Assembly: GCA_947650285.1 (NCBI GenBank)
Contig: CANTFL010000416.1
Location: 98,207 to 162,206 of the forward strand
From: Hyaloperonospora brassicae
Taxonomy: Eukaryota; Oomycota; Peronosporomycetes; Peronosporales; Peronosporaceae
Direction of reading: 5' to 3'
DNA length: 64,000 nucleotides
Shown: in pieces, positions 1 to 64,000 of the stretch
How positions within the stretch are numbered: the first letter of the stretch is position 1
How the letters are laid out: the number at the start of each line of letters is the position of its first letter
The notes under the pieces: model-generated
Seen by the model: only the letters and a program-made list of their open reading frames with translations
What the model was told of the DNA's origin: nothing
The model's database searches: none
Program-made: the position numbers and the translations under genes

Positions 1-304
1 GTTAAAACCTTCGGGTACTGGTGTGCCGGGGTTCACCAGCACTGTCCTGCCAGACAGTGACGTCCCCCACATTTAGTAAGTTTAGGTGTTTGTTGGAAAC
101 ACACCGCCTAGATTTAGTAATGTGCGACTAGACGATTAGTAATGCGCGACTAGACGATTAGTAATGCGCGATGTGGCGATTACTAACGTATAGGCAGAAA
201 GAATTCAGTAGGCTTAGACTAGCAACAGGAGTTTGTGAACTAAGGACCTAAATATATTCACTTTGCATTTTGCCAACTTCATCTAGAATCGATCACTTCC
301 TTTA
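1..304 (+). repeat. 5' LTR of copia element 1 (3' part)
   Basis: This segment is repeated at 4495-4777. It contains three tandem 22-bp units at 115-136, 137-158 and 159-180 (the third divergent), while the right LTR has only two, which fully explains the 305 versus 283 nt length. The LTR ends just before the primer-binding site at 305. Its start is not visible: the right LTR may begin with TGTTG at 4376, which would put about 119 nt of this LTR outside the window. Confidence 0.85.
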
Positions 305-316
305 GGTTATGAGCCC
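305..316 (+). other. Primer-binding site pairing with the initiator tRNA-Met anticodon arm
   Basis: GGTTATGAGCCC lies right after the LTR. Its reverse complement, GGGCTCATAACC, is the anticodon stem-loop sequence of eukaryotic initiator tRNA-Met (CAT anticodon) rather than the tRNA 3' end. Drosophila copia is known to prime from such an internal half-tRNA. The ATG inside this site (309-311) is also the start codon of gag. The second, unrelated copia element in this window has the same 12 nt at 33767. Confidence 0.7.
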
Positions 317-2282
317 AAGCTCCGCTGACTCTGGCCAAGACTTCGATCACGCTTTCTCGATGGACTCTGCTCCAATCACCGCAGCTCGCATCAACAAGTT
401 CTCGGGAACGAACTTCCACACATGGAAGTTCAAGATGCAGATGGTGCTGGGGGAGCGAGATCTGTGGGACGTCGTGAGCGGCGAGGTCAAGCTCGAGAAC
501 TGCACCAGCAATTTGGATCAAGCAACGTTCAAGCGGAAGTCGCGAAAGGCGCTAGCTATCATCTGTCTCGCAATGGAGGATTCACAGTTGCCACTGGTTC
601 GCTCGGCGAAGGACGCGCATGATGCATGGTCACGTCTGGGAGGACACTACGAGAAGAAGAGCTTGGCCAACAAGCTCTTCCTTCGTCGTCGCTTCTTCAC
701 GACAATGATGGGAGAAGGTGATGACGTGCTTGAGCACATCAACAGACTCAAGACTCTGGCGGAGCAGCTCGACGCAGTTGGTGCTCCGGTCAGCGAGGAC
801 GACTTGGTCATCACGCTTCTAGCCAGCCTCAGCGAGTCGTATCAGTTCCTGATTACAGCATTGGAGTCGAGAGCCGACTCCCTCACGTGGGAGCTAGTGA
901 CGTCTCGGCTGTTGCACGAAGACATGAAGCGCAAGGAGCAAGGTGGCGGAATTGAAGGATCCGCGCACAGTCAAGCTCAAGCATTCATGTCTCGAGATAA
1001 CAAGCGCAAGGCTCGACCGATGAAGAAGACCGGTGCGTGCCACAAGTGTGGAAAACAAGGACACTGGATTGCGGAATGCCCTTCGCGGATCCAAGAAGAC
1101 GCTGGTAGACAGAGGCTCCAGCGTGCGAATATCGCGCAAGAAGAAGAGCTTGGCGATTATCTTTTCTCGGTTGGTGGTGACAAGACCAAGTCGAGCAACA
1201 TGTGGCTGGTCGACTCGGGTGCGACGCAGCACATGACAAGTTCAAAAAGGTTCATGAGGAACTACAAGGATTTTGGCCCGGTGGATGAGCATCTTGCTGA
1301 TGACGGTGTGGTCCAAGCAATTGGAAAAGGTGACATCGTTATGTCAATGAAGACTCACCGAGGGGTCAAGAAGGGTGTGCTCATGGATGTGTGGCATATC
1401 CCAAAGTTGTCGCGCAACCTGTTTTCTGTTGGCCGATTCATCAAGGACGTTGGACCGGTCACATTCGAGGTTGATGGTTGCTTTGCTGATACGAAGGGTA
1501 TCAAGTGCAAACTCGGCGAACTCGAAGGAAAAGGACTGTTCAAGCTCTGTATGGTACCGGAACTGCCTGACGAGGTCAACGTGGCAAGCTCGAATACCTG
1601 CAAAGCAAGCACCACCTCCTACCTCTGGCATCTTCGACTTGGTCACATTGGACACGGGGGACTAGATGCTATCGTCAAAAACGATTGCTGCAACGGAATC
1701 AACTTGACCTCGGTAAACAAGTGGGAGCTATGTGAAGGGTGCGCTCTGGGCAAGCAAACACGGGTGAGCTATATGACGAAGTCACCCGATCGCGCAACGA
1801 CACTGCTGGAGGTCATTCACAGCGATGTATGTGGGCCAATGCACACTCCTACCTTCAGTGGCAAACGTTATTTTGTGACGTTTATCGACGAATACTCGCA
1901 CTATTGTGTGGTGTATCTGCTGCAAAACAAGTCTGAAGTATTGACCAAGTTCGCTCAGTTTGTCGCGCTGGCGGAGACACAAACTGGCAATCGCGTGAGG
2001 GTTCTTCGAAGCGACAACGGTGGAGAGTACACCTCCGGTATGATGACCAAGTTCTGTTCGGTCCATGGTATAGTGCAGAAATTCACACCACCTTACACTC
2101 CTCAGCTTAACGGTGTCGCCGAGCGGATGAATCGAACGTTGGTGGAAAGCGTGCGTTGCATGATGGAACATGCTGCGATGTCCAAGTCGTATTGGGGTGA
2201 GGCGGTAATGACCGCGAACTTCCTACGCATTCGCTGTCCAACTCGATCTACGGACCATGGCAAGACACCATACCAAGTATAG
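309..2282 (+). CDS. Copia gag-protease-integrase part of the polyprotein, ended by an in-frame stop
   Basis: 657 codons. Gag comes first (FSGTNFHTWKFKM near residue 30, UBN2-like), then a CCHC knuckle CHKCGKQGHWIAEC near residue 244 and an aspartic protease active site VDSGATQHM near 303. A GAG-pre-integrase segment with WHLRLGH follows near 440. The integrase core has the triad in HSDVCGPM, RSDNGGEY and NGVAERMNR. The ATG at 309 is chosen because it sits in the primer-binding site, as in the second copia element. The frame ends at TAG 2280-2282 but stays open immediately afterwards to 4424, so this is most simply one nonsense change in a single polyprotein; programmed readthrough is the less likely alternative. 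Confidence 0.9.
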   Translation: MSPSSADSGQDFDHAFSMDSAPITAARINKFSGTNFHTWKFKMQMVLGERDLWDVVSGEVKLENCTSNLDQATFKRKSRKALAIICLAMEDSQLPLVRSAKDAHDAWSRLGGHYEKKSLANKLFLRRRFFTTMMGEGDDVLEHINRLKTLAEQLDAVGAPVSEDDLVITLLASLSESYQFLITALESRADSLTWELVTSRLLHEDMKRKEQGGGIEGSAHSQAQAFMSRDNKRKARPMKKTGACHKCGKQGHWIAECPSRIQEDAGRQRLQRANIAQEEELGDYLFSVGGDKTKSSNMWLVDSGATQHMTSSKRFMRNYKDFGPVDEHLADDGVVQAIGKGDIVMSMKTHRGVKKGVLMDVWHIPKLSRNLFSVGRFIKDVGPVTFEVDGCFADTKGIKCKLGELEGKGLFKLCMVPELPDEVNVASSNTCKASTTSYLWHLRLGHIGHGGLDAIVKNDCCNGINLTSVNKWELCEGCALGKQTRVSYMTKSPDRATTLLEVIHSDVCGPMHTPTFSGKRYFVTFIDEYSHYCVVYLLQNKSEVLTKFAQFVALAETQTGNRVRVLRSDNGGEYTSGMMTKFCSVHGIVQKFTPPYTPQLNGVAERMNRTLVESVRCMMEHAAMSKSYWGEAVMTANFLRIRCPTRSTDHGKTPYQV

Positions 2283-4424
2283 ACTGGCAAGAAACCTCTT
2301 CTTGCGAACTTGAAGGTTTTTGGTTGTCATGCATACGTTCATGTGCCCAATCCAAAGAGGTCCAAGCTCGACGCAAGATCAGTTCATAGCCGGTTCATCG
2401 GGTACTCCGATCATGAGAAAGCGTATCGTTTTGAGGAGATCAGGAGCGGACGTGTGCTGGTAAGTCGCGACGCACAGTTCATGGAGAACATTTTCGATAG
2501 TGGGAGACGTGACTACGTTCCAGATGAAGCTGTCCTCGAAGATGAACAGTTATCTGAAGAAGAGTACGCTTATACCAACAACCCTGACACGGGACGAGAG
2601 GATACTACGCAGGATAATAACGATGCGATCAGGGGAAAGAGGCACCAACGCACGCAGTCGCTCGAGGCCTTAGCGAACCCTCCAGAGGCGAAAAGACCAA
2701 GTCGATACCTCACCATGGCTGAAATGTCTGCGACAGCGCATGAAAGTCCCGACGTTGAGACGGCCTACATCGTGGATTCAGTGGGAGAAATGCCGACAAC
2801 GTTCAAGTCAGCAATGGAATCCAGCGATGCAGTCCACTGGAAAGAGGCATGCGATTCTGAAATAACTTCCCTTCGCCAGAATGCGACCTGGGAGCTTGTA
2901 CCGCTGCCAAAGGGGCGCAAGGCAATCGGCAATCGATGGGTTTTTCGGGTCAAAGAAACCAAGGATGGGACAATCGAGCGGTTCAAAGCGCGTTTGGTGG
3001 CCAAAGGTTTTCTGCAGAAACATGGCATCGACTATGAAGAGACTTTTGCTCCGGTGGCCAAGTTTACGTCAATCAGGATCTTACTCAGCTTGGCGGCAAA
3101 GCACAATCTGATGCTTCACCAGATGGATGTCAAGACAGCCTTCCTGAACGGAAACCTTGATGAAGACATCTACATGACACAGCCGGATGGCTACGTTGAT
3201 GAAGATCATCCGGAGCTTGTTTGTCATCTCAAGCGCTCTCTGTATGGTCTGAAGCAGTCACCACGAATGTGGAACCAGACCATCGACAAGTTTATGCTGG
3301 ACTTGAAGTTTCGAAAATGCGAAACTGACCACTGCATCTACGTCAAGCGACATCATCAGGACATGATCTTCGTGGCGCTGTACGTTGACGATTTAGTCAT
3401 CGCAAGTAACAACTTCGAGCTGATACAATCAACTAAGCAGGCGCTAAGTGAACGCTTCGACATGACTGACCTGGGCGACCTCAAGTACTTCCTCGGGATG
3501 GAAATTGATCAAGACCTCTCAGCCGGCACGATTTCAGTCCGTCAGTCCAAATTTGCAAAAGATATTCTCGAGAAGTTTGGCATGGAAAACAGCAATCCTG
3601 TCAAGACTCCACAAGAACCTGGACTCAAGTTGACAAGGTCAATGTGTGCAGATGGGTGCAAGCATGCGGAAACAATGGCAAATGTGCCATACCGCAACGC
3701 CATCGGCTGTTTGATGTATCTCATGGTGGGGACCCGCCCGGATATCGCAGTTGCAGTGGGAGTTCTCAGTCAGTTCGCGGCAGAACCTTGTCCAACCCAT
3801 TGGCAAGCGCTTAAGCGGGTGTTCCGTTATATTCAAGGCACAAGGACGTATGGAATTGAATTCCAAGCAACCAGTGATGACAAGCTGCAAGGCTACTCGG
3901 ACGCGGACTGGGCTGGAGATGTCGAGGCTAGACGAAGCACAAGCGGGTACGCCTTTGTGATGAACAACGGATGCATTAGCTGGAGAAGCAAGAAACAGAG
4001 CACCGTGGCTCTATCGTCTACAGAAGCCGAGTACATGGCTTTGACTGAAGCTGCACAAGAATCAATTTGGCTTAAGGCATTCTTACATGAACTCGGCGAG
4101 ATGAATAGCGACGAAGCAGTCAAGATCTACGAAGACAATCAAGGTTCCATCGCTTTGGCCAAGAACCCCGAGTTTCACAAGCGGACCAAGCACATCGACA
4201 TTCGTTATCACTTTGTGCGTGAAAAGGTGGTAGAAGTAAAAGTGGTCCTGGAATACTGCTCGACCAAGGACATGAAGGCTGACCTAATGACCAAGCCAAT
4301 TCCTGCAACACAGTTCCAGTATCTTCGAACCATGTTGGGCATCAAGGCGCCACGGTCTGCCGAGGCGAGTGGGAGTGTTGCAAAAGAAACGCCTCGGCAG
4401 GCTGATTTTGTAAGATGCACGTAG
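2283..4424 (+). CDS. Copia reverse transcriptase and RNase H, downstream of the in-frame stop
   Basis: This is the same frame as 309-2282. It starts with the integrase C-terminal part (KVFGCHAYVHVP), followed by an acidic linker. The copia RT has NRWVFRVKETKDG, RLVAKGFLQ, MDVKTAFLNG and the catalytic YVDD (in FVALYVDDLVIAS, about 3382-3420). RNase H follows with GYSDADWAGD, STEAEYMAL and HIDIRYHFV. The end at 4424 lies past a purine-rich stretch (about 4362-4375) that could be the polypurine tract, so the reading frame probably runs into the 3' LTR. Without readthrough this half cannot be translated from the gag start. Confidence 0.9.
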   Translation, partial: TGKKPLLANLKVFGCHAYVHVPNPKRSKLDARSVHSRFIGYSDHEKAYRFEEIRSGRVLVSRDAQFMENIFDSGRRDYVPDEAVLEDEQLSEEEYAYTNNPDTGREDTTQDNNDAIRGKRHQRTQSLEALANPPEAKRPSRYLTMAEMSATAHESPDVETAYIVDSVGEMPTTFKSAMESSDAVHWKEACDSEITSLRQNATWELVPLPKGRKAIGNRWVFRVKETKDGTIERFKARLVAKGFLQKHGIDYEETFAPVAKFTSIRILLSLAAKHNLMLHQMDVKTAFLNGNLDEDIYMTQPDGYVDEDHPELVCHLKRSLYGLKQSPRMWNQTIDKFMLDLKFRKCETDHCIYVKRHHQDMIFVALYVDDLVIASNNFELIQSTKQALSERFDMTDLGDLKYFLGMEIDQDLSAGTISVRQSKFAKDILEKFGMENSNPVKTPQEPGLKLTRSMCADGCKHAETMANVPYRNAIGCLMYLMVGTRPDIAVAVGVLSQFAAEPCPTHWQALKRVFRYIQGTRTYGIEFQATSDDKLQGYSDADWAGDVEARRSTSGYAFVMNNGCISWRSKKQSTVALSSTEAEYMALTEAAQESIWLKAFLHELGEMNSDEAVKIYEDNQGSIALAKNPEFHKRTKHIDIRYHFVREKVVEVKVVLEYCSTKDMKADLMTKPIPATQFQYLRTMLGIKAPRSAEASGSVAKETPRQADFVRCT

Positions 4425-4494
4425 CTCATGTGATATGGTGTGGCAGCACCATGCGAGAGGTCACTGGTTCGATATCCAGTGACTGCAATAAAAA

Positions 4495-4777
4495 GTTAAA
4501 ACCTTCGGGTACTGGTGTGCCGGGGTTCACCAGCACTGTCCTGCCAGACAGTGACGTCCCCCACATTTAGTAAGTTTAGGTGTTTGTTGGAAACACACCG
4601 CCTAGATTTAGTAATGTGCGACTAGACGATTAGTAATGCGCGATGTGGCGATTACTAACGTATAGGAAGAAAGAATTCAGTAGGCTTAGACTAGCAACAG
4701 GAGTTTGTGAACTAAGGACCTAAATATATTCACTTTGCATTTTGCCAACTTCATCTAGAATCGATCACTTCCTTTAG
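4495..4777 (+). repeat. 3' LTR of copia element 1 (verified part)
   Basis: Direct copy of 1-305 with one fewer 22-bp unit. The true LTR start may be TGTTG at 4376, directly after the purine-rich GAGGCGAGTGGGAG. That assignment is an inference because the matching part of the 5' LTR is outside the window. Confidence 0.85.
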
Positions 4778-4802
4778 TTGCCGCCACCTGTTGCCATTCA
4801 CC

Positions 4803-7071
4803 ATGTCTAAAACCAGTGCCGACGTGACCAACGATACCCTTGCGCCTCCCACCACCCAAAGTGCCAAACGTAGCTGGGTTTGGGCTCATTTTGAGGCTGA
4901 TGTCGACGCCAATAAAGCGCTTTGCCAAGTCGTCACAAACCGAAGGACGGGCCGTGCATGCGGTCGCTCCCTTAACCTTGACAAGGCCGGCAGCGCCAAT
5001 AACCCGAACGAGCACTTGACAAAGGTCCACAATCTCAGCGATCCGAAGAAGAAGGACGAGACCAATGCATCTATTCAGAAGTATTTACAAAATGGAACTC
5101 TCGAGACGGTGAGCTTGTGATACACATGTAACCTGAATTTGCAAAAGACTGAATCAATCCATGCTGTATAATGTGTTGACCGGACAGGACCTCAAAACTC
5201 ACATCGGATACTACATTGCTGACGTCAACCTGCCGTTCCCCATCATCGAACGAAGCTCTTTTATCAACCTTTTAAGCGCCTGTAACGAGAATATACCCCA
5301 GATGATGGTCATGGCCGACGCAATCCAGAATCACCTTTTCCAAATGTATGCTCAGCACCGTTAATTCATCAAGATCAGTCTTTGTAAGGTCGAATGGATC
5401 GCTTTTACTTCCGATGCTTGGACTTCACCTAACGTGGAATCCTTGACGGCGCTCACTGCCCATTGGATTGACACCGATTGGAATATGCAAGAACTATTGC
5501 TGGGGGTTCCTGCTGTGATGTGTAAGTGCATTTTCCCAATTGCATGGGTGCTGTGGGATTTTACAACCAGATCTTCTTCTTACCTTAAACAATTATGTTT
5601 TGCAGAGGAGCATACTGCTCAAATTTTTGCAGAACTGCATTACAACGTTCTTTCCGACTATGGCATCGTTGGATACCTCTCTGTCATTACTGCCGACAAT
5701 GCCAGCACAAACTTCGCTATGGCTCGAGCTCTTCCTCGCATGGAGCATGTGGAGTTCAACCACAAGTAACAGCTGTTTGGTTGCATAGTTCACGTGATCC
5801 ATTTGGCTGCAATGGATGGAATCACGGTCCTTGGAGGGAAAGGATAACTCAACAATGAAGAGGAGGACTCCGCCGCCACATATGCCATGTCGGTGCACAA
5901 CATCACCACCCAACCTGATGTTTTCGATGTCAACTTGGCTACGGTCCTAAGGAGTGTACACGGTATGTCAGTCTATGTACGATCTTCTGATAAACGTCGC
6001 CAACGTTTTGCCCAAGCTGTGGAGTACCACCAACAAGGTTCTACTGTGAACTGCTTGTTTCTCGATGTCAAAACGCGGTGGAATTCGACTTACCAGATGT
6101 ACTCGCGCTTTTTGCACTTCCGGTACGTACTTGTGAATTGTTTCTTTGACTCATTGGACAAATTGTTTTTCTTTTCGGTTCGACAGCCCGACAGTGACTG
6201 GAGTCTGCCTCAGCGATGTCGATTATCAGAAATTCGCCCTTTCAAAAGAGGAATGGGAAAAGCTTGGTCAGCTCATGAAGTTTCTTCAACCCATGAACAC
6301 GGCCACGGAAAGGCTTACGGGTTCACGTTTACCCACTCTTGAGAAAGCTCTCCCGATCTTTTTTGCCCTCATTGTTTAATTGCAAAAGGTGCGAAGCTAT
6401 GATTGTGAAGTAGAGAATCCGAGATATAAATATTCATGTACAAGCATATTTGAATCTTGCAGGTGGAACAGACCTACGACTCGGAGCAGCTTCTACAGCC
6501 AGCAAGAGACATTATTCAAAAGCTTCAAAAGTATCTCAAGGCGACTCTCAAGAAACATGTTTACCTGCACGCCGTCATTCTCGATCCCCGCATCAAGATG
6601 TTTTTCTTCAGCAAGCATGCAGTTCATTTTTCTCAGTATGGCATCCACACTCGCATGATTCGTGAGAGCTTTGCTGTTGCTGCAAGCCGCTACAACACTC
6701 ATGCAGCCGTTCCCATGGCCACTGAAGAAGCAGGTGAAGAGGTCGAAGGTTTCGAAGATTTCATTTATGCAAAGCAGCAGAAGATTACCAACGTGGACGG
6801 GGAAATTGTGAAGTATTTGGGGGAAGACCTGGCCGATAGGAATGTGGACCCTTTGGGATAAAATCACCGTCGACATGTGGTTTTTCTCTAGTTTGGGCAA
6901 AATGGCGAGGGCCCTTCTGGCAATTCCTGCTACCAGTGTCCCTTCCGAGCGTGCTTTCTCGATGATGGTTTAATTTGCAGGGATGAAAGGGCATCTCTGG
7001 ACGGGGAAACCATTGGGATGCTGATGTGTATGCAAGACTGGTACAAGAAGTTGCCGAGGGTTGTTATGTAG
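4803..7071 (+). pseudogene. hAT-family transposase gene, broken, introns still visible
   Basis: The order of parts is that of a hAT transposase. A BED zinc finger (W..F, C..C, H..H) lies at about 4868-5027. The conserved block with FTSDAWTSPN and LTAHWID is at about 5401-5480. The RNase-H-like middle has ITADNAST and VKTRWNSTYQM. The C-terminal dimerisation block has IPATSVPSERAFS at about 6916-6962. Three good GT-AG introns fit the frame changes: 5522-5605 (84 bp), 6123-6186 (64 bp) and 6389-6462 (74 bp). Damage includes stops at 5362, 5767, 5845 and 6377 and frame loss around 6860-6970. I could not find terminal inverted repeats; the left one may be beyond the copia insertion. A dead relic is the safe reading. 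Confidence 0.85.
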
Positions 7072-7444
7072 AGAGGGTATAAGATCTGTTGGAAATGCTA
7101 TGCAATATATACCGATATGTATCTATAAATACACATGTAAACCCCTCAGGGACCCCCGGGGGGAAACCCTGGGAGTTCCGGTCCGGGTAGGAGTCCTATC
7201 TGTACCAATCTGACCACTTGGCTTGCTGCTTTTCTACCATGTTGAAAGTGTTTTTCAGCCAGTGGTGAAGTGACGTCCACTACTACACCAACCAACGAAC
7301 CGACGTCGTCTAGTATAAAGCTCTAACCTTGCAAAGCTCTGTTCGTTTCGCTCTTGCAACAGCAAGCGTGTCATCATTCTCTCTCTCTTTTTTGCAGCAA
7401 TAGCAGCAGCAGTAACGGCCGCAGATTGACAGCTCATGAGAAAG
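7072..7444. other. Spacer, no gene seen
   Basis: Between the hAT relic and the 3' end of the purine-synthesis gene. A G/C-rich palindromic stretch at about 7146-7185 could be the remains of a hAT end, but no matching partner was found. Otherwise nothing recognisable. Confidence 0.6.
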
Positions 7445-10400
7445 CTACGAAGACGAAGCTTCACAGAAAGTCTTGGCATTCTGGAAGATTCGCATCCACG
7501 GGCTTGCAGCATGCTTTTCAAAGTCCGCCGGCAGGTACGGCCACTGGTACTTCAAAAAGCAGCGCTCGGGGTGCGGCATGAGGCACAGGTGACGCCCGTC
7601 GCTCGACACGAGACCGGCAATGCCTTCGGGGGAGCCGTTCGGGTTGAACGGGTACTCTTCCGTCGGCACATTCGAGTCGTCCACGTACCGAATAGGAGCT
7701 GCACCCCTCGACACGTACTTTTCCTGCATCTTTGCGTGCGTGAAGTGCGCGCGGCCTTCGCCGTGCGAGACCCACACGCCAATGGAAGAGCCAGCCATGC
7801 CACGCAGCATCACCGAGTTCGACTCTTGAATCTGCACCGACACGAAACGAGACTCATGGCGTCCAGATTCATTGTGCACGAACCGCGGCTGAGCAGACGT
7901 CTGCGTCTCCTCTTCCAGCGCCTTGGCCTCCGGGTGGTCGAGCCAGCCTAGCAGCGTCATGAACTGGCAACCGTTGCACGCACCAAAACTAAACGTGTCC
8001 TCGCGAGCCTTGAACGCCGTAAACTGTTTCAGCACGTCACCGTGATATTTCACCACACCCGACCAGCCTTTCGCCGAGCCAAGTACATCAGCAAAAGTGA
8101 AGCCACCCACAAACGCAGCGCCACGGAAACGCTCGTCCAAAACCACACGCTTGTTGACAAGATCCGACATTGTGATGTCCCAGACCTCGAAACCTGCGTG
8201 GTGGAATGCAGCAAGCATCTCCCGCTCCCCGTTGCTACCCTCCTCACGAAGCACAGCAACGCGGTGCTGGGCACGCGTGCTCAATTGGCGCTCTGGCGTC
8301 GGCTCCGGCTCGTAAGTCACTTTCCATGAGGGAGCTGTGCGGGTACGCAACGAACGCTGCTCCTGTGCCACGCACTCGGGGTTGCACTGACGCTTTTCAA
8401 GCTCAAAACTCGTCGCCTCCCACACGTCTCGGAGGTCCACCATCTGGTCCTGAATCACACTTTCGCCATTGATGCGCACGCTAATAACGCCATCAGTAGT
8501 GACCTTACCCAGCTTCACAAGCGGCACGTTCAGTTTGCCAAAGATGGCTTCCACTTCGGTGGCGTGCTGGCCAACAGCGACCTGGAACACGAAACCAAGC
8601 TCTTCAGCGAACAGCACCTGTATCACGTCCTTCGTTGAGACCTTGTCACCCGCGAATGGAATGTCGACATCGACACCGCAATTGCCGGCAAACGCCATCT
8701 CCAGCAGCGTGACAATGAGACCGCCATCGCTACGATCGTGACCAGCAAGCAGGTGGCCATTTTTGATAGCAGTCTGGATGCCATTGAACGCGTTCTTGAA
8801 CAGCTCGACATCCTCGACATCTGGGGACACGTTCCCGACCTGGCCATACACCTGCGCAAGAGCAGAACCACCTAATCGGTTCTCGCCCTTGCCCGCGTCT
8901 ATGTAGTACAGCAGGCTGTTATCGATGTGGGTCTTGAGGTCAGGCGTCACCTTCAGCTCCACGTCCTCCGTCGGAGCGTACATAGTAATCACAAGTGTAC
9001 CAGGCGTCTTCACGTCCTTCTTGTTCACCTTTGCAGCCATGGACAGCGAGTCCTTGCCACCATCAACAGCTACGCCCACCTGCTTCATGAAAGTAGTCAT
9101 CGCTTCACAGCACTCGTACATGCACGCAGCTTCATTGGGTAGCTTAGCCGCCCACATCCAGTTGGCAGAGCACTTGCAGTCATCGAGACCACGTCCACCA
9201 AGAGCCGCCCATACCATGTTCGTCAGTGACTCGCCCACGCTCAAGCGAGCCATGGCTCCAGGACTCACCAGGCCCTTGATAGGCTGCTCTCCACACGCGC
9301 TCACCACACCAGAGAACTTGCCATCTCCATTCGGCACATTGGACTGCGCCACAACAGCACAGTCTGCGAGAGTCAGCTGGAGTGGACCCACAGTCTGCTG
9401 CTGTGCAATCAGACCGCTCACGGAGCGATCCACCTTGCTAGTGAGGAACCGCTTCGAGCCGACTGATAAAAGACGCAAAACACGGTCCAGTGCATCACGC
9501 AGAGTAATATCCACGGGAAGTGATAGCTCCGAAACAATCTCTGTAGCCTTCGTATCGATAAAGGTCTTTTGCGGCATCTTGCCGAGCACAAGGTCAAGAT
9601 CCAGATCGAAAGGAGTAGAGTCGTCCTTCGAGTCGTGCAAAACCACGTGGCCATCTCCAGTCACCTGGCCCAGCAGCGCGTACGGACATTTCTCACGCTT
9701 GCAAATCTTGTCAAAGAGCTCAACGTGCTCTGGACGGAGCAGAAGTGCGTCGTTCTCCTGGTACTCAGCACCCCAGATCTCGAGAACGGACAGCGTGTCA
9801 TCGCCGACCAGGATGTTGCGCACCTCGTAGCGAGCACCACCGCGATTCGCATCTCCGGGCTTCGAGTTCGACACTTCGACGATCTCCTTCAACACATTAC
9901 CATTGCCACCAGCGCCCTGGTCGTGGATCGATACGATCGGGTTCTTCTCGCCCATATCGCAGCAGGAACGAATCACTTTGTTCAATTTGCACTCCATCTC
10001 AGCGTCGCCACGCTGCACGGCATTAAAATCTAGTTCAGCAGTCTTGGCGTCCTGGATACGACTCGAAGCAGCACCACCGCCCATGCCAATACGGTAACAC
10101 GGCCCGCCAATCTTCACGACCCACATCTGAATCTCTGGTTCGCCCTTGGTGCAGTGACGACCGTCTAGCTGGCCAAGACCAGCTGAAAACATGATCGGCT
10201 TAATGTACTCACGACGCTCGCCATTCGGCAGCACCATACCGAATGAACGGGCGAATCCCGTCACCACGGGCTCTCCAAACTTGTTGCCATAGTCTGAAGC
10301 ACCGTTGGAAGCCTGAATGAGAATGTCACGCGGGTGAGCAAGGTTGGACGGATACTCTAGTTTCTCGTCTTCCCACGGAAGCCGGTAGCCCTCTAGGTTA

Positions 10401-11683
10401 AGATTGCCCACAGAGTAGGCGCTGATACCAGCGACAACATTGGCACCTCGACCAGTGGCCTGCACATCACGGATGCGACCACCGGTTCCAGTCTCAGCAC
10501 CGGGAAACGGCGCCACACCTGACGGGAAGTTGTGGGTCTCAGCAGTCAGTAGCAGGTGGCTGTCGAGCGTGCGTTCCTGCACAGGCGAGGGCTCCCCAGG
10601 AGTCACAGGTCCGAGCGTCACAATGTTAGCACCTTTGACCACAGACGAGTTGTCGTGGAACGCAATGATACTATTTTGCTTGGCAGTCTCTGTGAGCGTA
10701 TCCTTGACCATCTGGAAAAGTGTCTGAGGCATCTCGCGGCCGTCCACAACAATCTTGCCACCGAAAAACCAATGCCGCGAGTGTTCCGAGTTGCTCTGAC
10801 CCATATCAAAACACTCGACATCAGTTGGGTTGCGACGCAGCTTATCTTTGAACAGATTCATGTAATACTGCAAGTCCCAGTCATCGAACCCCAGTCCAAT
10901 GTCGTCATTGATCTCCTTGAGCGCATCGATTCCTCGTTCCATGACGGGGACCGTGCGGACAGGCTGTACCGTCTTGCCATGCCAGAAGCTCGTCAGCGGC
11001 TCATCGTACACTTGCTGCGTCATTCGATCGCATTCCTGACGCAATAGCGCGCTTTTCAGCGTCTCGACAGCGTCACAAGAGGCAGCCCGGTAGCGCACCA
11101 AGTACCGCGTTGCCCGTTCAATGCGCTTGATCGAAGTGAGTCCACAGGCGTGACAAATCGCGACAGCATTGCTGGACCACGCAGTGGTAAAGTTCATGCG
11201 CGGTCCCACTTCCACCAGGTATTCCGTTGTCGGGTCTTTTGCTTCAAGAAACGGATCCGCTGCACGTGTGTGCTGGGGCTCAAACGTCTCACTGAGCAGC
11301 CACTGCAGTGTCTCATAGTCGGGCGCGGACAACGTGGCGCCGGGCGCCTCGTCTTTGCCAGTCGTTGTCGCCGCTGTTTCAATGTAGAAACAGTACTCGG
11401 TCACGAGCTTGTTTACGTGTAAGTCCGGGTCCGCGTCGACTTGGGCACACAAGTAGGACAACAGCGTCCGCGTGGCGTGCGACGTGAGCGCTGGCGTGCG
11501 GTAGAAACGCAGCAGCGAACCGACGCGCGACGTCGATGCAGTCTTTTGCTTCTTCTCGGGGGAGGAAGCCATGGGCGATGCACGCACAGACAGACAGGCG
11601 GACGACGACGACTTGGATCGATTGCGTAGTGGTCGCCGTGGCCAGTCGATTGGATGGGGCGGTGGCGGGGTCACTGTAGCCAA
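7445..11683 (-). CDS. Phosphoribosylformylglycinamidine synthase (FGAM synthase)
   Basis: ATP- and glutamine-dependent conversion of FGAR to FGAM, the fourth step of de novo purine synthesis, on one large chain as in other eukaryotes and gamma-proteobacteria. The open frame is 1,412 codons without introns. Seen in order: an N-terminal PurS-like part (SLLRFYRTP), the linker signature DIGLGFDDWDLQYYMN, the first synthase half with GQSNSEHSRHWFFGG and AETHNFPSG (near residue 380), and a second half with HDRSDGGL. The C-terminal class I glutamine amidotransferase has the nucleophile Cys in FGACNGCQ (near 1236) and His/Glu in MPHPERC (near 1371). The family is usually about 1,300-1,370 residues, so the internal ATG at 11570-11572 (MASSPEKKQK) is the likelier start. 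The 37 extra residues are Arg/Ser-rich and could also be an organelle presequence. Confidence 0.96.
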   Translation of the reverse strand: MATVTPPPPHPIDWPRRPLRNRSKSSSSACLSVRASPMASSPEKKQKTASTSRVGSLLRFYRTPALTSHATRTLLSYLCAQVDADPDLHVNKLVTEYCFYIETAATTTGKDEAPGATLSAPDYETLQWLLSETFEPQHTRAADPFLEAKDPTTEYLVEVGPRMNFTTAWSSNAVAICHACGLTSIKRIERATRYLVRYRAASCDAVETLKSALLRQECDRMTQQVYDEPLTSFWHGKTVQPVRTVPVMERGIDALKEINDDIGLGFDDWDLQYYMNLFKDKLRRNPTDVECFDMGQSNSEHSRHWFFGGKIVVDGREMPQTLFQMVKDTLTETAKQNSIIAFHDNSSVVKGANIVTLGPVTPGEPSPVQERTLDSHLLLTAETHNFPSGVAPFPGAETGTGGRIRDVQATGRGANVVAGISAYSVGNLNLEGYRLPWEDEKLEYPSNLAHPRDILIQASNGASDYGNKFGEPVVTGFARSFGMVLPNGERREYIKPIMFSAGLGQLDGRHCTKGEPEIQMWVVKIGGPCYRIGMGGGAASSRIQDAKTAELDFNAVQRGDAEMECKLNKVIRSCCDMGEKNPIVSIHDQGAGGNGNVLKEIVEVSNSKPGDANRGGARYEVRNILVGDDTLSVLEIWGAEYQENDALLLRPEHVELFDKICKREKCPYALLGQVTGDGHVVLHDSKDDSTPFDLDLDLVLGKMPQKTFIDTKATEIVSELSLPVDITLRDALDRVLRLLSVGSKRFLTSKVDRSVSGLIAQQQTVGPLQLTLADCAVVAQSNVPNGDGKFSGVVSACGEQPIKGLVSPGAMARLSVGESLTNMVWAALGGRGLDDCKCSANWMWAAKLPNEAACMYECCEAMTTFMKQVGVAVDGGKDSLSMAAKVNKKDVKTPGTLVITMYAPTEDVELKVTPDLKTHIDNSLLYYIDAGKGENRLGGSALAQVYGQVGNVSPDVEDVELFKNAFNGIQTAIKNGHLLAGHDRSDGGLIVTLLEMAFAGNCGVDVDIPFAGDKVSTKDVIQVLFAEELGFVFQVAVGQHATEVEAIFGKLNVPLVKLGKVTTDGVISVRINGESVIQDQMVDLRDVWEATSFELEKRQCNPECVAQEQRSLRTRTAPSWKVTYEPEPTPERQLSTRAQHRVAVLREEGSNGEREMLAAFHHAGFEVWDITMSDLVNKRVVLDERFRGAAFVGGFTFADVLGSAKGWSGVVKYHGDVLKQFTAFKAREDTFSFGACNGCQFMTLLGWLDHPEAKALEEETQTSAQPRFVHNESGRHESRFVSVQIQESNSVMLRGMAGSSIGVWVSHGEGRAHFTHAKMQEKYVSRGAAPIRYVDDSNVPTEEYPFNPNGSPEGIAGLVSSDGRHLCLMPHPERCFLKYQWPYLPADFEKHAASPWMRIFQNAKTFCEASSS

Positions 11684-12744
11684 TGACCGGTCAGATCATA
11701 GCGTGACTTTTGGGGTAGGAGAGCCAATCCGAATCCATCGTTTGGATCATATGTTGTAATCTTTGCTTGCTGCGGCGAGAGGAACGAACGCGCCGTTTAG
11801 AAACGCCAATGGGTAGGTTTGTGCTGTCACTGCAGCCAGCTGCATTTCTATAACCAGCCGCTGAGGCGCTGTTGATAGAGCAGGAACGTCAGCCAGTAAA
11901 CGACCGGGAGACTGCAGTATGCTCTTTTGACGTCCATGTTCAGATCTACTTTATTCCTTACGTAGCAATAAGGCGAACATGGGGGTAATACGCGACAACG
12001 CCACAGCATCCTGGAACAGTGTATAGTGTTGCATCATGCACTTGTCTTTGCCTGTCACCGATTTTGTAGTTCTTTGCCAATGACCATGTCCTGCTGAAAT
12101 TACTTTCACCATCTCATGTTGCTTGACCAGTCAGCAAGAGCAATTCAAATGTCTCTTGAAGCTGAAGAACAAATCATTCGGTACATAATTCCTGCGCTCG
12201 AAATTGTACCTCCCAATGATATCCATGATCGCAGACATGCACGTCTATCTATTGTCCACACACATGTGCCTTTCTTTCCATGGCATCATCACCTGCGATG
12301 CTTTCATAAGCTCTACACGAGTCGCGCCGTCCAACCCTCGATCGTTCATCATACTTTCGGCTTCCATCTTGGGACGAACTTGATCGCGTGACGAATTGTT
12401 TCCGCAATCTCGAGGAGACTGCAAGCGCCACCACTGGCGAAGGTCGTATCGGTGTTTTTGCATGTTCATTATAGCCAAGGTCTGCTTTCTTAAGTGCATA
12501 GATGACCACGTGCGGGTTATAATGTCAGCGTCTTTCGTACTTCAGTGGCAATGAGATTGAGCAACTCAAGTGGAAAGGTCGTCGAGAACCAGTGCTAGTT
12601 TTGGTCTCCGGAAAAAGCCGATCAAGTTGCTCGCCCAATTTTGGACTTCCTCGACCAACTAAACGAAGCCTCACCAGGACTGTGATTGTTTAGTAAAGCC
12701 CATGATGTCGCGTGATATGTCCAAACCAGCGACTTGTGTGGACA
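11684..12744. other. Intergenic, no supported gene
   Basis: Upstream of the FGAM synthase gene. CCAAT-type pentamers occur in 11640-11740, close to the likely start, and could belong to its promoter. Open frames at 12116-12391 (+) and 12249-12509 (-) overlap each other and carry no motif I recognise. Confidence 0.5.
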
Positions 12745-13055
12745 TCACCGGAACGAAGACGTGAAAGATGTGACGGTTGTGGTTGAGATAAGTTGCTTTA
12801 CAGTTGTTGCACGGAGGACGCCAAACACTGCTACTGCTGTTCGTATGACTGCAAGAGACACGAGCGTTGGCGTCAGTTACACTACCAGCGACTGTTACAT
12901 CAGGCACTTTTCTTACGAACATGGAGATAGCAGTACGCAGTTTGTGTGTTACTTTCGTCACATGGATCGATGCCAGCAAGTTCGATAGGCCCACTGGACG
13001 AGGCAGAGATTAACACAGCAATCAATGCATAACCCACAACCGTCAGAAAGACCAT
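12745..13055 (-). CDS. Possible small spliced membrane or secreted protein, unknown family
   Basis: Not recognised. Reading the minus strand from the ATG at 13055 gives a hydrophobic N-terminus (MVFLTVVGYALIAVLIS) followed by a short loop with two Cys. The frame then meets a textbook 68-bp intron, 12916 down to 12849: it opens GTAAGA, has CTGAC near its end as a plausible branch site and closes TCTCTTGCAG. Splicing joins exon 13055-12917 to exon 12848-12745 and gives an 80-residue product with a second hydrophobic stretch. Intron size and consensus match those in the hAT relic here. The start is uncertain, since the frame is open further upstream to 13214, and coding status is unproven. Confidence 0.35.
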
Positions 13056-13795
13056 GAACAAATCTGCAAGTACTCTCTTGCCCCTTTTGCATGAAAGTCG
13101 GTCGACTGCGCCACCAACGGCGAGACATCTGATCGTGCAATGGTGTGCTGATGCGCTATGATCTGCAAAGGTTGCCAACTTTGCTTCGTCCCTTCCAAAT
13201 GTGTTTTGTGGCAAGTGACTCTACTACATGTCGCCGCTGGGAACACCGGGACGTTCGATATCAGGTGCTGGCCTCCTACGCACTGACATACTCCACCCCA
13301 AAAGTCATGCGTTGCCGCACAGATTGTCGCCGAGCAACGTCAGCCATGACCGTAACCGAGCGGACGCATTATATGAGCTCAAAGATACCTTGAGTGCTTC
13401 GCATGACGTCACGTAACTGACACGCCATGATTCCTGAAGCAGTACCAGTATCCGTCGCTCGCGCACCCGCAGTACGAGCCACAGCGGGTACGAGCACAAA
13501 TTACATACGCCGCCGGTGCATACCCAAGAACCGTTGCGCGTTCATCCCGTATGACGCTGCTTCAACACATTTCTGCTTTCGATTTGCGTGGCACTGCGAG
13601 CTAGGAAACGCTTCGGCCAGCATAGGAAACTGTTTCTAGTCCGCACGGTCTCGTTGCTCCATAGCATGACACAAAAGTTCTCGACAACACAAACGTTCTC
13701 GACGGCACAAGTCAATCTCAGCACATCAACGGCACGTTCCGTTTCTCACCGAACGACGGTTCTCATCGACTTGGCCAAGGTGTCAATAACACGAA
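13056..13795. other. Intergenic, no supported gene
   Basis: Only short overlapping frames without motifs. It lies between the possible small spliced gene and the 3' end of the SNF2 helicase gene. Confidence 0.5.
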
Positions 13796-16700
13796 CTACA
13801 AGATCTCGATCACGTCGGCTGCAGGAGCAATGGCCGCAACAGCATTGCCACTGGCTACTGCTCCGTTGCTCGCGCTTGTCTTCGAGGTGCCCTCACCGTC
13901 CGATTCCACAAGCTCGATGCAATCACTGCTGCTGTCCGCTGTTGTCTGTGGACTCTCATTGTTCAAAGTTGAGGACGTAAAAGGAGGAGTACTGGCAACG
14001 GAAGACCTCGAATGGACAGCAGCAGTGACAGCTGCGACGGCAGGCCGGGACTGTGGGGGCGAGCCAAAACACGATTGGCCCGAACGCAACGGCGAACCTT
14101 TCTCTTTTGCAATTTCATTCCGCAGCCATATGTCGTCGTGCAGTTCCACGTCGCCTGCGAGCTTGCTCAACTTGAGCCACCGCAGTGTCTCTTCTCGGCT
14201 CATCGCACTGACAATGTCTGTAAGTTGCGAATTGACCTCAATCGCCAGCGTAGCGCCACACTCCTCGGCGCTGCGCTTCAGGTCTTGGCAGCCCTTGATA
14301 CCTCGCCGGAGAATGAGTAAATGCCGGTCTTTGAGCTTCATGGCTAATCGCTCCTGTCTTCGTATTGCTACTGCCATCTCAGCTTGCTCACGCCCAAACA
14401 GTAATCGTCGCTGCTCGGCATTTTGTTCAGCAATGAGCTGGTTCCGCCTCTCCTCAGCTGCCTTGTCATCTCTCTTTTGGCGTTCGAACATTGCCTGCAT
14501 GTGAGGCGGCAAAACTCGAGCCACACTAGCTCCAGCAGCTGGCACGAACGGATGTGTCATGGTTATTGGTATAGATAGAGGTGCTGTGGTAGCTAGTGTA
14601 GTCCCTGGTATGAGGCCCGAGACCCGAGAAAAGTGTCCCATGCAAGGATACACGGAGGCCATATTTTGGGATGGAGGGACTGCACCAGCAGTTTCCATGG
14701 ACCGCTTGCAATATATGCACTCAATCTTCAAAGGAATCGGAACGGTCGTTGTTGATGTCGGGTAAATCTCGTTCAGCGCACGGCAATAGTCGCAATTCTT
14801 CACTAACACACCCTCGCGGTTAATGAGGTGTGCGCCTATGCTGCGAAGCTTCTTTACCGCCTTGAAGTAAGTATAACTTTCCATAATTTCCTTCTGCTCA
14901 GCAGGTGTACACTGCTGATCCAAATCTTCCTCGAACATTGTTTCTTGCTCAAACCAATCAATGATACATCTCTTGTCATCCGACACTCCCGTAGCAATGC
15001 TTTCTTCATCGTCCAGGGCAGTCGTAGCACCAAACGTAGCGATTCCTCCCATTTTAGCTAGAACGTCTACAAGCACAGTGTCTTCGTGAGGAATAGGCTT
15101 CATCGCTACTTCTCGATCATCCACTACTTTCCCTTGTGCGTGCAACAAAGAGTCCTCAAATTCTTTGATGTTGAAATACTTTTGTAGCTCGGAAGACATA
15201 AACTTTCTCTCGGTCGTCTTTTCGTCCACAATACGCTTCGCTACGCCTTCTTTGCGAATTTGCAAGTCATACACCTTCTTTTCCATTGTCCCCATCGTCA
15301 CGAAACGATACACAAACACGGGCTTCGTCTGGCCAAACCGGTACGAACGGCACATAGACTGGGAGTCGTTGCATGGGTTCCAGCACACGTCAAAAATGAT
15401 AATCCGGTTGCCAGCGCACAGATTGATCCCCTCACCGCCCGCCTTCGTCGAGATCATGATTACGTCGATGTCCTCTTCAGGATCGTTGAACTGGGCTATC
15501 TGACGGAACCTGTCTTGTTGTGACGTACTTCCGTCAATTCGCAAGAACGTAAGACGATTCGCGTGACGGTACCGACACTTGTTGTGTTTCGAGATCGTTG
15601 CTCCAATGACATCCAGTGTAGGAATGCTCTGCGAGAATATGATCACGCGATCGCCGACAGCCTGACAAGCCTGTAAGAGTTCCATAAGAATCATCATCTT
15701 GCCGCTTGTTTCGAGTTGGTTCGGAACGTGTTCTTCAACAAACTTTTGAGCAAACTTCAAGCGATGCCATCCCGCGCCCGAGGCGTGTTTCCGCTTCAAT
15801 GCGGCAGAACTAGGCGCATCCATCAAATCCAAAACTGCTGCGTCATCTACGTTACCATCAACGTTATCAGCAACGCACGATCCAGGTGGTGCGACTGACG
15901 TAGCCCTTCTTGTAGTAGAGCTCCGACCATTACATAGGGGGCCGCCAATATATGGATCAAAATCGTTGCCACCATCTTCGACCCCAAAAATCTCAGAGAC
16001 ACCGCCGTATTTTTTCGACTTCTTGTTAGCGCCTTCCCGCTCCTCTTTCTCCAATCTCCTGTAAGTGTCACAAATGACATCCGGATGATTCGAGATAGCC
16101 AATGCAATATGGTAGCCACCAAGAACGTCCACCTGCTCGGTGTCGCCACGCGTCGGAACGCCCTGCTTCAGAAACTCTCGGTACAACTGCGCCTGTGCGT
16201 CCGTCAGTTTGCACATCAGCACAAACTCTTTCTTAGGCGGCAGCTGTTTAAAGAGATACTGTTGGTCTCGACGCAGCACAAAAGGCTTCAGCTCCCTCGT
16301 CAAAACAAACGCTCGGTGCCGAGCCAGCCGCAAGTCAGCTTCAGAGCTGTCAATGCACTGTCCGTTCGTTATAGGAGCTACGTATCGGTTTTTAAACTCC
16401 TCCAACGAGCCAAGGTAGTCGGGCCGGGCAAAGTTTACCATTGTCCAGTATTCCTCCAAGTGATTTTGTAACGGGTATCCCGTCAATATGATTCGTCGAG
16501 TTGTTTTGACGTGCGCTAGTGCTTTCACCATCTTAGACTTGTGATTACGCACACGATGACCTTCATCTAGCACGATCAGATCGGGGCCTGGGTTGCCCAA
16601 GCACGCGTACACCTGTTTGATCATATGCGCGTGCTTTTGGTTTCCCGCTGCAATCTTTTCGTCCCCACTCGACTGCAACACCAACAGGCGGTATAGCTCG

Positions 16701-17848
16701 TATCCCATGATCAGTATCCCGCCGCGCTTGTGCCACTTCTTGACGACCGAGACGCGATCACACATTTTCTTTTCTCGCCCCGACTCCAACGTAAACAGCC
16801 CAAGACGTCTCGTCTCGTTCTTGCCAAGCCACTTGACAATCTCGGCTTCCCAATTCCTCACACAGATCGTCGGGGCAAGGATCAGCACATTTTTATGTCG
16901 CTGCTGCAACCTGCCGTCTACATCCAGCATCTTCTTGGACAAAAACGCCTGTACGGTCGTTATGACCTGCAGCGTCTTCCCCAGACCCATAAAGTCCGCC
17001 AGTACACAGCCAAAGCCTTCGGGCTCGACAGCCACATGACTCCAGAGAAACCGCGCGCCAATAATCTGGTGCGGCTTGAGCTTCTTCACCAAGTCCGTGT
17101 AGACAAACACGGGCGCGTCCTCGGTACCTTCTGCACCCGTAGGCACTGCCCCCTCACTCGTGACTTGATTCAAACACAACGCCATCTCTTCCTCCTCCTC
17201 CTCCTCCTCCTCTTCATCATCGTCGCCCTCCTCCCCCTCCCCCTTCTTTTTCTTCTTCTTCTTCTTCTTGTTCGTCTGCTGGTCAGACGCTACCGCCAAT
17301 TGATCCTCCGACAAAGCCGAAAAGCTCCCGAGTATCGCGTCGATCCGCTTAGCTCGCTTAGCTTCTGCTTCCCGAGCTCGGCGTGTACTCGAGTCCAAAT
17401 CCGCTTCGTCCATCACCTGTGCGATCTTCCGCCGACGGTTCCAGCGCTTGCTGCGCTCTGACTGCGTGGCTTTGCGCTTCGATGGCTTCGCCTGCGGTTC
17501 CTTTGTCGCGTGGAGAGAAGAGCTGCGCGTGCGCGGACTACTGCGCTGCTGAAAATACGCGTCGATTCGACCACTACCAGCGCCAGCACTTTCCTCTTCT
17601 GTTTCTTCTTCTCCGTCTCCTTCTTCTTCGTCGACTTCGTCTTCTCGTTCCTCGTCCTCCTTATCGCCGGCTCGTCTGCCCGATCGCCACTGCTCGTGCT
17701 CTTGTTCACCAGAGCGTTGGGCGTCTCCCCGACTCTGGACGATCGTCGTGTCCTCAGCGGCGGCTGACATCGTCTGGCGCGCCACGTGATCGCTCGAGTG
17801 CGGAATGAACTTGTCGCGCACGAATTGCAAAGGAAACGTGACAATCAC
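13796..17848 (-). CDS. SNF2-family chromatin remodelling ATPase, ATRX/ARIP4-like
   Basis: A nuclear DNA translocase on chromatin. The 1,350-codon frame has a strongly acidic/basic low-complexity N-terminus, with a Glu-rich run followed by a nine-Lys run and another Glu run near residues 195-225. The helicase motifs follow: I FMGLGKTLQV (near 288), II DEGHRVRN (near 428), III LTGYPLQNHLEEYW, V STKAGGEGINL (near 805) and VI QSMCRSYRFGQ (near 833). DEGH plus LTGYPLQN is typical of the ATRX/ARIP4 (Rad54-like) group rather than the DEAH of Snf2/ISWI. A Cys pair set, CDYC...CIYC, follows the core and may bind zinc. No ADD or PHD finger was seen at the N-terminus. ATG 17768-17770 (MSAAAEDT) is an equally plausible start, 26 codons in. 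No introns are evident. Confidence 0.93.
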   Translation of the reverse strand: MIVTFPLQFVRDKFIPHSSDHVARQTMSAAAEDTTIVQSRGDAQRSGEQEHEQWRSGRRAGDKEDEEREDEVDEEEGDGEEETEEESAGAGSGRIDAYFQQRSSPRTRSSSLHATKEPQAKPSKRKATQSERSKRWNRRRKIAQVMDEADLDSSTRRAREAEAKRAKRIDAILGSFSALSEDQLAVASDQQTNKKKKKKKKKGEGEEGDDDEEEEEEEEEEMALCLNQVTSEGAVPTGAEGTEDAPVFVYTDLVKKLKPHQIIGARFLWSHVAVEPEGFGCVLADFMGLGKTLQVITTVQAFLSKKMLDVDGRLQQRHKNVLILAPTICVRNWEAEIVKWLGKNETRRLGLFTLESGREKKMCDRVSVVKKWHKRGGILIMGYELYRLLVLQSSGDEKIAAGNQKHAHMIKQVYACLGNPGPDLIVLDEGHRVRNHKSKMVKALAHVKTTRRIILTGYPLQNHLEEYWTMVNFARPDYLGSLEEFKNRYVAPITNGQCIDSSEADLRLARHRAFVLTRELKPFVLRRDQQYLFKQLPPKKEFVLMCKLTDAQAQLYREFLKQGVPTRGDTEQVDVLGGYHIALAISNHPDVICDTYRRLEKEEREGANKKSKKYGGVSEIFGVEDGGNDFDPYIGGPLCNGRSSTTRRATSVAPPGSCVADNVDGNVDDAAVLDLMDAPSSAALKRKHASGAGWHRLKFAQKFVEEHVPNQLETSGKMMILMELLQACQAVGDRVIIFSQSIPTLDVIGATISKHNKCRYRHANRLTFLRIDGSTSQQDRFRQIAQFNDPEEDIDVIMISTKAGGEGINLCAGNRIIIFDVCWNPCNDSQSMCRSYRFGQTKPVFVYRFVTMGTMEKKVYDLQIRKEGVAKRIVDEKTTERKFMSSELQKYFNIKEFEDSLLHAQGKVVDDREVAMKPIPHEDTVLVDVLAKMGGIATFGATTALDDEESIATGVSDDKRCIIDWFEQETMFEEDLDQQCTPAEQKEIMESYTYFKAVKKLRSIGAHLINREGVLVKNCDYCRALNEIYPTSTTTVPIPLKIECIYCKRSMETAGAVPPSQNMASVYPCMGHFSRVSGLIPGTTLATTAPLSIPITMTHPFVPAAGASVARVLPPHMQAMFERQKRDDKAAEERRNQLIAEQNAEQRRLLFGREQAEMAVAIRRQERLAMKLKDRHLLILRRGIKGCQDLKRSAEECGATLAIEVNSQLTDIVSAMSREETLRWLKLSKLAGDVELHDDIWLRNEIAKEKGSPLRSGQSCFGSPPQSRPAVAAVTAAVHSRSSVASTPPFTSSTLNNESPQTTADSSSDCIELVESDGEGTSKTSASNGAVASGNAVAAIAPAADVIEIL

Positions 17849-19791
17849 TCTCGCGGCGGTATACGAGAACCAAGAGGATTGGTGGCCGCGCGTGGCGGGA
17901 CAGGGAAGTTGGGGTCGTATTTTAGCGAATGACCGGGCAGCACGTTTGCTGCAAGCGCGTGATTAGTGGAAAAGACGATCAACGGTGAGTGTAAAAGGGA
18001 CGGAACCGTGCTTGTGGTAAGAAGCAACAGGCAACAGATGGTGGGGCAAATTGGGACTATTTCGACTGTGTTTTGTGACCGTTTATGCTGTGTTTGGCTC
18101 TGTTGAGCCCTTGAGGTGTGGACTCGTGCGCTTTACGAGAAAACAATCGCACCGAAAACATTTTTGATACTGTGTCAGGACGTTGGCAGCGATCACTCCA
18201 TGTGGTCAGTGCCGCCATTTCTACATGTTGGAGATTGTTGTTCTTGTTACGTTCGTGGTTCGGTACGTCATGTTACGTTGTCGTCATCGAGGTCTCGCCC
18301 CCGGCGTCAGAGTCTGTCACAGCAGCTCGAACGTCAGCTCTTGTTGTTGACGAGGTCGCCATGTATCGAATCGATCGGCAGATGACATGTTCCTCTAGCT
18401 CGTAGCCAGTGAGGTGTTTTGCTGTCGCTGCTCTCGTGCTACAATAGCGTCTCGTTGACTGCTACGTGCGACATCGTGTGGCTCGATGTGCTAGCGACGC
18501 ACGCACATTCCGATCCTCGATTAGCAACAGCTGGTGATATGAGTGCGTTTCTTATCGGCAGCGCTTTTCCAGAGCACGAACCCCTCCTGCAGACTTTTGG
18601 GGACCGCACCTCTTGGTGAATCCCGTTATCCTGCCTCGCAGATCCATCGTACTCGTGTCGTGCCTCCGGCATGTTTCGCGAACATGCTGATTCGTAAACA
18701 TGACTTGTCGAGTGGAATGGGGTGATCGTGCTGGGTGCAGAGAAACCGCACCTTGTACATACATTACAGGTAAACAAAATGTAAGGCTATAAAGGAGATA
18801 GGACTGCTGAGGGCCAAGCGGTGATCGTTAGAGGGTGTCTTGATGTCACACTTGTTATGTAGAGCAAGATGCGCGCTCCTATATGAGAAGTAGACAGCAC
18901 AAGAACTAAGACGCTGCTGACAATTTGAGTGCAGTGCGAGCAGTCACGTTTGCACCTGTCACCCCGGCGCGATGGAGACGACCAATTTGGCTCACATGCC
19001 GTGCAAGCCCCTGTCAGTAGCTATTGACTTACGTAGACGCTTACAAGGCACGTCATCATGTTCTAAACAAAGCAAGCAACCAAAGACCGAATGGTCAATG
19101 TGCGCTGCTAGTTCGATCGGTGTCAACGAGTTTGCTCGAGGTAAAACTTAGCAGCCATTCGAGCCGTTCCTGGGGCGGTTGTGCCTGCTCTCGGTAGTGT
19201 ACACATTCCCATGGCATGATGACTGCAAGGTCGACGCTTGTCAGATTTGCAGTGTTAGTCCTTGACTACAAAGTTGTACACGAGAGACCAAAGTCCGACA
19301 AAACACAATGCTGTCGACGCACAGACGACGATATACTCGGCTCGTATATCCGATTGCAGCCACAGATCTGAGGACGTTTGTATGCATGGACTTGGCCTCA
19401 CTCTAAAACCGAACACAAGGGCAGACGTACTAGAGCGCACACGAAAGCGGGCTGGTAGTTGTTCCCGTCAAATGGACATTACCTCCTTCGTTCCTGACAA
19501 ATTTGACGCTTGCTGACCACATCTCTGTCAAACGCTTACCATCGCAAGCGTCTTCATCGGCTTACCTGAAATATCGTACCGTTATCTTCCTGCTCATATT
19601 CTTTGAAGTTGTGTTGAGCTGAGCAAGTTGCTGCGTCGTACATTTCGAGCTCGATAACCCTCATGTTTGGGTACTGTGGGGGCATGAGGTGCTCGATAAC
19701 ATGGCACACAGGCGTGCGGATAGCTGGCATTGATGTGACAAGAGCACGACATCTAGTCACGTGTGCGTATCTTTTCCCGATTGTCCATCGG
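17849..19791. other. Intergenic, no supported gene
   Basis: About 1.9 kb. Frames such as 18118-18405 (+) have no recognisable motif and overlap others in all frames. A TATA-like string occurs at about 18787. The strand to the left reads away from this spacer, so 17849-18000 should hold the promoter of the SNF2 gene. Confidence 0.5.
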
Positions 19792-21459
19792 TCAGTACGT
19801 CATCTCCGACTGAACCACTGCACGACGTGCCATATTGCGCCAATTTATGTGCCACAATGCGAGTGCCAGTAGACAAAACTTGACAGTCTCACCGCACACG
19901 CTACCCCACCATAGACCATGCAGCCCGCCGTTCCAGTAGAGGCCGAATAGATACGATGCTGGCAGCATGACAACCCACGAGCCGATCATTGTGATAATCA
20001 CTAACGTCGTGGCGAGCGACATGGCCTCTACAACAGCCGAGATGATCACATGCAGACCAGAGATAAACACTGCGGCGCAAAAGATCGGCATCGTGCTGGT
20101 AAGAGCAGCAATCACAATGGGGTCACTCGTGAAAAAGCGTGCGATGGGGTCACGGAACGCGTATGTCAGCAGTGCCGAGATGAAAGCCGTGGACCCGCCA
20201 AGCACAAAGCCAACGTGAAGCGTACGCTTCGCTGCCCATGGACGATTCGCTCCGAGGTAGTTCGCCGCCCGAACTTGTGTGGGTAAGCCAAAGCCCCAGT
20301 ACAGTCCAAAGATAAGGCCCCACAAGTTGAACAGGATACTGTTTGCTGCCAAATTTCGCGAACCCGGATACCCTGCTAGAGCCGAGATGACGTTGTACAC
20401 CCATTCGTCCAGTGCCAGGTTGACCGTCATGCCTGCCGACAAGCAGGCAAACGTGCACATGCGCTTATATTGCAAACACGCGGCCACGTCAAAGCCATAC
20501 CACGTCTTCTTGTGGTACCTCTTGTACCAAAACGCATAGATCACCAGCACAACTGGCTGGAAGATTGACGACACTGCCTGTGCAATGGGTGCGCCAATAA
20601 AGCCGAGTCCATGAACAGGTCCCCAGCCGTAGATAAAGAGGTAGTTGGCGCTCAGAGCCACTGCAATGCTCGCGACGCTAATGATCGTAGCAGGCCACAC
20701 GATCTCCTGAGCCTGTAAGTACTGTGTCAACGCACAGTAAATCGCTTGCGGAAGGACACTCAGTGTCAAGTACCTCGCATACGTGCCAGCCAGTGCTAGG
20801 GCGTCACGGTCAGCCGTCACGGCGCTCAAGATGCGGTCTACAAAGTAGAACGATACCATGACCGGGACGGACAGCACCACGAGGAAGAGCAGTGCCAGTT
20901 GTAGCCAAATGCCCACGAGGCGGTAGTTCTGCGCTCCATACGCCTGACTGCAGAGCGTGCACACGGACTCGGCAATGCCAAAGATGAGGACCTGCACGCC
21001 GCTTGTCCACACGTTGGCCAATGCACTGGCCGCGAGCTCTTTCGAGCCCAGTCGCCCTAGAAACGCGGTGCTGATGGTCGACAGAGCAATGCGGCAGACA
21101 GTCGTGACGCTCACTTGCCAGCCCATGCTCCAGATCGCCCATGCCTCGTCAGAAAACGAAGGCACCTGATCTTCTTGACGTTGACGTGCTGCAGCGGTCT
21201 TTGCGAGCAGCAGACACGTTTCGTCCAGCGATTTGGCATAACACGCGCTCTGTCTGTCCGTAGTGAGCGAGCTGTAGTCAGTATGTTCGGGCGAGCTGAT
21301 GGACCGAACAGCTCCCGAGTCGTTTGGTGTGCTGACGATCAAACAGGACGCCATGGAGAGGACTCGATGATGACTCGTTTCAGCGACCAAATGGATCAGT
21401 TGCAGTGGGACGAAAAGAGTCGCGCCAAGAAGGTGACGACACCGCTTGAGACGGGACAC
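19792..21459 (-). CDS. MATE-family multidrug/toxin efflux transporter
   Basis: A membrane antiporter expelling organic cations or other small compounds in exchange for Na+ or H+. The 555-codon frame shows about twelve hydrophobic segments and MATE signatures. TM1 is preceded by AIWSMGWQVSVTTVCRIA and followed by TAFLGRLGSKELAASALAN, the family's first conserved loop. LCSQAYGAQNYRLVGIW is the CGQAxGA-like block, and GLPTQVRAANYLGANRP is the conserved entry to the second half. Length fits eukaryotic MATE proteins (450-560). ATG 21352-21354 (MASCLIVS) gives a more usual N-terminus than the ORF-maximal one, which adds 35 residues. No introns are seen. The substrate cannot be inferred. Confidence 0.93.
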   Translation of the reverse strand: MSRLKRCRHLLGATLFVPLQLIHLVAETSHHRVLSMASCLIVSTPNDSGAVRSISSPEHTDYSSLTTDRQSACYAKSLDETCLLLAKTAAARQRQEDQVPSFSDEAWAIWSMGWQVSVTTVCRIALSTISTAFLGRLGSKELAASALANVWTSGVQVLIFGIAESVCTLCSQAYGAQNYRLVGIWLQLALLFLVVLSVPVMVSFYFVDRILSAVTADRDALALAGTYARYLTLSVLPQAIYCALTQYLQAQEIVWPATIISVASIAVALSANYLFIYGWGPVHGLGFIGAPIAQAVSSIFQPVVLVIYAFWYKRYHKKTWYGFDVAACLQYKRMCTFACLSAGMTVNLALDEWVYNVISALAGYPGSRNLAANSILFNLWGLIFGLYWGFGLPTQVRAANYLGANRPWAAKRTLHVGFVLGGSTAFISALLTYAFRDPIARFFTSDPIVIAALTSTMPIFCAAVFISGLHVIISAVVEAMSLATTLVIITMIGSWVVMLPASYLFGLYWNGGLHGLWWGSVCGETVKFCLLALALWHINWRNMARRAVVQSEMTY

Positions 21460-21708
21460 GTATCGATCGAATTACGCGCTGCTCGAATACCCGACTGTCG
21501 TCGTCGTCTTCTTCTTCTTCTTCGTTGCGGTCCGGACCTGGAGACCTCGTGCGCTTGTATAGACGTTGGCTGCTTTTGTAAAGGAGTTACATGTGGCAGT
21601 TGTAGTCAATAGGTCTTCTTGCACTGGGTGCTCCCGTCAAGATATCGCACGAGTCGCCACCCTACCGAACTGTCCTGATCGTCGCCTAGAAAACCGACAG
21701 CAACGTAA

Positions 21709-22015
21709 ATGGAGCAACTTCGTGGTGTCCCCATTCACGTCCAAGTCGACGACACCGTCTCGAGCAATGTGGTATGGGGATATGAAGTATCACATTCCTT
21801 GTTCAGTTTAAAGGAGATATTCGATAGTGATGTGCTGACCGCCATTGTTGTCGACCGCTCCATCGACAGCGCTGTCGAAGGTTCACCTAGAGTCGAGCGT
21901 GACACCTTCTCCCCCCCTAGAGAAAAAGGGGCGTGACACAGGTATCTCGTTTGATGCGTGCAGCGATTGCTACAAACTTTGGGTCGATGAAAGCGTACAC
22001 ATTGCCATGCTGTAA
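21709..22015 (+). pseudogene. Hypothetical small ORF in two frames, possibly one frameshifted gene
   Basis: Not recognised. The frame from ATG 21709 reads as a plausible globular protein (MEQLRGVPIHVQVDDTVSS) and runs to about residue 70. At a C7/A5/G4 homopolymer cluster (21911-21931) the reading quality passes to the next frame, which continues with SFDACSDCYKLWVDES and stops at 22013-22015. A single-base length error in the homopolymers, in the genome or in the assembly, would join them into about 100 residues. It could equally be chance. Confidence 0.25.
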
Positions 22016-22621
22016 CAATCCGCCAGTTGTCGTCCCTCGCAGCGAAGTCGGTATGGCCGAATTTCGTGTGTACGATCTGTACAGCGCGCGTCTGACACCC
22101 ACTGTAAGCCCATATTGCCGTCAGACACCACAAGTTGTTGTAGCTCGCCAAAGCCGTGGCGTTTCGAGAGCTGTTCTAGCAGAAGACGGGGTCCATCAAC
22201 AGCGGCAGTGACGCCAAATGCTCTTTGTCTCTGCTACACAGCACGAAAGAACGTACAGCCCACTGCTTCTTCATCGTTCGACGGACGGGTCAACGTGGCA
22301 TGTACAACATACGCTAGATAAGTTCGAGATGTACTTGCAAGAATAAGTTCAGAGCGACTCGAATTTACAAAGACTGCACGCACTGTTTGTCACAAGTCTT
22401 TCAACGAGACGCGCGTCGATTGATATCATCACATCATCACATCGGCACATCATACACACTCACTGACCGTCTCACGCACGCACGCACTCTGACAACTGCG
22501 ACAAGTAACACTCGAAATGCACGATAGGAAACGCATATCCCTTTGACCGAACCGAACACGAGGACTCTCGTCGCGATCCACCAGACCACCAGCGCAATAA
22601 ATAGACACAACGACCAGACGT
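22016..22621. other. Intergenic, no supported gene
   Basis: Short overlapping frames only. The right part (22380-22560) is the 3' flank of the Cys/His-repeat gene. Nothing recognisable. Confidence 0.5.
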
Positions 22622-23383
22622 CTACGCCTGGCAGCCAACCGCTGCGTGGACTTCGCAGTAGTAGTCGTACTTCCGGTACGACCGCTTGCTGCAGCTCTCA
22701 ACCTTGCAGCGATTGCCACCGCCATGCGCCCAGCACGACCCCCCTTGCGCCGCGACCTTGTTACAGCCCGCAGCAGTGCAAATGCGACCGCCGCCGTGCG
22801 ACCAGCAGTAGCCATAGCGCTTGGCTTTGCTGGTGCAGCCAGCCGCCAAGCAGGTGGTCGAGCCGCCGTGCTGGAAACAGCGGTTGCGGAGCTTGGCGCC
22901 GTTCGTGCAGCCGCTGACAGTGCAGCGCGAGCCGCCGCCGTGGCGCACGCAGCTTTGTCGGGACACGGCGAGACTCTTGCAGCCTTTTTCGTGGCACAAG
23001 TGCGGCTTTTTCTTCAGTGCCATTAGTGCGCGCGTCGTTGTCTCGGGGCTGTCCACGTCCGAGGACTCGCTCTCGGAACTCGTAGCTGCTGACGTGCAGC
23101 TGTCCACAGTAGTCGGGGACGACACAGTCGGTAATGACTGGACCGTGCATAGCCTCTTGTAGGGCCGAAGACGGTCTGATGCACTCGGTACCAGATCGAG
23201 GTCGCGCTGGCCTCTCGGTGCCCCTACGACAACCTGCTCTTGCTGCCAGTCCACTGCAGACTGGAGTGACTTAAGAGGCATATTGTAGCCATTCTGTTGC
23301 AATGGCAGTAGCAGCGGCGGAGGCAATGGAGGAGACCCCTCGACGGGATTCAGAATAAACGCCAAGTGGGTTTTGGTAGCCAT
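22622..23383 (-). CDS. Tandem Cys/His-repeat protein (oomycete 'WRKY19-like' zinc-finger repeats)
   Basis: 253 codons. The N-terminal half (about 130 residues) is disordered and Ser/Thr-rich. The C-terminal half holds five copies of a 24-25-residue unit with pattern C-x4-C-x(8-10)-C-x2-HGGG or a variant (GCTNGAKLRNRCFQHGGS is one). The last unit is degenerate and ends CEVHAAVGC. Proteins with these repeats are abundant in oomycetes and usually labelled WRKY19-like because the same repeats occur in a plant resistance protein; there is no WRKY domain here. Metal binding is likely from the Cys/His spacing. The role is unknown, perhaps transcriptional or signalling. A single exon is evident. Confidence 0.85.
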   Translation of the reverse strand: MATKTHLAFILNPVEGSPPLPPPLLLPLQQNGYNMPLKSLQSAVDWQQEQVVVGAPRGQRDLDLVPSASDRLRPYKRLCTVQSLPTVSSPTTVDSCTSAATSSESESSDVDSPETTTRALMALKKKPHLCHEKGCKSLAVSRQSCVRHGGGSRCTVSGCTNGAKLRNRCFQHGGSTTCLAAGCTSKAKRYGYCWSHGGGRICTAAGCNKVAAQGGSCWAHGGGNRCKVESCSKRSYRKYDYYCEVHAAVGCQA

Positions 23384-25071
23384 TGTTCGTGCCTCAGTAA
23401 GTACGCAGTCGACCGCCGGTTACGCACGTGCTCAATCAAAGGCAATCAATGGGTTGACACGTACGCGGCGTGTGCATGTGGAGCCAAATGCCAAAGTGCC
23501 GCTGGCCAGCGGTCGACAGAAGCGATGGACTGTACGCGCTCCAAGTCATTGGATTATCCGCCGTCCGCTGTAGCCACTGAGGACCCGCCGAATCGTCTAC
23601 GTGGACAACTCGAGCAGGCAGGAGCCAATCACATCGCGGACAGGCCAACCACGCGCAACAGAGACTGGTCGATGCCCTTTTTACCGCTGACACACCAACG
23701 AACTCGGGCTTTTGACGCCGGGACGACCGCACCTGGCGAACGTCATGCTTCATATGCGATACTTCAACCTGTGACGCGGCAGGGTTGATCTCCTACAAAA
23801 AACAAGACAAAAGGGTGCTGCGACTTGATGTGTCGCGTTAAAAATCGATGTCGACTGAGCCTGAACGTCGATTAAGTGCTTATGCCTAAACAATATCGGT
23901 GTGCTTCTACCTGGACTACATCATACTCCTCCTCGCTGGCTCAGTCTGCTTGGCTCGATCCTGTGGGCATCACGGGGAAACTCAACAGAGGGCACGTGGA
24001 AACGGGTATCCAGTCCTGGGGGAGGGGGGGCAGACAGGGCGCGGAAATCGCAGAAAACGCCGGGTACCAAACCGATCACCCGCCAGAGGCCGCTGGTGCA
24101 CCTGGACGGTTCCGATCAGAATCACGTTCTAGGCAAGTTCGCTTCGTGGGACCGAGATTCGCGCTCGGCGACCGGACCGGCGACTTGGAAGCTGACGTAG
24201 ACTAGCAGGAACTAGGTGGGGGTGACAACCGCTGTCGCGCCGTGCCCCACACGCCGGGGTCTCTGGCTTGTTGCTCTCCTTTCGGTTTGCATGCTACGCT
24301 GCCTCCCCGTGGCGCACGTAGTGGGAAGAAAACCTCCTCCTCATGACCTGAGCCCCCCAGAGGGGGACTTCCCGCCCAGGACAAGAGGACCGGTATACCG
24401 GCTCGTTGGAGGTCGTTGTCGCTTGGCCCTGTTGCCCGAAGGCGCAAATTGGGAAGTGCGTAAAATCAATGTCGGGCAACGGGCTTTGGGTTGGTATCAG
24501 TAAGCGAAGGTGTGTGTGTGGTGCGTGCGTGCGTGGTGCGTGCGTGCGTGCATCAACAATCCGGATCTCTAATCAAAGCCTGCGACTGCATCGTCATCAA
24601 TGCCCTCGTGGCCACCTTCGTCACGATGCGCTCTGTTCGGCACCGACTGAATCTCTGGCCTGACTACGTATGTAGCTAAGACTCACTGACTCGAAAGCGA
24701 GGAGCACTGAGCTAGAAAAGCAGCCAAGCAGACTTGTGCGAATGGTGCCACAGAATGTCCGTCACGGTCGAATGTGCAGCTTAACTGCGCAACGGCTATT
24801 TCATGGTCACATGCAAGACGTTTAAATCTTCAGAGCCAAACAAGCGAGCCGGATCGTGTAGCTTGTCGTGGCAGACAGACCTCTGACGAAACGGAAATCT
24901 CGTTGGGTTCGAGTGTACATGGATCAATAATGACGTGCAGTATAGAGCCCCTTGTATGCCTATGCCGGAATCTAAACCTTCGCGAGTTGCCAATGCTGTG
25001 AGTTGAGGGATCCCAAGCTTCCAGAATCATGAGACGCCTTGTGATGCCGTGGTCTACACACTTCAATAAAA
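23384..25071. other. Intergenic, G/C-rich in part, no supported gene
   Basis: Nothing recognisable as coding. 23990-24480 is G/C-rich with short overlapping frames on both strands and no motif. A GTGCGTGC-type microsatellite lies at 24511-24552. The right end, 25072-25076 (CGCGT), is the target duplication of the gypsy element. Confidence 0.5.
24511..24552. repeat. GT/GTGC microsatellite
   Basis: TG dinucleotides grading into two blocks of GTGCGTGCGTGCGTG. Simple sequence with no gene context. Confidence 0.85.
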
Positions 25072-25076
25072 CGCGT

Positions 25077-25469
25077 TGTAACGGGGCAGCCCGTTAAATG
25101 GAATTGTCATTTTGAAGAAACAATGACAATAAATTATATTAAGTTGAAGATTCTTTGAACAATATCACCAAAGTGGTCATATTGGTGAGGCGACCAAAGA
25201 GTCTATTCATTGGTTGATATCATGATGATATCAACCCACCAATCGCCGCAAGACGCGCGCAATGAGTAGTGACGAGACGTCACCATACACTCAGTTAGAT
25301 TAACATAATTAAGTCAGGTTAAACAGAGAGACAGTAGCAAAAAGACTTCATTATATTAATACAACAGTTTTACTTTTCCCTTACCTACGCTTCCTCGTTT
25401 GCCTCGTGTACGCTTGTCGGGGTACCGATACCCTTGCGTTAAGTTCACGCAAGGGTGTGCCCCGTTACA
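25077..25469 (+). repeat. 5' LTR of the gypsy element
   Basis: 393 bp, TG...CA, matching 32669-33061 with about eleven substitutions. It contains a 10-bp-arm inverted repeat at 25430-25456 (loop 7 nt); in the 3' LTR a C-to-A change breaks one pair of it. A related but decayed LTR lies at 44210-44515. Confidence 0.95.
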
Positions 25470-25486
25470 CCTGGTAGCACTTTGTA
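25470..25486 (+). other. Gypsy primer-binding site
   Basis: Two nucleotides after the LTR comes TGGTAGCAC, which would pair with a tRNA 3' end reading GTGCTACCA. I cannot assign the tRNA species from the window. Confidence 0.5.
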
Positions 25487-25513
25487 GTCCTTCCAAGGAC
25501 CGCAACATCCAAC

Positions 25514-26669
25514 ATGTTCATGTTGGATGATGAAGAGACCTTTCACGCCACGCGTGAAGTGTTTACTTATTTGAGTGACATCGAATGGAGTGCGGTAGAA
25601 CGAATGAGTTCTACCGTAGGCGAGTTCGCCATTAGCGCCATGTTGGAGTCTCTAGACAGAGACCAACAACATGCCGCTATAGCCAAGTTCATCCAAAGTG
25701 AACTTGTCGCCGAAAGGGAGAAAAGTAGCCTTGCTTCACCAGCAAGGCTCTCAACAGGCCGAGCATTTGAGAGAACTTGGTGCTCAACAGACAGAGCTGT
25801 TGAGACAGCAGCAATTACATGCTTCTGTGGGCGGGACGGTACATGCGCGTCGTCCCGAGGTCATGAAAGTTGTCATCTCCAAGTACAGTGGAGTCCCGGA
25901 GGACTCCCTGTTACTGTGGCTTGTCGAACTCGACAGAGCCCTAAGGGCTCGTCGCGTCGAAGATGAGCAAATGAAACTTACATTTGCTCAGAACCACTTG
26001 GCAGGGCGTGCCAAAAATTGGTCCCTGGGGCTCGAGAGTAGCGACCCAAATGTGTTTAGGTCGCTAGATGACTTCAAGTCCCGGCTCAGACAAACGTTTG
26101 AGCCGCCACGGGCTGAGTTCAGGGCTCGTTCAGAGCTCCTGAAACTCAATCAGGGTAAGCGTGATGTGCACGCTTACGCACAACATATACGACTCCTCGC
26201 GAGTAGTATAACTGCTAACCCAGTCCATGAACACACGTTGATTACGGTGTTCATACAAGGGCTCGCAGAAGGGCCCGTCAGGAGCCCCCTGTTCCGCCTT
26301 GAGCTGAATAAGCTTGAAGAAGCGATATCAGCCGCGGAACAGGAAGACTTTAGCATGAGACAGGCTCATGCTAGCTCAAACTCTTATCGTCCACCAAGAC
26401 GACAAGAGATCGGGGGTCCAGAACCAATGGACCTCTGCTATGTTGAGAGCGAGAGACCCCGCTATTCAAACAACAAGCCATTGCAGAGGTGCAATCGCTG
26501 TCAGACGTTGGGGCACTTCGCACATGAGTGTAGTGCCCCACGCCCAGTACCAAGCAGTACTGAGCGAATCGAACGACCAGTTGCAAAGAAGGGCAATGGG
26601 AGTGGGTCCAGCGCTGTTGCGAAGCCGCAACAGCGAAACGGACCATCAAAAAATGGTCAGGGTCAGTAG
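25514..26669 (+). pseudogene. Gypsy gag, one frameshift
   Basis: Capsid/nucleocapsid polyprotein. The frame begins at ATG 25514 (MFMLDDEETFHATREVF), and the coding sense moves to the next frame near 25720-25730. It continues through a retrotransposon-gag domain (YSGVPEDSLLLWLVELDRA, GRAKNWSLGL) to a CCHC knuckle CNRCQTLGHFAHEC (about 26488-26530) and a basic tail. It stops at TAG 26667-26669. The short frameshift zone lies in the inverted-repeat-rich sequence. About 385 residues in all. Confidence 0.85.
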
Positions 26670-26729
26670 GGGCGGAGCGACGTACTGATCCAGCAACCTC
26701 AATAGAATTTGCAAATCTCTTGACGAAAG

Positions 26730-27089
26730 TTGCTCCAGATACGCAATCGTTGTGTGTTTCTGCACCCGGTGATGGGACTATCGCACATCACCTTGAAGTT
26801 GGAAGCGACAAATGATTTGTCGCTTCGTGCCCTAGTAGACTGTGGGGCATCGAACAACTTTGTTCGTCGCCAGTCACTAGAGGGTCGTAGGCTCAAGTTC
26901 GTTGAGCGCGACATTCCCCTCACGAGGATGACGGTGCGCCTTGCAACAGGCGCATCGTTAATTGTTGAGAAACGTGTAGTAGAAATCCACTACACGTTGG
27001 AGGGCGAACAGTACGATGATGACTTCATCGTACTGGATCTGGATGACAAATTTATTGTCATCCTGGGATTACCTCGGCTCAGAAAATAA
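26730..27089 (+). CDS. Gypsy aspartic protease region
   Basis: A retropepsin-like fold: the active site LVDCGASNNFV (about 26830-26862) has Cys where most retropepsins have Thr or Ser. The flap-like part RLATGASLIVEKRV and the second hydrophobic motif FIVILGLPRL follow. It is in the same frame as gag but separated from it by stops at 26667-26720, and it ends with TAA 27087-27089. The first in-frame ATG is 26772. It would act as part of a polyprotein in intact copies. Confidence 0.75.
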   Translation: MLQIRNRCVFLHPVMGLSHITLKLEATNDLSLRALVDCGASNNFVRRQSLEGRRLKFVERDIPLTRMTVRLATGASLIVEKRVVEIHYTLEGEQYDDDFIVLDLDDKFIVILGLPRLRK

Positions 27090-27618
27090 GAGCCAAGGGT
27101 GAGCTGGCAGCATCGATCCGTGAAGATGCCTGCCACTTGTTAATCAGATGGCCATCTGATGAACATCTTGGAGCGTCCACAAGCGTGTGGATGTTATGCG
27201 AGTGAGTGCGATGGCCTCACTTGCGGTACGGTCGTTAGCAAGACTGCAAAAGATCACAGTGTAGTTGATCACTACACTGTGGAGCAAGCTCCCGGCAGCT
27301 GTATAAAAGTACAGGCTGCGCCGAAGGTCCACCACTCGAATAAGTCGAGTGGACCGGGACATGGATGCATGCCTAGCGGGCAGCATCTTAGACAAAAGAA
27401 ACTTGTTGCCTCCCATGGGCAACATGGAAATCCTAGGTCGACTGGAGAGTCGACCGTAGAGGATCGGTTCCTGACTGTGGTTGCACAGCCACAGTCGGAA
27501 GACGTCGAGGGAATAAGTCCCCACGTGCTTGAGGAAGGAATTCCTCAAGAGTCACTTGCTGAGGGATCAGGCCTTCAGCAACCTGTGGAAGCAAGTTCCC
27601 AGGAAGTAAACCGAGACG
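27090..27618 (+). other. Protease-RT spacer of the gypsy element
   Basis: A frame at 27159-27635 is open but has no recognisable domain. In related elements this zone is a variable linker between protease and RT. It is crowded with inverted repeats (for example 27255-27281, 11-bp arms). Confidence 0.6.
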
Positions 27619-30402
27619 TTGAACGTCTTGGTTAATGACGGATCAAGCGTAGGCGCTTATACGCTTGATCTGATTGTGCCTCCGAAGTCAACTTCGGAGA
27701 TAACTCAGTTGCCAACGCTAGAACCGAAACGGTTCTTGCGTGATCTGCGTAGTGGCAAAGTCAAGCAGATCTGCATACTCGTCACAGAGGATGAGTTTGT
27801 GGCCGATATTCGGTCGGCGACAGTATTTTTTGAGAATGAACGGGTTCTCAGCAGCTCATCGATCGACGAAAGTGTCCTCGATGAGAAGACTCGGATTGAG
27901 CGATACACGTCTCAATCCTGGGAGTCACTTCAGGCAAATCCTTTGTACAAGGATTTGATCGAATTCAAGGATGTATTCCCTGAATCCGTACCTTGCGAGT
28001 TGCCTAAGGACAAAGGCACTCGACACGAGATCGAGCTCAAACCGGGCTCGAAGTACTGTGTCATGAAGCAGTGGCCACTGCCTCGTGAACAAGTACTAGC
28101 GACCGACAAGTTCTTTGCCGATCGCTTAGCAGCGGGCCATGTGAGGGAATCAACATCCCCTCACAGCTCTCCGACCTTCTGTGTGCGAAAGGCCACAGGA
28201 GGGTGGCGGATAGTGCACGCATTCAACAAGTTGAATGCTGCAACGGTACCGGCTCAGACGCCGATACCGAGGAAGGACGTAATCATAGATGGTATGTCAA
28301 AGAGTACCATCTTTTCGTCCATGGATCTGATGGATGGATTCTATCAGATCCTCATGCGTGAACGGGACATCCCGTATACGGCAGTGAGCACCCCCAGCGG
28401 TCTGCTGTGGGAGTGGCTAGTGATGCCACAGGGGCTGAGTAATGCCCCTGCAACATTCAACAGATGTGTTACGAATCTGTTGAGACCGGTGCGAGACTTC
28501 GCACCGAGTTACTTCGACGATGTGTTCGTCCATAGCCGGGCTATGGACGGAAAGACGGACGTTGAAGTTCACAGAACTCACGTTCGTCAGGTTCTTCAAC
28601 TTATGCGCAAGCATAAGTTGTACGCCAACCTCAAGAAGTGTATATTCGCGGCTAGCGAAATACCACTTCTTGGGTGCATCGTGGGTAAACACGGCGTACG
28701 CCCTGATCCCGAAAAGATCAAGGCGATCACCGACTGGCCAGTGCCAGTCGATGTCAAGGGACTAAGGAAGCTCCTTGGACTAGCGGCGTACTTGCACAAG
28801 TACTCGCGCAACTACGCCGAGATGACTGTTCATCTTTCTTGTTTACTCAAGAAAAATGTCAAGTGGTCATGGAACGCTGAGTGCCAGCGTTCCTTTGAGG
28901 GTATCAAGCAAAGCTTGATGCAATCGCCGATCTTGGCGATTGCAGATCAGGACAGACCATTTCATGTGGTCTGTGACGCCAGCGATTTTGCAATCGGCTG
29001 TGCGTTAATGCAGTTCGACGCAGATGGCGCGGAGCGCGTCATCTGTTATCAGTCGCGTCAGCTGCAAGCAGCTGAGCGTAATTACCCAGTGCATGACAAG
29101 GAACTCCTTGCCATGAAGTATGCACTGGCTAAGTTTCGCGTCTATCTATTGGGAGATAGACCGTTCATCGTGTATACGGACCATGCGTCATTACGCACGG
29201 CCGTAAACAGCCCACACCTCTCGCAAAGAATGGCGAGGTGGCTGTCTTTCTTCGCGGAGTATAACTTCTCCGTGGAGTATAAACCAGGACGACTAAACGT
29301 CGTCGCTGATGCGCTTTCGCGCCGGCCCGATTTCGAGCCGGACGCACAAATCAACAGTGAGGATAAGCCCACTGTTGCGACACTGTCAGTCAGTGTCCCG
29401 TCGTCAAGTTTACTTGACGACGTACGAAAGGCATACGCGGAAGATAAGGATCTTCTGCGATTGATGGATCATCTGGTGAATCCATCCAGTAAATCCATGA
29501 GGGATTTACCGGCTTTGTACCGATCCTCATCGGATCGGTATAGTACACGCAACGGATTGCTGTACTATACAGCTGTTGCCGACGACACGCCTCGTGTCGT
29601 CGTACCCGCTCATCATGATTTGCGATTACGCATCATGTATGAGTGTCACGATGCCCCAACAGGTGGCCATCGTGGTAGAGAAAAGACTTACCTCACGGTA
29701 AGTCGTGACTTTTACTGGCCACGCCAGTATCAGTTTGTACGCAAGTACATACGTGCTTGCGAGGTTTGTCAACGGGTGAAGCCTAGTCCTTCATCCCGTG
29801 CGCCATTGCAGCCTCTGCCTGTTCCGACAGAGTGCTGGCAGTCCGTTTCAATGGACTTCGTCTTCGGTTTTCCCGAAGACGCTCACAAGAATAATGGTAT
29901 TCTTGTGTTTGTTGACCGGTTCAGCAAGATGGTCCATCTTGCTGCTGTACCCGAGTCGATCAAGGCTCAAGGTTGTGCTCGTGTCTTTCTCGACACGGTC
30001 TTTAGACTCCACGGGTTACCCCGTGAACTCGTATCCGACCGTGACCCTCGGTTCACGGCGGCATTTTGGCAAACCGTGTTCCGTTCTCTTGGAACACGAT
30101 TGAAGATGTCTACTTCTGACCATCCCGAAACAGATGGTCAGACGGAACGTGCGAACCGTGTCCTCGAAGAGATCCTTCGAGGATATGTCCACTCGTTTTC
30201 GAGTTGGAGCGAATTCCTACCAATGGTGGAATTCGCCATCAATAATTCGGTGCATGCTTCAACCCAGCACACACCGTTTTACGTGAATGGCTTACGCCAT
30301 CCACGTGTGCCCGCCCTTCTAGAGTGTGACTCTTGGATAAGGGGGAGGGACTCGCTCGAGCAAAAACCGTTTTGGCTCTTGCTCATCACGTGTCGACGCT
30401 AA
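27619..30402 (+). CDS. Gypsy reverse transcriptase, RNase H and integrase core
   Basis: The RT has WPLPREQVLATDKF, TGGWRIVHAFNKLN, SSMDLMDGFYQI, MPQGLSNAPATFNR and the catalytic YFDDVFVHS (about 28510-28536). RNase H has VVCDASDFAIGCALMQ, DKELLAMKYAL and TDHASL. The integrase zinc finger is H..H..C..C in HDAPTGGHRGREKTYL...CEVCQ (about 29645-29775), and the core D,D,E lies in MDFVFGFP, VSDRDPRF and TDGQTERANRVLEE. There is no convincing own ATG; the frame differs from gag/protease by one base. At about 30333-30400 the coding sense passes into the next frame, so the integrase tail is cut off. Confidence 0.92.
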   Translation: MNVLVNDGSSVGAYTLDLIVPPKSTSEITQLPTLEPKRFLRDLRSGKVKQICILVTEDEFVADIRSATVFFENERVLSSSSIDESVLDEKTRIERYTSQSWESLQANPLYKDLIEFKDVFPESVPCELPKDKGTRHEIELKPGSKYCVMKQWPLPREQVLATDKFFADRLAAGHVRESTSPHSSPTFCVRKATGGWRIVHAFNKLNAATVPAQTPIPRKDVIIDGMSKSTIFSSMDLMDGFYQILMRERDIPYTAVSTPSGLLWEWLVMPQGLSNAPATFNRCVTNLLRPVRDFAPSYFDDVFVHSRAMDGKTDVEVHRTHVRQVLQLMRKHKLYANLKKCIFAASEIPLLGCIVGKHGVRPDPEKIKAITDWPVPVDVKGLRKLLGLAAYLHKYSRNYAEMTVHLSCLLKKNVKWSWNAECQRSFEGIKQSLMQSPILAIADQDRPFHVVCDASDFAIGCALMQFDADGAERVICYQSRQLQAAERNYPVHDKELLAMKYALAKFRVYLLGDRPFIVYTDHASLRTAVNSPHLSQRMARWLSFFAEYNFSVEYKPGRLNVVADALSRRPDFEPDAQINSEDKPTVATLSVSVPSSSLLDDVRKAYAEDKDLLRLMDHLVNPSSKSMRDLPALYRSSSDRYSTRNGLLYYTAVADDTPRVVVPAHHDLRLRIMYECHDAPTGGHRGREKTYLTVSRDFYWPRQYQFVRKYIRACEVCQRVKPSPSSRAPLQPLPVPTECWQSVSMDFVFGFPEDAHKNNGILVFVDRFSKMVHLAAVPESIKAQGCARVFLDTVFRLHGLPRELVSDRDPRFTAAFWQTVFRSLGTRLKMSTSDHPETDGQTERANRVLEEILRGYVHSFSSWSEFLPMVEFAINNSVHASTQHTPFYVNGLRHPRVPALLECDSWIRGRDSLEQKPFWLLLITCRR

Positions 30403-31565
30403 CGTCGTCACGTATGATGCCGATGTCGATCAATGTCGACATCGATGAAGCAGATCACCGCAATAATAGCGATGACGCTATTATTGACTCGGATGATGAT
30501 GACGATGCTGGTATATTCAGCATCGTCAACGATTATGCCAGCGAGGAAGAAGACAACCTCGCTGAAGAAGAGAACAATCTCTTAGCAGTGCGCACGAAGC
30601 GCACTGAAAGACAAAACAAAGAGTCAGCAGAGAACTTCCTGCTGACTCGAGAAGCGGTAGTCCGTTTCGTTCAGGACTCCATCGCAAATGCGGTGGACCG
30701 TCAGAAACGGAACGCAGACAAGAATGGAAGAGCAAATGTTCTTTCATTTAAGGTTAACGACCTAGTACTACTGTCTACGGTAAACCTACCTGGACATGCA
30801 GTCACTAGTGTCGGCAGTAGTAAACTACTGCCGAAGTACATTGGGCCATTTCGAGTGTTGCATCGCAAGGGCAATGCATACACACTCGAATTGCCACGTA
30901 GGATGCGCACGCATCCTACGTTTTACGTGGGGAGGCTCAGGCCGTACTGTCAGTACGAGCCTTCTTCTTCCGATGAAGATAGCCCCCACGTTCAAGAACA
31001 TCCATCAAGTTCTTGCGTTCGCGCTCCAGACGATCCGTCTGGTCGCGCAGATATGATACCTCGGAACTCAACCGAGATATCTCCCCGCGAGCTGTCGCCA
31101 GCTCGCCGAAAAGGGAGCGGACATCCCGCTCGACCTGAAGCTGCGCCGTGGCATAATCGGCGCGATCCCTCGCCCGATCAGCCTCGTGATCCTTGCGGTT
31201 CTTCCGCACGGTATCAGTCAAAGCGTAGCGCCGGTCGCGCTCGTGCTTCAAGTCATCGCGCAATTCATCGATTGCGCGATCCACCTCGTAAGGGTCGAGA
31301 TGGTGAACCGAATCATCTGGAGGAGGTCTTTCCTCCTCCACCACATCCTTTGGTGGATGCTCACGGTGATCAACGCTTTCTAGTGGAGCGTATCTTGAAC
31401 CACCGTGACGATTCAGGATCAAGGACGAGCTACCTCGTCCAGTGGCGGGGGTATCCACCCTCTTGGAACAGCTGGGAGCCCCGCTCTCAGCTGTTGATGG
31501 ACGTTGAAGGTCTCGTCCGCCAGTATGACGAGACTCATCCGATGAGTCCTCGGGCCCATCGGTAA
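30333..31565 (+). CDS. Gypsy integrase C-terminus with chromodomain, frameshifted from pol
   Basis: Continuation of pol in another frame. An acidic stretch comes first, then the integrase tail ([49 protein letters not shown]). A Ser/Pro/Arg-rich linker of about 130 residues (30960-31350) follows, then a C-terminal chromodomain ([29 protein letters not shown]; about 31378-31530). Chromodomains of this kind steer integration to methylated-histone chromatin. The last 629 nt overlap, on the opposite strand, the ORF at 30937-32535. The linker lies opposite that ORF's coiled coil. Confidence 0.85.
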
Positions 31566-32535
31566 ACACGCGCCCTAGGCGCTTGTAGACGGATTGCAAG
31601 TTTGCAATCGCGTCACGCATCTCAGCCGAGATGTGTGCCCTTCCCCAGGGCGAACTTAGGGAATACACGTCCCTATGTGCACGTTGCGAGTTGTCAACAC
31701 AACTCGCACAAGGGTCTCCCCATGTGAGGCAAGGAATGCCGGCCTCACTCGACAAACAGTGCAACCGGTACCTAGCACCGGTTGGCGTTCGCTTTTCGAA
31801 CCTGAGGCGTGTCGCCTCAAGTTTCTTGAGCCACCCTTCTCGTCCAAAATTCTTTACGTTTTGGACGAACGCGTTCCACGCAGCCAAAAGCGAGGCTTTG
31901 TCACGCTTTTGGTTGCTGTTATACCATCGATGTCTAAGGAAGACATCGAGATAAAAGTCTTCCTCAGCGCGAAAGTTCTTCGCGCTGGAACTCAAGCCGT
32001 GAAGCTCAGTAGCATCGAATAAGGGTATTCGATGGTGTTGGCTTGTCTCGTGAGACAAGCTATTGATGAGCCGTTCGGGCAAACGCCACGGCTTCAGCTC
32101 ATCACGCTTCACAGTGGTACCCTTGTCGGTACCACGGTTGTCAGTATGACGATGGGTTGCACCATCGTCAGGTCGCTCGTGCGAAGGAGCACGAGCTGAT
32201 TGCGGTGATGAGCAAACATACTCATCATCAGATTCGTCATCACTGCCGAACAGACTGTGTTGCAACTCACGAGTCCGTTCGTTCGGCAGAGGCCTTGGCG
32301 AACACTGAGGCGTCGCCGGTGAGCGAGACGCCTCTGCAGCATTTCCCGAGTCAGACACGTCTGACTCGCCAGAGTAGATGACCTCAACGTCCGGGTCATC
32401 ATGCGCACGCGGTGCTGTAGCACCTGCAGCACCTCTTGCTTCAGGCAAAGAAGGAGCAGCAGACGACGAATCTTCTGCCGCAGAGGCTGGCAAAGCACCG
32501 GGCTGTGCGGGTCTTGAGTCACCTCGCATAGACAT
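30937..32535 (-). CDS. Antisense ORF of the gypsy element, 532 codons, coiled-coil protein of unknown family
   Basis: Not recognised. The ATG is at 32535, 116 bp inside the 3' LTR's polypurine tract, so an antisense promoter in that LTR could drive it. Residues 1-140 are acidic, Ser-rich and disordered. Residues about 140-300 look globular ([38 protein letters not shown]) and have a Cys cluster ([15 protein letters not shown]) that could bind metal. Residues 310-395 are disordered. Residues about 400-510 have a clear heptad-like charged coiled coil ([35 protein letters not shown]), and the end is basic. No stop occurs in 532 codons although 970 nt of it have no sense gene opposite, which argues for selection. 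Translation is unproven. Confidence 0.6.
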
Positions 32536-32651
32536 GTTAACTATGCGAGGTCAAGCGGAAAGGGAATGGAACGGACCCAACAAGTGCTCCCTGTCCCAAT
32601 GGTGGCCAACGGGTGGCCGCCATATTTTCGATAGTCACACGGTGACCATCA

Positions 32652-32668
32652 GTTGAAGGGGGGGGTGA
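32652..32668 (+). other. Gypsy polypurine tract
   Basis: A purine run with eight Gs directly 5' of the 3' LTR; the usual primer for plus-strand synthesis. Confidence 0.75.
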
Positions 32669-33061
32669 TGTAACGGGGCAGCCCGTTACATGGAATTGTC
32701 ATTTTGAAGAAATAATGACAATAAATTATATTAAGTTGAAGATTCTTTGAACAATATCACCAAAGTGGTCATATTGGTGAAGCGACCAAAGAGTCTATTC
32801 ATTGGTTGATATCTTGATGATATCAACCCACCAATCGCCGCAAGACGCGCGCAATGAGTGGTGACGAGACGTCACCATACACTCAGTTAGATTAACATAA
32901 TTAAGTCAGGTTAAAGAGAGAGACAGTAGTTAAAAGACTTAATTATATTAATACAACAGTTTTACTTTTCCCTTATCTACGCTTCCTCGTTTGCCTCGTG
33001 TACGCTTGTCGGGGTACCGATACCCTTGCGTTAAGTTCAAGCAAGGGTGTGCCCCGTTACA
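32669..33061 (+). repeat. 3' LTR of the gypsy element
   Basis: Same length and termini as the 5' LTR, and followed by the target duplication CGCGT at 33062-33066. It would carry any antisense promoter for the ORF at 30937-32535. Confidence 0.95.
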
Positions 33062-33066
33062 CGCGT

Positions 33067-33494
33067 TGTGTCTTTCACTCCATACAGGAGTTTTACAGAT
33101 CGAGCACGTATCAAGCTGAATCGACCATTCGTGATGAGGGGTACGCCTCTGCGGTAGCTACGCCTCGAGGGCTTAGCGATACGCGTTCCTAGGAAGTGAC
33201 TAGCATCCACTCGATGCGCCTCTTTTGCTTCTGTCCAGTGATTGTTTTGCTTTTATCACACACGTGCGCGAAGGCAGCTCCAGAATACGTGAGAATATCA
33301 ATTCTTTTCCGTGAAGCACTGGCAATGAACGGTACCAATTGTTGCTAGACCAGCCAGCATGGAAGCGATAATGATGCGTCGTAGTAATTCTTCTGCACGT
33401 CAAACTTGATAGTCGGCAAGGCCATTGATATGATACCAAACTTGACACAGCGCTGGTGCGCTGCCTAATGTCCACTGCATGAGTCCGTGCTAAT
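33067..33494. other. Spacer between two retrotransposons, no gene seen
   Basis: Short frames only. It ends at GATAG (33495-33499), the target duplication of copia element 2. Confidence 0.6.
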
Positions 33495-33499
33495 GATAG

Positions 33500-33766
33500 T
33501 GTAAGAAACTATCGTATTTGACAGTTTTCTAAGTTCAAGTACTATACCATGGTACGGTGTCACCTGATTGGCTGGTCGCCATGTGACAGGGTGACACATG
33601 GGACTGCGAGAGACGGACGTCTTATGTGACTTGTTATAGTCAAGTTGCAGTTTCGTTTTGTCTGGTTATACATATCGTAGTGTTGAGAAAGGTCATGCTA
33701 AACACTCAATATATTTCACTTTTACCTCTACCTACTTTGCACCAAGTGCACTATTACACTCTAACA
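33500..33766 (+). repeat. 5' LTR of copia element 2
   Basis: 267 bp. Homologous to 38296-38603 apart from the 41-bp duplication there. It ends TAACA directly before the primer-binding site. Confidence 0.93.
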
Positions 33767-33778
33767 GGTTATGAGCCC
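33767..33778 (+). other. Primer-binding site, initiator tRNA-Met anticodon-arm type
   Basis: GGTTATGAGCCC, identical to the site at 305-316 of copia element 1. The ATG within it (33771) is again the gag start. Confidence 0.7.
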
Positions 33779-36700
33779 AACTAAGCGTGTTGCGGGTGCG
33801 GCCGATCAAGCTGCACCTGCTGTGATCGTCGGTGGTTCCAACAAGGCTATCGACGACCACCTGGAAGAGAAATCGGCAGCGCCCAGAGGGGCGATGGACC
33901 AAGTGCTAGCCATGCTCGGGGACCTATCCGAACGGATGAATCGGATGGAGGTCTCCGTATAACAAGCAAGGTGGCAAGGACCGGCAGGGGTCACCAGAGT
34001 CAGTTTTTGGCTCGGCCCTGGGAGTAGGAGCGGGAATGACCCTTCAGGCTTTGGAGCACACCCCTCCTCCCAAAAGGTCCCCGTATGTGTCGCCAGCGAC
34101 AAATTTCGGGGCAAGACATCACATGCAAGGATATGGTGACGAACGACCAGTGAACCCGGTCGTGGCGGACGTCAACATGGGTCCGACACCAGGAACAGCA
34201 CAACCTAGGCAAGAGATGCCTGCGGGCTATTACCCTGGAGTGGGTATGCCGATCGGGATGTATCTACACCCTGGGCAGCAAGCTGCAGGGATGGCGGACG
34301 CACGTCATCGGAAACTCGCGATTCAACCCTTTGACGGCAAGGAACTCTACCATGGTCTAGGTAGCGGATTCCTTGAATGGGGAAAGGAATTTGTCCGCCA
34401 AATTGGTTTCGCGGAGCGCGCGTGCGGGTTTGGATGGCCGAAGGACATCAAGGTTGATGTCCTTGGACAACACCTGGCAGGCAAGGCGCAGACGTACTAC
34501 CGTCGGCAGGTCGAGACTTGGTGGCGCGAAAGCCAAACCTTGGAGTATTCAATGCAACGATTGCTGCAGACCTTTAGCACCAAGATATCGCCGGCGCAAA
34601 GCATGAAGCTCTTCACGGCACCGAAGGCATCGCACAGAAGCTGGACAGACCATTTTTTGTACCTCACAGCTGTCAGCGATGCCTGCGGCGGTGCAGACAG
34701 CTTGGTGCTGGACAACATTGTACACTATGCCGATCCGCAGATGCGCACGACAATGTTGTCCAGGTTAAACATTCACCGAGTGGACCATCTACGTCAAGCT
34801 GAGGATTTGGCGCAATTTGCGCAGTCTACTGAGGTGGACACGCACGCCAAGAACCTCGGACGGGACGTCGTCAACGTCGTGGAAGCTTTAAAAGATGTGA
34901 AGGCGAAGCTCAAACACAAGAGCCAAGAGCGAAGTGACAATCGATCATGTCACCTTTGCGGAGAAGTAGGACATATCAGGGTGATGTGTCCTCAGCAAAG
35001 GAAGAAAAAGAACCCGAGATCGAACTTCGTCTTCACAATTGACGGCAGCACGGGTATACATGAGAGTCAGTGGATACTCGACACTAGATCTAGCCGTCAT
35101 TTGGTTAGCGATCTCAGCCTCCTCATCGACTCGACTCCTAGCCAAAGGGAATGTCTGACCGCAGCCTCCGATGGAAGTGTGCTGCGGATCACCCATCAAG
35201 GCATTGTTAAGATTAAAGTCCTCGCACTTGGAGTGATGAATTCGGTGACGCTCCTCGATGTGCAATACGCGGAAAACCTCGAGAGGAACATACTCTCCTA
35301 TGGAAAGCTTGAAGCTAAGGGTTGCGTACTGGAGTACCGGGGAGGGAAGCGCGTGTTGACCTCAGGAATTGGTGGTGTCCCAGTAATGGATGTGGAGCGG
35401 TGCAACAACGTACTGGTCATTGCAGTGAAACACCTTAGGAAGGGCATTATTGACACACCACAAGAGGGGACGATGGCGGTTCTCAATTCACCTGAATATG
35501 AATCCGACTCGGATGTTCAGTGTGGTACCTTGATGCAATTTCATCGCCGACTGGGGCACCTATGTGTTGAAACCTATTGTCAAGATGGCCAAAGACCCAG
35601 GCTCGGGCATAAGGCTGACGGATACGAGACGTGCGAAGTAGCATGGCTTGTGCTCAAGGAAAACAGGAGCAAAGTGACACAGTCAAGGAAGGATACGGGA
35701 GCCAACTCCCCTATCGACGTGATAGGAGGAGTGATATGCTCCGACCTCAAAGGTCCGATGACCCCGCGTGATCGCTTGGGGAATCGCTTTCTGGTCAACT
35801 TCATCGACCACAGATCAAATTATTGTCGCATTTTTTTTGGCCAAGACCAAGGATGCTGCCGCCCTCAAGTTCAAGCACTTCTTGGTGAGCTTCGAGCGTG
35901 AGTTTAACTGCAAGGTCCACGTACTGCGCACGGACGGGGGAGGTGAATACAAGACCCTGGATGGATTTTGCTTGACAACTGGTGTGATCCCGTCAAGTGA
36001 GCGAGGCTCGAAACCAAGCCAGTAATGGAAAGGCTGAGCGGATGCATCGAACCATCATGAATATGGTTCGAAGCATGCTGTTCGCTTCAAACTTACCTAA
36101 GACATTCTGGGGTGACGCTGCCGAGTACGCGTCATACATACTGAATCGAAGTAGGACCAAGGCCAACCTACGAGGAGCGTCTCCAATGGAGATTCTTACG
36201 AACAAGGTGCCTGCGCTTAACGACATCGTCGCCTTCGGATCGACATGCACGGTGCACGTCGACGCCAAGAATAAATCACTCGGAGAACGTGGTAAAGCAG
36301 GCATTATCATTGAAAAGGGTGCTGAGACGAAGGGATACATGGTGTACATCCCCAAGGACAAGGTAATTGCAGTGAGGCAACACGTTCGGAACATCGAAGC
36401 TCCAAAGGATGTTCGAGACGCGGAACTCGGACCCGACCTGAACGGAGCCGACCGTCAGGAGGAGTCACGTTTGGACTGTCGGACGGACACGATACGACAA
36501 CGAAACACCAAGAAACGACTTGCGAAGAATCACAAAGGACGACGGTCGGTTTGGACGAAGGATCAACATCGTACAAGGGCCACGATCAAGCGAGAGATTA
36601 AAGAAACCTCAACTGAACAACCTGTTGACCGGCACGACGTCGTAAATGCGGTCATTGTACAATACCCGAAGCACTATGGCGAAGCCATCAACAGTGACCA

Positions 36701-38282
36701 CCGTGAACAGTGGCAAGTCGCTATGAACGAAGAGCTGGATGCTTTGTAGTCAAACGATGTTTGGACGGTTGTAGTGCCGCCTAAGGGTGAACATGTCCTG
36801 CACAACAAGTGGGTCTACAAGTCGAAGACCGACGCAAACGGGGACATCGAGCGATACAAGGCTCGCCTGGTCGTCTGCGGGAACGAACAAGTGTTCGGAG
36901 TAGACTATACTCTCACGTTCGCAGCGGTCATGGATCTGGGCACGGTAAAGCTGATCCTGGTACTCTCGAGACGCTGGAACGTGCCAGCTCGTCATGGTGA
37001 TGTACCGAATGCGTACGTCAAGGCTGAAAAGGAGGAGCACCTGGACATTTACATGAAGGTGCCGAAGGGGATGGCAGTGAAGGAAAAAGAGATGAAGGAC
37101 CTGAATGTGAAGACCCCAAACGACCTAGCATTGTTGCTGAAAAAATCGCTGTACGGACTTAAACAAGCTGGACGACTATGGAGCAAATTACTTGACTCCA
37201 AGCTACGAGAAAGTGGGTATCAGCAATGTACCACGGACATGTGCTTGTATTTCAAGTACAAGGGCAAGATATGCACGGTGGTTGGTGTTAACGTGGACGA
37301 CCTGTTGGTCACAGGCACTAGACAAAGTGCTGTCGACGAGTTTTTCAAGGACATGGCCTCTCTATCCATTAAGGATCTGGGAATTGTGAACAAATTCCTT
37401 GGACTACGGATTGAACTTGACGGTCCAAGTGGCTACGTCCTGGACCAAGAACCGACAATCGATTTGCTGTTGAGAGACTTCGGTATGGAGTCGTCGAACG
37501 GAGTACGCACACCTATCGGAGACGAGTGCAACATGGACGCCGAAGACGACGCTGCGTACTTACCAGCACGAGGAGCGAAAGGCGACCCGAGTATGAAGTC
37601 ATTTCAGTCACTGGTGGGTAGTCTGCTATGGATAGCGAGATGCACGCGTCCAGACATCTGCTTTGCCGTGCACAAGGCGACAAGGAGAACGCACAAGCCG
37701 ACTCTCCGATATTGGAAGACCGCGAAGCGCATCTTGCGATATCTAAAGATGTCCAAGAGTTTGAAGCTGCACTTGGACGGTGATGGGCTTACATCAGAAG
37801 ATATTCGGGTCGAATGCTGGAGCGACGCTGACTTCGCTGCGGATAAGGCCGATCGTAAGTCAATCTCGGGATGTGTACTGACTGTGAATGGTGCTGTGAT
37901 TCTTTTGTTGTGCAAGAAGCAATCAGGCGTATCGTTGAGCACGATGGAAGCCGAGTTTATCTCTGCCTCACAAGCTGGCCGGGAGTTGCTTGGCACGAAG
38001 GAACTGCTATGCGAGCTGAAGCTACAAGTGCGTGAGCCGATGCCGATGTGGATCGACAATCAAGCGGCGATCAAACATCTCGAATAAGAGAAAAGTACCT
38101 CGAGCGCCAAGCACGTAGACATACGTTTCAAGTTCATTTGTCATCACACCCAGGAAGGGACTGTGGTGCCTCGATTCGTGCGTTCAGAGGACATGGTGGC
38201 CGACATACTGACGAAGTCGTTGCCGGCACTCAGGATGGAAGAGTTGAGAGCCATGCTCAAGTTGAAGGCCACAACAGGCTAA
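33771..38282 (+). pseudogene. Copia gag-pol, broken by frameshifts and stops
   Basis: The parts are in the usual copia order but scattered over frames. The N-terminal gag piece 33771-33962 ends in a stop. Gag to integrase start is at 34036-35901, with knuckle CHLCGEVGHIRVMC and a protease site reading DTRSS, in which the essential Gly is Arg. The integrase D,D,E pieces are in CSDLKGPM, RTDGGGEY and NGKAERMHRT in three different frames (35740-36060). RT and RNase H occupy 35997-38282, with NVDDLLVTG in place of YVDD, SDADFAADKADRKSISG and STMEAEF. In this last frame there are stops at 36747-36749 and 38085-38087; the coding sense continues past both to TAA 38280-38282. Dead copy. Confidence 0.9.
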
Positions 38283-38295
38283 CATCGAGGAGGAG

Positions 38296-38603
38296 TGTTA
38301 GAAACTATCGTATTTGACAGGTTTCTAGGCTCAAGTACGATACCATGGTACGGTGTCACCTGATTGGCTGGTCGCCACGTGACAGGGTGACACATGGGAC
38401 CACGAGAGACGGTCGCCATGTGACAGGGTGACACATGGGACTGCGAGAGACGGACGTCTTATGTGACTTGTTATAGTCAAGTTGCAGTTTCGTTTTGTCT
38501 GGTCATACATATCGTAGTGTTGAGGAAGGTCATGCTAAACACTCAATATATTTTACTTTTACTTTCACCTACTTTGCACCAAGTGCACTACTACACTTTA
38601 ACC
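38296..38603 (+). repeat. 3' LTR of copia element 2, with a 41-bp tandem duplication
   Basis: 308 bp. Two adjacent copies of a 41-bp unit beginning GGTCGCCAYGTGACAGGG (about 38371-38452) account for the whole length difference from the 5' LTR. The duplication must postdate insertion, or else be a reverse-transcription slip. Confidence 0.92.
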
Positions 38604-38744
38604 GATAGTGTCAAGGCGCTGCATCAGCATTTTCAAAGCTAGGGCGAGCAGGCGTTTGTGATATTTGAATGCAAGACAAGAATACATCCTTCGGTCGGAT
38701 ACGTTCGCGACATAATCGGCTCCCGCCCGTGAGCACACAAATAA

Positions 38745-39083
38745 TGTCGAGGATGGACGCACACCACAGCGCCGTGCTCAATTACACGAAGTAGCGCCTG
38801 TAGTGATGGCTACAAGTATGATGAAGTTGTTTGTGATGGCAACGTCTTGGAGCAAGTATCAGGCTGCTACACCAGGCACCTTTTGCACGAGCTTGCCGTC
38901 TACACGCAGTGGCAGTTCGATGTAGATCATATCGAAAAGCCAATCGCTGATAGGCACGCAGGCATGCTTGCAGATAGGATGCAATCACTAGAGAAAGGCC
39001 AAAGAAGTCAGCGCGCTGTCCAAAAGGCGGTAAACCTGTATTTGCGTGCTGGCGCTGTCGCCAATGCTTCGTCAGAGGCCTGA
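38745..39083 (+). pseudogene. Fragment with a degenerate Kazal-like cysteine pattern
   Basis: An open stretch of about 112 codons without a good start. It contains ACSDGYKYDEVVC followed ten residues later by another Cys, resembling the C-x-SDG-x2-Y-x4-C core of Kazal protease inhibitors, which oomycetes secrete in numbers. The rest (LHELAVYTQWQFDV and an amphipathic tail) is not Kazal. No signal peptide is visible. It could be a gene relic or coincidence. Confidence 0.25.
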
Positions 39084-39704
39084 GAAAAGAGGTCAAGGCA
39101 GACTAAGATGCACAATCGGACGTCGTAGAGTTTCCATCATTGCTGCAGCTTCTAGAAAGCGTAATTCAGACTACTGTTGCAGTGGGTCGACGATACCCAC
39201 GAGACATCGACCAGCTCGTGTGTTCTGCGTGACTACCTCATCCGAGCGAGCACTGACCCGTTCCTTAGCTCTGATTCGGCCAACGAATGGACGAGAAAGA
39301 AGAAGAAGTAGACGCTGTAAAATATTTGTAGAGAGAAACAAAAGCCGCGTTGTCGCTCTTGCACAAGTCTGCATTGTGCGACTGTCATCAGCGCTTCGAC
39401 ACCGCCTTACTGAGATGTCAGGAGACCTTCAATTCGCTTTTTCTGTCTCGCCGCGTTCGCCAGTCGCTCTATAAATTAAAGAAGGACTAGTCACCACGAA
39501 CCACAGAAGACTCAATAAGTCGCCATTTTGCCGCGTTTCGAGAAAAAAGGAATCGTTTTTTTCGACCGTGCGATTCTCGGGGGGGGGGGGGGGTGCAGAC
39601 CGATTGTCGTCTTTTGATTGGCGAAAATTCTATCACCTCGGCAAGACCACAGCGATTTGAACCACCCACGCGATCGACGAGCTCCTCCACCGACTTGGCC
39701 CGTC
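39084..39704. other. Upstream region of the acyl-AMP ligase/SPT fusion gene
   Basis: No gene supported. It contains a run of fifteen Gs at 39579-39593, about 110 bp before the chosen start codon, which may be a site of assembly error or a G-quadruplex-type tract. Confidence 0.5.
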
Positions 39705-42700
39705 ATGAACGCTTTAAATGGCGTGACGATCGAAGTACTGGCGGCAGCAGCAGCGTCACTTGCTGCCGTAGTGTCTGCAGCAGCTATTGGTGTGCAACAC
39801 ACTAAGCGGAAACGTGAGGAGCCCGAGGGAGAAGAGCAGGAGTCGGGAGCTTTGCAACCACGGAAGAAGAAGAAGCGCTGTACAGCTGTTGAGCACCCGG
39901 TGGTTGTCGCCAATGGCGTGACAGTTGACATGGAGCCAGTGGTCGCAGAACTCAAGCGTCGGGCAACGTCGGACAAGTGGCGTCACAAGATCGTGTACAC
40001 TTTTCTGGACGACCGAGGTCGTGAGACAATTAACTTGAGCTTTGACGATGTCGATCGAGCAGCGCGTAAGGTTGCCGCCGCGCTGCAGCGCAATGCGCGT
40101 GCCAGTATGGGAGACCGAGTGGTACTGTGCTATCCTCCAGGGTTGGACTTTGCGCTGGCCTTCTGGGGCTGTCTCTATGCTGGCGTTGTGGGTATTCCGG
40201 TGTACCCTCCGTATCCTAACACGTTGGCAAAAGACTTACCAAAGTTTAATCGCCTTGTTGGAGACTCTGGTGCTTCGATTGTGCTGACCAACACGACGTA
40301 CCATCTTGCGAGCAAGATCGCTACCGTGAAGGATTTTTTTCTACGGCGAGTACGTCGTGGCCAGCTCACATGCAGTGGATCACAACGGACAGTCTACCGG
40401 ACTCGCTCGTCGCGCAGTACGACGAGGAAGATGCACTGTCGCTGACGCACGATGATGTGGCGTTCTTACAGTACAGCTCGGGCTCCACGTCGACCCCGAA
40501 GGCTGTTATGATCTCGCACGGCAACCTGAAAGCGCAGCTCAAGACATGGGAAAGCATCGTGCCGACGGACATCATGGTGAGCTGGCTACCAAGCTATCAC
40601 GACATGGGGTTGGTCGGGTTTATCATTGCACCGTGCGTCAGGGGTGCGAGATGCGTGAGTATGTCGCCAATTAGCTTTATCAAGGACCCGTCGCTCTGGA
40701 TGCGCACAGCTAGCAAGTATAAGGCTACGCACGTGTGTGCACCGAACTTTGGCTTTGCCCTTGCGGCTAGGAAGACGAGTGACAAGCAGACAGTAGAAAT
40801 GGACTTGAGTTCGCTCAAATGCACCATTTGCGCAGCCGAGCCAATTCGTCGCGAGTCGCTGGAAGCATTCGCATCTAAGTTCAAAGCTGCTGGCTTTGAC
40901 ATGGACACGTTTAATTGTGGCTATGGTCTGGCAGAAGTGACTTTGGTATGTACTGGTTATGAGCAACCTCAGAAGCCAACGCTACTGGATCTCAATAAGC
41001 GCGTGTTGGAGACACAACATCGAGCTGTTCCGTTGGGCGGTAAGAAGAGAAACAGTCGTACCGCCACGAATGTTATACAGCTCGTAGGCTGTGGAAAGGC
41101 CATGCCGACCTTCAAGATATTGATTGTCGACCCGATTACAAAAAAGCCGCTTGACGAGATGCAGGTCGGCGAGATCTGGATACAGGGACCATCGGTTGCT
41201 GTCGGCTACTGGAATCGTCCCGACACTTCTAAAGAGGTGTTTCGTGCGCGGCTTGCTGGCATGAAAAGTTTAAATGACACGTACCTGCGCTCTGGTGATA
41301 TGGGTTTTCTCTCGAATGGTGAGCTCTTCGTGACTGGGCGTCTCAAGGATTTAATAATAATTCGAGGCCGCAACGTGTGCCCGCAAGATGTTGAGGCATC
41401 TATCGAAAACTCTCACCCGTATGTTCGTCCGGGCTGCACTGCTGCTTTTTCGGTCGAAAAAGGTGAAGAAGAGGCGCTTGTGGTAGTTGCGGAGGTGAAG
41501 AATGGGTCTTCGCAACAGACGCTTGAGGTAGTTTGCCGTGACATTGTGACGGCGGTGCTGTCGGAGCATCAATTGAAGTGCGAAGCTATCGTGCTGCTCC
41601 GCCAAAAGACAATCGCTAAGACCACAAGCGGTAAAATTCAGCGCAGCGCTTCAAAGACGCAATTCTTAAATGGCACACTGATGAAGCCGTTGTTTGAGTA
41701 TAGGGCAACGACTGGCAACTTACTTGCGTCGTCTTCCTCCGTACCAGATAAGCCCACGAAAGAAGTAGCGTCATCTGAACAATTGTTTAAGACGCCTGAT
41801 GAAATTCTTGCATGGTTGCTGGATGCTTTGGCGCAGGAGACGAAATTGCCGACAACAGATGGTGCTGGGTTAATTGCGAGTGTGTCTGTGGTCATTGACG
41901 CTAACACTCCTTGGGCGATGTGTGGAATGGATTCGGTGGCAATCGTTGGTTTGTCGTCGGATCTGGGAGAATACCTTGGGTGCATCGTTCCCCCGTCTGC
42001 ATTTTTTCAGTATGATACTCCATTTAAGCTTGCTAATGCCCCTGGACTGGCGTCTGGTGACTTAGCCGGCGACCAGGTAGATGACCGTCTAAATAGCGTG
42101 GAATCGCTGCAGCCTGCAACGACGATGGGAGAGATTGACGCAAGCTTTTTTGAGATTGACAAGTTTCCAGAGGTCCAACAGCTCTTTGGACAAATGAAAC
42201 AGTTTGAAGAAGCAGGGTTGTGTGTGCCTTTTTTGGAGACGCTAACGCCTGCGAAGCGTCGTATGACCAATTTTAATACTTACAATTACCTGGGCAATGC
42301 ATCAGATCCTGGAGTAGCAGCTGCTTCAAAAGCCGGAATTGACGAATATGGCACGACAATGAGCTCGTCTCCCATAGTCGGTCAGACGCAAGTGAACGTG
42401 GACTTGGAGGAGGCACTTAGTACTTTTTTCAACGCAGAGGCTAGCATCCTATTTGTCGGGGGATGGGTGGCTAACGTCACAACAATTGATGCACTTGTGT
42501 CCAAGGGTGATTTGATTCTGTGTGATGCGCTTAACCACGACTCGTGTGTTAGCGGGCAACGCCTCAGCGGCGCCACCATCTTGCCATTTCCCCACAATGA
42601 CACCAAAGCGCTAGAGCGTATGCTATCGAAGCTGCGTACAAAGTACCGTCGCGTGCTCATCGTGATCGAAGGTGTGTACAGCATGGACGGCGACATACCG

Positions 42701-43447
42701 GACGTGCATGAGATGATCCGCATCAAGAAGAAGTACAAGGCTTTGCTGTTTCTCGACGAAGCACACTCTTTTGGCACAATGGGGGCTACGGGGCGTGGCA
42801 TTTGCGAGCATTTGAATGTCGATCCGAAGGACGTTGACGTGCGTATGGGTACAATGAGCAAGGCTTTGGGCTCGGTTGGAGGCTTCATTCTAGGATCGCA
42901 AACACTGATCAAGTATCTGAAGCATTGTGCTGGCGGTTTTGTGTTTTCGGTTGGCTTGGCCCCTGCATGTGGGTCGGCCGCCTTGCGATCCATCCGGTTG
43001 ATGACGGAGACCCCATCGCGCACGATTACGTTGCAGGAGCGCAGTAAGAAATTCTACGACTTGTGCAAGATGCACATGATCCCAATGGGTGAAAACACTT
43101 TCCGCGGTGCGCCAGTGGTTGTAGTGATGATTGGCAGCACCATTGCAACTGCAAAGGCGTCCGAGTTTCTAGCCATGCACGGGGTCAATGTGAAACCCAT
43201 TGTGTACCCAGCAGTTGAGGAGGGCAAGTGTCGTCTGCGCTTTTTTATTTCGGCGTTGCATACGCCGAAGCAGCTGGAGGACACTGTCCTCACACTAGAG
43301 ACCTATCTTTGTGAGGGTGTTAAAGACGCTCGTAAGGCTGCTACGGTTGCAGCTAATGACACCTCGACGGATCGTGTTGCAAAGGTGAGTGAGGACGATG
43401 GTATTCAGAAAGCGAAGAAGCGCGCGGCGAAGAAAAAACGATCGTAG
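39705..43447 (+). CDS. Fatty acyl-AMP ligase / ACP / serine-palmitoyltransferase-like fusion, with a 1-nt frameshift
   Basis: Three enzyme parts are fused. First, a membrane-anchor-like Ala-rich N-terminus (MNALNGVTIEVLAAAAASLA) and a Lys-rich stretch. Next, an acyl-AMP ligase (YSSGSTSTPKAVMISHGN, GYGLAEVTLVCTGY, RSGDMGFL, GRLKDLIIIRGRN, KTTSGKIQR). Then a carrier domain with the phosphopantetheine Ser in GMDSVA (codon 41933). Last, an alpha-oxoamine synthase with FLDEAHSFGTMG and the PLP Lys in GTMSKALGS (codon 42860); the C-terminus is Lys-rich. The architecture suggests loading a fatty acid on the carrier and condensing it with an amino acid, probably serine, giving a sphingoid-base precursor. 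At 40334-40340 a run of seven Ts breaks the frame; one more T would join 39705-40340 to the rest (about 1,247 codons). The upstream in-frame ATG at 39618 is less likely. Confidence 0.88.
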
Positions 43448-44209
43448 AGGCAAACGCAATTTAGAAGTCGACACAAGATGCAGCAAGCATACATTTTATA
43501 TCCTAGTTGGGCTTTTGACACGGCGCGATAGACTGAGACAAATGACGTGCATCCAAAGAAGTTGAGATGATGCGTTGATTTTGCTGGAGACAAATGTTTT
43601 CCAGGATAAATATCATGGCAATCTGCTGACATGCGAAAGGTAGAAAGCGTCTGAAAACATCTGAGCCAGGTTAAGAATGCAGAAATCGGGAAAACTGTCC
43701 TGACAAGGACATTATTTCGATTTCTGCTGTAGGAACGACGAGATCCCGAAGTGTGAGAGTATATTGGCGGATTTAGGCGCGAACTGTATAGCTTATTGCA
43801 CGACGACGTGAGGCCGTCAATGTTCGTGCTTAGCCACCGATGTAAGTCAAAATATTTCAAGCTTTCGTAACGTTAGCCGCTTTGCGGTTACGTGGTGAGC
43901 ATTCCTGACAGATAACGTCGTTTTTCTTACTCAAAATGCCAGCAGGATAGATCCTATCCATTGATTTATGCATTCATTACCAAAGTAGTACTTCTGCTTT
44001 GACGTCATCTTGGAAAAATGAAGCAATCTGCGTCACCGCGATGACGGCGTCTTGGGTCGGGGCTATAGATTCGCACTTCCGTACAAGCGGCTGACCACAC
44101 AAGATGCCTCGTACGCTCCGGTCCAATGACTGGCTGCTTTTCTTTTACAAAGAGTCAGCTCTTCCAAAGAGGTGAGCTGGAGATGCCGACCCTATGTGGC
44201 CTTACAATA
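43448..44209. other. 3' flank of the fusion gene, no gene seen
   Basis: Short overlapping frames only. Base composition becomes A/T-richer from here to about 54.6 kb. Confidence 0.5.
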
Positions 44210-44515
44210 TTCACTAAGGATGAAATGACAATTGAGAATATTACGTTAAATATTTTCTTTTAACAATATCACAGAGCATGATGATATTGTTGAAGATGAC
44301 CGAAGGGTCTACTTATTGGTTGTTATCGTGATGATATCAACCCACCAATCTCTGCTAGACGCGCGCAATAGGTGGTGAGTAGACGTCATCATACGTTTAG
44401 TTAGATTAATATGATTAAGTCGGGATAAACAGAGACATAAGATTTATAGGTATTCATTGTGTTAGATAATAGTTTTACTTTTACCAGAGACTAGTGTTCA
44501 CTAGTCTCCTTTAAA
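44210..44515 (+). repeat. Decayed solo LTR related to the gypsy element at 25077
   Basis: It shares ordered blocks with the 25077 LTR: AATGACAATTGAGAATATTA-like start, AACAATATCA, the TTGGTTGTTATCGTGATGA block, CAACCCACCAATC, GACGCGCGCAAT, AGTTAGATTAAT and AGTTTTACTTTTAC. No internal region follows and the ends are blurred. One 10-bp-arm inverted repeat (44262-44291) is preserved better here than in the younger LTRs. Confidence 0.8.
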
Positions 44516-47500
44516 TAACTGTCTGTATTTGGGGCGGCTGGAAAGTGCATCCAGGCAGATCAATCTGGACACGCGCCGATTTCCTACGAAGTGTGGGCTC
44601 GTCGAAGGCTAGAGGGGCATGCATATCTTATATGCCGCAGTAGCGTGTAAAACAGAAAGGAGACATATCGTAGGTTAGCGCAATTCAAATTACATAACAT
44701 TATATTGCGCAACAACTTATAAAGGTAAGCAAAATATTTCGTGCCGGCTCCTACGTCTGAAACAAGCCTTTCCGAAGAACTGTCCTGATCGAAATATTTA
44801 TATGTTTCAGTCACCGCAGCTCTTTCTACACTGCCCACAAATAGCTAGTCATCTGATAAGTCTAGAACGTAATTAATAAGGAACATGCTAGGGATAATAG
44901 GCCCATTACGAGTCATTACTACATGTTTCGGACCTCCGAAACGTTTGGCAGACCTAAATAGTTTAACGCTCAACATTGATGGGATACATACATCCTTTTG
45001 TATCACACCTAACCCGTCCTAGTGCTCAGAATACGATAATATTTTGCGATGTATATATGTTAAGACGCTTTACTTGCCTAGAAAAGCAGCGGAAGCACTA
45101 TTCATATCTTATTCGTTCGAAGCAGACGCATTTTTTTCTAGACGTCATTTTAGAGACAATGGACGTGAAGAAGGCAATTTGTCTGCCCTCTCATCCCCTG
45201 GTTACCCATATCGCAAGGAGGAGACATAACTGAATGTGATGCGGAAACGGCAAAAGAAGTGAAATACTATTTTGCGAAGCTACTTTATCGTAATAAGTGG
45301 GTAATATTAGCACAAAGGCAATGTGCATCATCCACAATAGAAGGTGCGGAATATTAAGTACTGCACATCTGGTTGTGTACTTAACGTCGTCTCCGTTTTT
45401 CCACAAAAGTATCGCTCTTGTAAGACAGGATCAACACAAAATTATCCGTGGGCGCTCTACGGTCCGACGCTATAGCATACAGGTCGATAGCAAATTCAAT
45501 CGCGTTGTAAAAAACGCCATTGCTATGGTAGAGTCGCCACAACAATTTGTAACATCGAATAAATTTGAAGTTGTGAGCGTATAGGTCCATACTTTCGGAG
45601 CACGACCTACATATTGACGATTAACGCGTCTAGGGAGTTTGAATACAAATATAATGATGCTGATAGGTCCCACCGGTCTTGGAATTATTAAATTAGACAA
45701 AACTGCATCGCTTGTTAATGTCTTTCGTCACGTATACGTGAGCACGCATGTATAAAGCTCTGGTCATTATCAGCATTAAAATAGGAGTAGACAGAAATCT
45801 CCTTATCATCAAACGATATTGTTTCAAAAAAAACGCGAGTTCTACGACGGAATCGATCTAAGTTAGAAAGCGTATCGTGAAGAAGCTACGTAGTCTTTAC
45901 GAAGGTGCTAGCATTCCGGCTACAAGTTTCGTCACTCAGGGTTATCAGCTATGCGCAACCAGGTTTTGACCGGACCGTAAGTGTTGAAATCTATATGGAT
46001 GATGATTGCTCATTTTATGACGGCATCATAGCAAGACGAAGGTTAAAGAAAAGCCGATCAATGACGTTATATTTGTTGTTAGACTCTCGTAAGGCGTACT
46101 TTACGGTGAAATGAGAGTTTCGTTATAAATTTATACCATTTACTAATTTGACGAATAGTTTGTTGACTGAATATGACGCGTATAAATCGGTGTACTAGCC
46201 GCATCTTTTGCGAACTATCTGATACCAGATAAACCCAAAGAGGTTGGTATTTTTCGCAGAACTGTCTGCTTGTATCACTTCCATACCATAAGTGGTGAAA
46301 ATGTTTAGTACAGCACTACAGCATGAGCCATCGACATAGATGATAATCGCGCCAGAATGTAAGAGCTAACGCACTCATTTTTAGTGTTTGACGACTTCAC
46401 TCTTTTCTAGCAAACGATGTGTGATATATTACAACCTCAACGCATTGAAATCGCAATAGGCGCGGTGGCGGGCTTATGAAACGACCGACTGATAGCAATC
46501 TGATCCTTTTAACATGACATTTATTACCGAGTGCTACCGGTGAAAGAAATTGAGCCAGGATACCATTATTTACGTGAGAATTGTGGTCAGTACAAAGGGT
46601 ACACTAACTTGTTGGCTTAATTGGTGAAAAAAACTCAAAATATGCCTGTTTGATAGACATTGGTGCATAAAAACTTTTATAATAGACTTTAATAGCCTCT
46701 CATTCATGTTTATTTCCAGCAAACTTTATAGAAATGTCAATGTGAGCTGAGAAGAAGCTGCGCAAATCTACAAGCAATGTCATTCAGTAAACACTATCGC
46801 GACTGATGCTAGGCATTTTGAGGTCTAACAGAGATTTATGGCACGCTCAGTCATGCGACAGCTATCGGGGTCGCCGATATGGCTATCACATTAAATACAC
46901 AACGAAACAACTATGTCTACTTTAGCGTACTCATCAATTTTACATGTATTTCGAATCCTGGCGCATCTGGGGCTTTCAAGAGTTTTGACAGGGTAGAGTG
47001 GGACAAATTCTCCAGCTGGAACAATACTAAATTTGCATTACTCCGACGCTGCACTAACAAATTGGTTGAACTATTTGCGAAGAGTAAGGGAAAGCATTTA
47101 GGTTCAAAATTGCACCTCCATAAAACCATTTCAAGTCGCAAAACACTCTGTGACTTTGCCATATGGTGGAGATTCAATAGAATACGTGCAAATAGTTAAA
47201 ATGATACAGCACACCGTTTTCGGCCGACTGATGAGACCCATTGACTAACCGATTGACGGTGTGCGTTTCTATGTTCCGTATTCATTGGTTAAGGTATCCC
47301 ATACAAAAATAATATTTAAATTTGCGATAACGTGATTATAAAAAGCAAAATGGTGATTAGAAATATGTGGCTAATCATCATGGAACGCTATAAGTTAATA
47401 TTAGGGTAGCTAAGAATGCAAAAATAAGAATGCAAATATGGAAATGGACGTTATATGTAGTCATTGCATATTCATTTGGTTAAATAGTAGGTTCCCGGAA

Positions 47501-48875
47501 GCGGTCCCGGACATATAGAAAGCACGTCAGAATGCCTTATTTTGTATAAAGTCTTTATAAATTTCATGGAAGATGTAAATTATATATGCGTGCAGACTTC
47601 ATACAGGAAATTAGGCTGCGACTAGACATCTTAACTAATTATTTTATAAAGATGAGCAATAATTGTATAAAAACAAATACAGTGTGGTAGCGATGATACC
47701 GGATTTCTTTAATGTTACGACTATAGCTTAATTTGCGAAAAAGTAGCAAATTTGCTATACTAATTTAATCGGAGACGAGCGGTCTGCCAGAATTTTTAAC
47801 ATTCATTTAGGCACGTGCCGAATGATCCGATACAAATAAATTTATATTGTTTGTTAAACCTTTTTAATGAGCACTAAATATGTTGCTGAAACCAATATAC
47901 GAATGTGGCCATATTAATTAAATCAATATGGTGTTTTAGCTTTAAGCTGAGAAAAAGTAAGACGGCTACCAAGCAGACATCATAACTTATGGGGAAATTA
48001 AAATAATACTTCAGTCAATTAGTAAAAGAAAATAGATGCCTTAGATATTTGGAAAAATAATGTCCCACGTCCTAGTAGAACGGAAGAGGCTCGACAGCAG
48101 CAAGCGAGATAGACGTTGGCATCCGTCAAGGTAGAAAGTCAATTTATAATACAATTGTTGGCCCTATTATGCTCAAATGTAACATACTTAATAGCTACCA
48201 GCTCGTACCGTTCCTCTATCGAAGAACAAGGGCAAGTCAACGCTGCTGCTATCGATACACTCTGGTTTTTGGATAAGAGCATTACTATATAAGGCCAATA
48301 TCGTCATTCTACACATACTCTTGCCGAATGGTAAACGCAGGAATGCTCCTAAACGATTACTAATCGCGAAGGAGGTGGTTGTAAAGATAGTGAAAACGAT
48401 TCACAATTGCTGCAGCTTCGGTGCATCTTATGGTCACAACAAGTTAAATTTCCAGGTCATATTTCAAGATGCAAATAATTAGAATGTATTTAAGAATTAA
48501 TTGCGACATCACCGGCAATAAAATGGCAGATTGGTATAAGCAGTGTATCGGATGTCTTCGCAGAAATATACTCTGACGCTACACAGAGCTCTTCACCACT
48601 TACGTCACGTTTGCCCGCACCCACGCAGGCTTTCTGCATTTGTTATTTACCTGATAAGGAGATATGATGTTTAGGCGTCATGCTATTAATAGGATTACGC
48701 CAGTCATAATATGCTGGCTCTAAGCTTGATGTAAGAGTCTTGTAACGAAGCAGCACAATAACCCAATCTATGTTTATCTGTGTCGTGCGCCCACTACGCT
48801 ACTCTTGAGAGGTGCCTCTCATGTCGTGAAATAATGATACAACCACACTTTCAACAACTCAAGCGCAGCACCTAC
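44516..48875. other. A/T-rich gene desert
   Basis: No frame with a recognisable motif. Isolated words resemble RT remnants (for example FKSFDRVEWDKF near 46970), but nothing around them supports a call. Probably old decayed repeats. Confidence 0.5.
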
Positions 48876-49060
48876 AATAATAGCAGCAGCAGCAGTATCA
48901 TTGCCAGTAGCAGCAACAGCATCAACAATAGCACATACAATTACAACATCCTTGACAGCAGTAGCATCACCAGTAGCAGCAACAACATCAACGAAAGAGG
49001 CTGAAACAACAATAACAAAAACAATAACATCATCATAAACATCAACAAAAATAGCACAGA
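48876..49060. repeat. Low-complexity CAN-repeat tract
   Basis: Interspersed AGC, AAC, ATC and ACA triplets (AGCAGCAGCAGTATC, AACATCATCATAAAC types). Simple sequence; the open frames across it are compositional. Confidence 0.8.
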
Positions 49061-49076
49061 CCAACTCAGTCTGACC

Positions 49077-49191
49077 GTGACCAACCCCCGCCCTCTTTGG
49101 GGCCGGGCCGCGGAGAGGGTTTTGCAACTAGTGGGTACAAGCGCAGCAGAATCCTCTCCGCGGCTTTCCGAATTAAGCGGAGGTTGGTCAC
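49077..49191. mobile_element. Small foldback element (MITE-like), 115 bp
   Basis: The two arms of about 48 nt are reverse complements with few mismatches. Both outer ends read GTGACCAACC and both inner arms contain CCGCGGAGAGG followed by TTNTGC. GACC flanks both sides (49073-49076 and 49192-49195), a candidate 4-bp target duplication. It is a G/C-rich island inside A/T-rich sequence. No coding capacity; a non-autonomous DNA element is the simplest reading. Confidence 0.65.
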
Positions 49192-51299
49192 GACCGTAAA
49201 ATGGTAAACGAAAATGTTAAAGGACGGGTGGTTTTATAGTGTACCACACTAACTTAATTAATTTAGGACGTGAGGCTATTTTTATATTTTAATTATCTGA
49301 AGCATTTCTTTTTTTTTGTGGTTAAATGGGGCATTTTTTATTTCTATAATTTATGACAAAGTAAAAGATGTCAATTTTATTACGTTAATGGTATTTAGAA
49401 TTTTGAATAAAAGCATTAAGATGACTTCAACACTTGGCCAAGTGCAATACAATAGTATTGCATTCAATCTCACAATGAAGATACGAAGGACATCATATAC
49501 AATAGAACACCTTCACGTAAGTTTCTCACATAAACTGGCTTATCTCTCATGCATGTAATAGATCGAGGGGCAAGTTCTTGGTACTTATATATTTCTTAAT
49601 AACGCCCTAGCGCTCATTTTAATATATGTATCTATTCTATAGATGTTGCTATACTTAAACGTTCTCATTCACAAAAACTTTGCGTCAGGAGGCAATTTGA
49701 AATTACAGGCTCAACTATCCGCATCATGCATAGAAGGTGGAAAGGTCAGTAAATATACTTTTGATTGTTATATATGGCACACAAGACAGGTGCTGACAAA
49801 GCGAAACGATTACGAAAATGTACAAAATAAAAGTTACTAGATTAAAGTAGCAAGATTATATATATATATACAATATATATATGTATATATGTATATATAT
49901 TAAAGAAGTTCTGAAGACCTTTCCATCGTCATCCCTATATCTAGCTTTCGTAAAGCATCCTTTATAAGGTTTGATAGCAGGCATTTGCCGATAATAATTA
50001 GCAAAAGTAAAATTTTTACGTTCATTGTAGTCACGCTTAACGTAAATAAATCTAAATGATTCTTTAATGTATCAGGGTTCTATTTGCCACAAACTACAAT
50101 CAATTTGTACTCGTATATTAAGATACGACCGATGTAATGTATAAAGCTGAGGTTAAAAATTGAGAAATGAATAAATCGAGATATGTAGTTGATCTTATGA
50201 AAATTTATTACTATATGGATTAATTAGTGGTTTATAGATGTAGACATAAAATCCTTTCCGTTGATACTATATAGCAATGTAATGTCTGACAAAGTGAATA
50301 TATATATGTCTTGCGATGCCCTTAAGCTCATTAAGAAGAAATATGACTTATAAATATAAAATACTATGTGCATAATTTCTTTGTCAATTCGAACACTGGA
50401 GCCTTTTCCGATTGGCATTTTCCATATATTTAAGTGCTTCTTATAAACGAACCGAACGATTCAAATTTATTTGTAATAGACCGAGTTCACTGCACGTGCT
50501 TCGTGCTACATATGCAGCGCGATGGATTAATATTCTAAGCACAATTTTTCTGTCGCGGGTTAATTTGCATGGGTTCCCGGTTGGGCGTGTGATCGATGAA
50601 GCATAAGACCAGGTGGTAAACTCCAAATAGCCGTTCACTCCTGACAATGATCTACACCTCATTTCCTTCGCGAACATACTGTGTATATTCGTAAATGACG
50701 CGGTAATTATTTACACTACAACATATGGAAAATTGGCCTTAGCTTTTCGCACAGCTAAGTGCTCATCGACATCGCCGGTACAGCACTTCTTCGTCTGTAT
50801 GCACCTTGCCGTGCTTACGTCGTTTAATGGGGTATCATCAAGGCGTTTTGCATCTATGTGATTACCAATTCACCTTTAACATCAATCCTACTTAAAGGAT
50901 GACCGCAAATACGGGGAACGTCACTGCAGAATACCGCTAAATATCAATTTGTATAGGATCTGACAGATTTGAGATACTGATTTGAGCTTCCAATTAATTA
51001 AGACACAGCAATTCGGACGGCATGATACCGGTCTGGTTGTGCTCGATTGGTCATAAAGGGCGTGGTACTGAGTAAATAAATTTATTTCGTTAGGGCGTGC
51101 ATGCAGTAAGTATTTTCTATGAGCCGCTGGGCTTATTATAATTATGGTGCTGTTATATTGACACGCTCCCTAATCGAGAGAGAGGTAGGCTACTGGATGT
51201 TATTCAGAGTTTAAATTTTCCTTAACATCATATATATTTTAATGGAAGGCTCGTGCTATATTACGAATATTGCAGTCGGATCTTTCTTTACATTCAGTA
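49192..51299. other. A/T-rich, no gene seen
   Basis: Contains an AT/GTAT microsatellite at about 49855-49902. No recognisable coding motif on either strand. Confidence 0.5.
49855..49902. repeat. AT-rich microsatellite
   Basis: Alternating TA with interspersed GTATATAT units. Confidence 0.9.
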
Positions 51300-53520
51300 A
51301 ATCCGGAACATCTCTTTGTGAATGTTCCGACGGACGAGGTAAAGTATGCTGTATGCAAATAAGTACACCTTCCATTCCGCGGGTGGATGGACCCCGCCAC
51401 GAAGATTTTAAAACATTTTGGCGAATATAACTTCCGTATCTTAGTACGTCATTACGGTTTGTTGGACGACAAGGAAAAGTACCATTAGTGTGGAAAGTTG
51501 GCGCGATTAAGCTAGTTTTTAAGTTAGGTCGATCCGGATGGGCTAACTATCTACACTATCTGCGTATAAGCGTGTGTATTCAAACTCTGTTCGATTTACT
51601 TGTACGACGTCTTTACGATATAGTAGAATCAAATAAATGCTTTAAGACCTTTAAAATGGGACTCAGACGCATATAATATTCCGCTGAGCATCAATTGTGT
51701 GAGCACGGCCGTGACCGAAGAGGTTAAGCGACGTCCTAAACTACTCCATATGGTCTGGCATGACATCGAGAATGCTTTTGGATCGAATTGGACTGAGTCA
51801 ATTTGCCTTGTTTTGTTGAATACCGGTGCAAGATACCGCAGGTGGCTTGAGGGTATCCTACCGTCGACCCTCTGGTCTTCACATTGTATAAGCGATACAT
51901 GGCATATAATGTACTCATCAAATTTTTATGTATATGAAGTTGCTAAAGCGCAGGTGTGATAGGTGATCCGGAAGCTTTTGATATGGACATACAACATTAT
52001 CGTGGGCATATACTCGATTCCACCCAGATCTATTTGAACGGGGATTTTGGCAAAATCTTATTTGCCCGTCATTAGAAAATATGTTGATTTTGTTTCGTTG
52101 TGGGTGGACGTCAATTATTATCTTGCGTCCCGTGGATTGGAGTTGACGGCGGATTCGTTGCTAGCAACTGCCGGAAAGGAGGTGGATCTAACGCTACAAC
52201 TCAAGGTACCAACATCTGTCGCATCATTACAATACTGAGATGTCACCAGTGAGCTTCTCTCACTCTTGAAACTGAAGTAGGTTGAGTTTGAGCGATAGCA
52301 AGGATGAAGCGATCAGCTTTTAGCTGTGGGAGCTATTCTTAGAGTTAAGACCGATTTTCTCTGGCGTGGTGGTGGACTTAGCGACGCAGATATTCCGTTT
52401 TGCCTATGTATAGTTGATTTGGCACCAACTCGCTCGGTAATTCGACGGTGAAATATGCGAGGGAATGCAACCTGTCACCACCATTTATGACATCATATTG
52501 GGGCCCCTCCTCATGGTCTTTAACACTTCCCGGCAACACTCCCTCCAGCGATGGTCGTAATAACTGTGTGCTTACAATTGTCACAAATATATATAACTTC
52601 ATTATTGCTAAGACCATCTTTCGTCTGACGGCTCGCTATAACGCGTTTGTGGAGGGTCTATTAGGTCGACCTACTGATGCCAGGTGTCCAGCTCTTTTGA
52701 TGTGACTTTTCGGACCGACTAAATGTGTGATCTTCGCTGTTGCATTTATAGCATAGAACAAGTTAATATCGTAATGGTGAGTAATATGAGAGTTTGTAAC
52801 ACCGAGAAGATGGTAAATTAAGAGCGTGCAAAATATCTCAAGGAGACAGTGAGATGGTGCGTACTTACTTCGGTTGAAGAAATGATTTTAGTGTTGCTTT
52901 AGAAGCTACAGGGTCTTAACGAAGCAGCTACATCTCACTAAAATTACCACCAACTAGTTCGAACGTCGGGTATCTGTGGCGTGATTTGCAAGCAAATTAC
53001 ATGGTATGAATGACTGCATAATGGTAGAGACCTGTCTCAGCGATACCTTCAGACAATCTGATAGAATCTTTTATAGCTTCCTCTGCGAGTCTAAGTCGGA
53101 CAATAACTAGGAACCGTGCGACGTCTTCAAGTCTGACACCGCCACAAGCCTTCTACCATTTCATCGCAGGGATTTGCTTTTGCAAACATCCACTTCAAAA
53201 TTCAAACAGTAAGGACCATATAACGCTCATATGGCTACGCCTCTGGTATCGACACGTCTTACTCGTATACATTGAAGCGACGCCGACTATCAAGCGTCTT
53301 CTACTCAAGCTTCTGCGGGTTTGTTTATCTCGGAGCAGAGATAAAGAGCTCCGCAATCTTCGACGACATCAAGTCATTCCGGACATTCTACTCCACCAGC
53401 GTTTCGACCGTCTCAAGCACTTACAAGACATCATCGTCGACGCCACAACCGGGTTTATCGCGACGGTGGCAGAACTAGTAGCTCATGTATCTTTTCAATA
53501 CCACACACACAATTTAGCGA
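51300..53520 (+). pseudogene. Decayed non-LTR retrotransposon, same family as 54654-61963
   Basis: Ordered similarity to the RT-endonuclease ORF at 58073-61777. WKVGAIKLVFKLG matches WKVGSVQLIYKKG, LLHMVWHDIENAFGS matches LHMVWYDIKNAFGS, and SLWVDVNYYLASRGLEL matches SLWVDVKNHLATRGLKL; the 3' ends share ACTAGTRGYTCATG. It is full of stops, frameshifts and internal deletions and shifted to A/T. It starts within the RT region, so it is 5'-truncated. No U1 sequence was seen at its right end. Confidence 0.8.
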
Positions 53521-54622
53521 GACCATTGCTGTGAACAGGCTAGAACGACCCGTACTTAACTCATAAGTAAGCCTGAAGAAGCCTCAAGCCCAAGTATTAG
53601 GTATTAATCAAATTTAACTCGGTTTATATTTTGTCTTTTTCGATCCCAAGTACAAATGAATTGCTTGGACTCATGGGATCCGCTCGATCTACGTGTCGAT
53701 ACCTTACTGGCTAATATTTTGTCTAACCCCATTCATCCCGCTAGAAAAAACGTGCTACATCCGCTGATTCACATAAAGACTCTTCTAATTAAGTAACGTG
53801 TAAACTTAATCATAACTACTTATGTAAGGGCATGGTCCAATACAACGGCCGAACCAAGCCCAGTATAGTGTACATCCCGTATCTTAGATTTCTCTACGAG
53901 CGATCGCGACCAAATCCACCCATCGCTCGTAGCATATCTACATGCTTTCGGAGAGTGCTCGATCCAAAGACAGTGCTATTCGTTTCGAAATGAACTGGAG
54001 CAGGCTCCTCGTTGGCCGCATATGCATCAGAGGAAACACATTTGTGAGTATTTACACACTTAATTTCATCAGAGCGGTGAGAACGTTTGACACCTATCGT
54101 CGCGGAGTTTGGATCTTGCAATAAATTTTCTGAAATGGTTCAAGAAGTGCAAATCCAACTGTTGTCAGGGAAGAACCTTGAACTATCATCAAAGGCGTAT
54201 TTGCGAGTAAGACCGTGTTGGTTGTATGCGCATCATACAAGAATCGATGAGTCTAAATTTTCGTCGTCCATTTTAACCACAACATTCGATACTTACCCGC
54301 AAATTTAAGATCAGACGCCGTGATATTTATTTGTTTGATTGTACATCAGTTTTTTTCCTATTGTCAAGTTCCGATATTCCGAATGATCAGTACACATTTC
54401 AAGGTACAGTGAACGAATGTATGCATAACACCGCTAAATATCGGCACAACATGAGCAAGTTGGTATCTGCGTAGCGAATCGTAATCGAGCAGAAGTTCCA
54501 CATACAGCTGTGTGAGTCTATCTCACCTTCAGAAGAAAAGAGCCAGACTCAGGAGTCAAGTATTCCGTTCGTACGGGTGTTTATCTATGTATAGGGCATA
54601 GGTGTTCTTAATTGATCAACTC
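53521..54622. other. A/T-rich spacer and U1 upstream region
   Basis: No gene supported. The last 100 nt would contain the snRNA promoter if the U1 copy at 54623 is expressed; I do not know a reliable oomycete snRNA promoter consensus to test this. Confidence 0.5.
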
Positions 54623-54783
54623 ATACTTACCTGACTGGTGCTTGACGCTGCTCAATGAGGGCGTTGACATGAGCCGGAGCAGGCCCCTTGCACTCCGGTG
54701 CTGTAAGGGTTCAGGAATGCTCTTTTGAGTAATTCCACAGTAGAATTTTTGTCAGCGGGGGTGAGCGCGTGCGCCGCCCCCAC
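54623..54783 (+). ncRNA. U1 spliceosomal snRNA gene
   Basis: About 161 nt with U1 landmarks in the right order and spacing. The 5' end ATACTTACCTG contains the 9-nt 5'-splice-site-pairing segment (54625-54633). The SL1 stem is TTGACGC/GCGTTGA (54642-54648 / 54661-54667). The SL2 loop TTGCACTCC (54688-54696) is the U1A-binding loop, closed by AGCA/TGCT. SL3 is GGAATGCTC-TTTT-GAGTAATTCC (54714-54736). The Sm site AATTTTTG is at 54744-54751, and a terminal G/C-rich SL4 lies at about 54755-54783. Human U1 is 164 nt. The SL1 loop (GCTCAATGAG) differs from the usual GATCANGAAG, so a divergent or variant copy is possible. Nt 32 onward is repeated at 61964 after the retrotransposon. Confidence 0.85.
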
Positions 54784-55532
54784 CTCAACATCAAACAATA
54801 CACACGCTTGGTTTGCACCTTTCTTCGTGTTCTTTTATTCTACTCAACTGTGTCTGCTGCGTGTACTCTGCTGCGCCATGAACATCTTCTCGCTCTTCGC
54901 GCGCGACCGCGCCATGTCCAGCGGTTCGCTGCCGCCAGCATCGCCGGTGAGCAGCACGGCCTCGAGCGCGGTGACGGCGCGAGACGACGACGCCCTGAGC
55001 GTTGCGAGCGAATTCTTCAGTGACGTCGATGACGACGACAACGACGACTGCGCCTCGGACGACGCTGTTGCTGGTGCTGCTGACATATGGTGTGACGACG
55101 ACAACTCCGCTACTGACACCGCCACCGCTTCCGACGAGGGCGCTGCTCGTGTCGAGACCACCGGGTCAGCAAATCCAACAGCTGGTGCCGACTTGCACCG
55201 GCTGTGCACGATGGGCAGCACCAATCTTCCCGCTGGCGCCGGTCTGACTGACCCCATGCACACCGATGGGATCGGCAACGACGTTGCCCAAGGTGTTACC
55301 GGCGTCGACGATACTGTTCACGCCGTTCACGACGACACCTTTCAAGACGATCAAGATATAATGTTTCAAGATGGTATTCACGACGATGGTATCGATACCT
55401 GTCCCGATTTCGACGACTCGATTTTCGACCCGACGCTTCTCGTCCCGGCCACCGACGACTGTCCCGTTTTTGACACTGCCGTCTGCGCGACTGACCTTCA
55501 CGTCCCAGATGCGTTGCCAGGACATGTCCAAG

Positions 55533-56347
55533 TTTTTTTTTTTTTTTTTTTTTTTTTTTGTTGTTCAGATGGTCTATTTGCACGGTGTTAACTATGCGCC
55601 TTAACCTCTGCAGTTTGCTAAGCCAGAAGTGAGCGCCGGGAGACCCGGAGGCTAATCGTGGCTGGTCCCTATAAAGAGACTCTCCGAGGAGCTCACCCAT
55701 CTGCGATGGTGGCCCCCTTCAGCCGCTTGCGCCCCCCCGACGTGGAGTGCGATCACCGAAGTGACTGCGTGGTGGAGAACGCCAACCCGCCTATCTCTCT
55801 CCGAGGAGCTCACCCATCTGCGATGGTGGCCCCCTTCAGCCGCTTGCGCGGCCCCCCGACGTGGAGTGCGATCACCGAAGTGACTGCGTGGCGTGGAGAA
55901 CGCCAACCCGCCGTATCTCTCTCCGAGGAGCTCACCCATCTGCGATGGTGGCCCCCTTCAGCCGCTTGCGCGCCCCCGACGTGGAGTGCGATCACCGAAG
56001 TGACTGCGTGGCGTGGAGAACGCCAACCCGCCGTATCTCTCCCCGAGGAGCTCACCCATCTGCGATGGTGGCCCCCTGCAGCCGCTTACGCGGCCCCCGG
56101 ACGTGGAGTGTGCGCCGCCGCAGCGGCGACACGTGGCGCGGGGTACGCCTCCAGTCCATAAAACACCCCTGCTTGGCCGCTTACGCGACCCGTCGGTCCC
56201 CTACGCCCACACCCGCGACTGCGAGTGCAGCGCGCCCGCGTCAGATCTTCGACCCCGTCGGCTCCCCTAGGGGAGGATTCCCTCCGACTGACTGCCCCGA
56301 AGGGAAAAAGCCTGGCTTGAGCTGAACCGTGAAAATTTGGGAATGGG
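55533..56347 (-). mobile_element. Poly(A)-tailed retroposon inserted antisense in the non-LTR ORF
   Basis: It is flanked by the 13-bp direct repeat GGACATGTCCAAG at 55520-55532 and 56348-56360, a target-site duplication. On the + strand it starts with 27 Ts (55533-55559), that is, a poly(A) tail on the minus strand. The 815-bp body contains a tandem array (55680-56110). It carries no RT, so it is a SINE-like or processed-transcript insertion moved by some non-LTR machinery. Removing it would leave the host ORF in frame, which fixes its boundaries. The source gene is not recognised. Confidence 0.85.
55680..56110. repeat. Four tandem ~120-bp units within the retroposon
   Basis: The word CCGAGGAGCTCACCCATCTG recurs at 55684, 55801, 55923 and 56043 (spacings 117, 122 and 120). 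The units are nearly identical with small indels, and the last is partial. They carry no evident coding sense, and the frames across them shift with the indels. Confidence 0.92.
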
Positions 56348-58072
56348 GGACATGTCCAAGCTACCAGCAACAACGACCAAGCTTCTCATGCTCAAGATGC
56401 CGCTAACGGCCCCGTTCGAGACCACGTTTCTGCCGCTCGCGTTGCTACAAGCACCCGTCTCGCGCTTGTGCCCGATTCGACGAGCGAGCCTCCCGGCTCA
56501 CGTCAACCGGTTGACACTACCGTCGCCGCCACGTCTCTCGCCACGGACGTTCCCGCCGCCCCGTCACTAGCAACGTTATCAGTGTTCGCCCACAATGCGG
56601 CGGTGTTCAGGTGCATTGCTTGCAACTTTGCAGCACCGCAGCTCGCCGAGCTACGTGCTCACCGGCACCGGCAGCACCGCGGGACCGTCTTCACGGATGT
56701 TTTCCACAGTGGATGCACCTGTGCCATGTCGTTTGCCCAACGGGCTGCGGCTACTCGGCACAGCCTCCACTGTGGGACAGCCCAGACTGTACGTTGTGAC
56801 GCAACTTCAACGCCGCAACTGCAGCAGCAACAACACACAGCAGACACACCGGCGGCTGGAGGAGGGCCCACGGTGACACGCCGTAATCCTCCTCCAGACT
56901 TAGCCACTCTACCCACTAGTTCCTCTCGGCCGTGGCTGGCCGCTCGCTCTCGTCTTCGTGTCTCTTTGCTCCGGACAGACACTCAAGACTCCAGTGGGAC
57001 TTCAACGCAGCATGTGACAGTGCTTACAGGATGCAAGCGTCGCCGTCTGAACCCTTCGCTCGTACCGGATCAAGACCAAGATGTCGACATGGACCACCTC
57101 GGTGCTGCGCCAGTTGATGATTTTCTCCGCCGTATGATGGCATACGCTCCTGACACTACTTCAGCTTCGCCGAAGCATACACACTTTCAGCAACCGTTGA
57201 TTGCACCTTCCTCGGCGGTTCCTGTGATCTGCACACTTCCAAGACATGATGAAGAAAATCAAGATGTTGCTACTGGAGTTACTGAAGACCTTGACGACCA
57301 CAAAGATGATGATTTTGACGACAACAACGATGACTTTGATATAATTACTGATGACAACGATGAAAACGATGGCAACGATGATGAACACGTAGACAATGGA
57401 AACGATGATGATGATGACGGCGCCACCGATACTGCTGCTGCTGATGATGTTACTCCGAGTGAGGTTACTCTACCACAAGACCCCGATGTCGCGATGCCAG
57501 ATCCAGACCCTGAGTCCGCTGCATGGACGCTGTTTTTCGATGGAGCTTTTCGCCGCCGTTCGAGACAACACGGTGCAGGTGCAGGAGCTGGTGCCACACT
57601 ATTTCAAGGCACAGTGAACAAGTGGAACGTTGCTTGCTTCCTGCCCAGTTCAACGCACACCAACAATACTGCTGAGTATATTGCTCCTATTAAAGGTCTC
57701 AGTGGGGATCTACATCACGGTGTGAGCAGTCTCACGGTCAAGGGTGACAGTGCATTGATTCTGGAGCAAGTGCGTGGACGATACTCCTGCAACAACGATC
57801 AACTACGGCGTTCGCGCAACAAGGCTCGCCGACTTCTCCACCGCTTCGACCACTACGAGTTGATTCACGTTGACAGGATGGAGAACCAGGCTGCAGACAG
57901 ATTGGCGAACCGGGCTCTGGACATTCAACGGACCAAGACGGAATGCTCTGCCCATGGCATCGATGGCGTCGGTTACAGCACCCATGCTATCGCCACTGGA
58001 TCCGCGATTGCAGCTGGGACCTCCAGAAGACCTACTGTTTCGGCTACTGGACCAGTAGATATGGACATTTAG

Positions 58073-61000
58073 AGTGGAGATGAAGCTGTTGAAGACAATC
58101 TGGAAGATGACGATGCTGCTGCTGATGTCATCCGCCGGGACAGAGGCCGGACGTTTCCAGTTCTTCCAGTTACTGCTGATAGCGTTCCAGTCCGCCAGTC
58201 CAGATTGAAGTTGCGATCCAAGTTGAGTGAAGATGAGCTTGAAGCAGCTCGACTGGCGGTGAAGCAGGTTGCTGATGACTTTGCGGACAAGCTCACAGAT
58301 GCCGACGATTGGGAAACAGCGGAAGGGTACCTCGCAGCGCTGACTCCGTCATTATACGCTGCTCTTTTGCTATTTTCGCAGCGACCACGACCTCCAGGTC
58401 ATCCACGGCGACAAGAGTTGAGTTCAGGTCGCCAGCGAGGACGTCAAAGACCACCTCCAACACCTGGCAACCAGCAACTGAACGAAGCTCTGGACCATTT
58501 GGACAACATTCAGCATGGATCTCAGCCATCCCAGCCTGCTATTCGGAAGGCGCGACGACGTGCGGGACGAATTCGGTCAGCCATGAAGCGCACTCTGTTG
58601 CGGAAGAAGTTTCGGGTTCATGAGAAGGCGTGCATGCAGCAAGTTCTGTCGGAAGCGTCACCGGATCCCGAAGTCACTGGTGGAGAAGCTGCTCCCACGC
58701 GCTGTCCGATTGCAAGAGCAGCTGTTCATGACTACTTCCAGGGTGTTAACACTCCTCAGCGTGATTTTAATTTCGATGACAGGGCTGGTGCTACATTTCG
58801 AAAGCTTCTGTCTGCTCTTCCGCCAGCCTCTGCAGCTATGGATGCTCTTACGATGGACATCACGCCAGATGATGTGGAGGTTGCTGTTCACAAATCCCAT
58901 GCACACTCCAGCCCGGGTATGGATGGTGTCGGTCATGACATCTTCAAGAACTATTTACCCGAGTTGTTATCGACACTACATGCTGCTTATGGTGTATGCT
59001 GGAAGCATGGAAAGGTACCTGCTGTCTGGAAAGTAGGATCGGTGCAGCTGATTTACAAGAAAGGTGACCCCAGTGAACCAAGTAACTGGAGACCGATCTG
59101 CCTTCAAGCGTGCATCTACAAGCTCTACTCGGACATGTTGGCGAGGCGACTAAAGCGCTGGCTGGAAGCAAATGGCCGTTTGACTGACTCGCAGAAAGGG
59201 TTTCGAAGTGTCAACGGTACCGCCGAGCACAATTTCGTGAGCATGGCTGTGATCGACCAGACCAAGAGACGCCCTCGTCCTCTCCACATGGTCTGGTATG
59301 ACATCAAGAACGCATTTGGGTCGGTGCCACCGGAGCTGATTTGGCGTGTGTTGCTGACTACCAGTGCCAGCGTCTCGTTTGTGGATCGTCTCAAGAATAT
59401 CTACGATGGTGCGTCGTTTACGGTGGCCAACACGGCAGATGGTGCGACGGACCCGATCCAGCTTCGGATGGGTGTTTTTCAAGGTTGTCCCCTGTCGCCC
59501 TACTTGTTCTTGGTTGGCATCATGCCCCTCGTCCGTGCGTTGCAAGAGCTTGCTCCGGAGATTGGAGTGCCCGTGACGGCTGACCGTAAGGTTTCGGTGA
59601 CAGCATATGCAGATGACTTGAAGACATTCAGCTCATCCACCGTCGGTATCAAGAAGGCACACTCGGTCGTTGTCCAGTTTCTTCGGTGGTCTACCATGCA
59701 ATCCAATGCTTCCAAGTGTGCCTCGCTCTCGGTCAAGACCGACACACATGGACATTTACGTGACGATCAAGTGGAGCTTACACTAGACGGTGGCATCATT
59801 CCGTCGCTCAAGATTTCGGAAGGGTACACGTACCTGGGTATCGGTGATGGCTTCAACCACGCCAAACACCGTGGCTCGATGGGACCTGTTTTGCAAGACA
59901 TGAAGCGCATGATGGCACCGATTTTTCGTTCATCACTGGATCCGTGGCAAAAGATGAAGGCGATCAAGACGTATGTTTTCCCGAAAGCAGATTATCTGCT
60001 GCGACACGTACGAGCCTACAAGACCCAGCTGGACAGTGTGGACTCAGCATTGGCACGTGGTTTAAGCCATCTTCTGAAGCTCAACCAGTCCAGTACGACT
60101 GCAATGTTTCACGCTCCAGTTGCCGCCGGTGGTTTGGGTTTCACTCCACTTGTCGACCTTAGAGCTGTGCTACAGATAAGTCATGCCTGGCAGATGCTGC
60201 ACTCCTCCGATGTGCTTATTCGTGAGATTGCTCAAGAGCAAGTGTGGCAGGCAATCCAGAAGCGATTCACCATGGACCCGGACCATTGGCGTGGACGTAT
60301 ACCTACTGCCATCCAGCTCTTTTTGAATGGTGATCTCGATTCTTCTCCATTTGCCCGTCAGAAGCGCAAGTCGGGGGATATTGGTTCGTTATGGGTGGAT
60401 GTCAAGAATCATCTTGCGACCCGTGGATTGAAGTTGACGACGGAAACAGTGCTCACGGAAGCTGGAACTGAGGTGGAAATGATGTTGCAGCTCAAGTTAC
60501 CACATCGATCGCAACCACTACCGCACAGCGACATCACCAGGCAGCTTCGCCATCATTTAAAACTGACGGAGCTTGAGCGGTGGAAAGGATTGAGTGCCCA
60601 GAGTTCCGTTGTGCGAGCTATTGGTGGAGTTGGAAGCTGTTTTCTTTCTCGTGGTGGTGGAATGAGCGACGCAGAATTTCGTTTTGCTTTGCAGGCTCGG
60701 GTTGATTTGGTACCCACTCGATCGGTTCTTCGACGTTGGAATGAGCGTGGGGGTGCAACCTGTCGCCACCCCAGATGCCATCACGATGAAACGCTCCCAC
60801 ATGTTCTTCAGCACTGCCCAGGCAATTCTCGGGCCATTGATGGTCGTCACGACCGTGTTCTTGGGATAATCAAGAAAGCGGTTGAGCCCATTGTTTTCAA
60901 GTCCTCCAGTCGTCTGACGGCTTGCTTTGACACATACGTGGAGGGTCTACCGGGTCGTCAACTGCGTCCAGATATCCAGATTTTTGATGCGGCTTCGAGG

Positions 61001-61777
61001 ACCGCCTACATTTGTGATCTCGCTATTGCCTTTGAAGCTCAGAAGACGGACGACCCTGCTACAGGCAACATGCGCGTTCGTCATGCCGAGAAGTTGGTCA
61101 AGTACCAGCGTGCAAAGGAGTTTCTGGAGACGATGGGATGGCGCGTTCAAGTTTCAGCTTTGGTGTACGGATCGTTGGGATCAGTGTTGCCCTCCAACTC
61201 CAAGGTGTTGACGGAGCAGCTACGTCTGACCAAGATGCATGCCAATCAACTCAATCGTCGGATTTCGGTGGCATGTGTTCAGGCAAGCTACAAGATATGG
61301 AGGCTACATTCGGGAGAGTTGAATTCAGGAGATACGTCAAGAAACTCGAGGCCAACTGTGGCTCCCACGGCTACATCGACCTCGCCGAGCACCAGGACCT
61401 ATGACCCATGTGCGCGACCGGTGGAGACACCTACTTCTGTGCCATCTACATCGAGGACTTCTACTTCAACCAGCCAACCACGTCGGGCATCTACGCGGTG
61501 GGGTCCGCTACGTTCTCAGCCGCTCACGACTCCTGTCCCTCCACGCCGGACCAGCACACGATGGGGACCTCGCCGAGGTCACGTGACTTCATCTGCTGCT
61601 CCGGACACCCAGTCAAGGTCAAGACAGCACCCACCACATCAACACTTGACTCGGACCTCGCATTCTTCCGGACAGCCACGCTCAAGGTCGACTCACCAGC
61701 CTAGGCGACCCTCGCGCCCACAGCACCAAGGTCATCCTCAGGTACGTCGTGCCGTCGCCACTGCCACCAGGAACTAG
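58073..61777 (+). CDS. Reverse transcriptase and restriction-like endonuclease of the non-LTR element
   Basis: The frame continues from 54878-58072 after the TAG; the first ATG in the ORF is at about 58205. RT motifs are HSSPGMDGVGHDIFK, VGSVQLIYKKGDPSEPSNWR, LHMVWYDIKNAFGS, GVFQGCPLSPYLFLVGI and the catalytic YADD in AYADDLKTFSSS (about 59603-59635). C-terminal to this are a zinc finger (CRHPRCHHDETLPHVLQHC, about 60758-60815) and a restriction-like endonuclease core (RPDIQIFD, CDLAIAFE, then KYQRAKEF; about 60964-61122). The tail is Ser/Thr/Arg-rich. It nicks its target and primes reverse transcription there; elements with this endonuclease are mostly site-specific. It stops at TAG 61775-61777. 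Confidence 0.92.
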   Translation, partial: SGDEAVEDNLEDDDAAADVIRRDRGRTFPVLPVTADSVPVRQSRLKLRSKLSEDELEAARLAVKQVADDFADKLTDADDWETAEGYLAALTPSLYAALLLFSQRPRPPGHPRRQELSSGRQRGRQRPPPTPGNQQLNEALDHLDNIQHGSQPSQPAIRKARRRAGRIRSAMKRTLLRKKFRVHEKACMQQVLSEASPDPEVTGGEAAPTRCPIARAAVHDYFQGVNTPQRDFNFDDRAGATFRKLLSALPPASAAMDALTMDITPDDVEVAVHKSHAHSSPGMDGVGHDIFKNYLPELLSTLHAAYGVCWKHGKVPAVWKVGSVQLIYKKGDPSEPSNWRPICLQACIYKLYSDMLARRLKRWLEANGRLTDSQKGFRSVNGTAEHNFVSMAVIDQTKRRPRPLHMVWYDIKNAFGSVPPELIWRVLLTTSASVSFVDRLKNIYDGASFTVANTADGATDPIQLRMGVFQGCPLSPYLFLVGIMPLVRALQELAPEIGVPVTADRKVSVTAYADDLKTFSSSTVGIKKAHSVVVQFLRWSTMQSNASKCASLSVKTDTHGHLRDDQVELTLDGGIIPSLKISEGYTYLGIGDGFNHAKHRGSMGPVLQDMKRMMAPIFRSSLDPWQKMKAIKTYVFPKADYLLRHVRAYKTQLDSVDSALARGLSHLLKLNQSSTTAMFHAPVAAGGLGFTPLVDLRAVLQISHAWQMLHSSDVLIREIAQEQVWQAIQKRFTMDPDHWRGRIPTAIQLFLNGDLDSSPFARQKRKSGDIGSLWVDVKNHLATRGLKLTTETVLTEAGTEVEMMLQLKLPHRSQPLPHSDITRQLRHHLKLTELERWKGLSAQSSVVRAIGGVGSCFLSRGGGMSDAEFRFALQARVDLVPTRSVLRRWNERGGATCRHPRCHHDETLPHVLQHCPGNSRAIDGRHDRVLGIIKKAVEPIVFKSSSRLTACFDTYVEGLPGRQLRPDIQIFDAASRTAYICDLAIAFEAQKTDDPATGNMRVRHAEKLVKYQRAKEFLETMGWRVQVSALVYGSLGSVLPSNSKVLTEQLRLTKMHANQLNRRISVACVQASYKIWRLHSGELNSGDTSRNSRPTVAPTATSTSPSTRTYDPCARPVETPTSVPSTSRTSTSTSQPRRASTRWGPLRSQPLTTPVPPRRTSTRWGPRRGHVTSSAAPDTQSRSRQHPPHQHLTRTSHSSGQPRSRSTHQPRRPSRPQHQGHPQVRRAVATATRN

Positions 61778-61963
61778 TGGTTCATGGACCTGTTTCGGTC
61801 CCATCGGCACTCTCCAGCAAGGACACCGCCGTTCCAAGCCCAATGTAGCCATATAGCCTATAGGTGTAGCACTACATTCGGACGTTTTCCGTCCTGTCTA
61901 CCCCCGCTTGCAGCTTTTGCTTCCCACGGGTGACTACTAATTGGCACAAAATACACGTATTAA

Positions 61964-62093
61964 AATGAGGGCGTTGACATGAGCCGGAGCAGGCCCCTTG
62001 CACTCCGGTGCTGTAAGGGTTCAGGAATGCTCTTTTGAGTAATTCCACAGTAGAATTTTTGTCAGCGGGGGTGAGCGCGTGCGCCGCCCCCAC
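61964..62093 (+). ncRNA. U1 snRNA fragment (nt ~32 to the end) between the two retrotransposon copies
   Basis: Identical to 54654-54783: it starts in the middle of the SL1 loop and includes SL2, SL3, the Sm site and SL4, but lacks the 5'-splice-site-pairing end. It cannot be a working U1. It is either a long target-site duplication or a part of the element's own 5' end. Confidence 0.85.
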
Positions 62094-62187
62094 CTCAACA
62101 TCAAACAATACACACGCCTGGTTTGCACCTTTCTTCGTGTTCTTTTATTCTACTCAACTGTGTCTGCTGCGTGTACTCTGCTGCGCC

Positions 62188-64000
62188 ATGGACATCTTCT
62201 CGCTGTTCGCGCGTGGCGTGCCATGTATAGTGGGTCGCAGCCGCCGTCGCCGGCGAGCTGCACGCCTTCGAACGAGGTGACGACGTGGGACGACGATGCC
62301 GTGAGCGTTTCGAGCGGCACTTCAGCGACGACGGCGACGCGGACGACTCCGCGAGTGCTGCGACGGACGAGGGTGTTGCTGCTGCTGATGACGACGAGGA
62401 CATCGCCGTGGACGCCACCGCCGCCGCTACCGACGAGGACGACGCTCGTGTCGGTGCTGCTAGGGATGCAAATCCAACAGCTGGTGCCGCGTGGGAACGA
62501 CTGCTCGCGACTGCCGCGACGGGTCTGGTCGATGGTGCCAGTCTCACTGAACCGACGGACAACGGCGGGACCACCCTTCAAGACATCGACATTTCTGCTC
62601 AAGGTGTTGCCTTTCATGGCGCTATGGATCAAGCTGCTCATGATGACTGTTTTCAAGATGTTGGAGATGTTCTATTTGAAGACACCGCCGATGACGATGC
62701 TGCTGCTACGTGCCCCGACTTCGACGACTCGATCTTCGACGCTGTGCATCCCGCCATGGAGACCAACTACTGCCCCGTTTTTGTCCAAGACGTCCGTCCG
62801 GTCGACCTCCCCGCTCAGTATACCTGCACCTCATACCGTTCAAGCCGGCCCCGCTCCCGACGAAGATGCTGCCCCCGACGCCGCCACTACCGACCCGCTC
62901 GCCCCCACGCCCGGTTGGACGATCGAGTCCCAAGACTCACGTTCACCGGCTGACTATCCGGATATCGACGATGGTGCAACGCCTGCCCCGTCTCTGGCCA
63001 CGCTATCCATCTTCCCGCACAACGCAGCGACTTTTTGCTGCGTCACGTGCGACTTTGTTGCACCGCAGCTTGCGGAGCTGCGTGCGCACCGAGACCGGCG
63101 GCATCTCGGGATCCCGTTCATGGACATTTTTCACAGTGGATGCGCCTGTGCCATGTCGTTTGTCAAACGGGCATCGGCTACTAGGCACACCCTCTACTGT
63201 GGGGCAGCCTCGTAAGCAATTTACCCTACACAATCGACGCCGAAATTGCAAAAGGAGACCACACCAGATTCTCCAGCGGGTGAAGGAGAATTCACGGTAA
63301 CACGCCGTGACCATCCTGCAGACTCCGCCACTCCAAGTACTAGTTCCTTTCGGCCGTGGCTGGCCGCTACTCTCGTCGTCGTCCTTTCTTTCTCCGCAGG
63401 AAGTTCAAGCCCAAGCCCCAGCTCACGACCCGGTACTGGCATCGTCGCTGTCCGGTGCCAAGCGTCGACGGTCAAACTCCTCGTTGCTGGTGGATCAAGA
63501 TGAAGACGTGAACATGGACCAGAACGAGGATACTCCCGTTGATGTTTTCCTCCGTCGGATGGTGGCTTACGCCCCCGACACGAGCAACACTTCGACGACG
63601 CCCCCACAAGATATTCGCCCGGCTACTTCGCCATCTACACCGACTGTTGTGTCGTCCGAACTCACAAGGCACGATGTCAGTCACAACGCGAGGGTGGGCT
63701 ACGGATGATGAAGACGAAGTTGATGACCCCAAGGATGACGTTTTTGATGAACACTTTGATAAACATTTTGATGACACTTTTGATGACAATTCTGAGTGAC
63801 ACTTTTGATGACACTTTTTCTGGAGATGATGGACACGATGACACTGCTACTGAACACGATAACAAGGCTGGTACCACCGATGATGATGGAGGTGACAATG
63901 CTGCTGCTAGTACTGTTGCTCCGGGTCCATTTTCTCTTTAGCCTACGACCATGATTTTACGATGAATGCCCAAGACCCTGAGCCCACTTCCTGGACGCTG
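62188..64000 (+). pseudogene. N-terminal ORF of copy 2, several frameshifts
   Basis: ATG 62188 (MDIFSLFARG) aligns with 54878 of copy 1. The coding sense then moves through frames: an acidic part from about 62285 in a second frame (ANPTAGAAWERL, TCPDFDDSIFD). A third frame from about 62830 to 63215 carries the zinc finger CVTCDFVAPQLAELRAHRDR. Further shifts follow. The acidic Asp-rich stretch before RNase H is at 63700-63940. Dead copy. Confidence 0.8.

What the first reader, a model, noticed from the sequence alone, without database searches (positions are those of the whole stretch)
54623..62093. A non-LTR retrotransposon locked to a U1 snRNA gene, possibly a U1-targeting branch of Utopia
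Seen: a 161-nt U1-like gene (5'-splice-site segment, SL1, UUGCACUCC loop, SL3, Sm site, SL4 in order), then a retrotransposon, then U1 nt ~32 to the end again, then a second copy. The 3' end of copy 1 joins U1 exactly within the SL1 loop. Known: oomycete Utopia elements carry RNase H upstream of the RT plus a restriction-like endonuclease and insert into U2 snRNA genes. Inferred: this lineage has a member that uses U1 instead, with either a ~130-bp target duplication or a captured U1 3' part serving as its 5' end and promoter. The element ends in TATTAA, which resembles the ATTAAA just before the U2 Sm site and could be a relic of an older U2 target; that last point is speculation.
Basis: partly seen in the sequence, partly recalled or inferred. 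Interest (0 to 1): 0.95.

Follow-up and report, generated by a model that had tools for sequence, protein, structure and literature searches.

The report
Retrotransposon homing to U1 snRNA genes
In this oomycete-like genome every detected 3' end of one retrotransposon family joins the same nucleotide of a U1 splicing-RNA gene, and each insertion likely leaves a complete U1 gene in front of it, so the parasite would reuse an essential gene as a landing site without destroying it.

Summary
A complete U1 gene (RF00003, 87.3 bits) at 54623-54783 is followed by a 7.2-kb non-LTR element, then U1 nt 32-161, then a second, diverged element cut by the contig end. It is not a one-locus oddity: the 100.6-Mb assembly gave 11 U1 matches, 2 complete genes and 9 truncated copies, and all 9 start at nt 32 directly behind an element 3' end. 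Both complete genes run straight into an element. The protein has RNase H upstream of RT and CCHC plus RPD..D..K endonuclease motifs; its RT falls in the oomycete clade of U2-targeting Utopia as a separate 100/100 group. The same genome holds U2-Utopia arrays (tails from U2 nt 39), a built-in control. So this is a Utopia-clade lineage with a different target, U1; the name Utopia proper is withheld because its U2 target is not met. The two element-fused U1 genes are identical over 161 nt, so insertion likely leaves U1 whole and new copies stack behind it. How the 5' side forms (RNA-borne U1 joined by homology, a very long target duplication, or later conversion) is not settled. The suggested U2 relic in TATTAA is not supported.

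The parts
54570..54593 (+). Promoter-like motif CGTACGGGT (54570-54578) and TATA-like stretch (54586-54593) upstream of U1
   Evidence: Seen by eye; similar CGTAYGGGT plus TATA at like distance before the C29 U1 head and U2 heads, weaker form before U5 and U4 genes; the label snRNA promoter (PSE) is recalled, not tested
54623..54783 (+). Complete U1 snRNA gene (head gene)
   Evidence: RF00003 87.3 bits, E 2.7e-20; identical to the C29 copy over 161 nt
54784..54877 (+). Leader (5' untranslated stretch) between U1 nt 161 and the first ATG of the element
   Evidence: 9 matches in the genome, all directly behind U1; goes with the locus, not the element family
54784..61963 (+). Element copy 1, 7180 bp including a nested insertion
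   Evidence: Bounded by U1 nt 161 and U1 nt 32
55533..56347 (.). Nested 815-bp insertion with a T-run, between 13-bp direct repeats; absent from the C29 copy
56603..56689 (+). C2H2-type zinc-finger motif
   Evidence: Motif aligned with P0001 and P0021; Pfam C2H2 match below its cut-off
57536..57916 (+). RNase H domain (PF13456), catalytic set read as D-E-D-R-D
   Evidence: E 1.2e-15; alignment
59057..59761 (+). Reverse transcriptase (PF00078) with YADD
   Evidence: E 6.6e-25
60761..60817 (+). CCHC motif
   Evidence: alignment
60965..61114 (+). Restriction-like endonuclease motifs RPD..D..K
   Evidence: alignment with oomycete and one other relative; no Pfam hit
61778..61963 (+). 3' untranslated end of copy 1, ending in A's
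   Evidence: 7 genome matches, all abutting U1 nt 32
61964..62093 (+). U1 nt 32-161 (tail left behind by the insertion)
   Evidence: 100% identical to the head over 130 nt
62094..64000 (+). 5' part of a second, diverged element (beta), cut by the end of the contig
   Evidence: direct repeats and ORF1-like frame

Best explanation
The element at 54784-61963 belongs to the oomycete Utopia clade of non-LTR retrotransposons, all 9 detected 3' ends of its family join U1 nucleotide 32, and it likely inserts by nicking U1 genes in the SL1 loop and likely leaves a complete U1 gene at its 5' side. Shown: the uniform 3' joint; two complete U1 genes, each running straight into an element; head-to-tail arrays of different element families behind a U1 gene; RT, RNase H and endonuclease motifs of the oomycete Utopia type. 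Inferred: the endonuclease nicks the bottom strand at nt 31/32 and the RNA 3' end is reverse-transcribed there. Inferred: the RNA is transcribed from the U1 promoter and so carries U1 sequence at its 5' end; the finished cDNA end is joined by homology to the same U1 (and, at an occupied site, leader) sequence in the target. The head gene is then whole again and the old U1 nt 32-161 remains as a tail. The head stays a valid target, so later copies would enter behind it and push older ones outward.
For: 9 of 9 tails start at nt 32 behind an element 3' end; 7 of 7 matches of the 3' end abut nt 32. Both complete U1 genes found are fused to an element. They are identical over 161 nt although the 200 bp upstream is 92% identical and similarity fades after about 300-400 bp: two separate loci, both kept functional or converted. 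Domains. RT tree: U1-linked rows one 100/100 group in the oomycete clade. U2-Utopia arrays of the same genome have the same layout. On C215 the tails going outward are 99, 100, 95, 85% identical to U1, roughly as expected if new copies enter at the head. Leader and start codon go with the locus: 12 locus-type sites at positions 132-229 from U1 nt 32, 142 family-type sites at 228 or beyond, as expected if the incoming end is joined by homology to the resident U1-leader. Precedent: R2 RNAs that keep 28S sequence are thought to anneal their cDNA to the target and give uniform 5' joints (PMC3774820, abstract and passages).
Against: No transcript, no empty U1 allele and no array end with a native U1 flank was seen, so the duplicated length and the RNA 5' end are unknown. 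Conversion between neighbours after insertion gives the same pattern. In the C215-C29 comparison 2 of 11 locus-type sites lie far downstream (359, 724). In U2 the 5' side behaves otherwise: leader types do not follow the locus, and 13 of 18 elements differ in the SL IV loop between their two U2 segments. U2 arrays do not all show the young-at-head order (L037). Unassembled free U1 genes cannot be excluded.
Confidence: 0.72

Rival explanations
1. Long target-site duplication: same U1-specific element, but the second strand is cut far downstream of the first nick, at or beyond the U1 3' end, and fill-in duplicates U1 from nt 32 on. The element RNA carries no U1.
For: R9 of rotifers, an R2 relative, makes 126-bp duplications (PMC6895275, passage). 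The two U1 segments beside copy 1 are identical over 130 nt, and those beside the C29 element differ at 2. From the nick to the modelled RNA end is 130 nt in both U1 (32-161) and U2 (39-168).
Against: With a 130-bp duplication the leader should follow the element family, but it follows the locus up to position 229; with a 229-bp duplication the element would lack its own start codon. In U2, 13 of 18 elements have different loops on their two sides.
Confidence: 0.3
2. Insertion breaks or deletes part of the snRNA gene (as proposed for oomycete Utopia in U2), and intact U1 in front of the elements was restored afterwards by recombination or gene conversion between U1 copies in the arrays.
For: The Utopia authors consider deletion, recombination and conversion for U2 (PMC4640811). 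Locus-wise leaders and mosaic U2 elements show that copies exchange sequence.
Against: No U1 nt 1-31 fragment without its 3' part was found among 11 matches, and both heads are intact; repair would have to be complete at both loci.
Confidence: 0.2
3. No target specificity: one element happened to land in a U1 gene and the whole unit was then amplified by unequal exchange and segmental duplication.
For: Most copies lie on four contigs in arrays, and the alpha-beta order recurs at C213 and C29.
Against: The two head loci share only 300-400 bp upstream. Element families as far apart as 59-78% protein identity and a more diverged pair all join nt 32. Sister elements show the same habit in U2.
Confidence: 0.05

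Closest known systems
Utopia, oomycete branch (U2 snRNA gene-targeting non-LTR retrotransposons; PMC4640811, parts 1-3 of 5 read)
   Same: RNase H upstream of RT with R in place of H, C-terminal CCHC and restriction-like endonuclease, snRNA gene target, arrays in which truncated snRNA copies follow element 3' ends and intact snRNA genes precede elements; RT in the same clade
   Different: Target is U1 nt 31/32 instead of U2 nt 38/39; about 45% protein identity to the U2 elements of the same genome; separate RT group
Unstudied relatives in Globisporangium splendens (P0001, P0002) and Pythium brassicae (P0003)
   Same: Nearest proteins outside this genome, 54, 54 and 51% identity; same domain order and similar N-terminus
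   Different: Their DNA flanks could not be read here, so their target is unknown; sister relation to the U1 group is unresolved
R9 of rotifers (R2 clade, 28S rDNA; seen only as passages in PMC6895275 and PMC5035012)
   Same: RLE element with a very long duplication (126 bp) of the RNA gene it enters
   Different: Target 28S rRNA; not compared by sequence here
R2 (28S rDNA)
   Same: Co-transcribed with the target RNA; target sequence on the RNA is thought to guide the 5' joint (PMC3774820, passages)
   Different: Insertion interrupts the 28S gene; no HDV-like ribozyme match in the first 750 nt of this element at E up to 5
Dada-U1 (DNA transposon of fish; PMC8869645 passages, PMC3706591 listing)
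   Same: Inserts in U1 genes
   Different: DNA transposon with 6-7-bp duplications; unrelated machinery

Membership tests
Utopia (Kojima and Jurka 2015) | Insertion into U2 snRNA genes at nt 38/39 | tested here: not met
   9 of 9 element 3' ends join U1 nt 32
Utopia (Kojima and Jurka 2015) | RT in the Utopia group | tested here: met
   U1-linked rows lie in the 42-row oomycete clade (100/100) with U2-flanked elements of this genome; no Repbase Utopia consensus was at hand
Utopia (Kojima and Jurka 2015) | Oomycete members: RNase H upstream of RT, D-E-D-R-D | tested here: met
   PF13456 E 1.2e-15 in the frame before RT; residues read in the alignment
Utopia (Kojima and Jurka 2015) | C-terminal zinc knuckle and restriction-like endonuclease | tested here: met
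   CCHC and RPD..D..K aligned with relatives; motif evidence only
Utopia (Kojima and Jurka 2015) | One to three N-terminal zinc fingers | tested here: inconclusive
   C2H2-type motif aligned, Pfam match below cut-off
RLE-type non-LTR retrotransposon | Uniform 3' joint at a fixed target site | tested here: met
RLE-type non-LTR retrotransposon | Target-primed reverse transcription | not testable with these tools
   needs a biochemical assay
U1 snRNA gene (RF00003) | Sequence and structure over the cut-off | tested here: met
   87.3 bits against 69.5; expression not tested

The most novel reading that the evidence does not exclude
Restorative retrotransposition: the element carries the 3' part of its target RNA gene at its own 5' end and uses it as a homology arm, so every insertion rebuilds a complete U1 gene and reopens the same landing site. 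Its U2 sisters do the like by supplying the 3' arm of the U2 terminal hairpin. Both complete U1 genes detected in this genome are element-fused, so the host's U1 supply would hang on rebuilt genes.
Probability: 0.35. Interest if true: 0.87.

Novelty: new variant of a known kind. Interest (0 to 1): 0.74.

Why it matters
The Utopia authors call it a surprise that several element families persist in about ten U2 genes. Insertion that leaves the snRNA gene whole would answer that, and U1 and U2 lineages side by side in one genome make it testable. A change of target from U2 to U1 between related endonuclease-RT proteins also bears on how such enzymes choose sites. In six searches of the held library only a DNA transposon, Dada, was found to use U1 genes, and PMC4640811 says the same for its date.

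Tried and rejected
Leader as a general snRNA 3'-end signal: the U1 leader AACATCAAACAATACA resembles the U2 type-A leader AACATCGATCAATACA (14 of 16 letters), but the 120 nt behind three U5 genes and one U4 gene show nothing alike by eye. Dropped.

TATTAA as a U2 relic: dropped, the end is variable.

Empty U1 site, or array end with a native flank: not found. C255:159000-168100, C29:48000-50700 and C29:52100-59900 gave no further U1 segment by blastn. C29's second element is interrupted and its 3' end is missing beyond about 50588. C215's first element is interrupted by LTR-type sequence (read by eye).

Relatives in viral contigs: none. HDV-like ribozyme in 54600-55530: none at E up to 5; only U1 and two weak other hits. 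No other eukaryote genomes were available, so flanks of P0001-P0003 could not be read. No structure prediction was run.

Partial views: one search scored 39 of 810 candidates and 81 of 565, so copy counts are lower bounds; one search missed a rearranged Utopia-like piece on C163 that one search found (about 45% identity, no U1 or U2 segment of note in the 11.7-kb contig). One search listed 120 of 177 proteins; the tree input took 62 of these 120 plus 7 rows of this genome, and 4 with over-long matches were taken out, leaving 65. The label 'animal' for 23 outgroup rows is mine; several have no name. The odd U2 on C501 (L022) was left out of the 18-pair U2 count, which used 26 of 27 U2 segments.

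Full report
Setting. The window is bases 98207-162206 of contig C213 (162,206 bp) in an assembly of 100.6 Mb and 898 contigs. A neighbouring host gene, phosphoribosylformylglycinamidine synthase, has its best full-length match, 89%, in a Phytophthora protein, then 85% in P. kernoviae and 83% in Peronosclerospora sorghi. The host is thus a Phytophthora-like oomycete; the species is not settled.

Observation. The Rfam U1 model is matched end to end at 54623-54783, the only family over its cut-off in 64 kb. Element copy 1 runs from 54784 to 61963, followed by U1 nt 32-161 at 61964-62093 and by a second element up to the contig end.

Not unique to this locus. A DNA search with the 161-nt U1 gave 11 matches (11 candidates, 11 scored): 2 complete (C213, C29) and 9 that all start at nt 32, on C213 (1), C215 (4), C29 (1) and C255 (3). 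The U1 covariance model put the same two genes over its cut-off and no others; six of the nine tails appear below it (41 of 1688 candidates scored). Each tail is preceded by an element 3' end. The last 268 bases of copy 1 (4 of them U1) have 7 matches, and all 7 abut U1 nt 32. The leader behind U1 has 9 matches, all directly behind U1; the two most diverged copies were matched by alignment only.

What the element is. The frame 56468-58072 has a C2H2-type motif (Pfam match below cut-off) and an RNase H read as D-E-D-R-D; the frame 58205-61777 has RT, CCHC and RPD..D..K motifs. This is the domain set reported for oomycete Utopia (PMC4640811, parts 1-3 of 5 read). Copy 1 is damaged by a nested 815-bp insertion and by a stop between the two frames; the C29 copy lacks the insertion and a C215 copy lacks that stop. 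In an RT tree of 65 rows (IQ-TREE, LG+C20) the three U1-linked rows (window, C215, C255) form one 100/100 group inside the 42-row oomycete clade. The four U2-linked rows fall in two other groups that also hold Phytophthora and Peronospora sequences; that these two groups belong together against the U1 rows is weakly supported (70/56), and the sister of the U1 group is unresolved. Nearest by path outside this genome are two Globisporangium splendens proteins. Since U2 is the target across Utopia in three supergroups (PMC4640811), U1 is most simply the derived target; this is inference.

U2 as an internal control. The U2 model gives 27 matches: 5 full-length and 22 truncated (46 of 1947 candidates scored). 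All 22 carry U2 from nt 39, the published Utopia site, behind a common 3'-end sequence (one, L027, is ambiguous by two letters). Four of the five full-length U2 genes run directly into an element leader; the fifth (C501) is followed by about 60 nt like one leader type and then by other sequence. All 52 RT pieces listed lie on nine contigs, four with U1 and five with U2 segments; the list is incomplete (39 of 810 candidates scored), and a rearranged piece on C163 has neither.

Does insertion spare U1? Both complete U1 genes found are fused to an element. They are identical over 161 nt, while 200 bp upstream is 92% and similarity fades after 300-400 bp. So they are two loci, and either selection or conversion keeps U1 itself identical. 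Upstream of each lies a promoter-like motif shared by eye with U2 heads and, more weakly, with U4 and U5 genes; tails have element sequence there instead. An unassembled free U1 gene cannot be excluded.

Order. On C215 the tails going outward are 99, 100, 95 and 85% identical to U1; the elements before the first three are 96, 99 and 59-78% identical in protein to copy 1, and none is listed before the fourth. This roughly fits entry of new copies at the head. U2 arrays do not all show it (L037).

The 5' side. For the alpha and beta elements at C213 and C29, sites were classed as locus-type or family-type. The 12 locus-type sites lie at positions 132-229 from U1 nt 32, the 142 family-type sites at 228 or beyond, and 2 sites follow the third pattern. 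With C215 in place of C213, 9 of 11 locus-type sites lie at 132-179 and 2 far downstream, and family-type sites begin at 242. So leader and start codon go with the locus and the rest with the element family. A 130-bp duplication alone predicts family-type leaders; one of 229 bp would leave the element without its start codon. Joining by homology to the resident U1-leader, or later conversion between neighbours, fits better, and these two cannot be told apart here.

In U2, of 18 elements with both flanking segments read, 13 differ in a 3-4-nt stretch of the SL IV loop, while 16 of 18 are identical in the rest of nt 39 to about 159. Equal loops are no commoner than after shuffling (0.49), but overall differences between neighbours are fewer than after shuffling (0.7% of shuffles as low), chiefly through one locus marker. 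This looks like an imprecise join inside the loop, after which the element supplies the 3' arm of the hairpin. U1 copies show no such scar. For R2, variable joints with RNAs that end at the element and uniform joints with RNAs that keep target sequence have been reported (PMC3774820, abstract and passages). A 126-bp duplication is reported for R9 (PMC6895275, passage); the original R9 paper was not seen.

Verdict. A U1-specific lineage within the oomycete Utopia clade: very likely. It is not filed as Utopia proper, because the U2 target was tested and not met. Insertion that leaves a complete U1 gene: likely. The 5' joint: open, with RNA-borne U1 joined by homology preferred. Six searches of the held library listed no retrotransposon in U1 genes; Repbase and most subscription journals were not searched.

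Noticed in passing
L018-L044 (U2 arrays on C571, C598, C359, C828, C888): The 3-4 nt between TTCACC and CCCCC in the U2 SL IV loop come in six forms and differ between the two sides of 13 of 18 elements: a possible 5' join scar of U2-Utopia, with the element carrying the 3' arm of the hairpin.
   Followed up: partly
L018/L019 (C571), L020/L021 (C598), L061/L062 (C350): U2 head genes come as inverted pairs with identical upstream flanks over at least 1.3 kb, and two U5 genes 3 kb apart on C350 are an inverted pair with identical flanks over the 120 nt compared: recent inverted duplications or assembly palindromes.
   Followed up: no
L022 (C501:309923-310092): A U2 copy with several substitutions, one of them at the Utopia site, followed by about 60 nt like a Utopia leader and then other sequence: a relic, or a clue to the native U2 3' flank.
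   Followed up: no
window 55533-56347: Nested 815-bp insertion with a T-run and four roughly 120-nt repeats, flanked by 13-bp direct repeats; its family was not identified.
   Followed up: partly
L069 (C163): Rearranged Utopia-like piece with inverted parts, about 45% identical to copy 1, without U1 or U2 beside it.
   Followed up: partly
window 309-4424, 25698-31565, 34036-38087: LTR-retrotransposon-like reading frames, judged by eye and not scanned.
   Followed up: no
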